This document shows, in pieces, positions 1-64,000 of a DNA stretch of 64,000 nt. The position numbers were made by a program, and so were the translations under genes. Source of the stretch: Methanofollis tationis (lineage in GTDB: Archaea; Halobacteriota; Methanomicrobia; Methanomicrobiales; Methanofollaceae). The stretch's first letter is position 1. Every line of letters starts with the position of its first letter. Below the pieces are notes generated by a model. That model did not search any database and had not been told where the DNA came from. It saw nothing but the letters and a program-made list of their open reading frames with translations. The stretch covers positions 693,104 through 757,103 of the forward strand of contig NZ_JABXWR010000001.1 in the NCBI RefSeq assembly GCF_013377755.1, read 5' to 3'.

Positions 1-306
1 CTGAGAGAATTTCTTTCTGATCTCAATCTGATCGTCTGCGGCGACGATCACCTCGGTGTCCAGGGTCCGGCTGAGGTTCTCTGCCAGACGGTCGATGGAC
101 CGGTCGGTCTGGACGGTGAGCACCTCTGCCTGGAACTCCATCTGGAGCCAGGAGCCTTCCTGGAGGTCGAGGCCGTACTGGAGGTTGGTCGTGAATTTCC
201 CGTCCTCAAAGTGGGGTCCGATGGCGACGATGGAAGCGGCGACCAGGATGACGACGAGGATGACACGCCAGTCACTCATCAGTTTTCTGAGGGTATCGTT
301 GCTCAT
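1..306 (-). CDS. secD: SecD, protein-export membrane protein (partial, N-terminal part)
   Basis: The reading frame starts with ATG at 306 on the minus strand and runs off the left edge, so only about 102 N-terminal residues are present. They begin MSNDTLRKLMSDWRVILVV, a short basic stretch leading into one hydrophobic segment, followed by an extracytoplasmic part containing FTTNLQYGLDLQEGS, which matches the conserved start of the SecD periplasmic/P1 region. Its ATG overlaps the TGA of secF by ATGA, so the two are translationally coupled as is usual for secF-secD in archaea. Known role: SecDF assists translocation by the Sec translocon using the ion gradient. The rest of the gene lies outside the window. 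Confidence 0.85.
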   Translation of the reverse strand, partial: MSNDTLRKLMSDWRVILVVILVAASIVAIGPHFEDGKFTTNLQYGLDLQEGSWLQMEFQAEVLTVQTDRSIDRLAENLSRTLDTEVIVAADDQIEIRKKFSQ

Positions 307-1160
307 GTGCGTCTCCCCTGTTTCATTGCGTAATCCTTGAGGATGCCTGCGTTGAGCACCCAGGTGTTCATCAGGTCAACAAAGAGTCCGATCAGCAGGA
401 CCGCCGCGATCTGGAAGATCACCTCGACCTGACCGATGGCGGTGACGACCAGCATCGCAATGACGGCGGCGATGGTCGTGGTCGTCATGATGATCCCGGT
501 CCTGTAGGCGCCTGAAAGTTTCTCTTCGATCTTTCCCTGTCGCTTTAACAGGCGAGTTGTAAGGAGGACGTCGCTGTCGACAGAATACCCGATGAGCATC
601 AGGAGCGCAGCGGTCGTTGAGAGGGTCAGCGGAATGCCGACGACGTTCATGATCGCTGCCGTGATGGCGATATCGGAAAAGGCCGAGAGCACAATGGCGA
701 CCGATGGGACGAAACTCCTGAAGGCGATGAAGACGACCAGTGCCATTCCGATGAACGAGAAAACGAGCGCAATGAGCGCCTGCTGCTGGAGCGCGGCGCC
801 GAAGGCCTCGCCGATCTGGTCGATCTTCGCCTCGGGGTAGCGGTCGCTCACCATCTGGCTGAGAGCTCTGTACTGGTCATCGGACATCGGGCCGAATTTG
901 AGGTATTTGCCGCCGCCCAGTCCTTCACCGACACTTTCCAGAGGGAACCCGGAAAAATAGCTCTCGATCTCTGCGACACCGTCGTCCGTTATGATCGTCA
1001 CCGCTGTGCCGCCGGCGAAATCTATGCCCGGCGTAATCGGCATCCCGGTGATCGCCCAGTTTACGGCGAGCAGGCCGAGGGCCAGCAGAAGCACGATGAG
1101 AGGAACCGCCACCATCTGCTTCGGGGGATATTTATTGACATCATAGGTAGCAAAACCCAT
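303..1160 (-). CDS. secF: SecF, protein-export membrane protein
   Basis: A 285-residue membrane protein. It has an N-terminal transmembrane helix (VAVPLIVLLLALGLLAV, about residues 18-34), an extracytoplasmic P1-like domain to about residue 125, then a cluster of five helices. The conserved GIDFAGG motif follows the first helix, and the D-S-D-V segment (GYSVDSDVLLTTRLL) is the family's helix-4 signature. Together with SecD it forms an RND-type accessory complex that helps complete protein export through SecYE. It is first in the transcription unit and overlaps secD by four bases. The chosen ATG at 1160 opens the conserved N-terminus. Confidence 0.9.
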   Translation of the reverse strand: MGFATYDVNKYPPKQMVAVPLIVLLLALGLLAVNWAITGMPITPGIDFAGGTAVTIITDDGVAEIESYFSGFPLESVGEGLGGGKYLKFGPMSDDQYRALSQMVSDRYPEAKIDQIGEAFGAALQQQALIALVFSFIGMALVVFIAFRSFVPSVAIVLSAFSDIAITAAIMNVVGIPLTLSTTAALLMLIGYSVDSDVLLTTRLLKRQGKIEEKLSGAYRTGIIMTTTTIAAVIAMLVVTAIGQVEVIFQIAAVLLIGLFVDLMNTWVLNAGILKDYAMKQGRRT

Positions 1161-1183
1161 ATCTACGTACTCTGCCGTATAGG

Positions 1184-1198
1184 GGATTAAATATTTGG
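1184..1198 (-). promoter_or_regulatory. Probable TATA box for secFD
   Basis: Read on the minus strand, this is an AT-only run (AAATATTTAATC) in otherwise GC-rich DNA, 24-38 nt upstream of the secF ATG. The position suits an archaeal box A with a very short or absent leader. It is inferred from composition and spacing only. Confidence 0.35.
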
Positions 1199-1312
1199 AT
1201 AACCTCTGTTGAACCGTTATTATCAGGAATTCCAGAAGATCAGATCGGCATTATTCAGGTTTTGGGTTGTTTTACGTTCCGGGGCCCGGAAGGATTGAGA
1301 CGAAATAAAAAC

Positions 1313-1322
1313 CTATTTATAC
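1313..1322 (+). promoter_or_regulatory. Probable TATA box for the DUF2551 gene
   Basis: CTATTTATAC lies 22-31 nt upstream of the ATG at 1344, preceded by an A-rich BRE-like stretch. The spacing implies a nearly leaderless transcript. This promoter survives although the gene it serves is interrupted by an IS. Confidence 0.4.
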
Positions 1323-1476
1323 TGTACTATTCTACACTCCGTCATGCGGTCCCCGGCCGATTTCAAGAAGGAGATTGAGGCCCGCCTGAAGAAATATCTC
1401 TCCCGGGACAGCACGGGTATTCGCCACGAGGTGCTTGCCTTCTTTGTCAGGATAAAGTCAGCGACGATACCTGAAC

Positions 1477-2733
1477 GGTAGTGTTTCAGATCTTCTGTAA
1501 TTCGTCTGAGCCCTGTCTCCTTGTTTGATCATTCCCCCTCCATCGTCAAATATCTTCTGCCGGTCACCCACTCCTCATTGATGTCCATCAGGATGGATCC
1601 TGCCAGCCTGAGGAGTGACTCTTCATTGGGAAAGGCCCCTACAACTTTGGTTCTCCGTTTCAGTTCCTTGTTGACTCTTTCCATCATGTTCGTCGTTCGG
1701 ATCCGCTTTGCGTGCTCTTTCGGGAACGCCGTGTAACTCATAAGTCCCGGGATGAATCTCTCGATCGTATTGGCCGCTTTCCGATATCCTCGTTCGTTCA
1801 GATCATCTGCAAGCTGCTGAAGTCTTTCCTCGTCCCCATATGCCTCCTTCAAGGACTCAGCAACTTCTTTCTGATGTTTCCGTGGAATATTCTTTAAAAC
1901 CGCCCGGGTGCAATGGACCGAGCACATCTGCCACGATGCGCCGAGGAAGGCGGCTTCCGCCGCCTTCTGGATCCCGGCATGACCATCTGAGACAACCATC
2001 TTGACACCCACCAATCCTCGTTCTTTGAGGTCTTCGAACAATCCCGACCAGAACATCTCATTTTCACAATCAGTGATTCTAGCTCCCAGGATTTCCCGGT
2101 AGCCATCCATTCGAACACCGGCGATCACCAGAAGAGCTTTGGTGATGTAGCGTGGTCCCTCTCTGACTTTGTAGTACGAAGCATCCACAAAGAGATAGGG
2201 AATCTCCTGTTCAATAGGCCTCTGAAGGAATGCATGGACCTGTTCATCGAGGTCCTTTGCTATCCTGGATACTGAAGCAGGAGAGAGTTGTTCGATGCCA
2301 AAATGAGCAACAATCTCCTGGATCCGGCGGGTTGAGACTCCCTGAAGGTAGGATTCAAAGATAGCATTCTCAAGAGCCTTCTCAACCCGGGAATAGCGTC
2401 CAAATACCTGTGTTTCGAAGGGGAACTCTCGGAATTGTGGTTTCTGGAGGATCGTTTCTCCATATCGGGTTTTTAGAGAGCGCTTCTTGTAGCCGTTTCG
2501 GTGAGCCTTCCGCGCATCGGTTCGTTCATACTGCTCGGCTCCCGCCTGGTGGAGGGCTTCGAGCAGCATCACCTGGTTGAGGAACCAGGTGATGAGGGTC
2601 TTCATGCCATTCTCATTATCGGAAAGATAATCTTCGATTAACGCTAAGGGATCCATGGCCCTGTTTCTCCTTTCTGCAAATCTAGGTTGGATTCAGGGCC
2701 AAATTATTTTTACAGAAAATTCGTTACACTATC
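1477..2733 (-). mobile_element. IS256-family insertion sequence with complete ends
   Basis: This 1257-bp element is bounded by an 8-bp direct repeat, ACCTGAAC, at 1469-1476 and 2734-2741. Its imperfect terminal inverted repeats read GGTAGTGTTTCAGATCTTCT on the left and GATAGTGTAACGAATTTTCT (reverse complement) on the right. An 8-bp duplication and about 25-bp imperfect ends are typical of the IS256 family. It carries one transposase on the minus strand and interrupts a DUF2551 gene. Confidence 0.9.
1529..2656 (-). CDS. IS256-family (Mutator-like) DDE transposase
   Basis: A 375-residue transposase filling the IS. The three acidic catalytic positions are recognisable: Asp in PYLFVDASYYKVR (about residue 158), Asp in VKMVVSDGHAGIQKA (about 225), and Glu in TTNMMERVNKELKRRT (about 328), followed by the conserved AFPNEESLLRL. 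The C-H signature of the family (MCSVHCTRAVLKN) lies between the second Asp and the Glu. Length and motif order are normal, so it is probably active. The start at 2656 sits about 77 nt inside the right terminal repeat. Confidence 0.92.
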   Translation of the reverse strand: MDPLALIEDYLSDNENGMKTLITWFLNQVMLLEALHQAGAEQYERTDARKAHRNGYKKRSLKTRYGETILQKPQFREFPFETQVFGRYSRVEKALENAIFESYLQGVSTRRIQEIVAHFGIEQLSPASVSRIAKDLDEQVHAFLQRPIEQEIPYLFVDASYYKVREGPRYITKALLVIAGVRMDGYREILGARITDCENEMFWSGLFEDLKERGLVGVKMVVSDGHAGIQKAAEAAFLGASWQMCSVHCTRAVLKNIPRKHQKEVAESLKEAYGDEERLQQLADDLNERGYRKAANTIERFIPGLMSYTAFPKEHAKRIRTTNMMERVNKELKRRTKVVGAFPNEESLLRLAGSILMDINEEWVTGRRYLTMEGE

Positions 2734-2971
2734 ACCTGAACTCTATACCCGGCTTTCCGAGACCTTTGCGATCAGTTACCACTCTGTGGCCTCGATGGTT
2801 GGTATCATCGCTTCGCGGATGGGCATCCTGCACGTGAAGAGAGATATGGACGGAGCAAATGCGGTCTATCAGATCAAGGAAGATTATGTGTGCATGGTCG
2901 CCCGTCTGCTCAAATGCGGCTGACTCGACGATCAGAACTATTTTACCTTTTCCGGCGTCCAGATATAAAGG

Positions 2972-3235
2972 ATGATAAGGCCCCGGAGAGATTTCTCTTC
3001 TGAGAAGATCACGGTTTCAGACGATGTTATCACGTATATCGAAAAAAAGAACTCGGATTTCAGGGTTTCCACATCCTGCGGCGGCCCGATCCTCATGCCC
3101 GTCTCGTTGAAACCGCCGAAAAACACCGACGTGCAGATCAGGGCCGGGCGCCACCGCATCTATGTCTCGATGTACCAGGCGCCGTATCTCGATACGATCG
3201 ACATGGCGCTTATTCCATTCTATGAGCATGACTGA
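2972..3235 (+). CDS. Conserved archaeal protein upstream of archease, unknown function
   Basis: An 87-residue soluble protein without membrane segments. It contains a central CGGP motif (STSCGGPILMP) and ends close to the archease start. The ATG at 2972 has an AAAGG ribosome-binding sequence a few bases upstream. The stop is two bases before the archease ATG, so it is very likely co-transcribed with archease and rtcB. I do not recognise a characterised homologue. Position suggests, but does not prove, a link to RNA repair. Confidence 0.7.
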   Translation: MIRPRRDFSSEKITVSDDVITYIEKKNSDFRVSTSCGGPILMPVSLKPPKNTDVQIRAGRHRIYVSMYQAPYLDTIDMALIPFYEHD

Positions 3236-3237
3236 CC

Positions 3238-3645
3238 ATGCCGTTTGAAGAACTGCCCCATCAGGCCGATGTCCGTGTGCGCGTCACGGCAGATTCCTGC
3301 GACGCTCTCTTTGCAGAGGCAGCCAGAGCAATGTTTTCTATCATGTACGTCGCCTGTGAGGAGGGCGGGATCGAGCGCCGGGTCTCGGTGAGCGCCCCCG
3401 ACATGCCCCAGATGATGGTCGACTTCCTCTCAGAGCTGCTCTTTATCGCGGAGGTCGAACGGGTGGTCTTCTCGTCGTTCGAGGTCACGGTGAAGGGCAC
3501 CGCGCTTGAGGCCGTGGCCCGCGGCGAAGCCTTCGACCCCGACCGGCACCGGGGCGGGATGGAGATCAAGGGAGTTTCCTACTCCGGGCTCAGGATCTTC
3601 CGTGACGGGGAAGAATTTTGTAGTGAGATACTCTTTGATGTGTGA
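3238..3645 (+). CDS. Archease, RtcB activator
   Basis: A 135-residue protein with the archease hallmarks: an N-terminal HQADVRVRVTADS strand, an early EAARAMFSIM helix, a DFLSELLFIAE central segment and the conserved GMEIKGVSYSGLRIF near the end. Archease accelerates guanylylation of the RNA ligase RtcB and allows repeated turnover. The acidic residue near the N-terminus (Asp in HQADV) and the C-terminal Asp of the metal site are present. It is immediately upstream of rtcB, the usual archaeal arrangement. Confidence 0.93.
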   Translation: MPFEELPHQADVRVRVTADSCDALFAEAARAMFSIMYVACEEGGIERRVSVSAPDMPQMMVDFLSELLFIAEVERVVFSSFEVTVKGTALEAVARGEAFDPDRHRGGMEIKGVSYSGLRIFRDGEEFCSEILFDV

Positions 3646-3654
3646 GGTGTGCTG

Positions 3655-5088
3655 ATGCTTGCGGGGATTGAGAGGATCGATGAGGTTGAGTGGGAAGTAC
3701 CGATTGGTTACGTCCCTGGCATGCGGGTTCCAGGCCGTTTTTTTCTCTCGGAAGACCTATCCGAAACCCTTGAGGCCGGGGCCGTCCAGCAGCTGGCAAA
3801 CGTGGCCGTCCTTCCCGGGATCGTGCGCTATTCCCTTGCCATGCCTGATATCCATTCGGGATACGGTTTTCCCATCGGAGGGGTCGCGGCATTCGAGCAG
3901 GAGACCGGGGTGATCTCGCCGGGGGGCGTCGGCTACGACATCAACTGCGGTGTGCGCCTGATCGCCACCCCGCTGACGCCTGACGACATTACAAATCCCC
4001 GCGCCCTGATCGAAGCGCTGTTTACCACCGTGCCGACAGGGGTGGGTGCGGAGAGCGAGATGCGCATATCCCCGCACGACCTCGAGGAGATCATGGTCGA
4101 GGGCGTCGACTGGGCGGTTGCCGCAGGCTACGGCACCGAAAAGGACGCCGCCCACTGCGAAGAGGGGGGGAAGATGCCGGACGCACATGTTGCGCCGGTA
4201 TCGAAAAAAGCCTGCCAGCGGGGAATGCCCCAGGCCGGGACCCTCGGATCGGGCAACCATTTCCTTGAGATCCAGACGGTGGACGCCGTCTATGACAACG
4301 AAGCGGCGCAGACCTTCGGCCTGAGCGCAGGGCAGGTCTGCTTCATGATCCACTGCGGTTCACGCGGCCTTGGCCACCAGATCTGCACCGACCACCTCCG
4401 GACGCTTGAGTCGGCCACGCGGCGATACGGGATCGAGATCCCTGACCGGCAACTCGCCTGCGCCCCGTTGCATTCGCCTGAAGGAGAGGCGTACTTCGGG
4501 GCGATGGCGGCGGCCGCAAACTATGCGTGGGTGAACCGGCAGGTGATCACCCACCAGGTCAGGACGGTGCTGAACCGGATGTACGGGATCGACTACGAGG
4601 AGATGCCGCTGGTGTACGACGTCGCCCATAACGTGGCCAAGATGGAGAGGCACACCACCGATAAAGGTCGCCAGACACTCTGTGTCCACCGGAAAGGGGC
4701 GACACGGGCGTTCGGGCCGGGCTGCCCTGAGGTCCCGCAGGACTACCGCGCCGTCGGCCAGCCGGTGATCATACCCGGGAGCATGGGAAGTGCGTCCTAT
4801 GTCCTTCATGGGACGACGACCGCCATGGAAAAGACCTTCGGAAGCACCTGCCACGGGGCTGGCAGGGTGATGAGCCGGACGAAAGCAAAAAAGGCGACGC
4901 CGGGCAGCGAGGTCAGGAAAGAATTGCTGAAACAGGGGATCATCGTCAGGGCGACGAGCGACGCCTCAATCGCAGAAGAGGCCCCTGATGCCTACAAGGA
5001 GAGTTACAAGGTGGTGGATGTGGTGCGGCGCGCCGGCCTCTCGCTGCCGGTGGTGCGCCTCCGCCCGATCGGGGTGATCAAGGGATGA
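3655..5088 (+). CDS. rtcB: RtcB, tRNA-splicing RNA ligase
   Basis: A 477-residue RtcB of normal length without an intein. It joins 2',3'-cyclic phosphate or 3'-phosphate RNA ends to 5'-OH ends using GTP and Mn2+, completing tRNA intron removal. Visible signatures are GVGYDINCGVR (Asp and Cys metal ligands, about residue 95), LGSGNHFLEI, HCGSRGLGHQI, the PGSMGSASYVL block and GAGRVMSR. The ATG at 3655 is preferred over GTG at 3649 because GAGGTG lies just upstream at the right spacing. The intron-bearing tRNA-Met at 12,984 is a likely substrate. Confidence 0.95.
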   Translation: MLAGIERIDEVEWEVPIGYVPGMRVPGRFFLSEDLSETLEAGAVQQLANVAVLPGIVRYSLAMPDIHSGYGFPIGGVAAFEQETGVISPGGVGYDINCGVRLIATPLTPDDITNPRALIEALFTTVPTGVGAESEMRISPHDLEEIMVEGVDWAVAAGYGTEKDAAHCEEGGKMPDAHVAPVSKKACQRGMPQAGTLGSGNHFLEIQTVDAVYDNEAAQTFGLSAGQVCFMIHCGSRGLGHQICTDHLRTLESATRRYGIEIPDRQLACAPLHSPEGEAYFGAMAAAANYAWVNRQVITHQVRTVLNRMYGIDYEEMPLVYDVAHNVAKMERHTTDKGRQTLCVHRKGATRAFGPGCPEVPQDYRAVGQPVIIPGSMGSASYVLHGTTTAMEKTFGSTCHGAGRVMSRTKAKKATPGSEVRKELLKQGIIVRATSDASIAEEAPDAYKESYKVVDVVRRAGLSLPVVRLRPIGVIKG

Positions 5089-5666
5089 TAGCAAAGGCAG
5101 CGATCCTCTGGGACGAGCCCGGGACCTTCAACCGGTTTGTGAACGAGTGTTGCGGGATCTGCTGCGATCACGTCAACCAGCACCTGATCGCCTCCCCCTT
5201 CTATCGAGGGCGCTATGTGGCGCTGGTCGTCCCGACGGGGTTTGGAAACCCGCGCTATTGCCGCCTGCTCCCGGGCCTGCGGGCGGCGGCCCCGCGGATC
5301 AGACGATTTGTCGAGAACGGCGGGCGTCTCCTGGTCTTCGGCGCCGCAGACGAGCGGCCCGGCGCCTACGACTGGCTGCCCTTCCCGGTGGAGTACAGGC
5401 ACGAGTACAGAGAGAGAGCACTCTGTTTCCCGGGCAACACGCCATATGCCTCTCTCATCGACGGCTACGATGCCGGGGCCGTCGAGACCGACGGTATCTT
5501 TCCTGTCCACGGCGGCGAGACGGTCGCCGAGACGCCTGAGGGCGAGGCGGTCATCATCGCAAAAGAGATCGGCGATGGTGTGATTGTTGTCGCCGCAACC
5601 CACGAATACCCGTCGGCAAAATTTATGGGCGCTTTCTGCACTGCGGAAAGAGAAACCTTATTTTAG
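5085..5666 (+). CDS. Conserved methanogen protein, possible glutamine-amidotransferase-like fold
   Basis: A 193-residue soluble protein whose ATG overlaps the rtcB stop by four bases. The layout (a VALVVPTGFGNPRY strand-loop, then IRRFVENGGRLLVFGAADE, and a late GVIVVAATHEYPSAKF) resembles the alpha/beta arrangement of class I amidotransferase-like or ThuA-like proteins. I see no convincing catalytic Cys-His-Glu triad. There are several cysteines near the N-terminus (NECCGICCDHV) that could bind metal. The function is unknown; the overlap places it in the archease-rtcB operon. Confidence 0.65.
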   Translation: MIAKAAILWDEPGTFNRFVNECCGICCDHVNQHLIASPFYRGRYVALVVPTGFGNPRYCRLLPGLRAAAPRIRRFVENGGRLLVFGAADERPGAYDWLPFPVEYRHEYRERALCFPGNTPYASLIDGYDAGAVETDGIFPVHGGETVAETPEGEAVIIAKEIGDGVIVVAATHEYPSAKFMGAFCTAERETLF

Positions 5667-5696
5667 AGAAGAGAGATGGAGTGTACAGGTGTAATC

Positions 5697-6119
5697 ATGG
5701 ATCAGTATATCATCGCTGCCTCTTCCACCCCCGAGGATCTTGTGCCGGTCGTTATGGCGGTTCACTCCATTCTCAACCGCCTTCCGGTGACAGCGCGTTC
5801 CCGGGACCGGCCCGGCATTCGTGTCGAGGAGGGACGGGTGGTCGATGACCGCTACACCGGTCCGGTGCTCGAGGATGCCATCGCTGAGAACGCCATGAAA
5901 AAGACGGTCCCGGTCTCCGGGCCGTATCGCGGCGTGCCTGTGGTCGTCGCCCCGGTCAGGGACGGATCGGGTGCAGCGATCGGCGCCATCGGCGTCGTGG
6001 ACATCACCGGTATCTTCGACCTTGCCACACTCATGGAGCACCATTCAGCGATCCTCCAGCAGGTCTGCGGGAAGGACCCCTGTCCTCTCCCGACAGAGTC
6101 TGTCTCTGCCAGAAGGTAA
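5697..6119 (+). CDS. DUF2111 family protein
   Basis: A 140-residue protein when started at ATG 5697; an upstream start at 5676 would add a short, unlikely extension. The sequence ends in a GVVDITGIFDLATLMEHH-like helix and has a PVVVAPVRDGSGAAIGAIGVVD core, the features of the methanogen-restricted DUF2111 family. No biochemical role is established; the core resembles a small-molecule-sensing PAS/GAF-like sheet. It is followed after five bases by birA, so the two may be co-transcribed. Confidence 0.75.
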   Translation: MDQYIIAASSTPEDLVPVVMAVHSILNRLPVTARSRDRPGIRVEEGRVVDDRYTGPVLEDAIAENAMKKTVPVSGPYRGVPVVVAPVRDGSGAAIGAIGVVDITGIFDLATLMEHHSAILQQVCGKDPCPLPTESVSARR

Positions 6120-6124
6120 TAGCC

Positions 6125-7105
6125 ATGAACGACACGATACAGCAGGTCTTCAAAATTCTTGAGTCTGCCGAGGGCCCGATCACGGCCGATGAGATCAGCA
6201 GGGAGCTCGGGATCCCCAGATCGACGGTCTCCCACCATATCAAGGAGCTCAGGGAGAGCGGCCATGATATCGAGTCATCCCTCGATGCGGGATACCTTCT
6301 TGTCAGGAGCGCCGGCCCCATCACGCCTGAGGCGATCAAAAAAGTGCTCAGGACCTCCTTTGTCGGCATCGACACGCGCTACTACGAGAGCGTGGGGTCC
6401 ACGAACTGGGCGGCGAAAAAACTCTGCATGGAAACCGATCCCGCCCTCCTCAACGGGACGGTGGTGGTCGCCGAAGAGCAGACCGGCGGGTTTGGAAGGC
6501 TCGGGCGGGCATGGGCCTCACCGAAAGGCGGCATCTGGGCAAGCATCATCTTAACGCCGAAGATGCCGGTGGACTCGCTCTTCATGATCATGATGGCGGC
6601 CTCGATCTCGGTGGCCCGGGCGATCAGGCGGAAATACGATCTCGGCGCCCTGATCAAGTGGCCAAACGACGTATATATCGGGGATAAAAAGGTGGCCGGC
6701 CTGCTGCTCGAACTCTCGGCCGACGGCGACGAGATCCATTACTGTCTCCTCGGCATGGGCATCGACGCAAACGTGGACGTCGGGGAACTCTCTCCGGAAC
6801 TGCAAAAGAGCGTCACCTCGATCAAGGCCGAACTCGGCCACGATATCGATCGCGCCTCCCTGCTTGCCATGATCCTGCGGGAGTTTGAGAGCCGGTATAT
6901 GATCGTCCAGAGCGGTGAGTATGAACCGATCATCAGGGAGTGGAAGAGCCTCTCCCTGACGCTGGACAACCGCGTCTCGATCCGGACGGCTCGCAAGTCC
7001 TTCGAGGGCGTGGCGATCGATATCGACCAGCACGGCGCCCTGATCATCCGGAGGGACAACGGGCGCATCGAAAAAGTGATCGCAGGGGACTGTGTGCATC
7101 TGTAA
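6125..7105 (+). CDS. birA: BirA, biotin-protein ligase with N-terminal HTH
   Basis: A 326-residue bifunctional-type protein. The N-terminal winged helix (about residues 1-65) contains ISRELGIPRSTVSHHIKEL, a DNA-recognition motif. The ligase domain contains the biotinyl-AMP loop TGGFGRLGRAWASPKGG (about residues 120-136), the KWPNDVYIGDKKVAGLLLE block and a C-terminal SH3-like domain. It activates biotin with ATP and transfers it to the lysine of acceptor proteins; here PycB encoded 2.5 kb downstream is the obvious acceptor. The HTH suggests it also represses biotin genes, plausibly the bioY-ECF genes that follow. Confidence 0.93.
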   Translation: MNDTIQQVFKILESAEGPITADEISRELGIPRSTVSHHIKELRESGHDIESSLDAGYLLVRSAGPITPEAIKKVLRTSFVGIDTRYYESVGSTNWAAKKLCMETDPALLNGTVVVAEEQTGGFGRLGRAWASPKGGIWASIILTPKMPVDSLFMIMMAASISVARAIRRKYDLGALIKWPNDVYIGDKKVAGLLLELSADGDEIHYCLLGMGIDANVDVGELSPELQKSVTSIKAELGHDIDRASLLAMILREFESRYMIVQSGEYEPIIREWKSLSLTLDNRVSIRTARKSFEGVAIDIDQHGALIIRRDNGRIEKVIAGDCVHL

Positions 7106-7114
7106 GGGTTGCTG

Positions 7115-7624
7115 ATGTACGGAGACGAGCGGCGTTCCCGGATGATCGCAGAGTCGGCAGGCTTTATCGCCCTGATTGCCGCGGGATCCTGGGTCTCCAT
7201 CCCTTTTTTCCCGGTCCCGCTCACCCTTCAGACCTTCTTTGTCCTCCTCGCCGGTGCGGTGATGAAGTGGCGGGCGGTCGTGCCGGTCGGGCTGTATGTG
7301 CTGCTCGGCGCCCTGGGCCTCCCGCTTTTCCACAACGGGACGGCGGGAATCGGGGTTCTTTTCGGGCCGACCGGGGGTTTTATTCTCGGTTTTATCGCTG
7401 CCGGCCTCGTGGCGGGAATTGCCTATGAACATCGGTCCGACCGGATCAGGATCGCAGGGCTTGCCGCCGCATCGCTTCTGATCTATCTCTTCGGGGTCTC
7501 TTGGCTCGCCTTTTCGACGGGGATGGGGATCGCGGCGGCGATCGTGATTGGCATGGCTCCGTTTCTGCCGGGCGACGCCGTCAAGGCGGCAGCGGTGTTT
7601 TATGTCGCCAGACGGTTGCAATGA
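7115..7624 (+). CDS. bioY: BioY, biotin-binding S component of an ECF transporter
   Basis: A 169-residue membrane protein with about six hydrophobic segments. It carries the BioY signatures (PFFPVPLTLQTFFVLLAGA near residue 30, GPTGGFILGF near residue 90). The membrane S subunit captures biotin and works with an EcfT scaffold and two ATPases, all encoded next. Start at ATG 7115 is chosen because AAGGG lies 6 nt upstream; TTG at 7109 would abut that site. The stop overlaps the start of the first ATPase gene (ATGA). Confidence 0.93.
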   Translation: MYGDERRSRMIAESAGFIALIAAGSWVSIPFFPVPLTLQTFFVLLAGAVMKWRAVVPVGLYVLLGALGLPLFHNGTAGIGVLFGPTGGFILGFIAAGLVAGIAYEHRSDRIRIAGLAAASLLIYLFGVSWLAFSTGMGIAAAIVIGMAPFLPGDAVKAAAVFYVARRLQ

Positions 7625-8304
7625 TCGCACTTACGGACGTTCGCCACCAGATCCTCGCCATCCCCTCCCTCATCCTTCCTGAGGGAACGACCGCACTCAT
7701 CGGCCCGAACGGGAGCGGGAAGTCCACGCTGCTCTCCCTGCTTGCCGGGCTGCATCTCCCGCAGGAGGGGAGCGTCCGCTTCGACGGTCAGTCTCCCAGG
7801 GAGGTCGAGATCGGATGGGTCGACGAGTTTCCTGATCAGAGCATCCTCTTCACCTGCGTCTTCGACGAGATCGCCGGCCCCTCCCGGTTTGCCTGCCTCT
7901 CCTGCGGGGAGACGGAGCGGCGTGTCCGCGAGGCCGCCAATCTGGTCGGGATCGAGGGGCTGCTTACGCGGACGGTCAGGGATCTCTCTGGCGGCGAGCG
8001 GGCCCTTGTGGCCCTTGCAACCGCCCTGTCTTCCCGCCCTGAGGTGCTGATCCTCGATGAGTTCGACTCGCACCTTGACGAAGAGACGGCACGGGCGGTG
8101 GAGCGGGCGATCGGCGCCTGCCGGTGCCCGTATGTCGTCAGGTGCACCCAGGACATGGAGGCGGCGTCCCGCGCCGATACGGTTGTCTTCCTCAAGAAAG
8201 GGTCGGTCGTCCATGCCGGTCCGCCCGCAGAGGTGTTTCTGGCACTTGAAAAAACCTGTTTCTACCCTGACCTCTGGAGGTGCGGTCGTGCAGGTGGCGC
8301 TTGA
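7621..8304 (+). CDS. ECF transporter ATPase, first copy (EcfA/BioM-like)
   Basis: A 227-residue ABC ATPase. Walker A is GPNGSGKST (about residue 26), the signature is DLSGGERALVALATAL, and Walker B is VLILDEFDSHLDEET. It is shorter than typical EcfA and its Q-loop region reads FPDQSILF. It energises biotin uptake together with the second ATPase. It overlaps bioY by 4 nt and the next gene by 17 nt, so stoichiometric translation is likely. Confidence 0.9.
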   Translation: MIALTDVRHQILAIPSLILPEGTTALIGPNGSGKSTLLSLLAGLHLPQEGSVRFDGQSPREVEIGWVDEFPDQSILFTCVFDEIAGPSRFACLSCGETERRVREAANLVGIEGLLTRTVRDLSGGERALVALATALSSRPEVLILDEFDSHLDEETARAVERAIGACRCPYVVRCTQDMEAASRADTVVFLKKGSVVHAGPPAEVFLALEKTCFYPDLWRCGRAGGA

Positions 8305-8971
8305 AGAGATCGCCTTCTCCCGCAGAGCGTTCACCCTCGCCTGTTCTGGCGTCTTTGAAGAGGGGATCCATCTTGTCACCGGCAGGGTGGGGAGCGGGAA
8401 GACGACGCTTGCTCTCCTCCTCACCGGCCTTTTGCAGCCAGACGCCGGGAGCGTGCGGCGCGAAGGCGTCGGGACGATGACCCTCTCCTTCCAGAACCCC
8501 GAGTACCATGTCACCGAGGCGACGGTCAGGGCCGAGATCGCATCCTATGGTGCGGACCCGGACGCCGTTGCCGGACGGTGCGGTCTTGCCGACCGTGTCG
8601 ACGACGACCCGTTCCACCTCTCCCGCGGCGAACTCAAGCGGCTTCACCTCGCCTGCCTCTTTGCCCGCGCATGGGATCTGCTGATCCTCGACGAGCCCTT
8701 CAGTTCACTCGACTGCGTGCAGAAACGGCATCTCTGCCGTTGGCTGGAGGAGGGCGATGCCGGCATCACCGTGATCTTCACCCATGAACGCCAGGTGCTC
8801 CCGCGGGTCGACTATATCTGGGAGGTCGCAGACGGCAGGGCGGCGTGTCTCGGCCCGGTGCCCGGGGCGATCGGCCGCTGGCGGTATGCACCGCCGTACC
8901 TGAAGCGTGCACTCGAAGAGGGGCGCAGGCCTGCCAACATCAGGTTCGAGGACGTGAGGGAGGCGAGATGA
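8288..8971 (+). CDS. ECF transporter ATPase, second copy (EcfA'-like)
   Basis: A 227-residue ABC ATPase starting at GTG 8288, with GGAGGTG just upstream inside the preceding gene. It has Walker A GRVGSGKTT, Q-loop FQNPEYHV, a reduced signature HLSRGELKRLHLA and Walker B LLILDEPFSSLDCVQ. FQNPE is the Q-loop form typical of ECF ATPases. It pairs with the upstream ATPase as an asymmetric dimer. The signature departs from LSGGQ at the second glycine, as is common in one member of the pair. Confidence 0.88.
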   Translation: MQVALEEIAFSRRAFTLACSGVFEEGIHLVTGRVGSGKTTLALLLTGLLQPDAGSVRREGVGTMTLSFQNPEYHVTEATVRAEIASYGADPDAVAGRCGLADRVDDDPFHLSRGELKRLHLACLFARAWDLLILDEPFSSLDCVQKRHLCRWLEEGDAGITVIFTHERQVLPRVDYIWEVADGRAACLGPVPGAIGRWRYAPPYLKRALEEGRRPANIRFEDVREAR

Positions 8972-9612
8972 AAGATGCACGGCTGAGAGTCTTCTGCACC
9001 CTCGCCCTCTCGCTTGCCGCCTTTACCTCGGTGGCCGGGGCGGCCCTCGTAGGCCTCTGGTGGGTCCTTTTCAGCCGGCGCCGGGAGTCCCTGCCCGCCC
9101 CGAAAACCATCGCCCTCGTCGCCGTCCCCCTCGTCGTTGCCGCCGTCGCCACCGAGATCGCCTCGGGGGGCGGGCTCTCCTATCTTTTCCGGCTCTCGGC
9201 CGTATTTCTCGTGGCGTTCTGGGCATATGGCGAACGGGTGCAGGGCGAGCTGCTCGGCGCAGGGGCGTCTCTCGCCGGCAACCGCATCGGGTTCGATCTC
9301 GGTCTTGCCGGGGAGATGGGCATGGAGGCCCTCGCCTCGCTCGAAGAGGATATCGCCCGGATACGCATGGCCCTCGAGCTCAAAGGTAAACGATGGGGCC
9401 CGGGCATGATCGTCCCCTTCGGGCGTGCGATCCTGCACGCACAGATGCGGCGGTCGGCTGAGCGCGCTGCTCTTCTGGCCGTTCGGGGATACCGGGGCGG
9501 GGGTTCGATCTGCCCTTCTTTCACCCGCACGCGAGCCGATTGCGCTGCAACTGTTCTCGCAGGAATCGTTGTATTTCTCTCTTTTGTACCTCTTAGTGAT
9601 GTATTTATATGA
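8968..9612 (+). CDS. EcfT-like transmembrane scaffold of the biotin transporter (BioN-like)
   Basis: A 214-residue membrane protein with four to five hydrophobic segments, starting at ATG 8968, which overlaps the stop of the preceding gene. Two short basic motifs, LELKGKRWG and LLAVRGYRGGG, sit at the positions of the paired coupling motifs (consensus A-R-G) by which EcfT contacts its two ATPases. Only the second retains the R-G form clearly. Gene order BioY-ATPase-ATPase-EcfT and the neighbouring birA and pycB make biotin the likely substrate. Confidence 0.85.
   Translation: MKDARLRVFCTLALSLAAFTSVAGAALVGLWWVLFSRRRESLPAPKTIALVAVPLVVAAVATEIASGGGLSYLFRLSAVFLVAFWAYGERVQGELLGAGASLAGNRIGFDLGLAGEMGMEALASLEEDIARIRMALELKGKRWGPGMIVPFGRAILHAQMRRSAERAALLAVRGYRGGGSICPSFTRTRADCAATVLAGIVVFLSFVPLSDVFI
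9600..9611 (+). promoter_or_regulatory. Probable TATA box for pycBA
   Basis: ATGTATTTATAT at the 3' end of the EcfT gene is the only AT-rich patch upstream of pycB, 56-67 nt before its ATG. It suggests that pycBA has its own promoter with a leader of about 30 nt. Inferred from composition and spacing. Confidence 0.4.
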
Positions 9613-9666
9613 TCAGAATGAAAAATTGAGAGGCTTGTGGATATTTGAGAGCCCCGAGGTATTCAG

Positions 9667-11412
9667 ATGAGTGCTGCCAGTCCTAAACGAGTTCATATTA
9701 CCGATACGACGCTCAGGGATGCCCATCAGTCGCTCATCGCCACCCGAATGAGAACAGAGGACATGCTCCCTCTGGCTCGTAAGATGGATGATGTGGGCTT
9801 TTTCTCCCTTGAGGCATGGGGCGGGGCGACCTTTGACAGTTGTATCCGCTTTCTGAACGACGACCCCTGGGATCGCCTTCGCGATCTGAAGGCCGAACTC
9901 GACAAGACGCCGATCCAGATGCTCCTGCGGGGCCAGAACCTTGTCGGCTATCGCCACTATCCAGACGACGTCGTGGAGCGGTTCGTGGACGCCGCATATA
10001 AAAACGGCGTGGATATTTTCAGGGTCTTTGACGCCCTCAACGACGTCCGGAACATGGAGAAGGCGTTTTCCAGCGTGAAAGCGGCCGGCGCCCATCTTCA
10101 GGGGACGATCTGCTATACGACGAGCCCGGTGCACACGACGGCGAAGTTCATCGAGATGGCCGAGGACCTCTCGGCCCGCGGCTGCGACTCGGTCTGCATC
10201 AAGGATATGGCCGGGCTGATCATGCCCGGAGCGGCCCGCGACCTCATCGCCGGGATCAAGGAGCGCATCGATCTGCCGGTCTGTCTCCATTCCCACTCGA
10301 CGAGCGGCGTGGCGCCGATGAGTTACCAGGCGGCAATAGATGCCGGCGTCGATATCGTTGACACGGCGATGTCGCCCTTCGCTCTGGGCACCTCGCAGCC
10401 GCCGACCGAGAGCGTGGTCGCATCGCTGATGGGGACCGACCGCGAGACCGGGATCGACCTGCACGCCCTTCATAAGGTCAGGGACCTCTGCATGCGGCTG
10501 CGGGAGAAATATCAGGGGCTCCTCGACCCGATCTCAGAGCGCGTCGATTCCGACGTGCTCATCTACCAGCTGCCCGGCGGGATGATCTCGAACCTGGTCT
10601 CGCAGCTGAAAGAGCAGGACGCCCTTAACCGCCTCGAAGAGGTGTTTGTGGAGATCCCGCGGGTGCGCCAGGACCTCGGCTACCCCCCGCTGGTGACCCC
10701 GACCTCCCAGATCGTCGGGACGCAGGCGGTGCTCAACGTGCTGATGGGCGGGAAGCGTTACGGCAACGTCACAAAGGAGGTCAAGGACTATGTGCGGGGG
10801 CTGTACGGGCGGTCTCCGGCACCGATCTCCGATGAGATCAGGGGGATCATCATCGGGACTGAGGGCGTGATCACGGTCCGCCCGGCCGACCTTCTTGAGC
10901 CGGCCTATCAGAAGATGCGCGAGCAGGCCGAGAAGGACGGGCTTGTCCGCAAGGAGGAGGATATCCTCACCTACATCCTCTATCCGGCGATCGCCCCGTC
11001 GTTCCTGAAAGGGGAGCGCAAGCCCGAGGGGATCCCGGAGAGAAGGGCGGCCGCCACTACCTCCTCTGCCGATATCCCGAGCTTCATGGAGGTCGAGGTC
11101 GACGGCGAGATCTTCTCGGTCAGAATCGTCTCGGTGGAGGGGAGTGCGGTCGACTCAGGCTCCAGGGCCGCCGGGACCGAGCTGCCCAGAGGGGAGATTG
11201 CAGGCGGGATCAAGTCCAACATGCAGGGCATGGTCCTCGAAGTGCGGGTGAGCCCGGGCGTGCAGGTAAAGAAGGGCGACGTCCTTCTGGTGCTTGAGGC
11301 GATGAAGATGGAGAACCCGATCTATGCCCCCACGGATGGGAAGGTCAAGGAGATCTTCGTGGACTCAGGGGATGTCGTCCAGAACGGGGATGTCCTGATG
11401 GTGGTCGAATGA
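9667..11412 (+). CDS. pycB: PycB, pyruvate carboxylase biotin-carboxyl-carrier/carboxyltransferase subunit
   Basis: A 581-residue subunit of archaeal two-part pyruvate carboxylase. The N-terminal TIM barrel has the metal/substrate motif [15 protein letters not shown] (residues 12-26), the CIKDMAGL and HSHSTSG blocks and a conserved carboxyltransferase domain to about residue 440. The C-terminal 75 residues are a biotinyl domain with LEAMKMEN; Lys547 is the biotinylated residue. With PycA it makes oxaloacetate from pyruvate and bicarbonate, the anaplerotic entry to methanogen amino-acid synthesis. A GAGGT site precedes the ATG. Oxaloacetate decarboxylase alpha is the main alternative, but pycA directly downstream argues for pyruvate carboxylase. 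Confidence 0.94.
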
Positions 11413-11434
11413 TGCTCTCTCTTTCTGTGGTCCT

Positions 11435-12910
11435 ATGAGATATTTTGAGAAGGTACTCATCGCAAATCGCGGCGAGATCGCGATCAGGGTGATGCGGGGC
11501 TGCCGCGAGCTCGGCATCGAGACGGTCGCCATCTACTCGACGCCGGACAAAAACGCCCTTCATGTGAAGTATGCGGACGAGGGGTTCTTTGTGGGCGAGG
11601 CCCCGCCGCAGAAGAGCTATCTCAACATGGAGCGGATCGTCGAGATCGCCAGAAAGTCTGGCGCCGAGGCGGTGCATCCTGGCTACGGCTTCCTTGCCGA
11701 GAACGCGAAGTTTGCGAAGATGGTCGAGGACGAGGGACTGACCTTCATCGGGCCGTCGTGGCGGACCATCGAGATGATGGGCTCGAAGATCGAGAGCAAG
11801 CAGAAGATGCGGGAGGCCGGCGTGCCGGTGCTGCCGGGGACGCCCGGCGGGATCGCGAGCATCGACGAGGCGGCGCGGGTCGCCGAGGAGATCGGCTACC
11901 CGGTGATCGTGAAGGCGAGCGCCGGCGGCGGCGGGATCGGGATGCACATCGTCAACAGCCCGGAAGAGCTCGAGGAGGCGATCAAAGGGAGCATGAAGAT
12001 CGCCGAGTCGGCCTTCGGGGATGCGACGGTGTTCATCGAGAAGTACCTGGTCAAACCCCGCCATATCGAGTTCCAGGTGCTGGCCGACAACTACGGCTCC
12101 ACCCTGCACCTCTACGACCGCGAGTGCTCGATCCAGCGCCGCCACCAGAAACTGGTGGAGGAAGCGCCCTGCCCGATCATGACCGACGAACTGCGGGAGC
12201 GGATGTCGGCCTCGGCGGTGACGGTCGCAAAGGCGTCGGGCTACCGGAACGCGGGCACGGTGGAGTTTCTCTACTCGGGTGGCGAATACTATTTCATGGA
12301 GATGAACACCCGCCTGCAGGTGGAGCACACGATCACCGAGATGATCACGGGCATCGACCTGGTGAAGCAGCAGATCGCCATCGCATCGGGGCAGGATCTC
12401 TCCTTCGGGCAGGAGGACGTCTCGATCCGCGGGCACGCGATCGAGTGCCGGATCAACGCCGAGGACCCGATGAACAATTTCCAGGCTGATACCGGCAAGA
12501 TCGTCCGGTACCGCTCGCCCGGCGGTCCCGGGATCAGGGTAGACTCCGGGATCCATATGGGCTATACGATCCCGCCGAACTACGACTCGATGATCTCGAA
12601 ACTCTGTGCCTGGGGCCAGACGCGGATGGAGGCGATCGAGCGGATGCGCAGGGCGATCTACGAGTACGTGGTCCTGGGGGTGAAGACGACCCTGCCCCTG
12701 CACCATGCCCTCATGCACAACCGAGAGTTTGCGCAGGGCCGGACGCATACCCATTTCCTCCAGGAGGAGCATATCGCCCAGAGCCTCCGCCGCTCCCTGC
12801 GCGAGGAGGAGACCAGGATGGCCACGCTCGCCGACTCTCTGCGCCAGGGGAAGGAGATGGCGGCGATCTCCGCCGCGGTGAACGTGTACATCAACAGCCG
12901 GAAGCGCTGA
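11435..12910 (+). CDS. pycA: PycA, pyruvate carboxylase biotin carboxylase subunit
   Basis: A 491-residue ATP-grasp biotin carboxylase. The N-terminus ([19 protein letters not shown]) is the family hallmark. The glycine-rich ATP lid [11 protein letters not shown] is at about residue 160, the catalytic [14 protein letters not shown] at about 289, and ECRINAEDP at about 338. It carboxylates the biotin on PycB with ATP and bicarbonate. It lies 22 nt downstream of pycB. The codon use is unremarkable. This is the last host protein gene before the tRNA that serves as the integration site. Confidence 0.95.
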
Positions 12911-12983
12911 TCTGCTCCCGGCCACAACAACCTTTATTAGTGAATCCATCATTGTTATACTGCACTTAGGTGCAAACAACCGC

Positions 12984-13095
12984 GCTGCGGTGGCCTAGCT
13001 GGTTAGGGCGCCAGACTCATAGGGTTTTGAGCAAAAAACGAAGCGCCCGGATCTGAGACATCTGGAGGTCGGGGGTTCGGATCCCCCTCGCAGCA
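12984..13095 (+). tRNA. tRNA-Met (anticodon CAT) with a 38-nt intron; integration target
   Basis: Acceptor stem GCTGCGG pairs with TCGCAGC (one G-U), with discriminator A at 13,095; no CCA is encoded. The D-arm starts GCCTAGCTGGTTAGGG. The anticodon stem CCAGA/TCTGG flanks loop CTCATA, and the T-arm is GGGGG-TTCGGAT-CCCCC. The exons are 12,984-13,021 and 13,060-13,095. The intron 13,022-13,059 follows position 37, the standard archaeal site for a bulge-helix-bulge cut, and would be joined by RtcB. Elongator Met is most likely; tRNA-Ile2, read after agmatidine modification of CAU, is not excluded. The 3' end is regenerated by the left attachment site of the element. Confidence 0.88.
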
Positions 13096-13127
13096 CTTTT
13101 ACGGCATTTTTGAGTTCCAATTTTGAA
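13083..13127. other. attL: left attachment site at the 3' end of tRNA-Met
   Basis: The tRNA terminus CCCCCTCGCAGCA (13,083-13,095) recurs exactly at 53,822-53,834. Past this core both copies continue with CTTTT, about eight variable bases, then TTTTTGAGTTC, one mismatch and AATTTTGAA. The similarity past the tRNA means the recombining sequences shared about 45 nt. Confidence 0.85.
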
Positions 13128-13548
13128 TTGCGACTTTTAGAAGGCTCCATTTGATATCTTGATCTTCGGTCGAGCTATATAACCCTGTCGATGGTGGGGG
13201 TGGGGGTTGATCGGTGGCGCGCAGGGGGGTGCCATTTGATGAGGTGGAGGCTGATCGGATACTGCGCTTGGATAGTCATGGGTGGGCAGTGAACACAATT
13301 TCCAGAGGTTGATTTAGAGCAGGGTGATGATTGGTGGGTAAGTACATGCCTGACATTTTCCTTATCTAGGAAAAAGAAACCTCGGGTTTTCTAATATTAT
13401 ATCATGTGGGGTCTATCTTTGAAAACAAACATGGAAAGATTTTAGTTTCATTTATCTCAAGTTTTCTAAAATCTGAAATATTTCTTGGAAATGTTTGACA
13501 CTATCTGAAAAGAGAGAGAAGAAATGATTCTATTTATAATACGGAGCG
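13128..13548. other. Left-end non-coding region of the element
   Basis: About 420 bp without a supportable gene. It is distinctly more AT-rich than the host DNA before the tRNA, particularly 13,370-13,560, and contains short T- and A-runs. I see no tRNA, CRISPR repeat or conserved protein segment. It may hold the terminal recombinase-binding sites. Confidence 0.5.
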
Positions 13549-13577
13549 TGGATTTATCAATATCAACAAATAAATAG
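13549..13577 (+). promoter_or_regulatory. Conserved upstream block of the Mre11-like operon, copy 1
   Basis: TGGATTTATCAATA followed by a spacer and AATAAATAG occurs here and again at 18,064-18,091 upstream of the second copy, ending 7-8 nt before each ATG. Conservation between two diverged paralogous operons implies a promoter or operator. TTTATAATA just upstream (13,533-13,541) could be the TATA box of this copy. Confidence 0.5.
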
Positions 13578-13701
13578 TTCATTATGCCTCTCCCGCCCAA
13601 ATATTCTCCTCAAATCCTTCGTTTTGTGCATACCGCCGATCTCCACCTTGGAAGCCGGGTCCTGCGTCTCCCAGGAATGAATGCGGAGAACTCTACGGAC
13701 C

Positions 13702-15016
13702 CAGTACTTCGCTAATTTTAGAGACCCCAAATCCCCCTCTACCGCCCGAAGCCCGCCCAAAATCGAAAGATCTATATAGATTGCAGGCTTCCCCTCATGC
13801 CTTTACCTAAATCGAGGGTGACCTGCAGAAAGAGCAACATTCTGAAACCTAAAGACTGTTGCGCCCCTGTTGTTTCGGCACTGGATCAGCATCTAACCAT
13901 TCCCATTCAGGGAAAACTCACTCAAACGGACTTGATTTCTTCTCTGGTCGGCATGGCTGTAATGAATCAGTCAGTTCACTCAATCACCCACATCCTGGAT
14001 CGGGTACCGTGCGAAACGTCCGTTCGCTACCACCTCAAAAAACTCGATATGGCCGATTTGGAACAGAATAACACCTCGATCCTCACCACCCATATGCACC
14101 ACGTCCTCAAACCTGGGTACGCCTATCAGTTTGCGATTGACTTTACCAACGATCCGTACTACGGGTCAACCGATGAGGAGAATGAGGCCTATATCGTGCG
14201 AAGTAAGCGTAAAAAGTCAACAAATGAGTTTTATTCCTACATCACTCTGTATGTGACCACCAGGAACCGGCAGATGACGCTGGCCGTGTTCCCGGTGCGC
14301 CGGGATACCTCGAAGGTCGGATACATCGCGCAATGTCTCGATCGGATCACTGAACTCGGTCTTCGCATCGAAGTTCTCTGCCTGGATCGGGAGTTCTACA
14401 CCCGGAAGGTGCTCGGGTTTCTGATGGACGTCCAGGTGCCGTTCATCGTTCCTGTCAGGAAACACGGGAAAAGGATGAAACAAGTCCTCCAGGGAACACA
14501 CTCCCGGTATGCTGAATATCGGATGCACGGAAAACCGGTGCTGGTCCTGAAGATTGCGATTGCCGTGAAGTATGCAAAAGGAAAACGGGGTAAGCGCGGC
14601 GTTGAGAATCTGGGTTACGTCGTGGGAAACCTCCGGTGGAATCCCCATCGGGTCCATCAGACCTATCGGTCCAGGTTCTCGATTGAATCGTCCTATCGGA
14701 TGCGCAACCAGGTGAAACCCCGTACGAGCACAAAAAACCCGGTCATCCGGTATCTCTACGCCATAATATCGTTCCTCCTCAAGAATATCTGGATCGATAT
14801 ACTCTGGAAGCACTTTTCCCCCGCGAAACAGGGACCACAAACCATTGAGGTGCGCGGCTTCCGGTTCAGCTCCTTCATGTGCATAATCTGGGAGGCGATC
14901 CGCACATCGATGAGGGGTGCCAGAGCCATTCCTGTGTTAAGGTATCCTGTTTAGGAAAGGGAGCGAGAAACGCCGTTGAATGAAATGAGAGGGAGGAAGG
15001 AATTAGAGAAGTACTG
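13702..15016 (+). mobile_element. ISH3-like insertion sequence, complete
   Basis: This 1315-bp element has terminal inverted repeats CAGTACTTCGCTAATT (left) and CAGTACTTCTCTAATT (right, reverse complement), one mismatch in 16. A 5-bp direct repeat GGACC flanks it (13,697-13,701 and 15,017-15,021). One DDE transposase occupies it. The 5-bp duplication and transposase type fit the archaeal ISH3 family. It interrupts the Mre11-like gene, copy 1. Confidence 0.88.
13797..14954 (+). CDS. ISH3-like DDE transposase
   Basis: A 385-residue transposase. Candidate catalytic residues are Asp in YQFAIDFTNDPYYG (about 122), Asp in IEVLCLDREFYTRKV (about 200) and Glu in SRFSIESSYRMRNQV (about 298). The D-x3-D-PYYG block is characteristic of ISH3-type enzymes. 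The length is normal and the frame is open, so the element may still move. The ATG at 13,797 lies 95 nt inside the left terminal repeat. Confidence 0.85.
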   Translation: MPLPKSRVTCRKSNILKPKDCCAPVVSALDQHLTIPIQGKLTQTDLISSLVGMAVMNQSVHSITHILDRVPCETSVRYHLKKLDMADLEQNNTSILTTHMHHVLKPGYAYQFAIDFTNDPYYGSTDEENEAYIVRSKRKKSTNEFYSYITLYVTTRNRQMTLAVFPVRRDTSKVGYIAQCLDRITELGLRIEVLCLDREFYTRKVLGFLMDVQVPFIVPVRKHGKRMKQVLQGTHSRYAEYRMHGKPVLVLKIAIAVKYAKGKRGKRGVENLGYVVGNLRWNPHRVHQTYRSRFSIESSYRMRNQVKPRTSTKNPVIRYLYAIISFLLKNIWIDILWKHFSPAKQGPQTIEVRGFRFSSFMCIIWEAIRTSMRGARAIPVLRYPV

Positions 15017-16192
15017 GGACCTGTCCGATGCAACCTACAGTGCCTGGAAAGAGATAATAGACCTCTGTATCAGGGAAGCGGTCGACTTCCTCCTGATCGC
15101 AGGCGATGTCTACGATAGTGCAGACCAGAACATCCGGGCGCAACTCCAGTTCAAAGAGGGTCTTAAACGGTTAGGTGAGAACGGCATCACCGCATACATC
15201 GTCCATGGCAACCATGACGCCGACGACGCGTGGTCAAAATCGATCGCAATGCCAGAGAATGCCGTCATCTTCTCATCCAAAAAACCGGAGTCCGTCATCC
15301 ATCGTGACAAGGAAGGCAGACCCATCGCTGCTATCATAGGAATGAGTTTTGCAACAGCCCATATTCGCGACAACCTTGCAGAACTCTTCCCCCGACGGGA
15401 GATGAAATGGCCTTACACGATAGGCCTTCTCCACTGCAGCGTCGGAGGAGGATACGGCCATGAACCATATGCCCCCTGCAGTATTCAGGATCTCAGACGT
15501 TGCGGGTACGACTACTGGGCACTGGGCCATATCCATCAACCCACAGTCATCGATGATGGTGACTCGCGCATTGTCTATGCCGGCAACCCACAGGGACGAG
15601 ACATGGGAGAGACTGGCGAGCGGGGGTGCCGTCTCGTGACGGTTGGTGCTGATGGCACCATAGAGGTGGAGGTTGTCAGGACCTGCGGATATCTCTGGCA
15701 GGAGATCGAGATCGATGCCAGCGGGTGTGAAGATCTCGGGATCCTTGAGGACCATATCCGAATGGATCTCTCCATTTTATCTGACAGAGAAGGAGTCCCT
15801 CTTGTTGGTCGACTCGTCCTCACCGGTGCGACAGTTCTTCACCACGAACTCGTCGTGGGAGGCGGGGTTGTTGCACTCACAGGTCGGCTGAGAGAGGATC
15901 AGCCAGGCGGCCGGTATCCTGTCTATCCAGAACGGATCATTTGCCAGACAGTCCCTGTCATCGACCGCAATGTAGCCCTTGCCCGTGACGATATCCTCGG
16001 AGAGATCTGTCGGCAGAGCGACGCGGCGGTATCAAAAGGGGGAGAACGAACCCGCTTGAGAGAGGAGATATCCTCCCTCTATAGATCCTATGCCCAGTCA
16101 TATACGAGCGAACCAGATGACGAGGAATTCGACACGATCATTGGTGAAGCCGAGGCCATGCTCCTCTCATGTTTGTCTGAAGGAGGGAAAGA

Positions 16193-17317
16193 ATGAAGAT
16201 CTCATCCCTATACATTGACGGATTTGGGAAATTCCAAAACTGGAAGCCCTCCACCTCCTTTGGCGACGGCTTGACAGCGATCGTCGGTTCGAATGAGGCA
16301 GGAAAAACAACTCTCCTCACCTTCATTCGCCGCATGCTCTATGGTTTTCCAGATGGAAGGAAGAAAGATCTGAACCATTACACCCCGATCAATGGTGGGA
16401 CGATCGGGGGCAGGCTGGAGATCCAGGGAGAAGACGGCAGGGAGTACATCCTATCCCGCACCGGTATTAGAGGCAGTCCCTCTCTCACCTATGCCGACGG
16501 TACCACCGCGAGGGGCTCGACACTCTCCTCCCTTCTTGGCCCCTGTGACCAGATCTTTTACGAGAACGTCTGTGCGATCGGGCTCGGGGAGTTGCAGGAG
16601 ATCTCGACACTCAGAAGAGATGAGATCAGGGACAGACTGGCTGCTGCAGGTGCCGGAAACCTCCCTGTCCGGGATGTTGCAACCTCCCTTCAGACCTCTG
16701 CAGATGAGATCTATGCGGTCCGGGGAAAGAAAAAAAGGATCAATGCCCTGGTATCAGACCTGAAAGAGGTCGAGGCGAATATCAGCACCGTAAAGAAGAA
16801 TCAGAGGGAGTACGATCAGATCAACGAGGAAATCAACCGGATGAGAGGGGCGGTTGCAGAGGAAGAGAGGAAGCAGAAAACTGTCGAAGAAGAGATTACG
16901 TACTTCAAGGCTCTCGGGCAGGCATGGGAGGCATTTACCGAACGAGAAGATGCCCGCAACATTCTGAGCACAATTCCAGAGACCGAGCCTTTTCCGGGCG
17001 ATGCCCTGGAGAAAATCAATCAGGCAGAGAATGAGGTCCGGAGACTTGAAACGGAGTATGATGACCTGACTAAAGAGCACACCGGTTTAAAAGAAGAGAT
17101 TGGCCACTGCGTGGTCAGGGGAGAGGTTGTCGATCAAGCCGACACCATACATGCACTTGAACCGAAGACCGAGTGGTACCGATCTCAGATGGCCGATCTA
17201 AATACGATCTCTAAAAATAATCAGGGTATATTTTATCCACAATTTACTGCAAAAACCAGATTCTTATTTTCTGCCTCTCCCCGGGGCCATGTCTTCAAGA
17301 CAGGGGTGTTCCGGTAG
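16193..17317 (+). pseudogene. YhaN-like AAA ATPase, copy 1, truncated after the N-terminal third
   Basis: The N-terminus is nearly identical in plan to copy 2: KISSLYIDGFGKFQNWKP, Walker A GSNEAGKTT, and GPCDQIFYENVCAIGLGEL. Similarity to copy 2 continues into the first coiled coil and stops near codon 340 (about 17,215), after which the frame reads unrelated AT-rich sequence to a stop at 17,317. The ABC signature, Walker B and the C-terminal lobe are missing, so it cannot form the ATPase head. It follows copy 1 of the nuclease by ATGA, as in the intact operon. The junction at about 17,220-17,290 is a deletion or recombination scar. Confidence 0.88.
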
Positions 17318-17466
17318 ACGGTGGCCTTGCCGGCGGTGAGGAGGATGTAGGCGCCGTGGTAGCGCTCGGGGTCGTATTGGTACCTCCCGGCGGGGAGTTC
17401 GGGCAGCCGCTGGAAGGGGACGCTCTGGCGGAGGTCGCCCGAAGAGACAATATTGAAGATCTTCAT
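17233..17466 (-). CDS. Uncharacterised protein, probably truncated at its C-terminus
   Basis: An ORF of 77 residues beginning MKIFNIVSSGDLRQSVPF. Its first 60 or so residues have the high-GC codon use of real genes here (PELPAGRYQYDPERYHGA, then GKATVYRNTPVLKT). The last 17 codons fall in the AT-rich junction shared with the truncated ATPase, so the original 3' end has probably been lost. It starts 21 nt downstream of the DUF365-like gene on the same strand and is likely co-transcribed. I do not recognise the family. Confidence 0.5.
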   Translation of the reverse strand: MKIFNIVSSGDLRQSVPFQRLPELPAGRYQYDPERYHGAYILLTAGKATVYRNTPVLKTWPRGEAENKNLVFAVNCG

Positions 17467-17486
17467 GCGAGGAGAAAGGATGGGGC

Positions 17487-17915
17487 CTATTCCCTCAGAT
17501 ACTTTCCGCCGATCGGGACGAACCTCTTGGGTTTCTGGACTGTTTCATACCGGCGGATCTTCTCCAGTTCGAGGGCTATCCAGGCTTTCTTTTTTTCTTC
17601 CCCCTTCCTGACCCGGACATCCTTCCAGCGCTCCTGTTTCTGGACGTATGCCTTCACCTCCTCCCGCGTGAGGAAGACGGCGTCGCCGAAGGTCTCGAAG
17701 AAGGTGAGGGGGTCGTCGGTGATGATGACCCGTTTGATCCTGGCCTCGCCGACATAGCCGGTGTCCTCGTGGGACTGGTAGAAGACGAGTCGCATGCCGG
17801 GCTTGAGTTCTTTGAAGACGGTGGCCGGTTTGATGAAGACGGTCTTGCCATCCTCGAAGAAGCGGGCCATGTAGGGTTTTGGGATGGGGAAGGTGACGCC
17901 GGTGATCTCGGTCAT
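17487..17915 (-). CDS. DUF365-like (PUA/ASCH-type) archaeal protein
   Basis: A 142-residue protein from ATG 17,915; alternative ATGs at 17,933 and 17,939 add a few residues. It opens TEITGVTFPIPKPYMARFF and includes ATVFKELKPGMRLVFYQSHE and VGEARIKRVIITDDP. The small beta-rich plan with a gated nucleic-acid-like pocket resembles PUA/ASCH/EVE domains, and the family assignment to DUF365 is from memory of its N-terminus. Function is not established. In a defence island such domains are suspected of reading modified bases. An EVE protein lies at 23,341. Confidence 0.6.
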   Translation of the reverse strand: MTEITGVTFPIPKPYMARFFEDGKTVFIKPATVFKELKPGMRLVFYQSHEDTGYVGEARIKRVIITDDPLTFFETFGDAVFLTREEVKAYVQKQERWKDVRVRKGEEKKKAWIALELEKIRRYETVQKPKRFVPIGGKYLRE

Positions 17916-18063
17916 AGATTCTCTGTTTTTCATGCCCACCCATAAATCTGGCGTTCACGATCCCTGAGAGCCCCAAAATCAGCAAAAAACGCACTGCCCC
18001 GAACCAATCCATGGAAAAATTCCGATGAGTGCCCGAACACGGGTTCCATTATTATCCAGCGCA

Positions 18064-18091
18064 TGGATTTATCAATAACCCCGAATAAATA
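18064..18091 (+). promoter_or_regulatory. Conserved upstream block of the Mre11-like operon, copy 2
   Basis: TGGATTTATCAATA and AATAAATAG in the same arrangement as at 13,549, ending 8 nt before the ATG at 18,099. Sequence outside these blocks has diverged, so the blocks are likely functional. Confidence 0.5.
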
Positions 18092-18098
18092 GTTTCAT

Positions 18099-19391
18099 AT
18101 GGCCAATCCCCCCCGGGCCTCTCGCCGCCCCCTTCGCTTTGTGCATGCCGCCGACATCCACCTCGGAAGCCGGGTCTCGCCCCCCCCTGGTATGGAACTG
18201 GAGACCGCCGCCGACCTTATCGATGCTACCTATGCCGCCTGGAGATCGATCATCGACCTCTGTATCAGGGAAGAGGTTGACTTCCTGCTGATCGCAGGCG
18301 ACATCTACGAGAGTGCAGACGGCAACATCCGGGCGCAGCTCCAGTTCAAAGAGGGGCTCAATCGGCTCAAACAGAACAACATCACCGCATATATCGTTCA
18401 CGGAAACCATGATCCCGACGACGCATGGTCTAGATCGATTGCCATGCCAGAGAATGCCGTCATCTTCTCCTCCCTGGAACCGGAGGTCTTCATCCATCAT
18501 GATTCGAAAAATAAACCCCGTGCGGCGATAGTGGGGATGAGTTTTGCATCCGCCCACATCCGCGAGAACCTTGCCGAACGCTTTCCCCGCCGGGACAAGA
18601 AATGGCCCTATACGATCGGTCTTCTCCATTGCAGCGTCGGAGGCGGGCAGGGGCACGAACCCTATGCCCCGTGCACCATCCAGGACCTCAGGCAGTGCGG
18701 CTATGACTACTGGGCCCTGGGGCACATCCATCAGCCCACCGTCCTCGATAATGGTGACTCCCATATCGTCTACGCAGGCAACCCCCAAGGGCGAGATATG
18801 GGGGAGACCGGCGAACGTGGCTGCCGTCTTGTGACAGTCGGTGCCGACGGCGCCGTCGAGGTCGAGGTGGTGAGGACCGGAGGATACCTCTGGCAGGAGA
18901 TCGAGATCGATACGGGAGAGTGCGGGGACCTCGGGGATCTGGAGGAGCGTATCAGGCACGAACTCTCCGTCGTCTCCGAGAGGGCGGGGTGTGCGATCAT
19001 CGGCCGGATCATCCTCACCGGGGCGACGGCACTTCACCACGACCTGGTGGCAGGGGACGGTGCCGCCGCCCTTGCCGGCCGTTTCATCGAAGATCCTCCG
19101 ATCGGGAGGTACCCGGTGCATCCGGAACGGATCATCTGCCGCACCCTCCCGGTCGTCGAGCGTGAGGCGGTGCGTGCCCGCGACGATGTGCTGGGGGAGA
19201 TCTGCAGACAGAGCGATGCGGCATTTGAGGACACGGAGGTGCGGGACTACCTGAAAGAGCAGTTGTCATCCATATCCTCATCCACTGCCCGCCCTTATCT
19301 GAGCGAGCCGGACGACGGGGAGGTCGACACCATCATCCGTGAGGCCGAGGCCCTCCTCCTCTCCTGGTTGTCTGAAGGGGGGAGACCATGA
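18099..19391 (+). CDS. Mre11/SbcD-like DNA nuclease, copy 2 (YhaO-type)
   Basis: A 430-residue calcineurin-like phosphoesterase with all five metal-binding motifs in order: RFVHAADIHLGSR (residues 14-26), LLIAGDIYESAD, YIVHGNHDPDD, GLLHCSVGGG and YWALGHIHQPT. The remaining C-terminal part is the ATPase-binding tail. It overlaps the YhaN-like ATPase by ATGA. Known relatives (Mre11-Rad50, SbcCD, YhaON) process DNA ends and hairpins in an ATP-gated way. Because the partner is YhaN-like rather than Rad50 with a zinc hook, I favour a YhaO-type nuclease. It lies in an island, so a role against invading DNA is possible but inferred. Confidence 0.9.
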   Translation: MANPPRASRRPLRFVHAADIHLGSRVSPPPGMELETAADLIDATYAAWRSIIDLCIREEVDFLLIAGDIYESADGNIRAQLQFKEGLNRLKQNNITAYIVHGNHDPDDAWSRSIAMPENAVIFSSLEPEVFIHHDSKNKPRAAIVGMSFASAHIRENLAERFPRRDKKWPYTIGLLHCSVGGGQGHEPYAPCTIQDLRQCGYDYWALGHIHQPTVLDNGDSHIVYAGNPQGRDMGETGERGCRLVTVGADGAVEVEVVRTGGYLWQEIEIDTGECGDLGDLEERIRHELSVVSERAGCAIIGRIILTGATALHHDLVAGDGAAALAGRFIEDPPIGRYPVHPERIICRTLPVVEREAVRARDDVLGEICRQSDAAFEDTEVRDYLKEQLSSISSSTARPYLSEPDDGEVDTIIREAEALLLSWLSEGGRP

Positions 19392-22300
19392 AGATCTCAT
19401 CCCTCTATATCGACGGATTTGGAAAGTTCCGGGACTGGAAACCCCCCGCCCCCTTCGGCGAGGGGCTGACGGCGATCCACGGCCCGAATGAGGCGGGGAA
19501 GACGACCCTGCTCGCCTTCATCCGCCGGATGCTCTATGGGTTCCCCGACGGGAGAAGGAAAGATCTGAACCATTATTCCCCGATCAACGGTGGCACGATC
19601 GGCGGCAGGCTGGAGATTCGGGGAGAGGACGGTCAGGAGTACGTCCTCTCCCGCAGCGGCGTCCGGGGGGATCCCCTCCTCACCCGTCCCGACGGCACGG
19701 CGGTAAGGGGGATGTCGCCGTCGTCCTTGCTCGGGCCGTGTGACCAGGTATTTTATGAGAATGTGTGTGCGATCGGGCTCGGCGAACTGCAGGAGGTCTC
19801 GACGCTCAGTCGGGACGAGATCAGAGAGCGTCTGGCCGCAGCGGGTGCCGGCAACCTCCCGGTCCGTGCGGTTGCGGACGCTCTTGAGAGTTCTGCGGCC
19901 GAGATCTATACGCTCAAGGGGAAGAAGAAGCGGATCAATACCCTGGTCAAAGACCTGAAAGCGGTCGAGACAGAGGTCCGCAGCATCCAGAAGAGCCAGC
20001 AGGACTACGATCCGATCAACGACGCAATCCTCCAGAAGAGGGAGGCCGTTTCCGAAGAGGAGAAGAGACGGAAGAGGATCGAAGATGAGATCGCCTATTG
20101 CACCGCCCTCGGGCAGGCCTGGGAGGCGTTTGCCGAACGAAAGGAGGGATGTGATCGCCTCCGCTCCATCCCAGAGATCGAACCGTTCCCTGATGGTGCC
20201 CTGGAGGACCTGGGCCGGATCGAGACCGATCTCCAGCGGCTCGGAGAGGAGCGTGACGACCAGAAGGCGGACTGCGAACGGCTGAAGGGAGATATTGGCT
20301 CCGTCGTGCTGAGGGATGAGGTGCTGGAGCGGGCCGACGCCATTCGTGCACTCGAACGGACGGTCGAACGCTACCATACGCAGGAGAAGGAACATACCAG
20401 CACCGCAGCTGAACTGGAGCAGAAGCAGGACGACCTCGATCGGGCGCTCCGGGACCTCGGTGAGGGCTGGAACGCGGAGAGTGTCCTTGGATTTGATACC
20501 TCGGTCCCGGTCAGGGAGGAGGCGAAGGCACTCCGGGAACGGCTGGCAGGGAGTGCAACCGCCTGTGCTGCTGCGCAGTCACGCCATGAAGCGGCAGAGG
20601 CGGAGGCCAGGGAGAAAAGGGAGAATCGTGAGGGGCTGCAGCGGCAGCGGGATGCGATCCCTCCGAGTGCGCTACGGGATGCGGTGCTGGACCAGGCCGA
20701 TAGGATCCGCACGATCGAGCGTACCGTTGAACGCTACCTCGTCCAGGGAAAGGACCTGGGGGGGCTTCAGAGCGAATTGCGCCAGAAACAGGGCGAACTC
20801 GACAGGATGCTCCGGGACCTCGGCGGCGACTGGGACGTGGAGCGGGTCACCGGTTTTGATGCCTCGGTTCCTGCCAGGGAAGACCACAAAAATCTCCGCG
20901 ATCGCCTGAGTGTGAGTGCACAGGCCCGTGACCTCGAGGGCTCCCGGTGTGAGGCGGCAGAGAAGGACGTCGCTGAGAAGAGGGAGCATCTGGGGGACCT
21001 GCAGAAACAAAGGAACGCATTCGGCGAAGTTCCGGACCCGGCGACGGCCCGCACACGGTTAGGTTGGTGCCGGGAGATGGTGGATGGGGTCCAGCAGCTC
21101 CAGGACCTGGAGGGGCGGCGTCAGTCGATCCTGCAGGAGCAGGCGAGGGCCCGGGAGATCGTCGCCTCGCTCGGCGCCGCCCCGGCGCTCCCCGCATGGC
21201 CCGCCGTGCTGGTGGTGCTCTCGGCCGTTGTGGTCGTCGGATGGGGGTATCTTGGCGGGGCGCTCCAGGCTGCCGGGGTCGTCGCTGTTCTTCTGCTCGT
21301 GGCTGCAGCCGCCCTTTTCCGTGCAAGAGACGGCAGGGCTCCTGCCCCTGGCGCGGAGGGAGCGGCGGAGCAGTATGCCGGGGAGAGAGAAACGCTTGCC
21401 GGGCAGCGGCGGCATGTCGAGGAGGAGCGGGAGAACCTGGAGGAACGGATACGGTCCCGTGCCGCCATGCTCGGCGTCGGTCCCCTCCCCTCACGGGGGG
21501 AGGCCGGCGAGGTCCTGCACGCATGTGAGGATGCGGTCACTGCGGCGGACAGGGCATCTGATCTCGATCGCGATATCGCCCATGCGGCTGAGGTTTCAGA
21601 GCGGGCGGGCAAAACGCTTGAAACGAGGCGGCAGGCCCTGGAAGAGGCCCACACCGAATATCTGGCCGCCCTGGACGCCTGGAAGGGCTGGTGCCGGCAG
21701 CGGGCTCTCCCGGAGACGATGAACCCGGATCTTGTGCCAGACCTCATCGCCCTGATCCGGCAGGCGGCCGCCCTTGCCGCCGGGATCCAGGAGATGAGGG
21801 AGCGAGAGGCGATCCAGGCTGCGGAGGTCCGGGGCTTTGAAGAGGAGGTGCAGGGGGTCGTCGCCATCTGCAGGGAGGTTGCGGACGGTTCAACGGAGGC
21901 CCCGGGAGCTATCGCTGGAGTTGAGTCAGACCGCGGCGGTGATGCCACCCGCCGGGCGGCCGAGACACTGATCCGTCTTATGGAGGACGCCAGCGCCCAG
22001 GCGGCGAAGGTGTCTGCCCTCGATCGGGATATCGTCCGTGCGGCGGAGGCCTCAGAGCGGGCGGAGGTATCGCGTGAGGCGGCACAAGCGGCCCTGACAC
22101 AGGCCCGCACCGAACGCCTGGCCGCCCTGGACGCCTGGAAGGATTGGTGCCGGCAGCGGGCCCTCCCGGAGACGACAGACCCCGATCTGGTCCCTGACCT
22201 CATCGCCGGGATCGGGCAGGCCGCCACTCTCTGCGCCGGGATCGAGGAGGTGAAGAGGAAGATGGCGGGACAGTCCGGGGACATTCGCTCCTTTGCAGAG

Positions 22301-23344
22301 GAGGTCGTCTCGGTGGCAGATGCCTGCAACGAACCGTCGGACGGGCCCCCTGACACCGTCCTGGAGGGGCTGATCCGGGTGCTCAACGTCGAGGAAGAGG
22401 CGAGGAGAGAGTATGCTGCCCTGGCCAGACAGCTGAAGGAGAAGGGCGAGAAACTGGAGAGGACATCTGTCCGATATGATGCGAAGAAGGCGGACCTTGA
22501 AGCCCTGCTCAGGGGACAGGGCGCAGAGACGCTGGAGGAGTTCCGCAGGCTGGAGGCCCTCTCACGTCAGAGGGCGGAGGTTGCGAGGGGTATCAAGGAC
22601 GCCGAATCTGCGATCCGGCGGATCAGCGGGGAGGAGCGCTACCCTGCGTTCATGGCTGCGCTTGAGACCTATGATCCCGTCGGGATGCCGGTGTATCGTC
22701 AGGAGAAGGAGGCGGAGCTGGCGGCGGTCCGCGATCGGATCAGTCATTACCACCATGAGATCGGGATCCTGACAGAACGGTGTTCGGGGATCGAGAGTGA
22801 TGGGGAACTCACCCTCCTCCTCTCCCGTGCGGCCGCCTTGGAGGAGGAGATCCGGCAGGTCTCCAGGCAGTGGGCGGTCTATACCGCGGCTTCCGGGCTC
22901 CTCGGAATGGCGGTGGAGACCTTTGAGCGGGAGCGTCAGCCCGAGATTCTGAGGGAGGCGCAGGCGTTCTTCTCCCGGATCACGGATGGCAGGTATACGC
23001 GGGTGGTCAGGCCGCTTGACGGTTCTGAGATGTATGTCGAGGAGCGGAGCGGGGGGCGGAAAGGGATCGACGAACTCTCCAGGGGGACGGCGGAACAGCT
23101 CTATCTTGCGCTGCGGTTCGGGTATATCCGGGACTATGCGACCTCGTCCCTGGCGGTGCCGGTGATCTTTGATGATATTCTCGTGAACTTCGATCCGGTC
23201 CGCCGGCAGAATGCCTGTCTGGCGATCGCCGATCTGGCGGAGACCTGCCAGGTCCTCTATTTCACCTGCCACCCGGAGACGCTCGAGAGCCTGACGGCGG
23301 CGGTCCCTGATGCGGTGGTGGTGGACCTCTGCGGGGGTGTTTAA
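19388..23344 (+). CDS. YhaN-like AAA/ABC ATPase with transmembrane hairpin in the coiled coil, copy 2
   Basis: A 1318-residue SMC/Rad50-like ATPase. Walker A GPNEAGKTT is at residues 32-40, the ABC signature ELSRGTAEQLYLALR at about 1230 and Walker B VPVIFDDILVNFD at about 1257, with long coiled coils between. At about residues 600-645 two hydrophobic helices (LPAWPAVLVVLSAVVVVGW and AGVVAVLLLVAAAALF) replace the zinc hook, the hallmark of YhaN-type proteins, which would anchor the coil tip in the membrane. The coil contains internal duplications: ERTVERY...ALRDLG-type units at about 315 and 436, and DAWKGWCRQRALPET-type units repeated about 149 residues apart. Partner of the preceding nuclease. 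Confidence 0.88.
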   Translation: MKISSLYIDGFGKFRDWKPPAPFGEGLTAIHGPNEAGKTTLLAFIRRMLYGFPDGRRKDLNHYSPINGGTIGGRLEIRGEDGQEYVLSRSGVRGDPLLTRPDGTAVRGMSPSSLLGPCDQVFYENVCAIGLGELQEVSTLSRDEIRERLAAAGAGNLPVRAVADALESSAAEIYTLKGKKKRINTLVKDLKAVETEVRSIQKSQQDYDPINDAILQKREAVSEEEKRRKRIEDEIAYCTALGQAWEAFAERKEGCDRLRSIPEIEPFPDGALEDLGRIETDLQRLGEERDDQKADCERLKGDIGSVVLRDEVLERADAIRALERTVERYHTQEKEHTSTAAELEQKQDDLDRALRDLGEGWNAESVLGFDTSVPVREEAKALRERLAGSATACAAAQSRHEAAEAEAREKRENREGLQRQRDAIPPSALRDAVLDQADRIRTIERTVERYLVQGKDLGGLQSELRQKQGELDRMLRDLGGDWDVERVTGFDASVPAREDHKNLRDRLSVSAQARDLEGSRCEAAEKDVAEKREHLGDLQKQRNAFGEVPDPATARTRLGWCREMVDGVQQLQDLEGRRQSILQEQARAREIVASLGAAPALPAWPAVLVVLSAVVVVGWGYLGGALQAAGVVAVLLLVAAAALFRARDGRAPAPGAEGAAEQYAGERETLAGQRRHVEEERENLEERIRSRAAMLGVGPLPSRGEAGEVLHACEDAVTAADRASDLDRDIAHAAEVSERAGKTLETRRQALEEAHTEYLAALDAWKGWCRQRALPETMNPDLVPDLIALIRQAAALAAGIQEMREREAIQAAEVRGFEEEVQGVVAICREVADGSTEAPGAIAGVESDRGGDATRRAAETLIRLMEDASAQAAKVSALDRDIVRAAEASERAEVSREAAQAALTQARTERLAALDAWKDWCRQRALPETTDPDLVPDLIAGIGQAATLCAGIEEVKRKMAGQSGDIRSFAEEVVSVADACNEPSDGPPDTVLEGLIRVLNVEEEARREYAALARQLKEKGEKLERTSVRYDAKKADLEALLRGQGAETLEEFRRLEALSRQRAEVARGIKDAESAIRRISGEERYPAFMAALETYDPVGMPVYRQEKEAELAAVRDRISHYHHEIGILTERCSGIESDGELTLLLSRAAALEEEIRQVSRQWAVYTAASGLLGMAVETFERERQPEILREAQAFFSRITDGRYTRVVRPLDGSEMYVEERSGGRKGIDELSRGTAEQLYLALRFGYIRDYATSSLAVPVIFDDILVNFDPVRRQNACLAIADLAETCQVLYFTCHPETLESLTAAVPDAVVVDLCGGV

Positions 23345-23799
23345 CCCCGCGGCGTCTCTGCCGCTTTCATGATATACGTGTAGTCCTCTTCGGGGATCGC
23401 GCGCATCGCCTGCCCCCTGATATGCCCTGACCACTGCTTTTTGTTGGTGATGAACTGCAACCGTGGGATGAGAGGCTTGAACTCCACCGGGGGGTCGAAG
23501 ATCTCGACCGTCTTCAGTTTGATCCTGAGGGGGAAGACCTCGTTCCCGAGTTTTGGGGGGGCGGTGAAGATCGGTTTCGCGTCCTCATAGACCTCAGAGG
23601 TGATCTCGAAGCACCCGGTGATCGCCGGCGGGAGGGTGGTGTCCCTGTCGATCACCTGCTGCCCGACATAGACGAGGAGGGTGTCGCCTGGGCGGGTTTT
23701 GCTGATCTGGTTGATGGCGCGTTTCGGGACGCCCCAGAGGTGTTTTTTGACGGTGACGTCTGAGTTTGTGCGGTTGGAGATGGCGAGCCAGCGGGTCAT
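23341..23799 (-). CDS. EVE-domain protein (UPF0310 type)
   Basis: A 152-residue single-domain protein beginning TRWLAISNRTNSDVTVKKH, with WGVPKRAINQISKTRPGD, a LVYVGQQ strand and an IPRLQFITNKKQWSGHIRGQ region. These are features of the EVE/UPF0310 family, PUA-like folds with an aromatic cage for modified bases. EVE proteins often sit beside restriction or other defence genes. It converges tail to tail with the YhaN gene (4-nt overlap) and is divergent from the SNF2 operon, sharing a 107-bp intergenic region with it. Confidence 0.85.
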   Translation of the reverse strand: MTRWLAISNRTNSDVTVKKHLWGVPKRAINQISKTRPGDTLLVYVGQQVIDRDTTLPPAITGCFEITSEVYEDAKPIFTAPPKLGNEVFPLRIKLKTVEIFDPPVEFKPLIPRLQFITNKKQWSGHIRGQAMRAIPEEDYTYIMKAAETPRG

Positions 23800-23906
23800 G
23801 AGAGAAAACTAGTCAGTCATACGATAAAAGGGAATTGCTTATAGTGTCTGAGAAAATACCGTTATCTGATTGTAATACCCCTCAGGGGCTTTAATCCGGT
23901 GGGCCT
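23800..23906. promoter_or_regulatory. Divergent promoter region between EVE and SNF2 genes
   Basis: AT-rich relative to both neighbours, with CTTATAG at 23,838-23,844 and a nearby GATAAAAG as TATA candidates. CCCCTCAGGGG (23,877-23,887) is an interrupted palindrome 20 nt before the SNF2 ATG and could be an operator or a short hairpin in the leader. All inference. Confidence 0.35.
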
Positions 23907-26810
23907 ATGGAATTTTGTTCAGGAGATATTGTATCATTGAGAAACCGCCTGTGGCGGGTCGATACGGTCGAAGGGGACGTCCTCTCCGCGACCTGTATCG
24001 ACGGGGATGCCGGAGAAGAACACCGTTTTTTCATACCGTTCGAGCAGGTCAGTCGCGGCTGCATTGCTCCCCCGGATACGGAGAGGATCGGGGATGTCGC
24101 GACCAACCGCCTGCTTGTGCAGGCGTTCCGCTACTCGATGCTGCATGGGACTGCGCCGCTAATGAGCCTCCGGACGAGCGCAGTGATCCCGACCGAATAC
24201 CAGCTTGCACCTGTGATTATGGCGCTGAACCAGGGTGCACGGGTCCGGATGCTGATCGCCGATGATGTCGGGCTCGGCAAGACGATCGAGGCAGGGCTTA
24301 TCGTCTCCGAACTCAGGGCCAGGAAACTGGCATCGAGAATACTGGTTATTTGCCCTCAGAACCTTCGTGAGCAGTGGCAGGACGCCCTCCGCTACTTTTT
24401 CAGGCTTGATGCAAAGATCTTCTCGTCGGTGCACCTGCGGGGTCTGGAAAAGAACATCCCGCCGGGGATGAACCCCTGGGAATATTATCCGTGCGTCATT
24501 ACCTCGATCGATTATATCAAGTCCGAACGTATCCGGCCTTTTGCCCTCAGTGCAGAGTGGGACTGCGTGATCATCGACGAGGCGCATCTTGCCGCAAAAC
24601 CGCACCAGACCGGTCAGAAAGAGAGTGTTTCGATGCTCCGCTATACGCTGGCGCGGGAGATCGCGGGGAAGGCGAATCACCTGCTGCTGCTGACAGCGAC
24701 ACCGCACAACGGCTACACCGATACGTTTGCCAGTCTTCTTGCGATGCTTGATGTGGGTATTGTGAGCGGGCCGGTGCAGGAGCCGGTGATTGATCGGGCG
24801 GCGGCGAGATATCATGTCTGCCAGCGGCGCCGGAAGGACGTGGTCGAGTGGTTCTCTGTCCATGCGGTCGAAGAGAACCCGTTCCCGAAACGCGACCAGA
24901 AAGAGGTCCTGGTGGATATTGCATTCCCGGAGGAGCGGACGATCATGGAGGAACTCGGGGATTACGGGACCGGGTTGCTGGAACTGGCGCAGAAGGACGA
25001 CCGGTTCACGGTCAGGACGATGGCGCGCTGGGTGGTGCTGCACCTGCACCGCCGCGGGCTTTCGTCGCCCTATGCGTTGAGGAAGTCGCTCTCGAACCGG
25101 TTGAAGCGTATTGAAGAGAAGATCGCGGAGAAGGATGCCGGTTCGGAGCAGGCGATCTCTGAGGCGGAGGCGAAGGCGGTCACGCTGGATGAAGAGGGCG
25201 CCGAGGATCTCTCCGAGGAGGAGGCGTCGGAGCGGGTCGAGCGGGTGATCTACGGGAGCCTGACGGCGCTGGAGGCGGAGGCTGAGCGTCTCCGGGTCCT
25301 GATCGATCACGCGCGGGGTGTGACGCCGGCGAAGGATAGCAAACTCAGAGAACTGACGAAGAAGGACGGGTATCTGGACCGTGCGATGCGCGGGCAGTTC
25401 GGGCCGCGGAAGGTGCTGATCTTTACCCGGTATAAGGATACGCTGGATTATCTTGCGGATGAGATCCCGAGAAGGCTGAAGGCTGTTGCGCCGTCGGATA
25501 TTTTTAGGGTGTACGGGGACCTGAACGATAAAAGCCGGCGCGAGGTGATGGACAAATTTATCGAGGCGGAGAAGGGGGTCCTGGTCGCGACCGACTGTAT
25601 CAGCGAGGGCGTGAACCTGCAGCATATGGCGAATCAGGTCATCCACTATGAGCTTCCGTGGAACCCGAACCGTCTCGAGCAGCGGAACGGGAGGGTGGAC
25701 CGGTACGGCCAGCCTGAGCGTGAGGTGCATATCAGGACGTTTGTGATGCGCGAGACGCTGGATGTGAAGATCCTGAAGGTGCTGTACGAGAAGGCGCAGA
25801 AGATCCGGGAGGATTATGGGTTTTCGCCGGCGTTCTTCGGGGATGAGGCGGATGTGATCTCGCTTATCGGGGATATGGGGCTTGTGGTGGACCTGCCGCC
25901 GACGCAGCGGACCCTGTTTGATTCGTTTTCGTCTGATAGGCCGGCGGGGCCGCGTGCCGATCCGTTCTCTGATGAGACGGTAGAGAGGATCAAGAACGAG
26001 AGTTTCTACGGCCAGACGGCGATCGACCTTGCGGATGTTCGGGCGAGGATGCGGGTCTCCGAGGAGGTGCTAGGGACACAGGAGGATTTCCGACAGTTTG
26101 TTCTGGTCGGGTTTTCCCGGTACGGCTGTACGGTGACGGAGAACCGAGACCGGAACCATACGCTGCGTATTGTTCTTTCTGATGAACTGGTGGTGCCGGG
26201 AATGCCTGCGGTGATCGAGAAAGCGACGTTTGACGAGCGTATTGCCCTGCAGGAACCGGGGATCGAGCAGTTGAATACGGCGCATCCGGTGGTGCGCCGT
26301 CTGATCGAACTGGTGAAGAGGGATGTATTCTCGCCGGAGACGAAGGTGTACGGGCGGGCGTGCGTGGCGGCGACGCCTGATGTGAGTCATGTGACGGCGC
26401 TGTACCATTTCCTTGTGCGGTATACTGTGAGAGGGGTGAGGCCGTCGGTGATCGAGGAGATTGTGCCGGTGGCGTGCGATCTGGTGACCGGGACGTATCC
26501 GGGTGAGGAGGAGACTGCGGCGCTGGACCGGGTGGAGAAGGTGCCCCTGCCTGCCGGACGAGAGGGGAGCGTGAAGGGCCATCTGAGACGGGCGCTTGCG
26601 GAGGAGATGTGGCGGCCGGTGTTTGCCGAGCGGGTGGAGAGACGGCGGCAGGAGCTGGTGGCTGAACGTGAGGCGCTGAAGGAGCAGCTGGCGGCGGTGT
26701 GCCCGGATGCGGCGTGGCTGGCCGGTGCAGCGGAGGTCTCGGTTGCGTCCCATGACCTGATCTCACTGCGGTTGCTTGAGCCGGTGCCTGCGGCGGGGGT
26801 GCGGAGATGA
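23907..26810 (+). CDS. SNF2-family helicase, DISARM DrmD-like
   Basis: A 967-residue Swi2/Snf2 ATPase. Motif I is DDVGLGKTIEA (about residues 119-129), motif II is DEAH at 224-227, motif III is LTATPHNG, and the second RecA lobe contains KVLIFTRYKDTL, TDCISEGVNLQ and PWNPNRLEQRNGRVDRYGQ (about 588-606). An N-terminal SH3-like strand set (CSGDIVSLRNRLWRV) and a C-terminal alpha-rich region match the architecture of DrmD-type helicases of restriction/DISARM-like loci. It opens a four-gene operon and overlaps the methylase by ATGA. Likely role: translocation along foreign DNA for the linked methylase system. A conventional type III R-M helicase is less likely because no endonuclease domain is visible. 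Confidence 0.85.
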   Translation: MEFCSGDIVSLRNRLWRVDTVEGDVLSATCIDGDAGEEHRFFIPFEQVSRGCIAPPDTERIGDVATNRLLVQAFRYSMLHGTAPLMSLRTSAVIPTEYQLAPVIMALNQGARVRMLIADDVGLGKTIEAGLIVSELRARKLASRILVICPQNLREQWQDALRYFFRLDAKIFSSVHLRGLEKNIPPGMNPWEYYPCVITSIDYIKSERIRPFALSAEWDCVIIDEAHLAAKPHQTGQKESVSMLRYTLAREIAGKANHLLLLTATPHNGYTDTFASLLAMLDVGIVSGPVQEPVIDRAAARYHVCQRRRKDVVEWFSVHAVEENPFPKRDQKEVLVDIAFPEERTIMEELGDYGTGLLELAQKDDRFTVRTMARWVVLHLHRRGLSSPYALRKSLSNRLKRIEEKIAEKDAGSEQAISEAEAKAVTLDEEGAEDLSEEEASERVERVIYGSLTALEAEAERLRVLIDHARGVTPAKDSKLRELTKKDGYLDRAMRGQFGPRKVLIFTRYKDTLDYLADEIPRRLKAVAPSDIFRVYGDLNDKSRREVMDKFIEAEKGVLVATDCISEGVNLQHMANQVIHYELPWNPNRLEQRNGRVDRYGQPEREVHIRTFVMRETLDVKILKVLYEKAQKIREDYGFSPAFFGDEADVISLIGDMGLVVDLPPTQRTLFDSFSSDRPAGPRADPFSDETVERIKNESFYGQTAIDLADVRARMRVSEEVLGTQEDFRQFVLVGFSRYGCTVTENRDRNHTLRIVLSDELVVPGMPAVIEKATFDERIALQEPGIEQLNTAHPVVRRLIELVKRDVFSPETKVYGRACVAATPDVSHVTALYHFLVRYTVRGVRPSVIEEIVPVACDLVTGTYPGEEETAALDRVEKVPLPAGREGSVKGHLRRALAEEMWRPVFAERVERRRQELVAEREALKEQLAAVCPDAAWLAGAAEVSVASHDLISLRLLEPVPAAGVRR

Positions 26811-29800
26811 GGAGAGAGGAGCAGTCCTTTGTCCGGGTCTCGGGCGGGATTATTACCTCGCATTTTGTTTCGCTGATGGAGGACGAGGATCACGGGTTTG
26901 AGTATGCACGGCCCGAGACCTTTGTGAGTCCCTGGGAGGAGGAGGATGCCGCCCCGCAGGATGAGAAGGAGTTCCTGAGGCGGGTGCGTGAGGTCTGGGA
27001 CGATCTGCGGGGGAGGTTCGATGAGAAGTACCGGGATATCCATGCCGGGAGGGTGAGTGCGGAGGATGCACGCCGTCTCTGGCAGAGACCGGTGCTGAAG
27101 GCGCTGGGGTTTGACCCGGTCTCGACGAACCGGCAGATCGTGATCAGCGACAGGTTGAAGTACCGCTTCTCTCACCGCGGCTGGTTTGCCCGGCAGGGTA
27201 TAGCGAGGCCGCCGGTGATCCATATCCTGCCGCCGGGTGCGGACCCGGATGTCCGCCCGTCGCGGGGTGAGCCGTCGCCGCAGGACGCCCTGCAGGACTG
27301 CCTGAACCGGCATGACGCTACCTGGGCGATGCTGATGAACGAGACGGTGATCCGGATCCTGCGGGATTATCACCACACGACGGTGCCTGGGTATGTGGAG
27401 TTCGATCTCGAAGGGATTTTCCTGAACCGGAGTTTTCCGGAGTTTCTCGCTCTGTACCGGTTCTGCCATGCGAGCAGGTTTGCCCGGAGTCCGGCGAGTG
27501 GGAAGGAGCCGCTGGAGGAGTATTATGAGGTGAGCCGCCAGGCTGGCGAGCGGATCGGGGAAAGCCTCCGGGAGAATGTGGTCCTGGCGATCGAGGAACT
27601 GGGGAACGGGTTCCTGGACGGGGCGCTGATCGAGCGGTTGCGGGGCGACGATGCGGCGTGCCGGGCGTATTACCAGGAGATCCTGGCGGTGGTGTACCGG
27701 ATCATCTTTATGCTCTTTGCTGAGCAGCGCGGGGTGCTCGGCGGCGGGGAGCATGGGAGCCTGTTCCTGGAGGAGTATTCGGTTACGTCCCTGCGGGAGC
27801 GGGTGGATGCGTTTGCAGAGCGGGACGACCGGCACACCGATCTCTGGGAGGGGCTGTGCGTGACCTTCAGGATGATGGAGGAGGGCGTGCCGGCGCTGGG
27901 GGTGAACGCCTTTGACGGGGTGCTGTTCTCGCGGGGGAATGAGCGGTTCCTGAAGGGTGTACGCTGCCGGAATACGGCCCTGATGAATGCGATCAGGGCG
28001 CTGACCTGGACGCAGCCTGAGAACGGGGGGCAGGGGAGGCGTCGGAACGGGGCGTACGGCCGCCAGCGGATCAGTTACGCCGATCTTTCGGTGGAGGAGA
28101 TCGGGGCGATCTACGAGAGTCTGCTCGACTACACGCCGCGGATCACGGCGGGGTTTGAGGAGGTGGAGGGCCGGGAGTATCGGCCGGGCGTGTTTATGCT
28201 GGACCCGCGGGGGTCGGAGCGGAAGACGACGGGGTCGTATTATACGAACCCGGACCTGATCGCGGAGCTGGTGAGGAGCGCGCTGGACCCGGTGATCGCC
28301 GACCGGCTTTCGCGGGCCGGGCCGGAGCCTGCAGCGCGGGAGCGGGCTTTGCTCTCGATCCGGGTCTGTGATCCGGCGTGCGGGAGCGGGGCATTCCTGA
28401 TCGCGGCGGCGAACCGGCTGGGGAGGGAACTGGCAAAGGTGCGGAGCGGGACTGAACTGCCGGCAGCGGCTGAGGTGCATGCGGCCAGGCGGGACGTGCT
28501 CTCGCACTGCATCTATGGCGTGGACTTAAACCCGATGGCGGTGGAGCTGGCGAAGGTCTCGCTCTGGATCAACGCGCTGGTGGCCGACCGGCCGCTCTCG
28601 TTCCTGGACCACCATGTCAGGTGCGGCAATTCGCTCGTCGGGGCGACGCCGGATCTGGTGGCGGACGGTGTGCCGGACGAGGCCTACACGCCGGCGGAGG
28701 GGGAGTCGCGGGATGCCGCAAGAGAGGTGAAGCGGGCGAACAAGGAGCAGCGGACGAACAGGACGTTTGCCGCCTTCTCTGAACCGCCGGGGATCCCTGA
28801 GGCGTGCGTGAGGCAGTTTGCCGCCCTTGCTGAGTCGGCTGAGGACGACCCGGCGGCGGTGGCGAGGAAGCGGGAGGCGTACGAGCGCCTTGTCTGTTCG
28901 GACCGGGTGGCACGCGACCGCCTGGCGGCGGACTGCTGGTGCGCGGCCTTTTTCTGGCCGATGGATGCTGAGCATGCGGGGACGGCGCCGACGACCGAGA
29001 CGGTGCGGATGGCGCTGGCGCACGGGGGGGAGGGGCTCGACCCGGCGACGCGTGCCGGGGTGGAGCGGATCGCCGCCAGGCACCGTTTCTTCCACTGGCA
29101 TATCGCCTTCCCCGAGGTCTTCGCCGACGGGGGGTTCGACTGCGTGCTCGGGAACCCGCCGTGGGAGCGGATCAAGATCCAGGAGAAGGAGTTCTTTGCC
29201 TTCCGCGATCCCGCTGTGGCCGGGGCCAGGAACGCCGCCGAGCGGAACCGGATGATCACGGCGCTGAAGAAGGCGAACCCGGCGCTGCACGCCGAGTTCC
29301 TGGACGCCACGCGTGCGAGCGAGCGCGAGAGCCTGTTCATCCGGACGTCGGGGCGTTTCCCGCTGACCGGGCGGGGGGACATCAACACCTATACGGTCTT
29401 TTCCGAACTCGCCCGCCGGGTGATCGCACCCCGCGGCCGGGCCGGGATCATCGTGCCGACCGGGATCGCCACCGACGCCACGACCGCCCCCTTCTTCGGC
29501 GACCTGGTGGAGTCGGCGTCGCTCGTGAGCCTCTACGACTTCGAGAACCGGCAGAAACTCTTCCCGATCGACAGCAGGATGAAGTTCTGCCTGCTCACGA
29601 TGGCCGGGAGCGAGGCGGGGGCGGGCGCCTTCGACCTCGCCTTCTTCCTCCACCGGATCGAGGACCTCCACGACGACGACCGGCACTTCACCCTCACGCC
29701 CGAGGAGATCGGGCTGATCAACCCGAACACGAAGAACTGCCCGATCTTCAGGTCGAAGCGGGACGCGGAGATCACGAAGGCGGTCTACCGCCGGGTGCCG

Positions 29801-31327
29801 GTGCTCGTGGACGAGGCGAAGGGGGACGCCGGCAACCTATGGGATGTTTCGTTTCAGGCGATGTTCCATATGTCCAACGACTCCCACCTCTTCAGGACGC
29901 GGGAGGAGATGGAGGAGGCGGGGTTCGTGCTTGAGGGGAACCGGTTTGTGAAGGGGGATGAGGTGTGGCTGCCGCTGTATGAGGCGAAGATGTTCCATCA
30001 GTATGATCATCGGTTTGGGACGTTTGAAGGAGTTGATGACCGGGGGAATACGCATATTCCGACGCCTACTACTGAACAACATGCTGATCCGAATTTTATT
30101 GTGATGCCATGGTATTGGGTGAGTGAAATATCAGTTCGAGAAATTAACGAAGATTTCAAGTGGTATATTGGTTTTAGAGATATAACAAACTCAACGAATG
30201 AAAGAACAGGTGTATACTCAATCATTCCCTATTCTGGTGTTGGGAATACATCTCCCCTAATCATCCTATCAAGTATACCCCCAACACTTATTCTATTGAT
30301 AATCTCGAATTTTAATTGCCCATCATATGACTATTGTATAAGATTGAAAATGGGTGGAACACATCTAACCTATTTTATTTTCAAACAACTCCCCGTCCTC
30401 CCCCCCTCCACCTACACACCCGCCCTCACCGACTTCATCGCCCCCCGCGTCGTCGAACTCACCTACACCGCCTGGGACCTCGAAGCCTTCGCCTCCGACG
30501 TCCTCGCCGAGGTCGGCGTAGAGACCTGGAACAGGTGGTTCCCGGCAAACCCGGTCGGGAAGGACGGCAGGCCGACCCCCTTTGTCTGGGACGAGGAGCG
30601 GCGGTTCGACCTGCGGTGCGACCTCGACGCCCTGTACTTCCACCTCTACGGGATCTCGCGGGAGGATGCCGACTACATCATGGAGACCTTCCCGATCGTG
30701 CGGCGCAAGGACGAGGCCGCCTACGGGCGCTACCGCACAAAGGAGGTGATCCTCCAGAAGTACGACGCCCTCGCCGGCGAGTTCGTGCGGGTGTTGCGTG
30801 CCGATCTCCCGGAGAGGGACGGCGCACCCGACTGGGCGGCGCTGATCCGGGGCGGCGAGAACGAGGGGGTCGAGTTCAAGACCTCGATGTCATGGGACGC
30901 GGCCACCGGGCGGCGGAACAAGGCGCTGGAGCACACCATCGCCCGCACCCTCGCCTCCTTCATGAACACCCGCGGCGGCGTGCTCTTCCTCGGCCTCGAC
31001 GACAGCAGCGGGATCGTCGGCCTCGACGGCGACATCTCCCTCTCCAGACGGCAGAACGAGGACGGCCTCCGCCTCCGCTTCGACGACCTGGTCCGGACCT
31101 ACCTCGGCAACGCCCACCTCCCGCAGGTGACCGTCCACCCCCTCGACGGCGACGGGAAGAGGTACTGGGCGGTGGAGGTCAGGCCTGCCGACGACCCCGT
31201 GTACGTGACGAACAACGGCGACGAGGAGTTCTGGGTCCGCGGGACAGCGTCGTCGCGGAAACTCTCGGTGCGCGAGACTGTCGAGTACATCAGGGGCCGG
31301 TTCAGTGCTCCATCGTCAGAGAGGTAA
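26807..31327 (+). CDS. Eco57I-type adenine-specific DNA methylase with C-terminal Schlafen/AlbA_2 domain
   Basis: A 1506-residue protein. The gamma-type N6-adenine methylase core has motif I DPACGSGAFLIAA (about 522) and motif IV NPPW (about 783). A target-recognition region with IGFRDITNSTNERT and GGTHLTYFIFKQLPVLPP (about 1110-1200) follows. The last 150 residues (about 1350-1490) are an AlbA_2 fold: NEGVEFKTSMSWD, ARTLASFMNTRGGVLFLGLDD. Such size and domain order resemble DrmMI/PglX-like enzymes, but a fused Schlafen-type tail is unusual. Bases about 30,010-30,390 are strikingly AT-rich against GC-rich flanks. It overlaps the SNF2 gene and its stop lies 5 nt before the PRTase start. Confidence 0.88.
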   Translation: MRREEQSFVRVSGGIITSHFVSLMEDEDHGFEYARPETFVSPWEEEDAAPQDEKEFLRRVREVWDDLRGRFDEKYRDIHAGRVSAEDARRLWQRPVLKALGFDPVSTNRQIVISDRLKYRFSHRGWFARQGIARPPVIHILPPGADPDVRPSRGEPSPQDALQDCLNRHDATWAMLMNETVIRILRDYHHTTVPGYVEFDLEGIFLNRSFPEFLALYRFCHASRFARSPASGKEPLEEYYEVSRQAGERIGESLRENVVLAIEELGNGFLDGALIERLRGDDAACRAYYQEILAVVYRIIFMLFAEQRGVLGGGEHGSLFLEEYSVTSLRERVDAFAERDDRHTDLWEGLCVTFRMMEEGVPALGVNAFDGVLFSRGNERFLKGVRCRNTALMNAIRALTWTQPENGGQGRRRNGAYGRQRISYADLSVEEIGAIYESLLDYTPRITAGFEEVEGREYRPGVFMLDPRGSERKTTGSYYTNPDLIAELVRSALDPVIADRLSRAGPEPAARERALLSIRVCDPACGSGAFLIAAANRLGRELAKVRSGTELPAAAEVHAARRDVLSHCIYGVDLNPMAVELAKVSLWINALVADRPLSFLDHHVRCGNSLVGATPDLVADGVPDEAYTPAEGESRDAAREVKRANKEQRTNRTFAAFSEPPGIPEACVRQFAALAESAEDDPAAVARKREAYERLVCSDRVARDRLAADCWCAAFFWPMDAEHAGTAPTTETVRMALAHGGEGLDPATRAGVERIAARHRFFHWHIAFPEVFADGGFDCVLGNPPWERIKIQEKEFFAFRDPAVAGARNAAERNRMITALKKANPALHAEFLDATRASERESLFIRTSGRFPLTGRGDINTYTVFSELARRVIAPRGRAGIIVPTGIATDATTAPFFGDLVESASLVSLYDFENRQKLFPIDSRMKFCLLTMAGSEAGAGAFDLAFFLHRIEDLHDDDRHFTLTPEEIGLINPNTKNCPIFRSKRDAEITKAVYRRVPVLVDEAKGDAGNLWDVSFQAMFHMSNDSHLFRTREEMEEAGFVLEGNRFVKGDEVWLPLYEAKMFHQYDHRFGTFEGVDDRGNTHIPTPTTEQHADPNFIVMPWYWVSEISVREINEDFKWYIGFRDITNSTNERTGVYSIIPYSGVGNTSPLIILSSIPPTLILLIISNFNCPSYDYCIRLKMGGTHLTYFIFKQLPVLPPSTYTPALTDFIAPRVVELTYTAWDLEAFASDVLAEVGVETWNRWFPANPVGKDGRPTPFVWDEERRFDLRCDLDALYFHLYGISREDADYIMETFPIVRRKDEAAYGRYRTKEVILQKYDALAGEFVRVLRADLPERDGAPDWAALIRGGENEGVEFKTSMSWDAATGRRNKALEHTIARTLASFMNTRGGVLFLGLDDSSGIVGLDGDISLSRRQNEDGLRLRFDDLVRTYLGNAHLPQVTVHPLDGDGKRYWAVEVRPADDPVYVTNNGDEEFWVRGTASSRKLSVRETVEYIRGRFSAPSSER

Positions 31328-31332
31328 ATCAC

Positions 31333-32028
31333 ATGGAAAAGATATTCAGACGCTCGGACGGGAAAGACCTGGAGATCCTCTACCCTCCCCATTGTGAGGT
31401 CTGCGGCAACCCCATCCCGGACGCCTTCGCCAGATCCCACCCCTATTGCGGCGCATGCAACAGTGACCCCGACAGATCCGACCCGCCGGTCCGGGTCAGG
31501 GCATTCGGGAAATACCTGTATCACAATGAGTTTCCCGACGACACGCTCAGCAACGAGATCCGCCGGGCAAAAACCGACCCCGCCTTCATCCCGCACCTTC
31601 TGGAATGCCTGTACCACGCCATGGACCACCAGTATCCCGAACTGCAGGACCTCGACCTCGTCATCCCGGTCATGCGGGGATCAGGTGATGGAGAATACAA
31701 CCCCTCCGCCCTCCTTGCAGAAGGCATCTCCAGACGCTACAACAAACCATATCTGGACGTCCTCTACAAAACAGAACCCTACCGCCCGTTGCACGAGATC
31801 CACGATCTCCATGAGAAAGAAGAGGAGATCAGAGGAAAAATCGGCTGTACCCAAACCTTTAATGGTGAGTCGGTCCTTCTCATCGATGACACCTGCATCA
31901 ATATGGTAACAAAACGGGAGTGCGCACGCGTACTCCGGGCCCACGGCGCCGGCGAGATCTGGTCGCTCGTCCTCGGCAGAATGGTCACCAGGGAGCATCT
32001 GAGAGTATTAAGGAGATACAATGGGTGA
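31333..32028 (+). CDS. ComF-like phosphoribosyltransferase with zinc-finger N-terminus
   Basis: A 231-residue protein. ATG 31,333 is chosen because GAGGT overlaps the methylase stop just upstream and because the frame upstream of it is only a shadow of the methylase. The N-terminus has paired CxxC motifs (HCEVCGNP and YCGAC) as in ComF. The PRPP-loop equivalent is VLLIDDTCINMVTKREC near residue 179, where the acidic pair DD is kept but the usual glycine-rich T-T-G-x-T end is replaced. PRTases of this kind are repeatedly found beside DprA in non-competence, defence-type contexts. Its substrate is unknown. It overlaps dprA by 8 nt. Confidence 0.8.
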   Translation: MEKIFRRSDGKDLEILYPPHCEVCGNPIPDAFARSHPYCGACNSDPDRSDPPVRVRAFGKYLYHNEFPDDTLSNEIRRAKTDPAFIPHLLECLYHAMDHQYPELQDLDLVIPVMRGSGDGEYNPSALLAEGISRRYNKPYLDVLYKTEPYRPLHEIHDLHEKEEEIRGKIGCTQTFNGESVLLIDDTCINMVTKRECARVLRAHGAGEIWSLVLGRMVTREHLRVLRRYNG

Positions 32029-32974
32029 TACCACCGTACAGGAACTGGCGCTCCTCGCCTGCCTCAACGACGTCCACGCCTTAAAAAAGCGAGAGTACGT
32101 CAGGCGCTTCAGCGACCGCACCACCCTCCATACCTTCTATACTGATTTTTTTGAGAGCGGCGCAGACACAACCGCAGCGCATCCCGATCTCCCTGCCCCG
32201 CTCCTCCAGAAGGCAATAGAGATCCGCACCCGCGGCCTGCTCGACTTCTACATCGACATCATCAGGAACTACCAGCAGAGCGGCATCCGTATCCTCCCGG
32301 TGTACGACCCCAACTACCCAAAAAAACTCCTCGACCTCAACGACCCCCCCTTCATGATCTTTGAGAAAGGGAGCGGATATCCCCTCTCAAAACCCGCTGT
32401 CGCCATTGTGGGCACACGAAACATCAGCCCGGAAAGCATCGAAAAGACCGGGGAGATCGTGGAGTTCTTCGTCTCCCGCGGCTACGTGATCGTGAGCGGA
32501 CTCGCCCGCGGAACAGACGCCCATGCCCACGCCGCAGCACTGGACTGCGGCGGCGAAACGATCGCCGTCCTCCCCGGAGACCTCATCCACATCATACCAA
32601 AAGAGAACCAGGAACTCTCGCAGCGGATCGTCACCTCAGGCTCCCTCGTGAGCGAGGTGACCGACCTCGCAAAAATGCACAAAGGGCGGTATATCGAGAG
32701 AAACCGGATCACAAGTGCGCTCTCCGATGCTGTCATCGTGATCGAGACCGGCAAATCTGGCGGGTCCATCAGGCAGGCTGAAATTGCACGGAAACAGGGA
32801 AAACCACTCTACTCCGTAAAACCCGATCCCGCAAACGCCGAAGCGATGGCCGGGCATACCGCGCTGATCTCCATCTCCGCAACATCCATCGAATCACCCC
32901 TCGATCTCCTCCACTACTTCACGCAGAAGCAGCACCATATCTCAAGACCGACCACTCTTGCAGACTTCTCATAG
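32021..32974 (+). CDS. DprA/Smf-like Rossmann-fold protein
   Basis: A 317-residue protein preceded by AAGGAG. The core (about residues 125-290) carries DprA signatures: VAIVGTRNISPESIE, VIVSGLARGTDAHAHAAAL, GETIAVLPGDLIHI, IERNRITSALSDAVIVIE and SGGSIRQAEIARKQGK. An N-terminal helical region precedes it. Classical DprA loads RecA on incoming single strands in competence, but no competence genes are nearby. The fourth position in an operon with helicase, methylase and PRTase indicates a defence function, where DprA-like Rossmann folds may sense nucleotides or DNA ends. That last step is inference. Confidence 0.85.
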   Translation: MGDTTVQELALLACLNDVHALKKREYVRRFSDRTTLHTFYTDFFESGADTTAAHPDLPAPLLQKAIEIRTRGLLDFYIDIIRNYQQSGIRILPVYDPNYPKKLLDLNDPPFMIFEKGSGYPLSKPAVAIVGTRNISPESIEKTGEIVEFFVSRGYVIVSGLARGTDAHAHAAALDCGGETIAVLPGDLIHIIPKENQELSQRIVTSGSLVSEVTDLAKMHKGRYIERNRITSALSDAVIVIETGKSGGSIRQAEIARKQGKPLYSVKPDPANAEAMAGHTALISISATSIESPLDLLHYFTQKQHHISRPTTLADFS

Positions 32975-33026
32975 ATCCTCACCGGCAGAACAGCAGGACC
33001 CGGAAAACCCAGGCCCAAAAAAAGAT

Positions 33027-36017
33027 CTATTTTTCCCCTGAACCCTGGAGATCCCGAGCGTTCGACAGGATCCCGATCACCTCATTGATCACTCCCACCA
33101 TTTCCCCCCTCTTCTCCATCACCTCGTCCCTGCTATAGAACGAGATATGGGCGGCCCCGTTCCGCTCCAGCGAGAGCGTCCTGCAGAGACCGCCGATCCG
33201 CCCGATCACCCCCTCTGAATATCCCCTCTCCTCCATCAGGTCCCTGAACGCCCGGGTCACCGGGTTGCAATCTGTTTTTTTGATATCAGAGACCAGGTTT
33301 GCCCACTGCCCCAGAGAGAGCGATTTCTCCGCATTTCCGAGCACCGCCTTCAGCGTGAACGGCAGCGGCTGGATCTTCTCCTCCTTCAACCCATTCCAGA
33401 AACGCCCCTCAACCCCTGACCCCGGCGCCGGGCAGAACCGTGCGTCCTGCCGGATCCGCTCCCGCACCGGGTGGAGGACCTCCTCGTACAGCATCTTCTC
33501 CACCCCTTTCCCGTACTGGACCACCACCGGCCCGATATCATAGGACGCCCGTTCAGGCCCGGTAAACACGCTGTACAGCAGCCAGTCGCCGGTCCTGAAG
33601 ACCGACCGCACCTCCTCGGAATTGATCCGCGGCAGGGTGATCACATGGGCGGCGAGTCCGGCGACCTCCTCCTCCATCCTCTGGTAATCTGCGTTTCCGG
33701 GATCGAGTTCAGACGCCCTCTTGAGATCCGCACGCGCCCTTTCGTACTCCATCAGGGCGGCATGACACTGCGCCATCCCTGCATATGCCAGCGCCGACGC
33801 CGGGTCATCCTCCGCCGCGCGGGCATACCACTCGCACGCCTCCCGGGGATCCCCGTCGGCAAGATACGACGCGGCGACCATGGAGGAGACCGCCGCCCGC
33901 TCCGGCCCGGCACCCGCACGCCCGGCGGCCCTCTGGAGCCAGACCCTCGCCTCCTCGCTCAGGCTATTCTGGAGATATGCCTCCCCGATAAACCGGGCCG
34001 GATCTCCCGGCAGGCCCAGAGAGATAAACTCTCCCTCGAATACCTCCCAGAACCGCGCCAGAAGCTCCGGGTCGCCCCATCCCACCGTCTCGTAGATGAT
34101 CGGCTGGATGATGCCGATATAGCCGTTATCGGGCCCGGCCTTATCCTCTGCAGGAGTGGACCTGAGGGCCCGGCGGATCGCCTCCGTAACATCGCCGTCA
34201 ACATCCCCGGACTCCCTGGCCTTCAGCAGGGCAAGGGAGATCCAGGAGAATACCTTTGTATATGAACCCTCACGGGACAACTCCGCAGCCTTCTGCAGGA
34301 GATCGATCGCCTCCGCGCTCCTGTCGAAATGCCTGCAGAGGGTGGACTTCTCCGAGTAGAGGACGGGTATGGGATATATTTCGAGAGTGCGATCGATCCA
34401 GCGGAGTGCATCCGCGTATTGATACGACAGTGCTGCGGTTTTCAGCCTCCGCTTATACTTCTCTTTCCGCTCTTCCAGATCGATCCCGCGGACCGTCCGG
34501 AAGTCCGGTTCATCCATCGTCCGGGTCAGGAGACCAAGCCTCGCAAGGGCGACGGTGAGGTGCGGGTCCTCTGGACTGACCAGTTCGACATACCCGTTCA
34601 GGTGCTCGTATTCGAGGGCATACTCGCCGGTCCGCCGACATGCCTCTGCAAGATTGTACTCGATCGAGCTCCTGAACTCTGCCGGAAAGCGTCCGGCATC
34701 GGCGGCGATCCTGGCAACCTCCCGCCTGAACCAGTCGCTGCCGCTGACATGATGCCGCATCTCCGCGCAGTTCTTCCGCTCGACAAACTCCTTGTGCTGG
34801 CGCATCCCGGGCTCCAGTTTTTTTGTCAGTTTCAGCGCAATCTCGTACCATTTCAGGGCAGAACGGTAGTCCTCGTATTCTCGGTACGCCGTCGCAATGC
34901 CGTCAGCGAGAACATACTTCTCCTCCCCCTTCTTCTCACGCGAGAAGAGATATTCCCCGACCTTTGCCGCGTGCTCGTAGAACCCGGCATAAAACAACTG
35001 GGTCATCTTTAGGTGGTGAAGATGCGCCTCAGGAGAGCATTGCGTAAGGTCAGAGAGGTACTGCTCACCGATAGAAAACGGGTAATTGCCGTTGAGAACC
35101 CTGACCTTCTCATCGCGTGACAGGGACAGAAACCATTCATATGCCGCGATCGTGGCGCTGTCCGCCTCAAACTTCCAGAGTTCGCGGGCCGCTTCAATGT
35201 CCGGATGAGGATCAACGACGCTCCTCCCGAACAGCGCTCTCTCAAGGGTAGCCTGGAACGGCAGGTTCAGACCGACACACTCCATCAGGGACATATCAGG
35301 CAACTGCGGGTCCCCGGATGCAGAAAATCTCCCCTTGAACCTGAGGTTCTGCACCACGAACCTGTGTGCTGCATAGAAAATGTCGGCCGTAAATCCCGCC
35401 GCCGGAAAGAGCGTATCGTCCACACCCATACCTGGACCGTAGTAAAGTCCGCTCCCCTGATCACTCATCTGTCTGCGGATTGCAAGGATCTCAAGATCGT
35501 TCTCGATCTTCCCCTCCGCCACTTCAAGCCATGCCTGCAGGTATCTGAGCTTGCTTTCCCTCTCCCGCCTGATACGGTCACTGGTATAACTGGAGACCGT
35601 GGAAGGATCCTGAGAAAACTGCATGACCTCTTCAAGGGGATTTCCCCCGTTTTCAACGGCCCTCTCCATCACCTCAACCAGACCCTTTGGTCCGGGCAAA
35701 TCCGGATCAGAATACGCGATTTCTGCCGTCTCACCAAAGATCAGGAGAATCGTCTGCCTGACACGCTCCAGGACAGCAGGACTCTCCTGCACTCTCTCGA
35801 GCACGTACTGCGCGAACCCTGGATCGCGCTTCAGTCTCACCAGCATCAGGTTATCCAGGGCATGATCGATGAACCGGTCGCGCTTCTCCTCATGCGAGAG
35901 ATCCTGCACCGAACAGAGAAACTCCCTGTCCGCCCGGACAGCATACGACTCCCAGAGAAAATCACGGACCGGAGATATATTGATCGTCATATCTTCATCA
36001 ACAACGTCTGTTCTCAT
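33027..36017 (-). CDS. TPR-repeat protein with HEPN-like C-terminal domain
   Basis: A 996-residue protein with helical repeats: DGIATAYREYEDYRSALKWYE (split motif), WISLALLKA, and canonical TPRs near 700-790 (AYAGMAQCHAALMEYERA, then ELDPGNADYQRM). The C-terminal approximately 180 residues are a separate helical domain containing EKMLYEEVLHPVRERI and, close to the end, SLERNGAAHISFYSRD. R952-x4-H957 fits the R-x4-6-H motif of HEPN ribonucleases and toxins. It lies 80 nt downstream of viperin on the same strand, so the two are probably co-transcribed. A TPR sensor plus RNase effector is a common abortive-infection plan. I know no described homologue, and catalysis is inferred from one motif. 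Confidence 0.65.
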   Translation of the reverse strand: MRTDVVDEDMTINISPVRDFLWESYAVRADREFLCSVQDLSHEEKRDRFIDHALDNLMLVRLKRDPGFAQYVLERVQESPAVLERVRQTILLIFGETAEIAYSDPDLPGPKGLVEVMERAVENGGNPLEEVMQFSQDPSTVSSYTSDRIRRERESKLRYLQAWLEVAEGKIENDLEILAIRRQMSDQGSGLYYGPGMGVDDTLFPAAGFTADIFYAAHRFVVQNLRFKGRFSASGDPQLPDMSLMECVGLNLPFQATLERALFGRSVVDPHPDIEAARELWKFEADSATIAAYEWFLSLSRDEKVRVLNGNYPFSIGEQYLSDLTQCSPEAHLHHLKMTQLFYAGFYEHAAKVGEYLFSREKKGEEKYVLADGIATAYREYEDYRSALKWYEIALKLTKKLEPGMRQHKEFVERKNCAEMRHHVSGSDWFRREVARIAADAGRFPAEFRSSIEYNLAEACRRTGEYALEYEHLNGYVELVSPEDPHLTVALARLGLLTRTMDEPDFRTVRGIDLEERKEKYKRRLKTAALSYQYADALRWIDRTLEIYPIPVLYSEKSTLCRHFDRSAEAIDLLQKAAELSREGSYTKVFSWISLALLKARESGDVDGDVTEAIRRALRSTPAEDKAGPDNGYIGIIQPIIYETVGWGDPELLARFWEVFEGEFISLGLPGDPARFIGEAYLQNSLSEEARVWLQRAAGRAGAGPERAAVSSMVAASYLADGDPREACEWYARAAEDDPASALAYAGMAQCHAALMEYERARADLKRASELDPGNADYQRMEEEVAGLAAHVITLPRINSEEVRSVFRTGDWLLYSVFTGPERASYDIGPVVVQYGKGVEKMLYEEVLHPVRERIRQDARFCPAPGSGVEGRFWNGLKEEKIQPLPFTLKAVLGNAEKSLSLGQWANLVSDIKKTDCNPVTRAFRDLMEERGYSEGVIGRIGGLCRTLSLERNGAAHISFYSRDEVMEKRGEMVGVINEVIGILSNARDLQGSGEK

Positions 36018-36096
36018 AAAGTAATCGAATAAACCTCCTGATACGAAAAAAAGGATCTCATATGCTTTAAAATCCAGGATAACTCAAAAATCATCA

Positions 36097-36957
36097 TCAC
36101 CACGCATACACCCCTCCCCTCCCGAGGTACTGCCCCTCGTCAACATATGCCGAAACCCCGGACTCAAGCACCTCATCCAGGGAATATTTCCTGATCACCC
36201 GCCCGGTATCGGTCTTCACGCGGCCACCCGGTGTGACCATGAAATACGACCCCTCGATCATCGCCGAGGACTCAAACACCGGCAGGACACCGCCGCGCAG
36301 GACGACACCAGTATGACGGTCGGCAAAAGCCCTGAACTCCGCGTCGGTCACCGAGAGATCGGCCACCGCCCCGTCGTTCTCCCCCCTGATATGGAGCATC
36401 TGCAACACCTTCCAGCGGTCGGGATCGGTCCTCCTGATGAACCCGGTCATATCTTCCTCCCGGGAGAGGGCGGTGACCGTCGTATTGATCTTCAGCCTGA
36501 TCCCGGCCTCCCTGATCGCATCCGAGAGACGAATGCAGTGACCGACGTGCCGACCGTCTCCGCGGCCCAGGCGCACCTCGGTCTCCTCAGAGGCCGAATC
36601 CACCGAGAGGGCGATCCAGTCGATATACCCCCTCTCCATCCTGACCTGTTCCGGTGTCAGCCGCGACCCGTTCGTCGTGATCGAGACGGTCATCCCCAGG
36701 TCATGGGCGGCGCGGCAGTAATCAAAGAGCCGCGGATGGAGAAGCGGTTCCCCCCCGGCAAAATTGATCTTCTCCATCCCTGCATCGGCAAGACGGGTGA
36801 GGATCCTCTCTCCTTCAGAGAAAGAGACCGGTGTTTCCCCCAGGTTCCGCGCAAAACAGAACCTGCACGAATAGTTGCAGGCAGAGATCAGATGCCAGTT
36901 CACAGACCGGATCGTAGACGGCGCGAGCATATACTGTGGTTCTATCAGGAAAACCAT
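36097..36957 (-). CDS. Prokaryotic viperin (radical SAM, ddh-nucleotide synthase family)
   Basis: About 286 residues from ATG 36,957; ATG 36,930 is also possible. The upstream start at 37,032 would run through a palindromic regulatory site and is rejected. It has the radical-SAM motif CNYSCRFC (CX3CX2C). Viperin-specific blocks align with the animal protein: SVNWHLISACNYSC, GMEKINFAGGEPLLHP, ALSVDSASEETEVRLGRG, KINTTVTALSREEDM, DRWKVLQMLHIRGEN and the C-terminal LGRGGVYAW. Viperins convert CTP (in some prokaryotes GTP or UTP) to 3'-deoxy-3',4'-didehydro chain terminators that stop viral RNA polymerases. The conserved C-terminal motif separates it from QueE and other small radical-SAM enzymes. 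It is divergent from a CARF-HTH gene. Confidence 0.88.
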   Translation of the reverse strand: MVFLIEPQYMLAPSTIRSVNWHLISACNYSCRFCFARNLGETPVSFSEGERILTRLADAGMEKINFAGGEPLLHPRLFDYCRAAHDLGMTVSITTNGSRLTPEQVRMERGYIDWIALSVDSASEETEVRLGRGDGRHVGHCIRLSDAIREAGIRLKINTTVTALSREEDMTGFIRRTDPDRWKVLQMLHIRGENDGAVADLSVTDAEFRAFADRHTGVVLRGGVLPVFESSAMIEGSYFMVTPGGRVKTDTGRVIRKYSLDEVLESGVSAYVDEGQYLGRGGVYAW

Positions 36958-36970
36958 CAGGGTAATCCGA

Positions 36971-36996
36971 AATTGTTTCAAAAATCGGAAACAATT
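36971..36996. promoter_or_regulatory. Perfect palindrome between viperin and the CARF-HTH gene (putative operator)
   Basis: AATTGTTTC (36,971-36,979) and GAAACAATT (36,988-36,996) form a 9+9 perfect inverted repeat with an 8-nt spacer. It starts 14 nt upstream of the viperin ATG and ends 26 nt before the CARF ATG. AT-rich TATA-like sequences overlap its edge in both directions (AATTTATC rightward, GATAAATT leftward). A dimeric winged-helix regulator bound here would control both genes. Its size and symmetry suit the neighbouring HTH protein. Confidence 0.65.
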
Positions 36997-37022
36997 TATC
37001 TCCGCCTGTGCATTTTCTGGAT

Positions 37023-38000
37023 ATGCCCGCACCGCACCTCCTCTTCATCAGCGCAGGGGAGCACATCCACGAAACATTTCCAGCCTGCATCAAAAACCTG
37101 AAAGAGATCACCCACGCCGTCGTCGTTGTGGAGGAGAGCGTCTATCACGACCTCCAGGGAGACCAGGTGCATATGAAGACGGTAAAGCCCCAGATCAGGG
37201 AGGCGATCCAGGGAGTACAGGCGATCTGCGACTCGATGAACATCGCCTTCAGCGAGATCAGGACAGAAGACACCCGGATCAACGCGATCCGTGACGCCGT
37301 CCTCACCGTCACCCGCCAATACCCGGCGGCGCGCATCTCCTTCAACCTGAGCGGCGGGACAAAGATGCTCTCCCTCTCCCTCTTCATCATGGCGCTCTGG
37401 CTCGACGCGCAGGTCTACCTGACGCCGAGAAACGACCAGATCGAGCAGATCCTCATCCCACAGATGCATCTCGACGAGATCAGGAGGAACCCCAACTACC
37501 CTGAAGCCCTCCAAACACTCTCCGTCGCCCCGGGCGAATGGATGACCCGCCAGAATTTTGCCAGGGCATTTAAATACAAACCCTCCCGTCTCCCTGGCGA
37601 CGAAAAGACGAAACGGACCCCGAACCGCGGGACCATCACCAGGATCCTCCAGCAACTCATCGACTGGGGGCTTATCGAAGAGTCGTTCTGCGATAAGAGC
37701 AAAAAGGCAAAACAGTACCGCCTGACACCCCACGGCGAATTTGCGCAGAAGATGCTCAGGGCCGAAGGCGGAAATGGTACCCCGGAACAGATATATTTGC
37801 AACTTTTTGAAACTATTTCAGGGTACCATTACCGGCACCTCCCCCCAACCCTCAATAAAGGAGGTGAACAGATGGGAAAGAAAGGCTCCATGACCCCCGG
37901 TGCGGCAAGCCGGATCCAGTCCTCGGCCGACCGGAGCGGCACCAACCAGGGCTTCAAGTCCAGGGCGATGTCCTCGGCTGCAAAGAGCAGCAAAAAATAA
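37023..38000 (+). CDS. CARF-domain transcriptional regulator with C-terminal winged helix
   Basis: About 325 residues from ATG 37,023; GTG 37,008 is an alternative. The N-terminal half is a CARF-type Rossmann domain: HLLFISAGEHIHETFPACI, a VVVVEESV strand and the ligand-site motif FNLSGGTKMLSLSLFIMA (about residue 111). About residues 165-265 are a winged helix (MTRQNFARAFKYK, TITRILQQLIDWGLIEE, KAKQYRLTPHGEF). This is the plan of Csa3/DUF6293-type regulators that bind cyclic oligonucleotides or related ligands. There is no stop before 38,000, so the frame also runs through a small SMP-like protein that has its own ribosome-binding site. It could be a natural fusion or an in-frame overlap. 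Confidence 0.8.
   Translation: MPAPHLLFISAGEHIHETFPACIKNLKEITHAVVVVEESVYHDLQGDQVHMKTVKPQIREAIQGVQAICDSMNIAFSEIRTEDTRINAIRDAVLTVTRQYPAARISFNLSGGTKMLSLSLFIMALWLDAQVYLTPRNDQIEQILIPQMHLDEIRRNPNYPEALQTLSVAPGEWMTRQNFARAFKYKPSRLPGDEKTKRTPNRGTITRILQQLIDWGLIEESFCDKSKKAKQYRLTPHGEFAQKMLRAEGGNGTPEQIYLQLFETISGYHYRHLPPTLNKGGEQMGKKGSMTPGAASRIQSSADRSGTNQGFKSRAMSSAAKSSKK
37773..37830. repeat. 10-nt perfect inverted repeat near the end of the CARF gene
   Basis: AATGGTACCC (37,773-37,782) and GGGTACCATT (37,821-37,830) flank a 38-nt AT-rich loop that also holds GAAACTATTTC, similar to one half of the upstream operator. It lies just 5' of the SMP-like gene's ribosome-binding site. It could be a second regulatory site or the scar of a small insertion. 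Confidence 0.45.
37872..38000 (+). CDS. Small SMP-like basic protein nested in frame at the 3' end of the CARF gene
   Basis: 42 residues, opening MGKKGSMTPGAASRIQSS and continuing with DRSGTNQGF and SRAMSSAA. This matches the widespread small stress-associated seed-maturation-protein-like family found alone in bacteria and methanogens (family recalled from pattern). GGAGGTGA lies 5 nt upstream of ATG 37,872, the strongest ribosome-binding site in the neighbourhood, so independent translation is likely. It is in the same frame as the CARF ORF with no stop between. Confidence 0.65.
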   Translation: MGKKGSMTPGAASRIQSSADRSGTNQGFKSRAMSSAAKSSKK

Positions 38001-38094
38001 CCCTATTTTTTAGAACAGGTCATCCATTTGCCATATAATCACGGCATTATTCAGAACCCTTATCGTATAGAACAATAACCATTATCTATCTTCC

Positions 38095-41000
38095 ATGACC
38101 CCTTCCAGATTCGACCCGATGCAGGCCCTGGATACCATCTCCTGGGCATACCGCACATTTGTCAGTTCATTCCAGAAATTCAAAAATCCCGTCATCAAAG
38201 ACTGGATCGACGAACGGATCACAGAAGGCTCCCTCCTCTATAAAGGTCCATACATCGAACTGGCCCGCAGGTACGCCCCCGGCGACACCTTCGAGACCCT
38301 CGTCAGGGAAGAGATCATCCACCCCGCCACCCCGCGCTGCTTCTCCAGAGACCCCGAAGACCCTGACGCCCCTCCCGTCCACCTCTACCGCCACCAGAGC
38401 GATGCCATCCGCTCGATCATCAAAGGGCAGAACACCGTCATCACCTCGGGCACCGGATCTGGCAAATCCTTCTGCTTCTCCATCCCCGTCGTCTCCACCG
38501 CCCTTACGATGCAGGACCAGGGCCTCACCGGCATAAAAGCGATCTTCGTCTACCCGATGAACGCCCTCGCCAACTCCCAGTACGACGACCTCGCCCTCAG
38601 ACTCAGGGGCTCTGGCCTGAAGATCGCCATATACACCGGCGACACCCCGCACACCCGCGACGAAGCCCTCATCTCCTACCGTGAACGCACCGGCAGGACA
38701 GCCCCCTACGACAGCGAACTCATCTCCCGCGAAGAGATCAAACGCTCCCCGCCAGACATCCTGATCACCAACTACGTGATGCTCGAGTACATTCTCACCC
38801 GGTTCGAGGACAAAATCCTCTTCCCCGAAGAGAACCTCGGCATCCTCAAATACCTCGTCCTCGACGAGATCCACACCTACACCGGCAAAAAAGGCGCCGA
38901 CACCGCATACCTGATCAGGCGTCTCAAAGAGCACACAGGCACCGCCGGCACCCTCAGGTGCATCGGCACCAGTGCAACCGTACGCGAAGGCGAAGGCGAA
39001 AAATCAGGCGAAGCCATCGCCCTCTTCGCCGCAAAACTCTTCGGCGAACCCTTCGACCGCACCGCCGTCATCGCCGAGACCTTTCTCCGCCCCCCCCGCG
39101 GCACCGGCAGCAAACTCCCTGACCGCGTCCTGGTCCCCGAAACCTTCGACCGGGTACACGACCTGAACCCCGCGTACCTCAAAGACCTCGCTGAAGACCT
39201 CACCGGCGAACCCCTCGGGATCGGCAACCCATCCCCCGCATACCTCGGTGAAACCCTCGGCTCCCAGCGGACCATCCAGTTCATCGAAGACCAGCTCGCC
39301 GAAGAACCCAGGAGCATCCCCGACCTGATCCGCACCTACCGCGCCGAGGTCCGGCAGAACGCCACCTACGAAGAGGCAGCGCGTGAGATCATGGCCGCCT
39401 TCATCATGGGCATGTACGGTGAGATCCCCGTCGGCAACACCCTCCAGAAACGCTTCATCCCGAAGGTCCACATGTACTTCTCCCAGGGCAGAGAGATCAA
39501 GACCTGCCTCTCCCGCGACGGCCCGCACCTCCACGACGCCGGCGAAGTCACCTGCCCGCGGTGTGCAGAGAGAGACAGAACCCGTATCACCTTTCCCATG
39601 GTATTCTGCCGGGCATGCGGCCAGGAATACTACTCGGTCGAACTCCTCCCCGACAACACGCTCAGACCGCGCGACCTCGACACCCCTGCAAGCGAAGGTG
39701 AAGCCCTCTACCTCTACAAAGGGGAGTTCGGGGAAGACAGAGCAGCCCCGCCTGAATGGTGGTGTGACAAATCCGGTGAGGTAAAGGAGAGATACCGCAC
39801 CTTCGTCACCCCCAGAACCGGCACCTACTGCCCTGACTGCAACACCCTCTATATCGACGGGGAAAAGAACGACCCCTGCCTCTGCGCCGAGAAGATCCGC
39901 GTCACCCTCATCCCCATGCCCTTCCGCTTCTGTCCAGGCGAAGGCTGCGGTGTCTCCTATGACCTGAGAACGCGGCGAGAGTTCAACAAACTCTTCTCCT
40001 TCGGCACCGTCGGGCGATCGACCGCCACCGACATCCTCGTCTCAAACATGCTCACAACCCTCCCTGAATCCGAGCAGAAAGTCATCGCCTTCTCAGACAA
40101 CCGGCAGGACACCGCCCTCCAGGCCGCCCACATGAACAACATCCAGAAGCGGATCCACTTCAGAAGAGGTCTCTACCACACCCTCAAAGAGACCGGCGGT
40201 CCCCTCCCCCTCCTCGAAGCAGGGGACGAGATCTTCAACACCCTCTCCAGACACCATTCAGACGGAGCGCTGCCTGCCTTTGAGAACGATCCCGGTTCGG
40301 GCAGGATGCGGAGAAACTCCCGGGCCGAACCCATATACCGGAAATACCTCCTGATGAACACCCTCCTCGAGATGGGCTCAACCCGGCAGAAAAACCAGCC
40401 GAACCTCGAGGACGTCGGGCTCCTCAAGGTAACCTACGCCGGTCTGAACGAGATCGCCGCCGACACCTCCCTCTGGGAGACGAACCCCGCCCTCTCCTCG
40501 ATCCTCGCAGAACAGCGGGAAGACTACCTCAGGGGCTTCCTGGACATCATGCGCCACAATCTTGCGATCTCATCCGATTTCTTCACACGTCCCTACGAAT
40601 TCGCCGAGAGCATAGAACGTTTCCTCAACCCGGACATCCTCTTCCACAACGAACTCCTCTCGACGCGCCCGACCGGTTACAGCGACGACGCCAGCAGAAA
40701 CACACCCTACGCCACCGTCTACCGCCTCAGTCACCCCGGCGGCTCACTGGTCAAATGGACAAAAAAAGCGCTGAAAATCGACAACACCGAAGAGGCGCAG
40801 CAGATCATCTCGCTCGTTGAAGAAACACTCTGCAACGAAAAAGGGTTGAAAAAAGAGAAAATCCACTGGACCGGCACAATAACCATGATCAACCCGGAGA
40901 TCATCGACCTCAACCTTGCAGACCCTCAACAGGCAAACGTCTGCCGGAAATGCGGTCAGGTACACCACTTCAACGAACTCAACCTCTGCATAAACCCCAA

Positions 41001-43461
41001 CTGCACCGACCTCATCACCCGCGACCTCTCTGAAAACTACTTCGGGATCGAATACACACGGCCATTCCGCGAGGCGGTCCCGCTCCACGCCGAGGAGCAC
41101 AGTGGCCAGATCGACGGGGAAACCCGGAAAAAACTGGAGACACGCTTCAGGGATCAGAACAACAACCTCAACGTGATCGTATGCACCCCCACAATGGAAC
41201 TCGGGATCGACATCGGCACCCTCTCAGCGGTCTACCTGAGAAACGTCCCGCCCTCTCCCTCCAACTATGCGCAACGCGCCGGGCGTGCCGGCCGAAAATC
41301 ACAGGCATCCATGATCCTCACCTTCTGTGGCGTTGGATCCCACCGCGGCCCGCACGACCAGTACTTCTACCGCTACCCGGCCAAGATGATCTCGGGAAAA
41401 ATATCTCCACCTCGTTTCCTGATGGACAACCGGATGCTGATCCAGGCCCATATCCACGCCCTCATCCTTGAGATCATCACCCTCAAAATCCCGCAGAAGA
41501 TCGATGGCATCCTCGATTTCGAGAAAGAAAACCTCCCGATGTTCCAGGACGCCGACACCCCCGCCGACACCGAAAACCTCAGCAAGACCCGTCTGTCTGA
41601 GATGGTCGAAACACACAGAGACCGCATCCTCACCGCCGTGGAAAACGTCCTGGCAGAAGAGATGCAGTCCCTCGAATGGCTCGACACCCCGTTCATCACA
41701 CGGACCGTCGATTCGTTCATCATCTCATTCGATGGCGCATTCAATCTCTTCAGGAGCGAATATTCGGCGCTGCTCCGCGAACATGAAGAGATCAACATGT
41801 TCATGCAGAGAGGGCGGATCACCGACAGGCAGCGGGGGGCGTACCAACGGAGACGGGCCTCCATCGAGAGAAAACTCGATAACATGAGAAACGGTGGCGG
41901 AGACTTCACAACCTACCGCTACCTCGCCTCACAGGGTTTCCTTCCAAACTATGGCTTCCCCACCCAGGTCACATCTCTCGCTATCAACTATAAGGGTATA
42001 TTCGGAGCAGAAGAAGCAGAACTGAAGAGAGACCGGAACATCGCCCTGGTTGAATACGCCCCTGGAAACAGTGTATACTTCAGCGGGAACCGGTACTCCA
42101 TCAGAACCCCGCGGCTGAGAACCGAGAACAACCAGCCCGCGATGAGTTCGATCCTCATCTGTCCGTCCTGCTCAGCGGTCTACCTCGATGAGCGCGAGAT
42201 CGCCATGACCGGGGGCGCCTGCAGAAGTTGCGGCTCCTCGCTCGAGCACGTGGACCCCAACCACGCCGCCATCGAGATGCCCGACCAGCTTGCAGAGTCG
42301 CGCTCGATGATCACCAGCGACGAGGAGGAGCGCCAGCGCCTCGGCTATCAGGTCACCCGCCACTACACGCCCTCAACAACCCGCCAGTTCTTCGCGGCCG
42401 GGGATCTCGAAGCCCCCCTGATCTGCATCTCCTATGACCATGCAGGCAAGATCATCAGCGTCAACCATGGCCCCATACCCTCAGACAGGGACGAGCCTGT
42501 ATCTGGATTTACACTCTGCACTGCCTGCAACCGCTGGATTTTCGGGAAAAACGGCGTGCAAGAACACCTGGACTCAACGAACGAGACGAAGCGGTGCTGG
42601 AGACGCGGCACAGAGGAGAACATCATCAGAAACATCGTTCTCTACACCGACACCCGGCATGACGTGATCAAAATCGATGTGCCGGTCCCTCCTGACAGCG
42701 AGGGCAACCCTCTTGATAAAGAGTTGTACACCTCCTTCTTTGCCACACTCGCGCAGGCGATCATCGAAGGCGTCCAGATCAGCATGAATGTCGATATGGA
42801 CGAGGTGCGCTACTTCCTGATGCCCGATCCCGGGGACAGAACAAAGTCCAGCATCATCATTTATGAGACCTCAGAAGGCGGGGCAGGGATTCTCGAATCG
42901 ATCTTCAACCGCTCCGCCTTCCACGAGGTAATCAGGCAGGCGCTGACCATCCTCCATGAATACGACGAGAAAAAATGCGATCGGGCATGCTATGAATGCC
43001 TGTGCAACTACTACAACCAGTACGACCATGACAAGTTCGACAGAAAACTTGTGCTCCCCCTCCTCCGCAGGATCTTGACCGCAGATGTCCGCCGTGTCGC
43101 CGACTCCTCCCCTTCGACGAAGGCCGCGCTTGAGAAACTCCTTGCTACCTGTGAATCCTCCTTTGAGAGAGAGATTCTGGAGAAGATATACGAGGCAGGC
43201 CTTCCCCTTCCTGATGGCGGGCAGGAGCCCATCGCAGAAGGCGATGAGATCGTCGCCCGCCCAGATTTTATCTACAGAAGCAGCGGGCACACCATCGCGA
43301 TCTTTGTCGACGGCCCTGACCATGACACAGACGCTCAGAGACGCGACGATGAGAAAAAGAGGGACCGACTGGACCTGATGGGCTACACGGTCTTTGCCAT
43401 ATCATACCGGGATGAAGAGGACAGATGGATCAACGCCCTCTCTGAACTGCTGTATCAGTGA
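38095..43461 (+). CDS. MrfA/DrmA-B-like DEAD/DEAH helicase (DUF1998) fused to a Vsr/DUF559-like nuclease
   Basis: A 1788-residue protein. Lobe 1 has HRHQSDAIRSI, Walker A TSGTGSGKS (about 117-125) and DEIH (about 257). Cysteine pairs at about 485-510 (CPRCAE, CRACG) and 578-600 (CPDC, CLC) suggest zinc ribbons. Lobe 2 at about 1027-1075 has CTPTMELGIDIG and NYAQRAGRAGR. The DUF1998 part (about 1568-1660) ends in the metal-site motif CDRACYECLCNYYNQ. The final 110 residues (ARPDFIYRSSG, IFVDGPDHD, KRDRLDLMGYTVFAI) look like a Vsr/DUF559 PD-(D/E)XK-type nuclease. MrfA-type helicases act in repair and in DISARM and related defence; a single-chain nuclease fusion would unwind and cut. Confidence 0.85.
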   Translation: MTPSRFDPMQALDTISWAYRTFVSSFQKFKNPVIKDWIDERITEGSLLYKGPYIELARRYAPGDTFETLVREEIIHPATPRCFSRDPEDPDAPPVHLYRHQSDAIRSIIKGQNTVITSGTGSGKSFCFSIPVVSTALTMQDQGLTGIKAIFVYPMNALANSQYDDLALRLRGSGLKIAIYTGDTPHTRDEALISYRERTGRTAPYDSELISREEIKRSPPDILITNYVMLEYILTRFEDKILFPEENLGILKYLVLDEIHTYTGKKGADTAYLIRRLKEHTGTAGTLRCIGTSATVREGEGEKSGEAIALFAAKLFGEPFDRTAVIAETFLRPPRGTGSKLPDRVLVPETFDRVHDLNPAYLKDLAEDLTGEPLGIGNPSPAYLGETLGSQRTIQFIEDQLAEEPRSIPDLIRTYRAEVRQNATYEEAAREIMAAFIMGMYGEIPVGNTLQKRFIPKVHMYFSQGREIKTCLSRDGPHLHDAGEVTCPRCAERDRTRITFPMVFCRACGQEYYSVELLPDNTLRPRDLDTPASEGEALYLYKGEFGEDRAAPPEWWCDKSGEVKERYRTFVTPRTGTYCPDCNTLYIDGEKNDPCLCAEKIRVTLIPMPFRFCPGEGCGVSYDLRTRREFNKLFSFGTVGRSTATDILVSNMLTTLPESEQKVIAFSDNRQDTALQAAHMNNIQKRIHFRRGLYHTLKETGGPLPLLEAGDEIFNTLSRHHSDGALPAFENDPGSGRMRRNSRAEPIYRKYLLMNTLLEMGSTRQKNQPNLEDVGLLKVTYAGLNEIAADTSLWETNPALSSILAEQREDYLRGFLDIMRHNLAISSDFFTRPYEFAESIERFLNPDILFHNELLSTRPTGYSDDASRNTPYATVYRLSHPGGSLVKWTKKALKIDNTEEAQQIISLVEETLCNEKGLKKEKIHWTGTITMINPEIIDLNLADPQQANVCRKCGQVHHFNELNLCINPNCTDLITRDLSENYFGIEYTRPFREAVPLHAEEHSGQIDGETRKKLETRFRDQNNNLNVIVCTPTMELGIDIGTLSAVYLRNVPPSPSNYAQRAGRAGRKSQASMILTFCGVGSHRGPHDQYFYRYPAKMISGKISPPRFLMDNRMLIQAHIHALILEIITLKIPQKIDGILDFEKENLPMFQDADTPADTENLSKTRLSEMVETHRDRILTAVENVLAEEMQSLEWLDTPFITRTVDSFIISFDGAFNLFRSEYSALLREHEEINMFMQRGRITDRQRGAYQRRRASIERKLDNMRNGGGDFTTYRYLASQGFLPNYGFPTQVTSLAINYKGIFGAEEAELKRDRNIALVEYAPGNSVYFSGNRYSIRTPRLRTENNQPAMSSILICPSCSAVYLDEREIAMTGGACRSCGSSLEHVDPNHAAIEMPDQLAESRSMITSDEEERQRLGYQVTRHYTPSTTRQFFAAGDLEAPLICISYDHAGKIISVNHGPIPSDRDEPVSGFTLCTACNRWIFGKNGVQEHLDSTNETKRCWRRGTEENIIRNIVLYTDTRHDVIKIDVPVPPDSEGNPLDKELYTSFFATLAQAIIEGVQISMNVDMDEVRYFLMPDPGDRTKSSIIIYETSEGGAGILESIFNRSAFHEVIRQALTILHEYDEKKCDRACYECLCNYYNQYDHDKFDRKLVLPLLRRILTADVRRVADSSPSTKAALEKLLATCESSFEREILEKIYEAGLPLPDGGQEPIAEGDEIVARPDFIYRSSGHTIAIFVDGPDHDTDAQRRDDEKKRDRLDLMGYTVFAISYRDEEDRWINALSELLYQ

Positions 43462-43602
43462 CCATAACCCGAAATCATTCCTTTTTTCAGCGATGGCATG
43501 CCCGCCTCCTGACCGCAGCCGGTACACTGGAGGGTTTCTGGAAGGGTGGATCGGATCAAAAGATCATTATCTTTCTGGAAGCCTGGATCACGATCCTCGA
43601 GA

Positions 43603-46600
43603 TCACCGACCCCGGAAAGCAGAGTAAGGGCTTTGCAACCTCCCCAGCGCCCGATCCATCTCCTTCTTCACTTCAGGATCGGGTTCACGCCGCCTCAGTT
43701 TCATCAGATCGCTCCGGGCATGTGTGTCCCTGAGGAGACCCAGGGCCCATGCCGCCTTTTTCCGAACCCCTGCCGCCGGGTCTTTGAGACAGGGAAGCAG
43801 CACCTCTGTCACCCGTCGATACCGGATCAGACCAAGCGCCTCGATCGCCCGCTCACGGACCCCCGGGTCTTTATTTTTTAACAGGGCGATCAGGGGATCG
43901 ATTGCCTCGGGTCCTTCCTTGACAAGGAGCTGGACGATCCTGCCCCGATCCTTCGGAGATGTGTTTTCTTTCAGTAATACGATCAACTGCTCAACTCTGC
44001 TCTGACCCATCGACTCCGGCATCTCATCTGGATCGCCACCTGCACCGGGCCGGGGTCTTCCACTCACTTCTCTCTCCCCGGCACTATCCCCCCCACACCG
44101 CAGGATCAACCCCCTGATCACCGCCGGCTCCCTCCCACCGATGGCCAGCAGCCAGCGCTGGCTCGGCACCTCCATCATCTGCTCATTCCCGTACGCCGAC
44201 CTCAGCACTCTCGCCCACCCCTCATCGGTGAGCGGTGGTCTCATCCCCTCCAGGAAACTGAGCAGCCGCGCCCGCACCTCAGGCAGGATCGATTCGACGA
44301 TATTCCTGACCTTGATCTCGCCGAAGTCCTCGGTCGCCAGGCCCGGCATCTCATCTGGATCGTCACCTGCACCGGGCCGGGAACTTCTCCTCACTTCTCC
44401 CTCCCTGGCACTATCCCCCCCATACCGCAGGATCAACTCCCTGATCGCCGCCGGTTCCCTCCCGGCGATGACCAGCAGCCAGCGCTGGCTCGGCACCTCC
44501 ACCATCTGCTCATCCCTGTACGCCGACCTCAGCACCCGCGCCCACCCCTCATCGGTCAGGGGGCCGGTCATCCCCTCCAGCAGGCCGACCAGCCGCGCCC
44601 GCGCCTCGGGCAGGATCGATTCGACGATATTCCTCACCTTGATCACGCCGAAGTCATCGGTCGCCATGCCCTCATGGCCGGCATAATATGTCCGGACCGC
44701 CTCCTCGGACGCCTGTTCAAAGGCAGAGAAGACCTCGGGCTCATCGGCCGCCTCTTCGGTGATCGGGATCCCCATCTTCAGGGCCACATCGGTGATCCAT
44801 GCGAGATCGTTCTGGTAGGTAAACGAGTCCTCCGAGACAATATAATTGCGGGGAACGGCCACGAAGTGGTGGAAGACCGGCTTTTTCCCCGGCCGGTTCC
44901 GCAGGATCCTGCCCAGGCGCTGGATCAGCTGGAGTTTCGTCTTCGACGAAGCCACGTTGATCCCGACCTCCGCGTCCGGAATATCGATACCCTCGTCGAG
45001 CATCCGCGGGGCGATCAGCACGCCGGTCCTCGCCGCCCTGAAGGCCTGGAGGGCGTGCTTCGCCTCCCCGTCCTTCAATTTCGAATGGACGATGAAGGCC
45101 GGCACCGTCCCGGAGAGACGCTCATAGACCCGCTCGCAGGTCGCAATATCCATCGCAAAGAGCACGCACTTCTTCGCCCCGCCCAGGTTCCGCGCCAGCC
45201 TGATCGCCTCCTCGAGTTTCGGCGACGACCGGTGGATCACCCACCGGCGTTTGTTGATCAGGCCGATCATCTGGAGCCACTCGTCCGGGATCTCCACGCT
45301 GCGGTACCGGAGATCGGTCATCAGGCGGACAAAGTCAGAGAGGCTCTCAAACCGCTCAAACCGGTTCCTCGACAATACCCTGATCTGTTCTTTCTGGGTG
45401 GCGTTGATGTAGTTCAGGAGTTTCCTGATGCTCTCGGTGATCGAGGCGAACTCCTCCTCCTCCATGATATCCAAGAACGTCTTGTGGACCACAAGGTTGA
45501 ACTCCGGGATGATCCCGTCCCGCCGTGCATCGGCCAGCGTATAGGTATAGACCGTCCTCCCGAGGCACCCGTCCAGGACATCGGTCCGCCCGCGCCCCTC
45601 CACCGTCGCCGAGAGTCCCATCTTCCATTTGCAGGGAACGGTCAGCGCATTCCGAAACTGCGGCCCGGCCCCGTGGTGGACCTCGTCGACGATGAGGAGG
45701 TCGGTGCTGTACTGTCCCGGATCCCTCATCACCATCTGGAAGGTGTTGAACGAGATCTCAAACTTCCCCTTATACGAGACCGGCACCGTATACTCCTCGT
45801 CCGGGTCTCCCAGAAACCCCAGTTTCTCGATCGCCTCCCGCCGCCACTGGTTCAGGATCGCCCGCGAATGGCAGAGCACCAGCACCCGCAGGGCGCGGTG
45901 GACTCTGAAGAGATGATAAGCCGTGGCAAGACCGACCAGGGTCTTACCGGTCGCCGTTGCCATCTCCAGCACCCCTTTCCCCCCGGCACCGAGCCAGCGG
46001 TCGCGGGCCTGGACCTGGTGCTTCCAGAGTGAGAGCAGGACCTCGGGCGTCCCGGCGATCTCGCGGAGGCCCTCGTCGGATGGGGGCCAGGCGCCGAGGT
46101 AATCGCCCCACTTTTTTGCGTTCTTCAGGCCGAGGTAGAACTCCATCGCAAAGAGCGAACTCCCCACCGAGAAGAGCCGGGCGCTCTCGTCGATCGGTGA
46201 GGGCGGCAACGCGATCTTCACGGCGATCTTCTTGAGGATCTGGACCTTCTGGATCTCGGGGTAGGTGTGGAGGGCGGTGACCAGGTGTTTTCTGAACCCG
46301 GAGAATTCTCCCCAGGCGTAGTCTGCGTCAGATCCCTCGATGACCCGCTCTGAGAGCACGGCAGCAGCAGTCTCTGCGACATAATCCTCCAGGAGCTGGT
46401 AGTCGGGCCCGGCGGTGTCGAGCCTGGGAAAGAAGAGGGTGCGATGAAAATTGCGGTGGTGGTATTCGTTATCGTAATGGTTGAGGAGCTCCTCATCGGC
46501 CAGACTGAGGGCGACCGGGAGGGGATGGGGGTCGAGCGTCTGCTCCCTGAAATGGTCATAGGTGAAACGCTCCGGGTGTTCGAGATATTCCAGTTCATAT

Positions 46601-46617
46601 GCCGAGAGGTGTTTCAT
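43603..46617 (-). CDS. Superfamily 2 helicase with duplicated 109-aa module and C-terminal HEAT repeats
   Basis: A 1004-residue protein. An N-terminal domain of about 180 residues has no strong signature. The helicase core follows: LWKHQVQARDRWL, Walker A MATATGKTLVG (about 221), DEVHHG (about 309), LSATVEG, and motif VI LIQRLGRILRNRPGKK (about 570). Residues about 648-866 are two tandem copies of a 109-residue helical module (IKVRNIVESILPE, DEGWARVLRSAY, EVPSQRWLL). About 870-995 are HEAT/PBS-type repeats (DPGVRERAIEALGLIR, DPAAGVRKKAAWALGLLRD). It converges with the MrfA-like gene, 142 nt apart. The HEAT tail suggests a protein- or DNA-binding scaffold; function is inferred to be defence by location. 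Confidence 0.82.
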   Translation of the reverse strand: MKHLSAYELEYLEHPERFTYDHFREQTLDPHPLPVALSLADEELLNHYDNEYHHRNFHRTLFFPRLDTAGPDYQLLEDYVAETAAAVLSERVIEGSDADYAWGEFSGFRKHLVTALHTYPEIQKVQILKKIAVKIALPPSPIDESARLFSVGSSLFAMEFYLGLKNAKKWGDYLGAWPPSDEGLREIAGTPEVLLSLWKHQVQARDRWLGAGGKGVLEMATATGKTLVGLATAYHLFRVHRALRVLVLCHSRAILNQWRREAIEKLGFLGDPDEEYTVPVSYKGKFEISFNTFQMVMRDPGQYSTDLLIVDEVHHGAGPQFRNALTVPCKWKMGLSATVEGRGRTDVLDGCLGRTVYTYTLADARRDGIIPEFNLVVHKTFLDIMEEEEFASITESIRKLLNYINATQKEQIRVLSRNRFERFESLSDFVRLMTDLRYRSVEIPDEWLQMIGLINKRRWVIHRSSPKLEEAIRLARNLGGAKKCVLFAMDIATCERVYERLSGTVPAFIVHSKLKDGEAKHALQAFRAARTGVLIAPRMLDEGIDIPDAEVGINVASSKTKLQLIQRLGRILRNRPGKKPVFHHFVAVPRNYIVSEDSFTYQNDLAWITDVALKMGIPITEEAADEPEVFSAFEQASEEAVRTYYAGHEGMATDDFGVIKVRNIVESILPEARARLVGLLEGMTGPLTDEGWARVLRSAYRDEQMVEVPSQRWLLVIAGREPAAIRELILRYGGDSAREGEVRRSSRPGAGDDPDEMPGLATEDFGEIKVRNIVESILPEVRARLLSFLEGMRPPLTDEGWARVLRSAYGNEQMMEVPSQRWLLAIGGREPAVIRGLILRCGGDSAGEREVSGRPRPGAGGDPDEMPESMGQSRVEQLIVLLKENTSPKDRGRIVQLLVKEGPEAIDPLIALLKNKDPGVRERAIEALGLIRYRRVTEVLLPCLKDPAAGVRKKAAWALGLLRDTHARSDLMKLRRREPDPEVKKEMDRALGRLQSPYSAFRGR
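44020..44673 (-). repeat. Tandem duplication of 327 bp inside the helicase gene
   Basis: Two head-to-tail 327-bp units (44,347-44,673 and 44,020-44,346) encode 109-residue copies that are largely identical, for example GLATEDFGEIKVRNIVE against GMATDDFGVIKVRNIVE. The frame is kept. High identity implies recent duplication or gene conversion. Confidence 0.85.
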
Positions 46618-46763
46618 GTGCAGTCTCCATGAAATCGGGGATCAGGACATGGTCTGTTATCTCTTCACGATTAATGCCGTTTTCGGTATTGTTCTGCACA
46701 TCTGAGATCAGGAAATGAGGACATAGAGGAGAAGAGCCTCTCGCTCCATCAAACGAGTACGAA

Positions 46764-47006
46764 ATGAGCTCTGCCCGCCTCTTCACCGCCACGGTGCACC
46801 GGAGGGAGGGGGAAGGTTCGGAGAAAAGTTCGGAGAAAATTATTGATCTGCTCAAGGCCGAGCCCGGACTGCCGGCCAGAGAAGTGGCAGAAAGGCTGGG
46901 TATCTCCCGGAGAGCGGTTGAAAAGCAGATCGCCAGAATGCGCGAAGAGGGCAGGATCCGGCGCATCAGTCTGGCCAGGGGCGGTCACCCGGAGGTGATC
47001 GAGTGA
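46764..47006 (+). pseudogene. Relic: C-terminal winged helix of an AlbA_2 (Schlafen-type) ATP-binding protein
   Basis: An 80-codon open frame containing SARLFTATVHRREGEGSEK, then IIDLLKAEPGLPAREVAE and LGISRRAVEKQIARMREEG. This is the typical last winged helix of AlbA_2/HATPase_c_4 proteins, including the S-E-K-S-S-E-K linker. The catalytic and sensor parts that should precede it are absent; upstream sequence is non-coding. It could still be translated from the ATG as a small HTH protein, but the truncated beginning argues for a relic. Confidence 0.6.
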
Positions 47007-47141
47007 GGGCTCCCCTGCCCCATAATAGAGGCCTCACCCCAACCGAACGGACCGCCCTCGAACTGCTCGATGCAGAGGCACAGGAAAGCGCCTGACCTCC
47101 TGGCCCGGCACTGAACCGGCATTTTTCATAGTTTTTTCACC

Positions 47142-47447
47142 GTGTATCTGGCAGAGCCCCTCACCATCGACGCCGCCAGGGGAGCCACCGAACAAGTAAC
47201 CGAACAAGTAACCGAACAGGTCAGGCGGTTCCTCCTCTGCCTCACGTCGGGGCCACTGGGGCGGCAGGAGGCCATGCACTGTCCTGGCCTGAGCCATCGG
47301 CCCACGTTCCTGTATGATTATCTGCAGCCGGCAATACGGGCGGGATTCGCCGGGATGACCCGGCCGGATGCGCCCACCAGCCCGACCCAGAAGTACCGGC
47401 TGACGGCGAAGGGCCGGGCGGTGATTGCCGCAGAGGGAGAGAAATAA
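47142..47447 (+). pseudogene. Relic: C-terminal segment of a second AlbA_2-type protein with T-E-Q-V repeats
   Basis: The frame encodes a TEQVTEQVTEQV hinge and then LTSGPLGRQEAMHCPGLSH and PTSPTQKYRLTAKGRAV. It ends in TAA. The same plan (short tetrapeptide repeats, winged helix, QKYRLTGKGR end) closes the intact AlbA_2 gene at 50,372, so this is a truncated relative. No N-terminal AlbA_2 or ATPase domain is present upstream. Confidence 0.6.
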
Positions 47448-47478
47448 TGGCTCCCCCGCCCCGTAAAAAAAGGCACCT

Positions 47479-47658
47479 TCACTTCTTCCGGTACACATTC
47501 ACCCCGATCGTGATCTCCTCATGCCCCGGCACCGACACATTCCCCTCAGTCGAGGCGATCGTGATCGACTTCCCGGTCTTCGACACCCCGAACTCCTGCG
47601 CGAGATCGACCGTGATCACCAGCCTATCCCCCTCCACCTTCATATCGACATTTTTCAT
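47479..47658 (-). CDS. Small conserved protein downstream of Orc1/Cdc6
   Basis: 59 residues from ATG 47,658, rich in beta-strand-like segments (GDRLVITVDLAQEFG, SITIASTEGNVSV, EITIGVNVYRKK). It overlaps the 3' end of the Orc1/Cdc6 gene by 35 nt on the same strand and is probably co-transcribed. I do not recognise a characterised family. It might be a DNA-binding or replication accessory protein, but nothing in the sequence shows this. Confidence 0.55.
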   Translation of the reverse strand: MKNVDMKVEGDRLVITVDLAQEFGVSKTGKSITIASTEGNVSVPGHEEITIGVNVYRKK

Positions 47659-48811
47659 CGTCGCACACTCCTGCAGCACATTTCAACGACGCCCCCGATG
47701 AACCTGCCGGGACCTGGAGCACCTCCTCCACTCCCTCCCGCACAAAAATCTCCCGCGTCCGCCCCTTCTCATGCCGCACCTTCAGGTCCAGCAGCCTGAG
47801 AAACTCCAGCTTCCCCAGCCGCTCATGGAACGTCGAATAACTGATCCGCTCCCTCTCGCCGAGACGCTTATACACCGCCCCCGCCGTCGCCGGCCCATCG
47901 CCCTCCACCCAGGCCGCCAGCACCGCATCGAGCACCGCCCGCTCACTCGAAGAGAGCGTGCGCACCACCGTCGCCACCTCCAGGTGCCGGGAGACCTCGA
48001 ACGCCGCCGCCAGGTCCCCCACCGTCACCTCGGTCCGCGCCTCCCGCTCGGCCGTCGTGGCCGCCCGCCTCACCAGGTCCAGACCCATCCGGAGATCGCC
48101 GCAGGCATATGTCCGCTCCACCAGATACTCCAGCGCCGCCGGCGGCACCACCCCCGGGTACAGCCCCATCCTGATCCGGTCGAGGAGGATCTCCCGGATC
48201 TCCGCCGCTCCATAGGGCATGAAATAGACGTTCGCGGCGTGGAGCACCGAGAGCGTCGCCGGGTTGAGCGTGCGGGAGAAATCGGTCGCCAGGTCGGATA
48301 TCGTCAGAAACACCCCGGTGTGGGTGCCCGGCCACGCCTCGTACATCCTGAGGATCGCCGAGAGCACACGGTTCAGCGTCCCGTCCGGGATCAGGTAGTG
48401 GGCGTCGTCCAGGCAGACCACGAGCGCCGCCTTGCGCTCGATCAGGCGCAGGGCGACCTTCTCCAGGATCCGCTCGTTCGCAACCCCTGACCTGGGCGGC
48501 ATATGGCCGAAGACGGCGAAAAAGATCTGGCTGTAGATCGTGTTGGGCGCCCGTTCGGTCTGGCAGGAGACGAGCACCGGCACGACCCGCTGCGTCACCT
48601 CCCGCACCTCGGCAAAGATCCGGCGCACGGCGGTGGTCTTGCCCGTGCCCGGCGGCCCCCGGAGCACGGTGTTCAACGGCGAAAAGCCCTGGACGGCCGG
48701 CCGCAGGGCGAAGGCGAGGTCGTTCATCTGGGCGTCGCGGTAGTTGAAGACCTCGGGGAGGTGGGTGGTCTCGAAGATCGCCGGGTCGCGAAAGAGCGTC
48801 TGGTCGCTCAT
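47624..48811 (-). CDS. Orc1/Cdc6-family replication initiator
   Basis: About 395 residues from ATG 48,811; ATG 48,829 would add six. It is a AAA+ ATPase with Walker A LRGPPGTGKTTAV (about residue 55), Walker B ALVVCLDDAHYL (about 130), sensor-type LTISDLATDFSRTL and the sensor-2 region CGDLRMGLDLVRRA. The C-terminal winged helix is about 310-380 (AVYKRLGERERISYSTFHERL). Orc1/Cdc6 binds origin repeats and loads MCM. Its presence inside an integrated element points to an element-specific replicon. I found no convincing origin-recognition repeat array next to it. Confidence 0.88.
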   Translation of the reverse strand: MSDQTLFRDPAIFETTHLPEVFNYRDAQMNDLAFALRPAVQGFSPLNTVLRGPPGTGKTTAVRRIFAEVREVTQRVVPVLVSCQTERAPNTIYSQIFFAVFGHMPPRSGVANERILEKVALRLIERKAALVVCLDDAHYLIPDGTLNRVLSAILRMYEAWPGTHTGVFLTISDLATDFSRTLNPATLSVLHAANVYFMPYGAAEIREILLDRIRMGLYPGVVPPAALEYLVERTYACGDLRMGLDLVRRAATTAEREARTEVTVGDLAAAFEVSRHLEVATVVRTLSSSERAVLDAVLAAWVEGDGPATAGAVYKRLGERERISYSTFHERLGKLEFLRLLDLKVRHEKGRTREIFVREGVEEVLQVPAGSSGASLKCAAGVCDDEKCRYEGGGG

Positions 48812-48865
48812 AAGGGAGGGATGTCTCATGGTGAAGGGGTGAACGGGAGGGTATATAGGGGCGGG

Positions 48866-49381
48866 CGGGAACAACTGGAAAAAGCGCTCATGCCCGACCA
48901 GCTGGTGGGCAGGGTGCTGGACATGGGGCAGCTCACCGTCAAGATACGCAAGATCGACATAGCCTCTCACCCCTTACAGGAGTGGGACCAGATCAAGGCC
49001 TCCGAAGGTCAGGAGAATACGATGTATATCATCTTCCTCGTGGTCATCATGTCCGCGATCCGGGAGGTCGTCGTCGACCGGTATGATATGAAGACCGCAA
49101 AGGTGCTTATTGTCGACAATCCCTTCGGTTCGACGGGGGCACATTATCTCTGGGAGAAGATCGGGTCGATCCTTGAGCGCAACAACGTCCAGATCATCTG
49201 CTCGGGACATAATATCGGTACAGAAGTGAGAGAGTTCTTCCCGGTCAACCATATTCTCACCGAGGAGAGGTCGGCGTCGGGGAGGACCAGGATCGGGATC
49301 AGGTTTGAAGGGGTGGGAAAGGAACGGGATCGGCTTGAGCGGCAGAAGCGAGAAGATGTCAGGGCCTGGCTCGGATCATGA
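48866..49381 (+). pseudogene. Relic: C-terminal ATPase lobe of an SMC-like protein
   Basis: The frame encodes a degenerate signature (WDQIKASEGQENTMYIIFL), a Walker B-like strand KVLIVDNPFGSTGAHYLWE and the following VQIICSGHNIGTEVRE, the C-terminal half of an ABC/SMC-type head. The N-terminal Walker A lobe and coiled coil are missing; the recognisable homology begins abruptly inside the Orc1/Cdc6 promoter region. ATG 48,890 could in principle start a product of 163 residues. Best read as a deletion remnant of a larger defence-type ATPase. Confidence 0.6.
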
Positions 49382-49736
49382 TAGGTGCCACCACTGCCGA
49401 ATCATACGGTGAGGTCATAGAACTGTTTCAGTCGAACCGACAAGTCTAAAGAGAGGCTGAGCGAGATTATATCCATCAAATCGAATAAAGAAGTCATCGA
49501 TTGGGTGTTCAGTAAGTATTTCCTGGCAATCACAACAGAGGAGAAAATCTGCTCAAAGAACTGTCTCGCTTGAAAACCAGGCAAGGCATCATCATTATAA
49601 CCAGAAAAAAGTCTGCCCGGGGGGTTAGACATCGGATATGTTCGTGACGTGGCCGAATGATCAGGGAAATTTCAGAAAGGCTTTAATTTTCTTTCTCCGA
49701 ACTGGATCGATCAGAGCAGGACTCAACTGAGGAAAG
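49382..49736. other. Intergenic region with coding debris
   Basis: 355 bp with no intact gene. One stretch near 49,450-49,560 reads on the plus strand as a plausible but stop-bounded peptide (SKERLSEIISIKSNKEVID), likely debris of another gene. GAGGAAAG at its right end is the ribosome-binding site of the DUF4062 gene. Confidence 0.4.
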
Positions 49737-50375
49737 ATGAAGAGCAACAAAAAACTCACGATCATGGTTTCATCTACAGTCTATGGCATCGAAGAGCTTC
49801 TGGACCGGATCTACACGCTTTTAACTGAATTCGGGTATGAAGTCTGGATGTCGCACAAGGGAACCATGCCGGTCTTTTCACAACACTCAGCGTTTGAGAA
49901 TTGTATAGCGGGGGTAACAAACTGCGACCTCTTTCTCGGATTGATCACCCCTCATTACGGTAGTGGAAAAGATGCAGACGGACTTTCCATCACCCACCTT
50001 GAACTGAGAAAAGCCATCGAACTCAATAAACCGCGCTGGCTTCTGGCCCATGATCATGTAATTTTCGCCAGATCGCTGCTGAACCATCTGGGTTATAAAG
50101 GAGAGAGCGGCCGAGAAAAACTTTCACTGGAGAAAAACCAGATCCTGGATGATCTCCGTGTCATTGACATGTACGAAGAGGCCATTCTCTCTCAGAAACC
50201 CCTGCAGGACCGACAGGGGAACTGGGTCCAGAAGTTCGGTTCTGATGATGACGCTGCTCTTTTCGCTATGGCACAGTTCTCTCGCTATCAGGAAGTCGAG
50301 GCGTTTGTGCACGAGAACTTACGAGATAGTGCCCGTGTTTCTCGAATCATCCAGGACAGGGGAGGGCGGCTATGA
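49737..50375 (+). CDS. DUF4062-domain protein
   Basis: A 212-residue protein. It opens KLTIMVSSTVYGIEELLD and has FGYEVWMSHKGTMP, CIAGVTNCDLFLGLITPHYG and ITHLELRKAIELNKPRW, which is the DUF4062 fold, a flavodoxin/TIR-like alpha-beta domain found at the N-terminus of NTPases and with defence proteins. GAGGAAAG precedes the ATG. Its TGA overlaps the ATG of the AlbA_2 gene, so both are made together. A TIR-like NAD-handling role has been proposed for similar folds, but I see no proof here. Confidence 0.85.
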   Translation: MKSNKKLTIMVSSTVYGIEELLDRIYTLLTEFGYEVWMSHKGTMPVFSQHSAFENCIAGVTNCDLFLGLITPHYGSGKDADGLSITHLELRKAIELNKPRWLLAHDHVIFARSLLNHLGYKGESGREKLSLEKNQILDDLRVIDMYEEAILSQKPLQDRQGNWVQKFGSDDDAALFAMAQFSRYQEVEAFVHENLRDSARVSRIIQDRGGRL

Positions 50376-51814
50376 AACCGGAGAATATAGATGAGGCTCT
50401 GCTGCCTGGAGATGACCAGAGCATTGAATTTCTGCCGGAGTGCCAGGATCTTGAGGTCGTCGGTTCTGTGGTCTGCGGTTTTCTCAATACGTCCGGTGGC
50501 TCTCTCGTCTGTGGTGTGAATGGCAGGGGGGATATCATCGGCATCGACGACGCCGATACTGTAGCGAAGAATCTCGAACAAGGACTGCTCCACGGTGTTT
50601 CTCCTGGGGCACTGGTATCTGTTCAGGTCCATCCGGTCGGAGAAAAGAGGGTGCTGATCGTCGAGGTGCCGGCCGGCAAAGATCTACCGTACGCCTTTGA
50701 GCATGTGATCTATATCCGTGACGGTCAGACCACAAAAAAAGCCGATATCGATACGATCCGCGATATGGTGCTCCGGAAACAGGTGGAACCCGAACGATGG
50801 GAGCGCCGTTTTTCTTCTGCAGACATGAAGGAGGATATGGATGAAGATGAAGTCCGCTCCACCGTGAATGCAGTGACCGAAAGGGCCAGGCTCCAGTTTA
50901 GAGAGAGCAAAAATCCGATCAGGGTTCTTGAAGACCTCGGAGTGTGTCGCTATGGGCGCCTGACCAATGGCGGCGATGTCCTTTTTGGAGCCAATCCAGC
51001 CATGCGTTATCCGCAGGTACGGGTCCGTGCTGCCTGTTTTACGACAAACAGGGCAGATGACACGTACCGGGATCTGAAATCCTATGAAGGCCCACTGGTA
51101 CCGGTTTTAGAGGAAGTTTACCGTTTTATTCAACGAAATACACCCACAATCTCACGTTTTGACAGGGAGAGCCTGAACCGGCAGGACGAGCCTCTCTACC
51201 CTATAGCCGCGATCAGGGAAGGGTTGGTAAATGCGTTTGTCCACCGGGATTACAGCGATTTTTCCGGGGGGATTAGCATTCACATCTATCCGGACCGTCT
51301 GGAGATCAGGAACGCCGGCAGGTTTCCTGAAGGTGTGACGCCCGATAACCTCATGTCCGGGCATATCTCGGTGCTGCGCAATCCGGACATTGCCCATGTG
51401 CTTTATCTGCGAGGATTAATGGAGATGATAGGCCGTGGCAGTGTGATGATCAGGAAGGCCTGTGACGAACGCGGTTTACCTCCGCCGAAGTGGTCGGAAG
51501 ACGATCGTGGTGTCACATTAACCTTCTATGCCCCGGAAGTCACCCCGGAAGTCACCCCGGAAGTCACCCCGGAAGTCACCCCGGAAGTCACCCCGGAAGT
51601 CAGAAAGATGCTCGGTGTCCTTGAGGGAGAAATGTCGCGGCAGGATCTTCAGGACGCTCTCGGTCTGAAGGACAAAGAACACTTCAGGAAAGCCTATCTG
51701 CTGCCGTCCCTCCGGGAAAACCTGATCGAAATGACGCTCCCCGATAAACCACAGAGCAGCAAGCAAAAATATCGGCTCACAGGAAAAGGACGCACCCTGT
51801 CAGAAAAGTTTTGA
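50372..51814 (+). CDS. AlbA_2 (Schlafen-type)/HATPase_c_4 protein with 12-bp repeat hinge
   Basis: A 480-residue protein. AlbA_2 domain (about 10-120): QSIEFLPECQDLEVVGSVV, FLNTSGGSLVCGVNGRGDI. A GHKL-like ATPase region (about 200-385) has AIREGLVNAFVHRDYSDFSG (N-box), RLEIRNAGRFPEGV and MEMIGRGSVMIRKA. Then comes a V-T-P-E tetrapeptide repeated about six times, a winged helix and the end QKYRLTGKGR. These proteins often accompany toxin-like or sensor partners; DUF4062 is its partner here. The repeat array can change length without shifting the frame. Confidence 0.85.
   Translation: MKPENIDEALLPGDDQSIEFLPECQDLEVVGSVVCGFLNTSGGSLVCGVNGRGDIIGIDDADTVAKNLEQGLLHGVSPGALVSVQVHPVGEKRVLIVEVPAGKDLPYAFEHVIYIRDGQTTKKADIDTIRDMVLRKQVEPERWERRFSSADMKEDMDEDEVRSTVNAVTERARLQFRESKNPIRVLEDLGVCRYGRLTNGGDVLFGANPAMRYPQVRVRAACFTTNRADDTYRDLKSYEGPLVPVLEEVYRFIQRNTPTISRFDRESLNRQDEPLYPIAAIREGLVNAFVHRDYSDFSGGISIHIYPDRLEIRNAGRFPEGVTPDNLMSGHISVLRNPDIAHVLYLRGLMEMIGRGSVMIRKACDERGLPPPKWSEDDRGVTLTFYAPEVTPEVTPEVTPEVTPEVTPEVRKMLGVLEGEMSRQDLQDALGLKDKEHFRKAYLLPSLRENLIEMTLPDKPQSSKQKYRLTGKGRTLSEKF
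51531..51602 (+). repeat. 12-bp tandem repeat, six copies, encoding the V-T-P-E hinge
   Basis: CCCCGGAAGTCA repeats at 51,531, 51,543, 51,555, 51,567, 51,579 and 51,591 without variation. Because 12 is a multiple of three, slippage changes hinge length only. A related three-copy array lies in the relic at 47,192-47,227. Confidence 0.9.
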
Positions 51815-52496
51815 TGGTCTTTGCTTATGCGGCATTGACAGGATCATTGGTCAATTGCCCCCACCTTCAGACCGAGACGATCCACGAATAGGGATCCCGA
51901 TATACCGAACCCAAACATTAAAGGCAGACTGATACGAGGACGACGATGTTTGCATCGAGCGAATGATATCGCTGAACCTCCAGCACCCCATCAGGATGCT
52001 CCATCACCCTGTCTATACCCTTTGAAATATTCTGGCTCATCGATCAGCCTCAAATCCCCTTTTTCTACCATGACAAGGGCCACTGCCTTGTTGATCGTAG
52101 GGAGCTGGTCGAAGACGTCCCTCCTCAGCGTTTTAACCGGTTTCATGCCCTCACTCCTCTCCCTGAAAGAAGGTGTAGGGGGCCGTCCCCGATCCTTCTG
52201 TTCACGTCATACAGGCAGGCTTCTCCGCCAGATTCATGGTTCCATCCTCTGGATGATGAGTTGTCTTCTTTCTGGGTCATCAAGGGAGAGTCGGAGGGAG
52301 CAGCATATAAACAAAAGTCCATAATGTCACATTAAAATGGCCATTATCACGATCGAAGCAAAATAAGCGGCTTGAATATTCCTCTGAAGAACCCCGGCGT
52401 TCTCCAGGGGGCACCGCGCTCCCCTGTTGGGGTGAGAAGGTCTACTGCCAGAAATTTATCCAGAAAAAATGTCACGTTCTCAAATAGGGGAGAGGT
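51815..52496. other. Intergenic region between the AlbA_2 gene and the integrase
   Basis: About 680 bp with only one possible small gene (minus strand, 51,991-52,146). The remainder shows no recognisable protein or RNA. Base composition becomes AT-rich around 52,310-52,380. Confidence 0.5.
51991..52146 (-). CDS. Possible 51-aa protein, unknown
   Basis: ATG at 52,146 preceded by GGGAGAGGAGTGAGGG, a plausible ribosome-binding stretch. The peptide opens MKPVKTLRRDVFDQLPTINK and contains VALVMVEKGDLRLIDEPEY, which looks protein-like rather than random. No homologue recognised. It might also be the tail of a decayed gene. Confidence 0.35.
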   Translation of the reverse strand: MKPVKTLRRDVFDQLPTINKAVALVMVEKGDLRLIDEPEYFKGYRQGDGAS

Positions 52497-53759
52497 TCAG
52501 GTCCTCGTCGACCCCGATGCCTCTGTAATATTCTGCAAGGTTCTGGTCAGTTTTTCGAGCATGGCAGGATTGGTCAGGATCTTTTTGATATAATACTCGT
52601 CGGTGGCCTCCTGTGCCCCCCTCAGTTCAATCTCTGCGTCCTGGTCCAGCGCAAGTCCGCAGGTCGCACAGAAGTGATAGGTCGGGCCGTTTACCGAGTG
52701 GCACCGCGGGCACTGTTTGGCCTCCAGAGCCACGCTCCTCTCTTCCTCCTCGGTCGTCACACCGGTGAGCTTGGCCATGGCCGTGTCGATATCCCGGTTG
52801 GTGAGATGGGCATAGGTCTGGAACATACCGGTGTTGAGACTCCCCCACATCATCAGTTTGATCACCGACTCAGGCATCCCCTGCTGGATCAGGTGCGTGA
52901 TCCTGGAATGTCTGAAGAGATGGGGATTGATATGCTTCTTGACCCCGGCCCGTTGTGCGATGACCCTGAACTGCTTGACAACGCCTGCATATTGCAGGGG
53001 CTGCTGGGTGGTTGCGGTCAGGAAGACGTGTGCTTCCGGGGTAATTTTCTTCGGATACGCTGCCTTCCATGCGGCAAGATACGGGCGGGCAATGACAAGA
53101 GGGACATATCGCGGTTTCTGGGTCTTGCCGTCCACATTCAGGGTGACATTCCAGTTGGTGAACTTCACCTGTCCCCAGGTGAGCGTGCCGAGTTCGCCGA
53201 TCCGGCAGCCCGACTCATAGAGGGTGGCAAGCAGCGCCCGGTCTTTCGGGGTGCGGGCCGCCTCAAGCATTGCCCTGATCTCGTCCTCGGTCAGGAGTTC
53301 CTCGGCGGTCTTGGTCATCCGCTGATAGGCCGGCGGTTTGATCTTCTTCACCTTCGCTTCAGGAATGGCGCTATAGCCGTTCTCGATCATCCAGAGATAA
53401 AAACGGCGGAGAAACCGGACCATATCGGAGACCGTGTTCTGCTTGAAGAGGGGTGCACTGTCTTCTCCGGTGGCGGCCCTGATCTTGTTGACGGCGGTAT
53501 ACAGGTCGCCAGCGGTCGCCCCGGCAAACGGTGGGAGGAAACGGCGGAGACCGACGATCTGGATGGCGATCTTGTACTGGCGTACGGCGCTTATTCCGCT
53601 CTCGGCGGTGATCTCGGCGAGATACTCCCTGAGAAGACCCGCATCCTGCGGTGTAATCTCGCCGTTATGTGTCTTCCGTGCAATCATCTCCTGGGTGTTC
53701 CTGAGATAGGTTGCATCAGACTTATGGAACGATGTTCCTGTCCGTACTCCTTTTGCCAT
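52497..53759 (-). CDS. int: Tyrosine recombinase/integrase of the element
   Basis: A 420-residue, unpartitioned tyrosine recombinase. A SAM-like core-binding domain (about 1-130) precedes the catalytic domain with Arg in YESGCRIGELGTLTWGQV (about 188), H-x-x-R in NPHLFRHSRITHLIQQG (about 284), W in LMMWGSLN and the nucleophile Tyr in GMFQTYAHLTNRDID (about 315). A C-terminal zinc ribbon (CPRCHSVNGP and CATCG) follows. The start at 53,759 is 62 bp from the right attachment core. All catalytic residues are kept, so excision may still occur. Confidence 0.92.
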   Translation of the reverse strand: MAKGVRTGTSFHKSDATYLRNTQEMIARKTHNGEITPQDAGLLREYLAEITAESGISAVRQYKIAIQIVGLRRFLPPFAGATAGDLYTAVNKIRAATGEDSAPLFKQNTVSDMVRFLRRFYLWMIENGYSAIPEAKVKKIKPPAYQRMTKTAEELLTEDEIRAMLEAARTPKDRALLATLYESGCRIGELGTLTWGQVKFTNWNVTLNVDGKTQKPRYVPLVIARPYLAAWKAAYPKKITPEAHVFLTATTQQPLQYAGVVKQFRVIAQRAGVKKHINPHLFRHSRITHLIQQGMPESVIKLMMWGSLNTGMFQTYAHLTNRDIDTAMAKLTGVTTEEEERSVALEAKQCPRCHSVNGPTYHFCATCGLALDQDAEIELRGAQEATDEYYIKKILTNPAMLEKLTRTLQNITEASGSTRT

Positions 53760-53821
53760 AGATCTCCGTTGACCTATCCTTTATAAAAACATTGTTGGAT
53801 TTCAAACATTCTATTTGAAAG

Positions 53822-53869
53822 CCCCCTCGCAGCATCTTTTGTGGAGTTTTTTTGAGTTCGAATTTTGAA
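53822..53869. other. attR: right attachment site
   Basis: CCCCCTCGCAGCA (53,822-53,834) is identical to the last 13 bases of tRNA-Met, followed by CTTTTG, a short variable stretch, TTTTTGAGTTC and AATTTTGAA as at the left end. It is not part of a complete tRNA here. Confidence 0.85.
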
Positions 53870-54138
53870 GAGAACGGTTTTTTCCTTCGAGATCGCGCAT
53901 TCGTGATCTGCCGCATCTTTCGAGGGTCCAGATCACCATTGTGCCCGCCACTTTCTGATTGCGATAGTGGTCTCATGAGGAGATACGCGTTTTTCCCGGT
54001 TCACTGATTGTCGCGCCTCTGTACGGCGGTTTCCGTCTGCATCGCGCCGGTTACCTGCCATGCCTGCGGGCCTTACCTGCCATGCCGATGAGGCCGCGCC
54101 GGGGTGTCGGGTACATACATCAGTCACAAAAAAGAGGG
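53870..54138. other. Chromosomal region beyond attR, no gene
   Basis: No supportable coding or RNA gene. CATGCCTGCGGGCCTTACCTG and the following CATGCC repeat TTACCTGCCATGCC twice at 54,050-54,083, an 14-nt direct repeat of unknown meaning. Confidence 0.4.
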
Positions 54139-54447
54139 TTAGAAGGATGTGGCGGTCGGTTCCCCGGCGGCGTCTCCGATGAGAGCCCTCACAGACGCCG
54201 GCGAGATCCCGTACGCCTCTGAGATCTCCTGGAGCGCCTCATCGCGCGGCACGCCATTGTGAATCATGCCGGCAAACGAGCGCCTGACCATGCTCGAGAC
54301 CTGCTCGTCGGTATAGGTCCCCCGGACGTGGGCGTATTTCAGGATGTATTTTGCGAGGGTATGTTGAGAGTCGGCATGAACCTCGCACGAGACGGCCAGG
54401 TCGATCCAGATCCGCTGGCGATCAGGGAGGTCAACGGGTATCAGCAT
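54139..54447 (-). CDS. Uncharacterised small protein with HTH-like C-terminus
   Basis: 102 residues. The N-terminal part contains DLAVSCEVHADSQHTLAKY; the C-terminal part contains DEALQEISEAYGISPASVR, which has the spacing of a helix-turn-helix. ATG 54,447 overlaps the stop of the short upstream gene (ATGCTGA), indicating coupled translation. No family recognised. Confidence 0.55.
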   Translation of the reverse strand: MLIPVDLPDRQRIWIDLAVSCEVHADSQHTLAKYILKYAHVRGTYTDEQVSSMVRRSFAGMIHNGVPRDEALQEISEAYGISPASVRALIGDAAGEPTATSF

Positions 54448-54557
54448 GCTCCTGCCCCTGCGATCACGCGGACCTGCCCGGTCTCGGTCCAGCGGGTGGC
54501 TGTGAGGGTCTCGGCGAGTACCGTCTTCTGCTCTGCATTGCGGGAGATTGTTTTCAT
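54441..54557 (-). CDS. 38-aa peptide upstream of and coupled to the HTH-like gene
   Basis: ATG 54,557 follows GCAGGT. The peptide opens MKTISRNAEQKTVLAETLTA and ends in GAGAC. It overlaps the next start by seven bases. Size and coupling suggest a small regulatory or toxin-antitoxin-type partner, but nothing more can be said. Confidence 0.4.
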   Translation of the reverse strand: MKTISRNAEQKTVLAETLTATRWTETGQVRVIAGAGAC

Positions 54558-54934
54558 ACCTGCATCATCTCCATGGTGTGTCGGTGCTCCCTCGGGCCGA
54601 TCGCCTTCATAGGGGGCAGGGGGATCAGATGAGAGGTGTTGCATGGTTCGTCCTTCTGTCTGTGCACCGGTGTGAGCCCTGTGAAGAGCGCTATGAGATC
54701 GAGACGCCCCGGAGGGCGATCGAATGCAGCGGCGCCCGAAGAGCACCGAATAACAGGATATATTTCAGTTCTGGCCATCGTCTCGCACTGCGCAGATGAT
54801 GGGTCCGCCGACCATATCACTGATTGGATCAGGTGTCACCGGCAGCCCGAACTCCAGCGTGGTGCCGGGGGCATCGCCGCTCGAACCATGTATCACCTCC
54901 CGCTCCAACATCTACTCAAAGTTGAAAGTCGCCT
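54558..54934. other. Intergenic region upstream of the frameshifted regulator
   Basis: About 375 bp. No intact gene recognised; short frames in it look like shadows. AT-rich TATAT at 54,761 could be a promoter for either flank. Confidence 0.35.
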
Positions 54935-55275
54935 ATGCCGGATGATCTGATAGCAATCGTGGAAGAATCTCAGGATGTGAACAGCACCCTCATCTCCCGT
55001 GTGCGCCTGGAGATACTCTGGGCGCTCTCCGATCTCGGCGAGGACGGGCCACTGCACGGCAGCTCGAGGCCGCGCTGAACCTGAGCGACGGCGTGCTCTA
55101 TGCAAACCTCAAGAAACTCGTTGAGATGGGGTACCTCCGCTCCGAGAAAGTGACGCTTGAGGGGAAGGACCTCGAACTCTATGCGATCACCCCGGAAGGA
55201 CTTCTTGAGTGGCGGCGTGTCCGGGGCTGGCTCTGCAAACTCCCGGGCTGCGAAGGTGATGCCTGTGAACGATAG
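54935..55275 (+). pseudogene. Winged-helix transcriptional regulator with a one-base deletion
   Basis: ATG 54,935 opens MPDDLIAIVEESQDVNST and VRLEILWALSDLGEDG, which then runs into a premature stop. In another frame the protein continues TARQLEAALNLSDGVLYAN and LKKLVEMGYLRSEKV, ending in ...CEGDACER at 55,275. A single missing base near 55,045-55,050 restores a 113-residue MarR/ArsR-like winged-helix protein. GTG 55,093 could start a truncated C-terminal product. Sequencing error is possible. Confidence 0.75.
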
Positions 55276-55289
55276 AAGCAGGGTTCCGG

Positions 55290-55379
55290 ATGGATAAGGA
55301 CCGGTTCGAGCACCGGTTCATCGCCCAGAAGCTCGTCTACCTGCTGAAGCTGAAGGGTGTTGATATAGCGGTTCGTTGA
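55290..55379 (+). pseudogene. Truncated ORF next to the TnpB element
   Basis: 29 codons opening MDKDRFEHRFIAQKLVYLL and then stopping at the left side of the TnpB element. It follows the regulator by 14 nt. The peptide looks like the beginning of a larger soluble protein cut by the insertion. Confidence 0.45.
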
Positions 55380-56778
55380 CTCTATCTGTGCTCCCTGGTG
55401 TTGATTAGGTCATTAACTCAAGGAGCAACGATTCTCATAGATCTTTGCTATATCCCGGGATCAGTCTATCAGATGGTTTCAACTAACTCCGCAAGGAGTC
55501 CCCGGACTTCAGGCCGGGGAGGAATTGCGGTTCACAAGCACAACGCTAAATACTGTTGAGTGAAATAGGCCTCTGTGCTCACCACAAAGACGATCATCCT
55601 CAAGATGGACTGCTCTGACCCTGATCCCCTTGATCAGACGGTGCAGACCTACACTGATGGGATGAACTACGTCTCTGCGGTCGTGTACAATCTCGGGAAA
55701 CCGAAGGGTTCTGCCGCCCTCCAGAAGATCGTCTATTCCGCTCTCCGGGAAGAGATCGGCCTCAAGTCCCAGATGTCCTGCAATGTCGTCAGGCAGGTCA
55801 CGGGAACCTACCGGACACTTCAGGAGCAGGTCAGGGCGAAAAAGACGGTGTGGCAACAGATCATGTACGCTCCCACCTCCATGACCTTCTCCTTCGGGCG
55901 GGACTTCTCCCTCGACGGAGACGAGATCGGCCTTACAACTCTCGAAGGCCGGAGAAGGTATCGGTTCTTCCGATACCCTCACATGGAGCAGTATCTCGAC
56001 GGAACATGGAAGTTTGGAGCGTCAAAACTGGTAAAACATCACGACGGCACATACTACTTCCACCTCTGTTGCGAGAGGGAGACAGAAACCCGCGAGGTCA
56101 CGAAGTCTTCGACTTTCATGGGTGTGGATATCGGCCAGAACTTCCTTGCCGTTGCATCGACGACCGACAGGAAATGTCGGTTCTTCTGTGGCGGGAAAGC
56201 AAAGGATCTCCGAAACATCTATTCTACCATGCGGAAACGGTTACAGTCTAAGGGCACCCGGTCGGCAAAGAGGATGCTGAAGCATCTTTCTGGCCGGGAG
56301 AGACGGCTGATGACTGATATGAACCACCGCGTCTCGAAGGAGATCGTTTCTTTTGCCGTTCAGAACAACGTGGATGTGATCGGGCTGGAGGATCTCTCCG
56401 GGATCAGAGATCGGACACAGACCTCGAAGAAGCAGCGATACACCCATCATTCCTGGGCGTTCTTTGAACTCCAGACGTTCATCGAGTACAAGGCACGAGA
56501 GAAGGGTATATCGACGATCTATCTCGATCCGGCCTATACCTCGCAGACCTGTCCCCGGTGCAACCATATCAGCAAGAACAATCGGAATGGAAGGTCGTTT
56601 GTCTGCGAATGTTGTGGGCATTCGCTTCATGCCGATCTGATCGGTGCTCAAAACATCGAATCCAGAGCACGCACCTATAGGTATACCTTAGAGGTGCAGG
56701 GGTGCGGTCAGCCACCCATACGAGAACTATCGATAAGATAGAGTCTCAAGCCCCGCCCTTCAGGGCGGGGTAGTTGAC
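55365..56778 (+). mobile_element. IS200/IS605-type element with tnpB only
   Basis: The left side contains short palindromes including CCCCGGACTTCAGGCCGGGG (about 55,500-55,520). The right side ends in the strong hairpin CCCCGCCCTTCAGGGCGGGG at about 56,752-56,771. TTGAT at 55,360-55,364 immediately precedes the proposed left end and is the kind of target motif TnpB elements use; TTGAC occurs at 56,774-56,778. Exact ends are uncertain. No tnpA is present, so movement would need a transposase in trans. Confidence 0.65.
55575..56741 (+). CDS. tnpB: TnpB, RNA-guided nuclease of an IS605-type element
   Basis: A 388-residue protein starting at GTG 55,575. The RuvC-like triad is visible: Asp in FMGVDIGQNFLAVA (about 185), Glu in VIGLEDLSGIRDR (about 270) and Asp in LHADLIGAQNIESR (about 353). 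A zinc finger lies before the last (CPRCNHISKNN and CECCG). TnpB nucleases use an RNA made from the element's right end to cut DNA matching the flank beside a target motif. All catalytic residues are present, so it is likely active. Confidence 0.9.
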   Translation: MLTTKTIILKMDCSDPDPLDQTVQTYTDGMNYVSAVVYNLGKPKGSAALQKIVYSALREEIGLKSQMSCNVVRQVTGTYRTLQEQVRAKKTVWQQIMYAPTSMTFSFGRDFSLDGDEIGLTTLEGRRRYRFFRYPHMEQYLDGTWKFGASKLVKHHDGTYYFHLCCERETETREVTKSSTFMGVDIGQNFLAVASTTDRKCRFFCGGKAKDLRNIYSTMRKRLQSKGTRSAKRMLKHLSGRERRLMTDMNHRVSKEIVSFAVQNNVDVIGLEDLSGIRDRTQTSKKQRYTHHSWAFFELQTFIEYKAREKGISTIYLDPAYTSQTCPRCNHISKNNRNGRSFVCECCGHSLHADLIGAQNIESRARTYRYTLEVQGCGQPPIRELSIR

Positions 56779-56795
56779 CAGGGCCCATAATACTA
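56640..56795 (+). ncRNA. Probable reRNA/omega RNA overlapping the 3' end of tnpB
   Basis: In this family the guide RNA scaffold comprises the end of tnpB and the right-end hairpins, and the guide is the flank just outside. Here the G-C-rich hairpin at about 56,752-56,771 would close the scaffold. The guide would begin near 56,779 (CAGGGCCCATAATACTATA). Boundaries are inferred. Confidence 0.45.
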
Positions 56796-57783
56796 TAATT
56801 TTGCCTTATTCTCCCAGCGCTGCTCGCCATTATAACATCCGGACTCCTCCTCTCTCCCGGTGCAGTGTCGCCCGTCCTCCCCAACCATCTTCTGACGAGC
56901 AGCGGCCTGCACAGGAGAAAACAGACCCTGAGAGGATTATCTCTGGAGATATTCGACCGCATGCCCGGCCCTATCTGAAAGCCGGTCTGGCGGACGCGGA
57001 TCAAGGATGGCACAGAGAGCGTGAAGATAGAGAACAAGGGGTTACAGAAATGCCAGGCATCGGCCTGATGAACGGCAGCCCCCGGATTGAATCGTGCGCC
57101 AACACAAGTTCAGGGAGGACCGCCAACACGACATCAGCACGCAAAGAGATAAACCCCTCGGTCCGCCGCTTCGTCGGGGCGATCTCCGGGGTGCATGCGC
57201 GCCAGAAGGGCCGGCACCGTTCTGCAATCGCTGTGGTGACGCGGTGGGCTGAACGGCGTGCTCTGCCCCGGTCTGGCCGAAGCGATCCTCCTCATCGTCC
57301 GGGCTCTGGCTGACGGGGGAGGCGCCATCCCCACTCCTCCTCCGCGGATAAATGTGGCCCCTTTAAGCGTTATTTCAGATGTAGCGTGATCAAGATCCGA
57401 TGTTTTGGGCCGCGTTACAGATCTGGATAGTATGGCCTTTGCGGGGAGAATAGAGTGGAAATAACATCGATTCCTGTGGATTTTCAGGTCGCCATTGCGG
57501 GTTCGAAGGGTTTTGGTCGGATGTATGGTGAAGAACAGGCGTACATGCTGTGAAAACAGGCGGAAAACGCGTGAATCCGGGGCGCTCTGCCGCCCATCCC
57601 GGACCATGCGCCGCACCTCTCGAGGGCCTGCAGTCCTGCCGCCCAGAGATGCGCCGAACCCGGACAAATGTCTGGGCGCTCCACGCGGGGTTATAACCTC
57701 CGGCCCCCCTTTTTTGCCGGGAGCCGTCACACTGATGCTCGAGAAGAGCAGAAAAGAATAGAGAACCTGAACAGGCAGATACC
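56779..57783. other. About 1 kb without a supportable gene
   Basis: Several open frames cross this region on both strands, but none has protein-like composition, conserved motifs or a ribosome-binding site. It separates the TnpB element from the MFS gene and may be decayed mobile or accessory DNA. Confidence 0.5.
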
Positions 57784-59178
57784 GTGAAATCCCCCTTCAA
57801 TGTAACAGACCCACGCTACCACCTCTGCGCCCTCGTCGTCCTGAGCGCCGTCGTCGTCACCGTCATGTTCACCGAGGCAATGCTCACGCCGGCCCTCCCC
57901 CTGATCCAGGAGGAATTCGGGATCTCGGGCGTCTGGACCTCCCTGATCCTCACGGCCGTCCTCCTCGTCGGGGCGATCATCACGCCGGTCATCGGTAAAT
58001 GCGGCGACATCTTCGGGAAGAAACGGATGATGCTCATCTGCATCGCCATCTACGCCGCCGGCGTCGTCGCCAGCGGGTGGGCCACCGACATCGGAAGCCT
58101 CCTCCTCTTCCGGGCCCTCCAGGGCACCGGCCTCGGGATGTTTCCCCTCTGTTATGCCCTGATCAGGGAGCAGTTCCCGCCCGAGCGGGTGCCGGTCGCC
58201 GTCGGGACGATCGCCGCCATGTTCGGGGCCGGGACCCTCCTCGGGATCTTTGTCGGATCCTGGATCGTCGGGCTGTATGGCTGGCGGATGACCTTCCACC
58301 TCGTCGCACCGGCCGTATTCATCCTCCTGGCGCTGACGGCGATCGTGATCATCCCCTCCCCGCCCAGGGCAGGCGCACCGATCGACCGTGCCGGGATGGC
58401 GGCCTTCACGCTCACCCTCCTCTCCTTCGTCCTCGCCCTCACCATGGGAGGGACTGCGGGATGGTCGTCACCGGGCATTCTGCTCCTCCTCCTCATGACG
58501 GCCGTGTTCGGCGCACTCTTCGTACGGGTCGAGGCCGTGGCCGAGGAGCCGATGCTCGACCTCTCCATGGTGCAAAAACTTCCGGTGCTCATCGCCCTCG
58601 TGATCGGGCTCATCGTCGTCATGGCGACCTTCATGCTCATCCAGACCCTCCCCTACCTGATCGAGAGCCCGACCGGCCTCGGCCTCCCGGCACTGGCTGT
58701 CGGGCTGATCCTGATGCCGGGCTCGGTCGCCGATATGATCTCGGGCCCTGCGACCGGGGCGATGATCGGCAGGTGGGGGGTGCGCCCGGCGATGGTCCTG
58801 GGATCGGCCCTCCTTCTCGTCGGCGCCCTCCTCTATCTCTTCGCCAGCCCATCGGTTGCAGTCCTGGTGATTGCCGGAGTCCTCTTCAACGCCGGCATGT
58901 CGGTCACCCTCACCGGCAACACGATCATCGTCATCAGGGCGGCGGATGCAGCCGATACCGGGGCGTGGACAGCGGTCTACCACACCTCGCAGAACATCGG
59001 CGGAATGACCGGGCCGGTGATCGCCGGCGCATTCCTCACCAGTTTTGCGGTGAATGTGCCCGGGTGGACGGCGGCGATGCCCTCGACGGAGGCGTTCCAC
59101 CTCGTGTTCGCGGCGATCTCGGTCCTATCTCTCGCCACGCTCCTCCTCTCCCTGCGGGTGAGGGACAGCGAGATCTGA
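57784..59178 (+). CDS. MFS drug:proton antiporter, DHA2-like
   Basis: A 464-residue membrane protein with about 14 hydrophobic segments, starting at GTG 57,784. Typical MFS features are visible: motif A-like GKCGDIFGKKRMMLI (about 78), LLFRALQGTGLGMFPL (about 110) and the antiporter motif C-like FGAGTLLGIFVGSWIV (about 150). The 14-helix plan and these motifs point to multidrug or toxic-compound export rather than sugar uptake. It stands as a single gene, oriented with photolyase. The substrate cannot be told from sequence. Confidence 0.85.
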   Translation: MKSPFNVTDPRYHLCALVVLSAVVVTVMFTEAMLTPALPLIQEEFGISGVWTSLILTAVLLVGAIITPVIGKCGDIFGKKRMMLICIAIYAAGVVASGWATDIGSLLLFRALQGTGLGMFPLCYALIREQFPPERVPVAVGTIAAMFGAGTLLGIFVGSWIVGLYGWRMTFHLVAPAVFILLALTAIVIIPSPPRAGAPIDRAGMAAFTLTLLSFVLALTMGGTAGWSSPGILLLLLMTAVFGALFVRVEAVAEEPMLDLSMVQKLPVLIALVIGLIVVMATFMLIQTLPYLIESPTGLGLPALAVGLILMPGSVADMISGPATGAMIGRWGVRPAMVLGSALLLVGALLYLFASPSVAVLVIAGVLFNAGMSVTLTGNTIIVIRAADAADTGAWTAVYHTSQNIGGMTGPVIAGAFLTSFAVNVPGWTAAMPSTEAFHLVFAAISVLSLATLLLSLRVRDSEI

Positions 59179-59232
59179 TGGCGGTCGCTCAGGGCCGGAC
59201 ACTTTTTGTGCGCAGGCGCCAGAGTGAGGAGC

Positions 59233-60564
59233 ATGGTCCAGCCCGAACGCATCAGCGCCGGAAACGGCCGCGAGGCCGTTGCAGGGGATTACGTGCTCTA
59301 CTGGATGCAATCCTCGCAGCGGGCGGGGGAAAACCCTGCGCTCGAATATGCCATCGAACGGGCGAACAGCATCAATAAGCCGGTTTATGTCTGCTTCGGC
59401 CTGGACGTCTCGTATCCCGAGGCGAACCGCCGTTCCTTTGCGTTCATGCTCGAAGGTCTCCGGGAGACCGGCGAGGACCTGAAGGTGCGGGGCATCCCCT
59501 TCTTCGTACGCGAGGGGCCGCCGTACGAGGTGGCGGCGGCGTTCGGCGAGGCGGCCTGCCTGGTCGTCACCGACCGCGGTTACCTTCGCCACCTCAATGC
59601 GTGGCGGGAGCGGGTTGCAGCGGCGGTCACCTGCCCGGTCATCACCGTCGAATCCGGTGTCGTCGTCCCGGTGGAGGTGGCGTCGGGGAAGGAGGAGTGG
59701 TCGGCGGCGACGTTCAGGCCGAAGATCCTGCGCCACCTCGATCGCTTCCTCGTCCCGGTGAAAGAGCGGCGGGTGCGGGTGCCTCTCCAGCCAGACGATG
59801 TTGCGGATGCAGGCGTGCCGGCGGTCGATCGCCTTCTCGTCGACGGAAGCGTCCCTGCAGGCATGTTTGGCGGCGGGACGGCAGAGGCACGCCGTCACCT
59901 GGGGATCTTCTGCTCCGAGCGCCTCTCCGCGTATGAAGACGGGCGAAACGATCCAAACAGGGATGTGCTCTCAGATATGAGCCCGTATCTCCATTTTGGG
60001 CAGATATCCCCGGTGGAGATCGCCCTCGCCGTCAGGGCGACCGGGATGCCGGCGGCCCGGGCCTATCTTGAGGAGGTGATCGTCCGCCGGGAGCTTGCGG
60101 TGAATTTAGTCAGGTACAATCCCGGATATGACACCTACGAGGGGTTGCCGCAGTGGGCAAAAAAAACTCTCGCAGAGCATGCCCGCGACCGCAGGGAGTA
60201 CATCTACACACCCCGGGAGCTTGAAGAGGGGCGGACCCATGACCCCTACTGGAATGCGGCCCAGCGGCAGATGGTGGTCACCGGCAAAATGCACGGCTAC
60301 ATGCGAATGTACTGGGGAAAAAAGATCCTGGAATGGTCGGAGACGCCCGAAGACGCATACAGGGCGGCGCTCTCCCTGAACAACCGCTACGAGATCGACG
60401 GGCGGGACCCGAACGGTTATGCCGGCGTCGCATGGTGCTTCGGGAAGCACGACCGTCCGTGGAAAGAGCGTGCAATCTTCGGAAAAATCCGGTACATGAA
60501 TGCGAACGGGCTGAAGAGAAAGTTTGACGCTGACCTTTATGTGCAGGCGTTCCCGCCTGGCTGA
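59233..60564 (+). CDS. phr: Class II CPD photolyase
   Basis: A 443-residue flavoprotein. ATG 59,233 is chosen because GTGAGGAG lies just upstream. The N-terminal antenna-type alpha/beta domain (YVLYWMQSSQRAGENPALE) is the class II opening. The FAD-binding C-terminal domain has LSDMSPYLHFGQISPVEIA, YWNAAQRQMVVTGKMHGYM and GYAGVAWCFGKHDRPWKER, diagnostic of class II enzymes such as those of Methanosarcina. It repairs cyclobutane pyrimidine dimers with light. Overall length is normal. Confidence 0.93.
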   Translation: MVQPERISAGNGREAVAGDYVLYWMQSSQRAGENPALEYAIERANSINKPVYVCFGLDVSYPEANRRSFAFMLEGLRETGEDLKVRGIPFFVREGPPYEVAAAFGEAACLVVTDRGYLRHLNAWRERVAAAVTCPVITVESGVVVPVEVASGKEEWSAATFRPKILRHLDRFLVPVKERRVRVPLQPDDVADAGVPAVDRLLVDGSVPAGMFGGGTAEARRHLGIFCSERLSAYEDGRNDPNRDVLSDMSPYLHFGQISPVEIALAVRATGMPAARAYLEEVIVRRELAVNLVRYNPGYDTYEGLPQWAKKTLAEHARDRREYIYTPRELEEGRTHDPYWNAAQRQMVVTGKMHGYMRMYWGKKILEWSETPEDAYRAALSLNNRYEIDGRDPNGYAGVAWCFGKHDRPWKERAIFGKIRYMNANGLKRKFDADLYVQAFPPG

Positions 60565-60595
60565 GAAAAAATGAATGCAGGAATCCCCCGGAACT

Positions 60596-61051
60596 CTACC
60601 AGGACTCGGGGAAGGCCATCTCGGTATAGAGATCTTCAAGCTGCGCCTTGTGGGCCCGCTCCATCTTCGCCAGTTCCAGAAAGACATTTCTCTGGTCGGC
60701 GTCGATGCAGAGGTCGGCGAACTGCTCGTACATTTCCATGGCGTCCTCTTCCCGCTTTATCGCGAGCTCGATCCCCTCGATCGGCTTCATGTTGACGGTC
60801 GGTTTTGGTCTCTCGATCGTCTCCGAGACCTTGTAATCCCTGGCCTCATTGAATTTCAGCTTCTTTGCTCCGCCTGCGAGAGAGTCTTCGAGCAGTTTTC
60901 TGTGGCTTTTCTCTTCCTCGGCAAGTTCCTGAAAGATTTTCTTAACATTTGGGTCTTTCACTTTTTCATGGACCGACTGATAAAACACATAGGCTTCGAC
61001 CTCTTTGTCGATCGCCTGCTCAATGATCTGTTTGTACTCTTCCATGTCCAT
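60596..61051 (-). CDS. Ferritin-like rubrerythrin-type protein without rubredoxin domain
   Basis: 151 residues from ATG 61,051, with GGGGGGAT upstream. Two iron-binding helix pairs are visible: KEVEAYVFYQSV with LAEEEKSHRKLLE, and REEDAMEMYEQFA with LAKMERAHKAQLE. These E and E-x-x-H motifs form the di-iron site of rubrerythrins. The C-terminal rubredoxin-like CxxC knuckles are absent, so it is an erythrin-only form. Expected role: peroxide removal in an anaerobe. Confidence 0.88.
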   Translation of the reverse strand: MDMEEYKQIIEQAIDKEVEAYVFYQSVHEKVKDPNVKKIFQELAEEEKSHRKLLEDSLAGGAKKLKFNEARDYKVSETIERPKPTVNMKPIEGIELAIKREEDAMEMYEQFADLCIDADQRNVFLELAKMERAHKAQLEDLYTEMAFPESW

Positions 61052-61180
61052 ATGACAATCCCCCCGTACGGGCAGAGAGACTGGCAACAGTCCAGCATAT
61101 ATAAGTTTCCCCAGAGTCCGGGCATGCGGCCACCTCAACCTATTTTACAGCGCTCTGCCCTGATCATGAGGGAGGGTACC

Positions 61181-62059
61181 ATGCCGTTTTCTGATACGCA
61201 TGCCGACTACATCAGGCAGTTCGAGCGGGCGCTTGCGGTGCACGGGCGGGGCCCTGAGGCCTGTGCCGCCCTCCGCCAGGTGATCTGCCACTATTTTGGG
61301 CATCATGGACGGCAGATGGCATGGCGGGAGACGGAGAATCCCTATCATATTTTTGTGTCAGAGGTGATGCTCCAGCAGACACAGGTGGAAAGGGTGCAGG
61401 TGAAGTATCCCCTCTTCATCGAGCGGTTCCCTGACTTTGCCTCGCTTGCGGCGGCCAGGACAGAAGACCTCCTGGCGGTATGGCAGGGCATGGGCTACAA
61501 CAGGAGGGCGCTCTCCCTCAGGAAGGCGGCAGAGATGGTCGTCGATATCTTTGGCGGCGCACTCCCCCGCACCGTCGCGGACCTCCAGACCCTGCCCGGC
61601 ATCGGACGGGCCACGGCCTCCTCCATCGCCGCCTTCGCCTTCAACGCCCCGACGGTCTTCATCGAGACGAACATCCGCCGCGTCTGCATCCACTTCTTCT
61701 TCAGGGACAGCACGGACGTCACCGACGCCGAGATCCTCCCGCTTGTGGCGATGACCCTCGACCAGAAGCACCCGAGAGAGTTTTACTGGGGCATGATGGA
61801 CTACGGGACGATGCTCAAGAAACGGTATCCAAACCCGAACCGGCGGAGCGCCTCCTATGCAAAGCAGACGAAGTTCGAGGGATCTGACCGGCAGATCCGG
61901 GGGAAGGTGCTCAGGATCCTTCTTGAAAAAGGCCGCCACGATCCCCGCTCCCTCTTCAGGGAGGCGGGGGTGGAGCCGGAAAAAGGAGGGGCTATCCTCC
62001 AGAAGCTGATCGCGGAGGGGTTTGTGGCAGAGGAAGACGGAAAATACCGTCTCCGGTGA
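61181..62059 (+). CDS. MutY-like A/G-specific adenine glycosylase lacking the Fe-S cluster
   Basis: 292 residues from ATG 61,181, with GGAGG just upstream. EVMLQQTQVERV holds the catalytic Glu and the intercalating motif. The helix-hairpin-helix is LPGIGRATASSIAAFAF (about 145). The position of the catalytic Asp is FIETNIRRV, with Glu replacing Asp. The four-cysteine loop that binds 4Fe-4S in MutY is replaced by NPNRRSASYAKQTKFEGSD. A C-terminal winged-helix-like tail follows, without the NUDIX-type 8-oxoG domain. It therefore belongs to the clusterless MutY branch; exact substrate is uncertain. Confidence 0.85.
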   Translation: MPFSDTHADYIRQFERALAVHGRGPEACAALRQVICHYFGHHGRQMAWRETENPYHIFVSEVMLQQTQVERVQVKYPLFIERFPDFASLAAARTEDLLAVWQGMGYNRRALSLRKAAEMVVDIFGGALPRTVADLQTLPGIGRATASSIAAFAFNAPTVFIETNIRRVCIHFFFRDSTDVTDAEILPLVAMTLDQKHPREFYWGMMDYGTMLKKRYPNPNRRSASYAKQTKFEGSDRQIRGKVLRILLEKGRHDPRSLFREAGVEPEKGGAILQKLIAEGFVAEEDGKYRLR

Positions 62060-63407
62060 TCAGGGGAACGAGGCCGCCGCCCGGCGTCCTCCCCTCCTCC
62101 TTTTCAGACGCCGCAATGATCCCGTAGGCCGTCAGGGCATAGGGGGACCTACCCTCAAAGACCAGGCGGCCTTCGGGGTCGTAGCCGACAAACGAGGTGG
62201 GGATCGTCTCGACCAGAGAGGGGACGCTGTCGAGGGAGTCCGGGCGTGCCGCCACGATCACCACGCCCTCCTGACCGCCGTGTGCGGCCGTCCACTCGGG
62301 CCCGACGGTCAGCCGAACCGTGACCGGCGTCGCCGGGTCGGCCTCTTCACGCACGATCCCGGCGATCGAAACGCCGTCGAAGTCGTGGGCGATGGTCGGG
62401 ACCTCGCCGGTATCGGCCATGATAAACGCCCGCATGAGATAGGGATCAGAGGCGGCCCTCAGGCTCCAGGCGTCCGGAGATTCAGAACCTTCTGCCAGGT
62501 CAGGCACATCTGCTCCCTCAAGGAAATGAACGGCCGGGGCGCCGGAACCGACGCCGAGGGCGATCCTCCTCCCGTCCGGGGTGATCGCCGCTCCCTGGAC
62601 GGTGTTCCCGGCGTCATAGCGCCAGACCAGGTTCCCCTCCCGGTCCAGGAGGAGCAGGCCGGTGCCGGCGGCGGCCGCCACATACTTGCCCCCGGCCGAT
62701 ACCGAGACATCGAATACCCGCTCGCCGACGATGTAGCGCCAGAGCAGGACACCCTCCTGATCGAGGAAGTAGATCACCTTGTCGAGCGAACCGGCCGCCA
62801 CATACTCGCCTTCAGGTGAGACCGAGACCCCCATCACCGTCTTTCCGGTCTCGTACGACCAGAGGGGGACGCCCCGGTTGTCGAAGAAATACAGGCGCTC
62901 GTCCTTGGACCCGGCGGCCAGGTACGACCCGTCCGATGAGAGCGACAGGGAAACGGCATCGTCGTCGAGTTCCGCGGTCCAGAACTCCTGACCTCCTGCG
63001 GTATAGAGGGCGATCGTGCTGTCGTCATACCCGGCGGCAAGATAGTTTCCATCGGCAGAGAGGGCGGTGCTGTAGGCAAAAAAACCCGTATCAAAGTTTG
63101 ATATGATCTGTCCGTTTCTGTCAAAAAGGCGGACTTTATCAGATGCGGCGGCGACAAAACGGCCGTCGCCCGATATCGAGACCTGATAGACCGGGCATCC
63201 GGTCGGATAGTTCCAGACCTCAGTGCCGTTCTCGTCAAAGATCCTGACGCTTCCTGCATCACGGGTTCCCGCGACGGTCAGGCTGCCGTCTGTCGTCACT
63301 GCTGTCGATGTCACACCCCCGCCGACGGCAATGCTCCAGAGAGGGCCGGCCATTTCTTCTCCCGAGGCCGCCGGGACGATCAGAAGGGTCAGAACGCCAA
63401 GAACCAT
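61992..63407 (-). CDS. Secreted beta-propeller (WD40/PQQ-like) protein
   Basis: About 471 residues from ATG 63,407; the frame extends 38 codons upstream but those lack signal-peptide character. The signal peptide VLGVLTLLIVPAASGEE is followed by about seven repeats of the type VSVSPEGEYVAAGSLDKVIYF. Each has a blade with a D-x-x-G turn and a Y/W-rich strand (VPLWSYETGKTVMG, VLLWRYIVGERVFD). A C-terminal non-repeat domain follows from about residue 300. Extracellular sensing or scaffolding is likely; no enzymatic residues seen. It converges with the glycosylase gene, overlapping by 68 nt. Confidence 0.8.
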   Translation of the reverse strand: MVLGVLTLLIVPAASGEEMAGPLWSIAVGGGVTSTAVTTDGSLTVAGTRDAGSVRIFDENGTEVWNYPTGCPVYQVSISGDGRFVAAASDKVRLFDRNGQIISNFDTGFFAYSTALSADGNYLAAGYDDSTIALYTAGGQEFWTAELDDDAVSLSLSSDGSYLAAGSKDERLYFFDNRGVPLWSYETGKTVMGVSVSPEGEYVAAGSLDKVIYFLDQEGVLLWRYIVGERVFDVSVSAGGKYVAAAAGTGLLLLDREGNLVWRYDAGNTVQGAAITPDGRRIALGVGSGAPAVHFLEGADVPDLAEGSESPDAWSLRAASDPYLMRAFIMADTGEVPTIAHDFDGVSIAGIVREEADPATPVTVRLTVGPEWTAAHGGQEGVVIVAARPDSLDSVPSLVETIPTSFVGYDPEGRLVFEGRSPYALTAYGIIAASEKEEGRTPGGGLVPLITGDGIFRLPLPQTPPRSASGG

Positions 63408-63517
63408 GAATATTTTTTTCAGATTACCACCCCGCGTACACCTGCTGCAGAGCAGGCGAACATGCAGTATTTTTTGCGATGCGGGAAGCATTAACCCCAC
63501 ATTCCGCACCACTTTTT

Positions 63518-64000
63518 TCATGAGTAGTAATTTTCATACTCCTTCCCAAGCAACCGGAGTATCTTCCACAATTCCGGGGTCATATTGGTAACAAGCACTT
63601 TTACCCCATCTATTGCCCCAAACCTCAGTTCCCTGACTCCCCGAAAGAGGAAGAAGGTCCATTTCAGGGTTGGGTTCTGGGTCTGCTTCTTCGTCTGTCC
63701 GGTCACCGTTTCGCTGGCGTTCTGCAGTTCCCTGCGCAGCCGAAACTCTGTCATCGCATAGATGAACAGGCAGAGCACCATGATCATCGCCAGTGCCTGG
63801 ATCCTGGACGGCTTCTTCAGAAAGATCTCCGCCACCCTGAACGAGGGATCCTTGAGAAACCGGAACCCCCGCTCCACCGCGCCCTGCTCCTTGTAGTTCG
63901 TCAGGAGTTCATCGGGAGAGAGATCCCGGTCATTCGTCGCCAGGATAAACCTCCCGAGTTTCTGCCGCTTCTCTTCAACAGCACGGGGGTCGTGCTCAAT
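63518..64000 (-). CDS. IS1634-type (DDE) transposase, C-terminal part, continues beyond the window
   Basis: The frame enters from the right edge and ends at 63,518, giving about 160 residues: FILATNDRDLSPDELLTNY, KEQGAVERGFRFLKDPSF, VAEIFLKKPSRIQALAMIM. The Y-x2-R/Q-x-x-V-E-R-x-F-R pattern, with Glu of the catalytic triad in AVERGFRFL, is typical of IS1634/IS4-group enzymes. The N-terminal part and the far IS end are outside. Its near end should lie between 63,407 and 63,518. Confidence 0.85.
   Translation of the reverse strand: MEHDPRAVEEKRQKLGRFILATNDRDLSPDELLTNYKEQGAVERGFRFLKDPSFRVAEIFLKKPSRIQALAMIMVLCLFIYAMTEFRLRRELQNASETVTGQTKKQTQNPTLKWTFFLFRGVRELRFGAIDGVKVLVTNMTPELWKILRLLGKEYENYYS

Follow-up and report, generated by a model that had tools for sequence, protein, structure and literature searches.

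BrxR and CapW, two WYL-domain proteins, are local ligand-sensing repressors that act on an inverted repeat adjoining a defence operon. The Csa3 proteins of Sulfolobales are CARF-domain regulators, of which Csa3a activates and Csa3b represses. Csa3a binds cA4, but its DNA binding in vitro is unchanged by cA4 (PMC8699464, PMC8844856). In the methanogen Methanosarcina mazei, another CARF-wHTH protein, MM_0565, binds the promoter of its own gene and has effects on genes beyond CRISPR interference (PMC7465815). On the viperin side, the combination of viperin with a TPR protein is listed as an archaea-only type in a 2026 survey, which cites Bernheim 2021 (PMC12988326). In PADLOC-DB 2.0.0 (2023), the model numbers run from pVip (02903-02905) through NERD (02906), TPR (02907), Ankyrin (02908) and Csa3 (02909) to VakA (02911), and from the adjacent numbers it appears that the curators treat Csa3 and TPR as viperin-associated. 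As far as could be found, the induction of prokaryotic viperins is largely unstudied, and CARF domains have been read almost entirely via type III CRISPR. The locus described here, in which a viperin gene and a CARF-wHTH gene diverge from a palindrome, lies in a stretch of 64,000 nucleotides from the methanogen Methanofollis tationis (hereafter the window).

Gene content of the locus

The viperin gene (36097..36930, minus strand) encodes a protein of 277 aa that is confirmed, as far as profile scores and motifs can tell, as a true viperin and is predicted to be a radical SAM ddh-nucleotide synthase. Its score is 256.2 bits for NF038283, where the equivalog cut-off is 180 bits, and 248 bits for PADLOC pVip. 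The radical SAM cysteines C18-x3-C22-x2-C25 (CxxxCxxC) are intact, the C-terminus reads GGVYAW, and both the cysteine motif and the viperin C-terminus are invariant positions in a comparison across 21 relatives. The listed open reading frame is longer (36097-37032, minus strand) and begins with a GTG at 37032, but this start overlaps the CARF gene and would place the palindrome within the reading frame, so it needs correcting. An ATG at 36930 is kept in relatives, with which the resulting 277 aa align end to end; the GTG is probably wrong and the ATG the true start.

The open reading frame of the divergent regulator spans 37008-38000 (plus strand, 330 aa), with translation more likely starting at the ATG at 37023. 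The frame is open to 38000 and runs through a small gene without a stop codon. The 330-aa product was set aside as a single protein because its end contains this separate gene; the CARF-wHTH gene was accordingly delimited as 37023..37871 (plus strand), and the protein's own C-terminus is uncertain. The PADLOC Csa3 model (PDLC02909) matches it over its full length (E=1.5e-95, 318 bits, model positions 1-236 of 237), and its TIGR01884 cas_HTH score is 20.7 bits, under the cut-off of 60.2. The protein would work like Csa3, yet by TIGR01884 it is outside the classical Csa3 class. An AlphaFold2 model was built from the window sequence and relatives (pLDDT 87), and its best PDB match is Csa3 2wte (Z 15.5, 203 residues, rmsd 3.9). 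Sulfolobus Csa3 structures, with and without cA4, were the top solved matches over both the CARF and wHTH domains (Z 15.5, 14.8 and 14.0). Both ligand-loop motifs of the CARF domain are conserved: SAG follows strand 1 and NxSGGTK follows strand 4. In one CARF clade, GTAL replaces GTK in the second motif, and a single common ligand is therefore not assured.

The predicted palindromic operator, AAATTGTTTC-aaaaatcg-GAAACAATTT (36970..36997), is located between the viperin and CARF start codons. Its core, AATTGTTTC-N8-GAAACAATT, is exact at 36971-36996, and the arms grow by one base each to an exact palindrome of 10+8+10 bp; read from 36969, the site is GAAATTGTTTC-N8-GAAACAATTT. At up to 3 mismatches, 0.01 matches to the core would be expected by chance in the window, and in the 2.25-Mb genome no second site comes within 2 mismatches of it. 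When the intergenic region was shuffled 200 times with its dinucleotides kept, two of the shuffles scored as high as the palindrome with 10-bp arms. The end of the palindrome is 25 bp from the CARF ATG and 39 bp from the viperin ATG, so that with the corrected start codons it is wholly between the two genes, and from this position it would overlap both promoters at about the places of the archaeal BRE and TATA elements. A first-pass annotation of the same DNA had recognized a viperin, a CARF domain of the GGTK type with a winged helix, and a perfect palindrome between them, and all three identifications hold.

Downstream of viperin by 79 bp and on the same strand is the gene for a large TPR protein (33027..36017, minus strand, 996 aa), which matches PADLOC TPR (PDLC02907) over its full length (E=5.8e-217, 721 bits). 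Near its C-terminus it carries the sequence R952-N-G-A-A-H957 (33147..33164, minus strand), a candidate HEPN ribonuclease motif of the form R-x4-6-H with a polar residue after R. R-N-x3-H is found in the C-terminal domain of all 16 TPR relatives compared, down to about 20-25% identity. The model of this domain is helical (pLDDT 86), and RnlA (Z 7.0) and Csm6 (Z 5.6) appear among unrelated helical bundles in the structural comparison. Foldseek gave no significant match for the domain, and VIA-align gave only matches with Z <8, to helical bundles. Pfam recognized no HEPN family in eight TPR C-terminal domains, and no relevant entry emerged from a profile search of the PDB; in one TPR relative there was a Pfam hint of HEPN_Apea (E=0.027). 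As there is no decisive fold match, the reading of the TPR protein as a candidate HEPN RNase rests on the motif.

The small gene at the end of the CARF frame (37872..38000, plus strand) has its own RBS, aaaggaggtgaacag, is in frame with the CARF reading frame and encodes a 42-aa protein, MGKKGSMTPGAASRIQSS...KSSKK. Among 199 genomes of the order, 20 encode proteins of about 42 aa with the pattern MTPxAAxRIQSxADRSGTNQGFKSRAMSxAAK, often at viperin loci; these proteins have no Pfam family. The gene recurs at CARF-viperin loci, and where it is displaced (G218 C1:397012-397125; G390 C1:225653-225769) it has its own copy of the operator.

The window also holds a wider defence island. The CARF gene is followed, here (38095-43461, plus strand) and in one other genome, by a gene for a DEAD helicase that is DruE-like and has an MrfA zinc-binding domain. 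The product of 26807-31327 (plus strand) is a methyltransferase, type IIG-like or DrmMI-like, that carries a Schlafen AlbA_2 domain, and that of 43603-46617 (minus strand) is a PbeA-like helicase with HEAT repeats.

Conservation of the viperin-CARF pair

The locus was compared across 393 genomes of the phylum, with tandem viperins counted once. Matches to the CARF model were found in 37 genomes, to viperin in 26 and to the TPR model in 15. A CARF-wHTH gene is the immediate neighbour (within about 200 bp) at 22 of the 29 viperin loci; 20 of these pairs are divergent, and the remaining two (G096 and G218b) are co-directional tandems. When only CARF matches above 200 bits are taken, 19 of 20 adjoin viperin; in G116, another viperin is adjoined by a CARF protein of 221 aa from a different subfamily. 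An independent scan of GTDB contigs with the CARF alignment gave 12 loci, all with a divergent viperin, and named records of Methanosarcina, Methanolobus, Methanocorpusculum and Methanoculleus are among them; two of the 12 are labelled as bacterial MAGs and are probably mis-binned. The distances among viperins and among CARF proteins correlate (Mantel r 0.78, reached in 0 of 5000 permutations), a value that is inflated by shared species ancestry. Large TPR relatives adjoin viperin at most pair loci, some of them too diverged for a simple search. Judged by predicted products and gene order, viperin, the Csa3-fold CARF-wHTH protein, the TPR protein and the ~42-aa protein constitute a conserved gene group in methanogenic archaea.

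Several variations on this arrangement were observed. The viperin and TPR genes of Methanosarcinaceae are separated by a gene whose product resembles nucleotide kinases (AAA_17 in Pfam, VakA in PADLOC). At three loci of one genus, an MkoA-like SF1 helicase and a DrmC-like protein replace the TPR protein beside the viperin-CARF pair. Viperins at four loci have no CARF neighbour and are adjoined instead by a conserved protein of ~555 aa, which had no PADLOC match in the two members scanned and no Pfam match in the one scanned; its identification in four genomes as PADLOC NERD was tested and not supported. CARF relatives that are not accompanied by viperin occur at eight loci, often several per genome in family f3, and adjoin unidentified genes. 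No relatives of the CARF protein were found in viral contigs.

Conservation of the predicted operator and its putative regulon

The dyad GAAANNNTTTC-N8/9-GAAACNATT recurs at -76 to -88 of the CARF match in about ten genera. At this position, 12-16 of the 16 consensus bases are present in most Methanomicrobiales and at two loci of the Methanosarcina group, compared with 8-12 of 16 at CARF relatives without viperin, close to the shuffle means of 9.0-11.0. The left half of the operator is itself a dyad with co-varying inner bases (GAAATTGTTTC, GAAACAGTTTC, GAAATAATTTC and GTAACCGTTAC). In the Methanolobus group, a different dyad, TTATTTAATAAA-TAGA-TTTATTAAATAA, is found at the same position, and the operator is weak or absent in six carriers of the pair. 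Self-complementarity in a single genome was rejected as proof, because in several relatives it was often equalled by shuffles; the argument therefore rests on position and on consensus across genomes. Conservation of both the pair and the palindrome, which the first-pass annotation had named as a check on its reading, was thus found.

A genome-wide pattern search of 19 genomes returned 14 rows, corresponding to 13 distinct sites, versus one for the reversed control. Nine of the 13 sites are located between viperin and the CARF gene. Two others are 62 and 71 bp upstream of the displaced small gene of the module (G218b, G390), one is 64 bp upstream of another small gene (G096), and one has no recognised link to the module (G086). 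The site in G096 (C1:2308816-2308843) is distant from the viperin locus, and the small protein whose gene it precedes (MGRSANDDRSDSMNPNNDAYHAAMDNHA) is a different one, which suggests a second member of the regulon. The strongest evidence for the site being the target of the regulator is that copies of the operator travel together with partner genes. From position, consensus and these displaced copies, we infer with good support that the CARF protein controls viperin through the predicted palindromic site.

Mode of regulation and nature of the signal

The reading that we favour, with a probability of roughly 0.6, is that of a self-contained CARF-regulated viperin module, in which the CARF-wHTH protein would repress itself, viperin and the partner genes until a nucleotide ligand releases the operator. 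In an uninfected cell, a CARF-wHTH dimer would sit on the dyad across both core promoters and keep all of these genes repressed. Upon infection, a nucleotide-type ligand would enter the CARF pocket and release the dimer, after which both viperin and the TPR protein would be made; viperin would then supply chain-terminating ddh-nucleotides, and the TPR protein would perhaps cut RNA as a HEPN enzyme. The preference for repression over activation is drawn from the position of the operator. The protein might instead be a ligand-dependent activator that, once ligand-bound, recruits TBP/TFB at the dyad and turns viperin on, as Csa3a is reported to activate adaptation genes in Sulfolobus from a proposed site, TCCC-N8-GGGA, that has the same 8-bp spacer and is located 12 bp upstream of BRE/TATA (PMC8699464). 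However, the window dyad, 25 and 39 bp from the starts, covers the expected BRE/TATA of both genes, which suits occlusion better than recruitment, and we regard activation as unlikely. It is far less probable still that the CARF protein regulates only itself and that its divergence from viperin reflects gene order within mobile defence islands. Many defence genes do cluster, and CARF relatives without viperin occur in the same order, but many genera retain the pairing, which occurs in both divergent and tandem order, and the operator copies move with the partner genes.

As to the signal, the first-pass annotation had tied the CARF domain to type III CRISPR signalling, and for most carriers this tie fails. 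If the module were one of the output arms of a type III CRISPR system, the CARF domain would sense cyclic oligoadenylate made by Cas10, and viperin would be induced; Csa3-type CARF domains do bind cA4 (PDB 6w11, 6wxq), and Cas10 is present in three of the 20 pair genomes (G248, G116 and G359). However, Cas10 (PF22335) was not found in the other 17, among them the genome of the window itself, which is 99.3% complete, and there are no cas genes among the annotated window neighbours, so that we give this origin of the signal very little credence. Cas10 was the only nucleotide cyclase surveyed, and with this one domain model; a Cas1-like gene is present in all pair genomes. As most carriers of the pair have no Cas10 by this search, the general signal is not type III cyclic oligoadenylate, and the CARF ligand is probably something else. 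Candidates are other oligonucleotides, cyclic or linear, and a nucleotide that arises during infection or from the module itself. One variant of the last case, in which the CARF domain senses a module-made nucleotide (a ddh-nucleotide, or RNA ends left by the TPR-HEPN protein) and viperin immunity, at first held off, is locked on through feedback without a CRISPR cyclase, is speculative and we consider it improbable. The binding of cA4 by Csa3a without altered DNA binding is a caution against a simple ligand-release model. The CARF protein is most likely an autorepressor that acts locally and that some other nucleotide ligand releases.

A viperin switch that is conserved, has a predicted operator and occurs mostly in hosts without Cas10 points to another nucleotide signal, and for finding it the module offers a short DNA target and an assay with purified protein. 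Should the TPR partner prove to be an RNase, viperin defence in archaea would be a two-effector system, to which the bacterial viperin loci with HicA or RelE can be likened (PMC10865869).

Comparison with known systems

The first-pass annotation knew of no described CARF-viperin circuit. As regards the genes, the association had already been catalogued: the PADLOC viperin-associated models (pVip, TPR PDLC02907, Csa3 PDLC02909 and VakA PDLC02911) cover the same neighbouring gene families, and the paper on the archaeal viperin+TPR type names viperin with the TPR protein only (PMC12988326). As regards the circuit, the statement stands, as no description of a CARF-viperin circuit, its operator, its regulon or the HEPN motif was found in the literature searched, outside which lay Bernheim 2021 and the CARF classification paper. 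The gene association is thus known, and the operator with its regulon and the candidate RNase motif are new. To the PADLOC models and the viperin+TPR type, the present analysis adds the operator, the regulon, the small protein, the R-N-x3-H motif and the absence of Cas10.

The window CARF protein resembles Csa3a and Csa3b of Sulfolobales (2wte, 6w11, 6wxq) in its CARF and wHTH architecture and in fold, and its dyad shares the 8-bp spacer of their proposed palindromic target. It differs from them in sequence (13-14% identity, and a score under the TIGR01884 cut-off), in its hosts, which mostly lack Cas10, and in its inferred target, which would be viperin rather than CRISPR adaptation. For MM_0565, the other CARF-wHTH protein from a methanogen, neither a viperin link nor a defined binding motif is reported (PMC7465815). 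In its proposed way of working, the module is like BrxR and CapW, but these are bacterial, sense their ligands through a WYL rather than a CARF domain and control other effectors.

Follow-up and report, generated by a model that had tools for sequence, protein, structure and literature searches.

The part of this archaeal helicase that varies as a recognition element would is, on comparison with its relatives, the C-terminal HEAT-repeat tail and not the number of modules that precede it. The gene lies in a stretch of 64,000 nucleotides from Methanofollis tationis (contig NZ_JABXWR010000001.1, positions 693,104 to 757,103 of the forward strand), which we call the window and whose numbering we use throughout. 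A conserved DNA motor, the C-terminal adaptor of which was replaced by recombination, probably best explains the data, with the conspicuous tandem duplication next to the tail being a tolerated by-product.

Architecture of the protein and its duplicated module

The gene (43603..46617, minus strand), delimited by its open reading frame and Pfam matches, encodes a 1004-aa SF2 helicase with two C-terminal modules and a HEAT tail. Homologue alignment defines an N-terminal domain (aa 1-195; 46033..46617, minus strand) that lacks a Pfam match, shares 28-93% identity with aligned homologues, and is helical in a low-confidence full-length model (mean pLDDT 60.8). The helicase core (aa 196-600; 44818..46032, minus strand; delimited by Pfam and motif alignment) matches ResIII at aa 196-340 (59.4 bits) and Helicase_C at aa 477-574 (50.8 bits), both over the cut-off, and its segments MATAxGKT, DEVHH, SAT, and QRxGRxLR, which we take to be the Walker A, DExH, SAT, and QxxGRxxR motifs, are unchanged across all 18 aligned homologues. 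With both RecA-like domains and these motifs present, its sequence places the protein among XPB-like SF2 helicases of the ResIII/Helicase_C type. It also classifies as a HEAT-repeat protein by the Pfam HEAT_2 cut-off (70.9 bits against 27.7; best stretch aa 876-960). Fusion of HEAT repeats to an SF2 helicase had been considered uncommon; among close relatives it is instead the rule, with HEAT_2 matched by 16 of the 18 proteins of homologue alignment A1.

Between the core and the HEAT repeats lies a direct repeat with 327-bp spacing, confirming the in-frame 109-aa tandem duplication of the original prediction. In each 109-aa unit we treated the first 84 aa as the module and the remaining 25 as a linker: unit 1 (aa 651-759; 44341..44667, minus strand) comprises module c1 (44416-44667) and linker 1 (44341-44415), and unit 2 (aa 760-868; 44014..44340, minus strand) comprises module c2 (44089-44340) and linker 2 (44014-44088). 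Tandem Repeats Finder independently recovered the repeat at 44016-44671 (period 327, 2.0 copies, score 1056). The two units, described earlier as nearly identical, are in fact 88.1% identical in DNA over 327 bp (39 differences), which is far beyond chance, and share 84 of 109 amino acids (67 of 84 in the module alone). Because the differences are scattered, indels are absent, and the frame is open, an assembly artefact is unlikely.

A profile search for the module covered 50 loci, reduced to 45 distinct proteins by removing five duplicates (L029, L033, L042, L140, and L139) that were identical over aa 60-400 or nearly the whole sequence; L139 matches L061 over aa 60-400 but has a longer open frame. 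The count takes in L020, L038, and L039, absent from an earlier filtered homologue set. Two modules occur in the window protein, one in 42 proteins, and none was detected in two, L144 (a partial match) and the haloarchaeal L063, whose related proteins score only 12-16 bits. The module is weak, at 12-16 bits, in six of the 42 (L060, L061, L062, L141, L142, and L143), and scores 24 bits in the cut-short L041. An ungapped self-comparison for internal repeats, for which the window protein served as positive control (50 of 60), gave best values of 12-17 of 60 in 41 of the other 44 distinct proteins, while the haloarchaeal L060, L062, and L063 reached 30-34 of 60 in their C-terminal halves. Furthermore, the open frame of 12 relatives (L127-L138) stops 1-19 aa from the module, which marks the module as a family domain and not a repeat array. 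These sequences indicate that it is the normal, single-copy C-terminal domain of the helicase family and that the second copy in the window is the exception.

Residues G657, L680, W692, W713, L714, L715, R720, and P722 are preserved in both copies; across the 18-sequence alignment, G657, L680, W692, and W713 are invariant and the other four near-invariant. A module model, built for one region from five sequences, has a beta-hairpin and five helices (mean pLDDT 69.6; 60-94 by block over the module), so the module, described earlier as helical, is not purely so. Foldseek found zero matches to the module fold in the PDB at E<=0.001. A resemblance to part of glutamyl-tRNA synthetase (best VIA-align Z 4.8) was too weak for naming the fold.

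Divergence of the HEAT tail and the constant/variable joint

Comparison with L023, from genome G002, reveals how unevenly the protein has diverged: protein identity is 94.6% in the core and 94.0% in module c1 but 41.1% in the HEAT tail (aa 869-1004; 43606..44013, minus strand; defined by Pfam, dS, and DNA search). The tail is about as different from L023 as from three relatives with cores only 64% identical (38.4-40.8%). Synonymous divergence from L023 is 0.21 in the core and 1.58, near saturation, in the HEAT tail. The same disparity holds in all ten pairs within the genus (five genes, four genomes), where HEAT dS is at least 1.37 or saturated and core dS is 0.21-0.91. In nine control pairs outside the genus (nine of the ten with core identity >80%, L051-L052 being left out), HEAT dS is 0.19-1.03 and core dS 0.18-0.49, an excess of at most about twofold, as in L021-L045 (1.03 against 0.49). 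Out-of-register alignment of HEAT repeats could contribute to inflating dS. Searching at the DNA level with the tail, independently of that alignment, gave outside its own genome a best match of 75% over 109 bp (the second gene copy of G002) and in L009 a single 27-bp patch (96%) at the tail start. The nearest protein relatives of the tail within the genus are tails of the same gene (38-49%). Since selection on the protein is not expected to raise synonymous divergence to this extent, the tails have probably been exchanged, and the strongly diverged window tail is a likely replacement relative to its congeners. More distant homologues end in a UvrD helicase (L058) or HNH_repeat arrays (L060, L062), or have no C-terminal addition that we could find (L020, L054).

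The joint between the constant and variable parts (43989..44422, minus strand) was located by DNA homology to four loci of the same genus. In all four the main homology block stops at 44415 (three loci) or 44422 (one), a boundary that coincides with the end of module c1. Similarity to L023, in register with c2, is weaker than the main block and continues through the linker to 43989, so that the joint looks imperfectly sharp. The duplication spans this joint, with the conserved part on one side and the diverged tail on the other.

Larger-scale comparison places the change in context. To the right of the gene, collinear blocks (48862..63494, no strand assigned; DNA comparison) are 92-98% identical to G002:C1:1325301-1336960, with a break at ~53.9-57.7 kb, and this collinearity identifies the window gene and L009/L023 as positional orthologues. 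Downstream, in comparison with G002:C1:1266000-1345800 (matches >=150 bp), homology returns at window position 17929, the sole exception before it being one 257-bp stretch at 68%. The intervening cassette carries DruE-, Csa3-, DrmD-, and DrmMI-like genes in the window, against a BrxC-PglX cassette in G002.

We infer from these comparisons a family plan in which an N-terminal domain, the helicase core, and one ~84-aa module would be followed by an exchangeable appendage: HEAT repeats here, and elsewhere in the family a UvrD helicase, an HNH_repeat array, or no addition at all. Within the genus of the window, recombination would swap the appendage, with a boundary at or shortly past the module end. 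The 109-aa unit of module and linker lies on this joint and may have arisen there by unequal or illegitimate recombination, leaving copy 1 as the continuing constrained module and copy 2 as a drifting, tolerated spacer between module and tail. The motor, an SF2 relative of XPB and RAD25, probably translocates on DNA; the module could couple it to the appendage; and the HEAT tail, as a putative docking or target-recognition part in defence, may dock a partner or a component of the invader. Exchange of the tail would then alter this contact and keep the motor.

A bolder version, which we advance tentatively, treats the protein as a defence motor with constant and variable regions, the module being a joint at which sensor tails are exchanged together with downstream cassettes and the duplication being a footprint of exchange. 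By analogy with restriction specificity domains, the exchanged tails could include diverged HEAT types, UvrD, and HNH_repeat arrays.

Genomic setting and relation to known systems

Homologues are patchily distributed: at E<=1e-60 they occur in 21 of 232 genomes of the class and at E<=1e-50 in 27 of 392 genomes of the phylum (own genome counted in both), and they are also found on plasmid and named contigs. Four of 12 examined genomes from the genus carry the family, with five genes in all. Among viral contigs 63 loci matched, in every case locally and inside query residues 149-582, with identities of 21-38%.

The convergent neighbour of the helicase gene encodes a DruE-like helicase with an MZB domain (38095..43461, plus strand; Pfam and PADLOC), and open reading frames nearby match DruE, Csa3, DrmD, DrmMI, and ShosA models. 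The DruE-like gene is immediately preceded by a Csa3-like CARF gene (PADLOC 1.6e-95; under the NCBIfam cut-off), the pair occupying 37008-43461. Genes for a DrmD-like helicase and for a DrmMI-like methylase that includes an AlbA_2 domain stand in a row with a ShosA/DprA-like gene at 23907-32974, possibly a DISARM-like or hybrid system; a 996-aa TPR protein at 33027-36017 matches the PADLOC TPR model (5.8e-217). Perfect 12-bp tandem repeats also occur at 51531-51602 (TPEV x6, in an AlbA_2/Fic-like_C ORF) and at 47187-47218 (TEQV x2.7, in a small ORF that neighbours the helicase).

An Orc/Cdc6-type AAA+ ATPase gene (47624..48970, minus strand) adjoins the helicase, as it does at L024:11530-13188 and L058:11537-12649, three loci in all. 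Neighbours change between loci, several having defence genes and others no matches among the neighbours scanned. The defence neighbours include BrxC-PglX (L023, L020), BrxP (L025), DrmD (L026), and Wadjet JetA/JetC (L023), and the homologues L046 and L047 adjoin dndC with presumed dndB and dndD. No partner gene conserved across the examined loci was found. A UvrD/GajB-like helicase gene occurs near the SF2 helicase at L020:4832-7891, L024:4845-7220, and L044:1-2263, and is fused to it in L058; a functional partnership between the two helicases is possible. On haloarchaeal plasmids, the homologues L060, L062, and L063 are ~1600 aa long and have long C-termini with a repeat at a 140-141-aa offset; Pfam HNH_repeat matches four stretches in the C-termini of L060 and L062. 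In the window genome PglZ had no match and DndC-like matches were weak (best E 4.5e-9), making dependence on BREX or Dnd unlikely; the protein probably works without either. Taken from gene content, the defence setting proposed originally is plausible, given the DruE, Csa3, DrmD, DrmMI, and ShosA matches and the neighbourhoods of homologues.

Several known systems resemble parts of this protein. Its best PADLOC match (2.1e-54) is PbeA, of the phosphorothioation-linked PbeABCD system, with which it shares a ResIII and Helicase_C motor and, through L046 and L047, homologues next to dndC. Passages of PMC6459918 and PMC10853773 report a PLD domain in PbeA and, for the vast majority of such systems, a fusion of the helicase with an HKD nuclease. 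In the window protein, however, a Pfam scan at E<=0.01 gave no match to any PLD family, the sequence contains no HxKx4D, and a HEAT tail is present instead of this nuclease. In a PADLOC search of 13 other, longer window ORFs for pbeBCD partners, the only matches were weak, generic ones to PbeC (best 2.9e-5, at 16193-17317), which ranked below other ATPase models. The motor matches TIGR04095 (dnd_restrict_1) partially, at 141 bits against a cut-off of 600, and the protein does not belong to this family of Dnd restriction enzymes. XPB/RAD25 translocases (2fwr, 6p4f) are sequence relatives of the motor, but the NCBIfam XPB model (NF045503) scores 63 bits against a cut-off of 610, and the window protein has an additional N-terminal domain, module, and tail. 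Since it lacks the PLD/HKD nuclease and stays below the Dnd-linked and XPB cut-offs, we provisionally regard the protein as a defence-island SF2 helicase of no established class.

In restriction specificity subunits, recombination swaps the target-recognition domain and the rest is retained. The likeness lies in the exchange of one domain by recombination with the remainder kept; however, the domains swapped there bind DNA, whereas the window helicase would swap HEAT repeats. BREX PglZ and BrxL likewise combine a constant part with swapped C-terminal domains, and rapidly evolving domains of PglZ have been proposed as invader-recognition modules, according to passages of PMC12839542. They are nevertheless other proteins, and those passages describe no comparable exchange joint. 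Given the variable C-termini that they report for PglZ and BrxL, the window design would be a variant of a known theme. Titles and abstract openings yielded no literature on the window helicase, which is not proof of absence.

Age of the copies and competing explanations

Core dS between the window gene and its nearest homologue (L009/L023, genome G002) is 0.21-0.22, and c1 and c2 differ by a dS of 0.20 in the module and 0.16 when the full unit is compared. The split between the copies is thus about as old as that between these genes, and to call the duplication recent overstates the case. Their later fates appear to differ. With L016 as outgroup, c2 has 14 unique amino acid changes and c1 has 1 (p=0.00098); three-point arithmetic with the same outgroup gives dN of ~0.10 and dS of ~0.10 on the c2 branch, against ~0.01 and ~0.10 on the c1 branch. 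The asymmetry seems weak or absent with other outgroups, the c2 and c1 counts being 13 and 4 with L009 (p=0.049), 9 and 2 with L010 (p=0.065), 10 and 2 with L011 (p=0.039), 5 and 3 with L029, and 4 and 3 with L030. It appears that c1 carries the function and that c2 is nearly free.

Four alternatives have to be weighed against replacement of the tail with a tolerated duplication. The two-module state may be older than the split from L009, which would then have collapsed to one chimeric module. We regard this as a serious but less than even prospect. The derived bases that L009 has in common with c1 lie in the 5' half of the module (33, 87, 111), those in common with c2 in the 3' half (154, 203, 230), and half-module likelihoods concur, favouring c1 with L009 in the 5' half (dlnL 2.4) and c2 with L009 in the 3' half (dlnL 4.9), c1 and c2 as sisters being the worst tree overall (RELL 0.019). 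These patterns suggest recombination at the module. However, the sites are few, derived site 156 unites c1 with c2, and over the whole module the sister relationship is not rejected (AU p=0.11; 1000 replicates, too few according to the program warning). Partial gene conversion would look alike: pS between c1 and L009 is 0.06, under all 41 core windows (0.103-0.272), while that between c2 and L009 (0.191) is typical. Somewhat doubtful, to our mind, is a crossover between alleles during cassette replacement, in which c1 would be the recipient's and c2, linker, and HEAT repeats the donor's. The duplication does sit at the place where similarity falls off and beyond which the cassettes differ, and DNA identity between c1 and c2 (88.1%) is about that between c2 and L009 (88.9%), whereas c1 and L009 share 96.4%. 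Linker 1, however, resembles linker 2 (88% DNA identity) more than the L009 linker, which weakens the case for such a crossover; c2 is no closer to L016 than c1 is (81.7 against 87.7%); and a donor allele was not found.

The two other alternatives concern function, and both are improbable. Among solved structures the motor part has its best relatives in RAD25/XPB proteins, as would suit a housekeeping DNA-repair helicase of XPB type with no part in defence, but the shortfall in the XPB model score, the patchy distribution across genus, class, and phylum, and the wealth of defence genes at several loci all speak against it. Slightly less credible still is the claim made for the repeat at the outset, namely that module count is a recognition repeat tuned by arms-race selection. 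One genuine change in copy number did occur, the unit is in frame, and the changes in c2 fall mostly at amino-acid positions; yet exactly one module in 42 of the 45 distinct homologues, two in the window alone, and frames that end close to the module in L127-L138 leave tuning by module number unsupported. Nor are two old modules fixed in all homologues, the window alone having two.

Probable replacement of the tail on a conserved motor shifts attention away from the repeat. The case also shows how a striking repeat can draw the eye from a neighbouring feature that says more. The extra module copy occurs in no examined relative, and the sharper contrast is found in the tails of relatives with nearly the same motors. 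If the exchange of tails has a function, it marks the portion of the helicase through which an invader is sensed or a partner docked, and the five tails on similar motors within one genus would constitute a natural exchange series for HEAT recognition in immunity.
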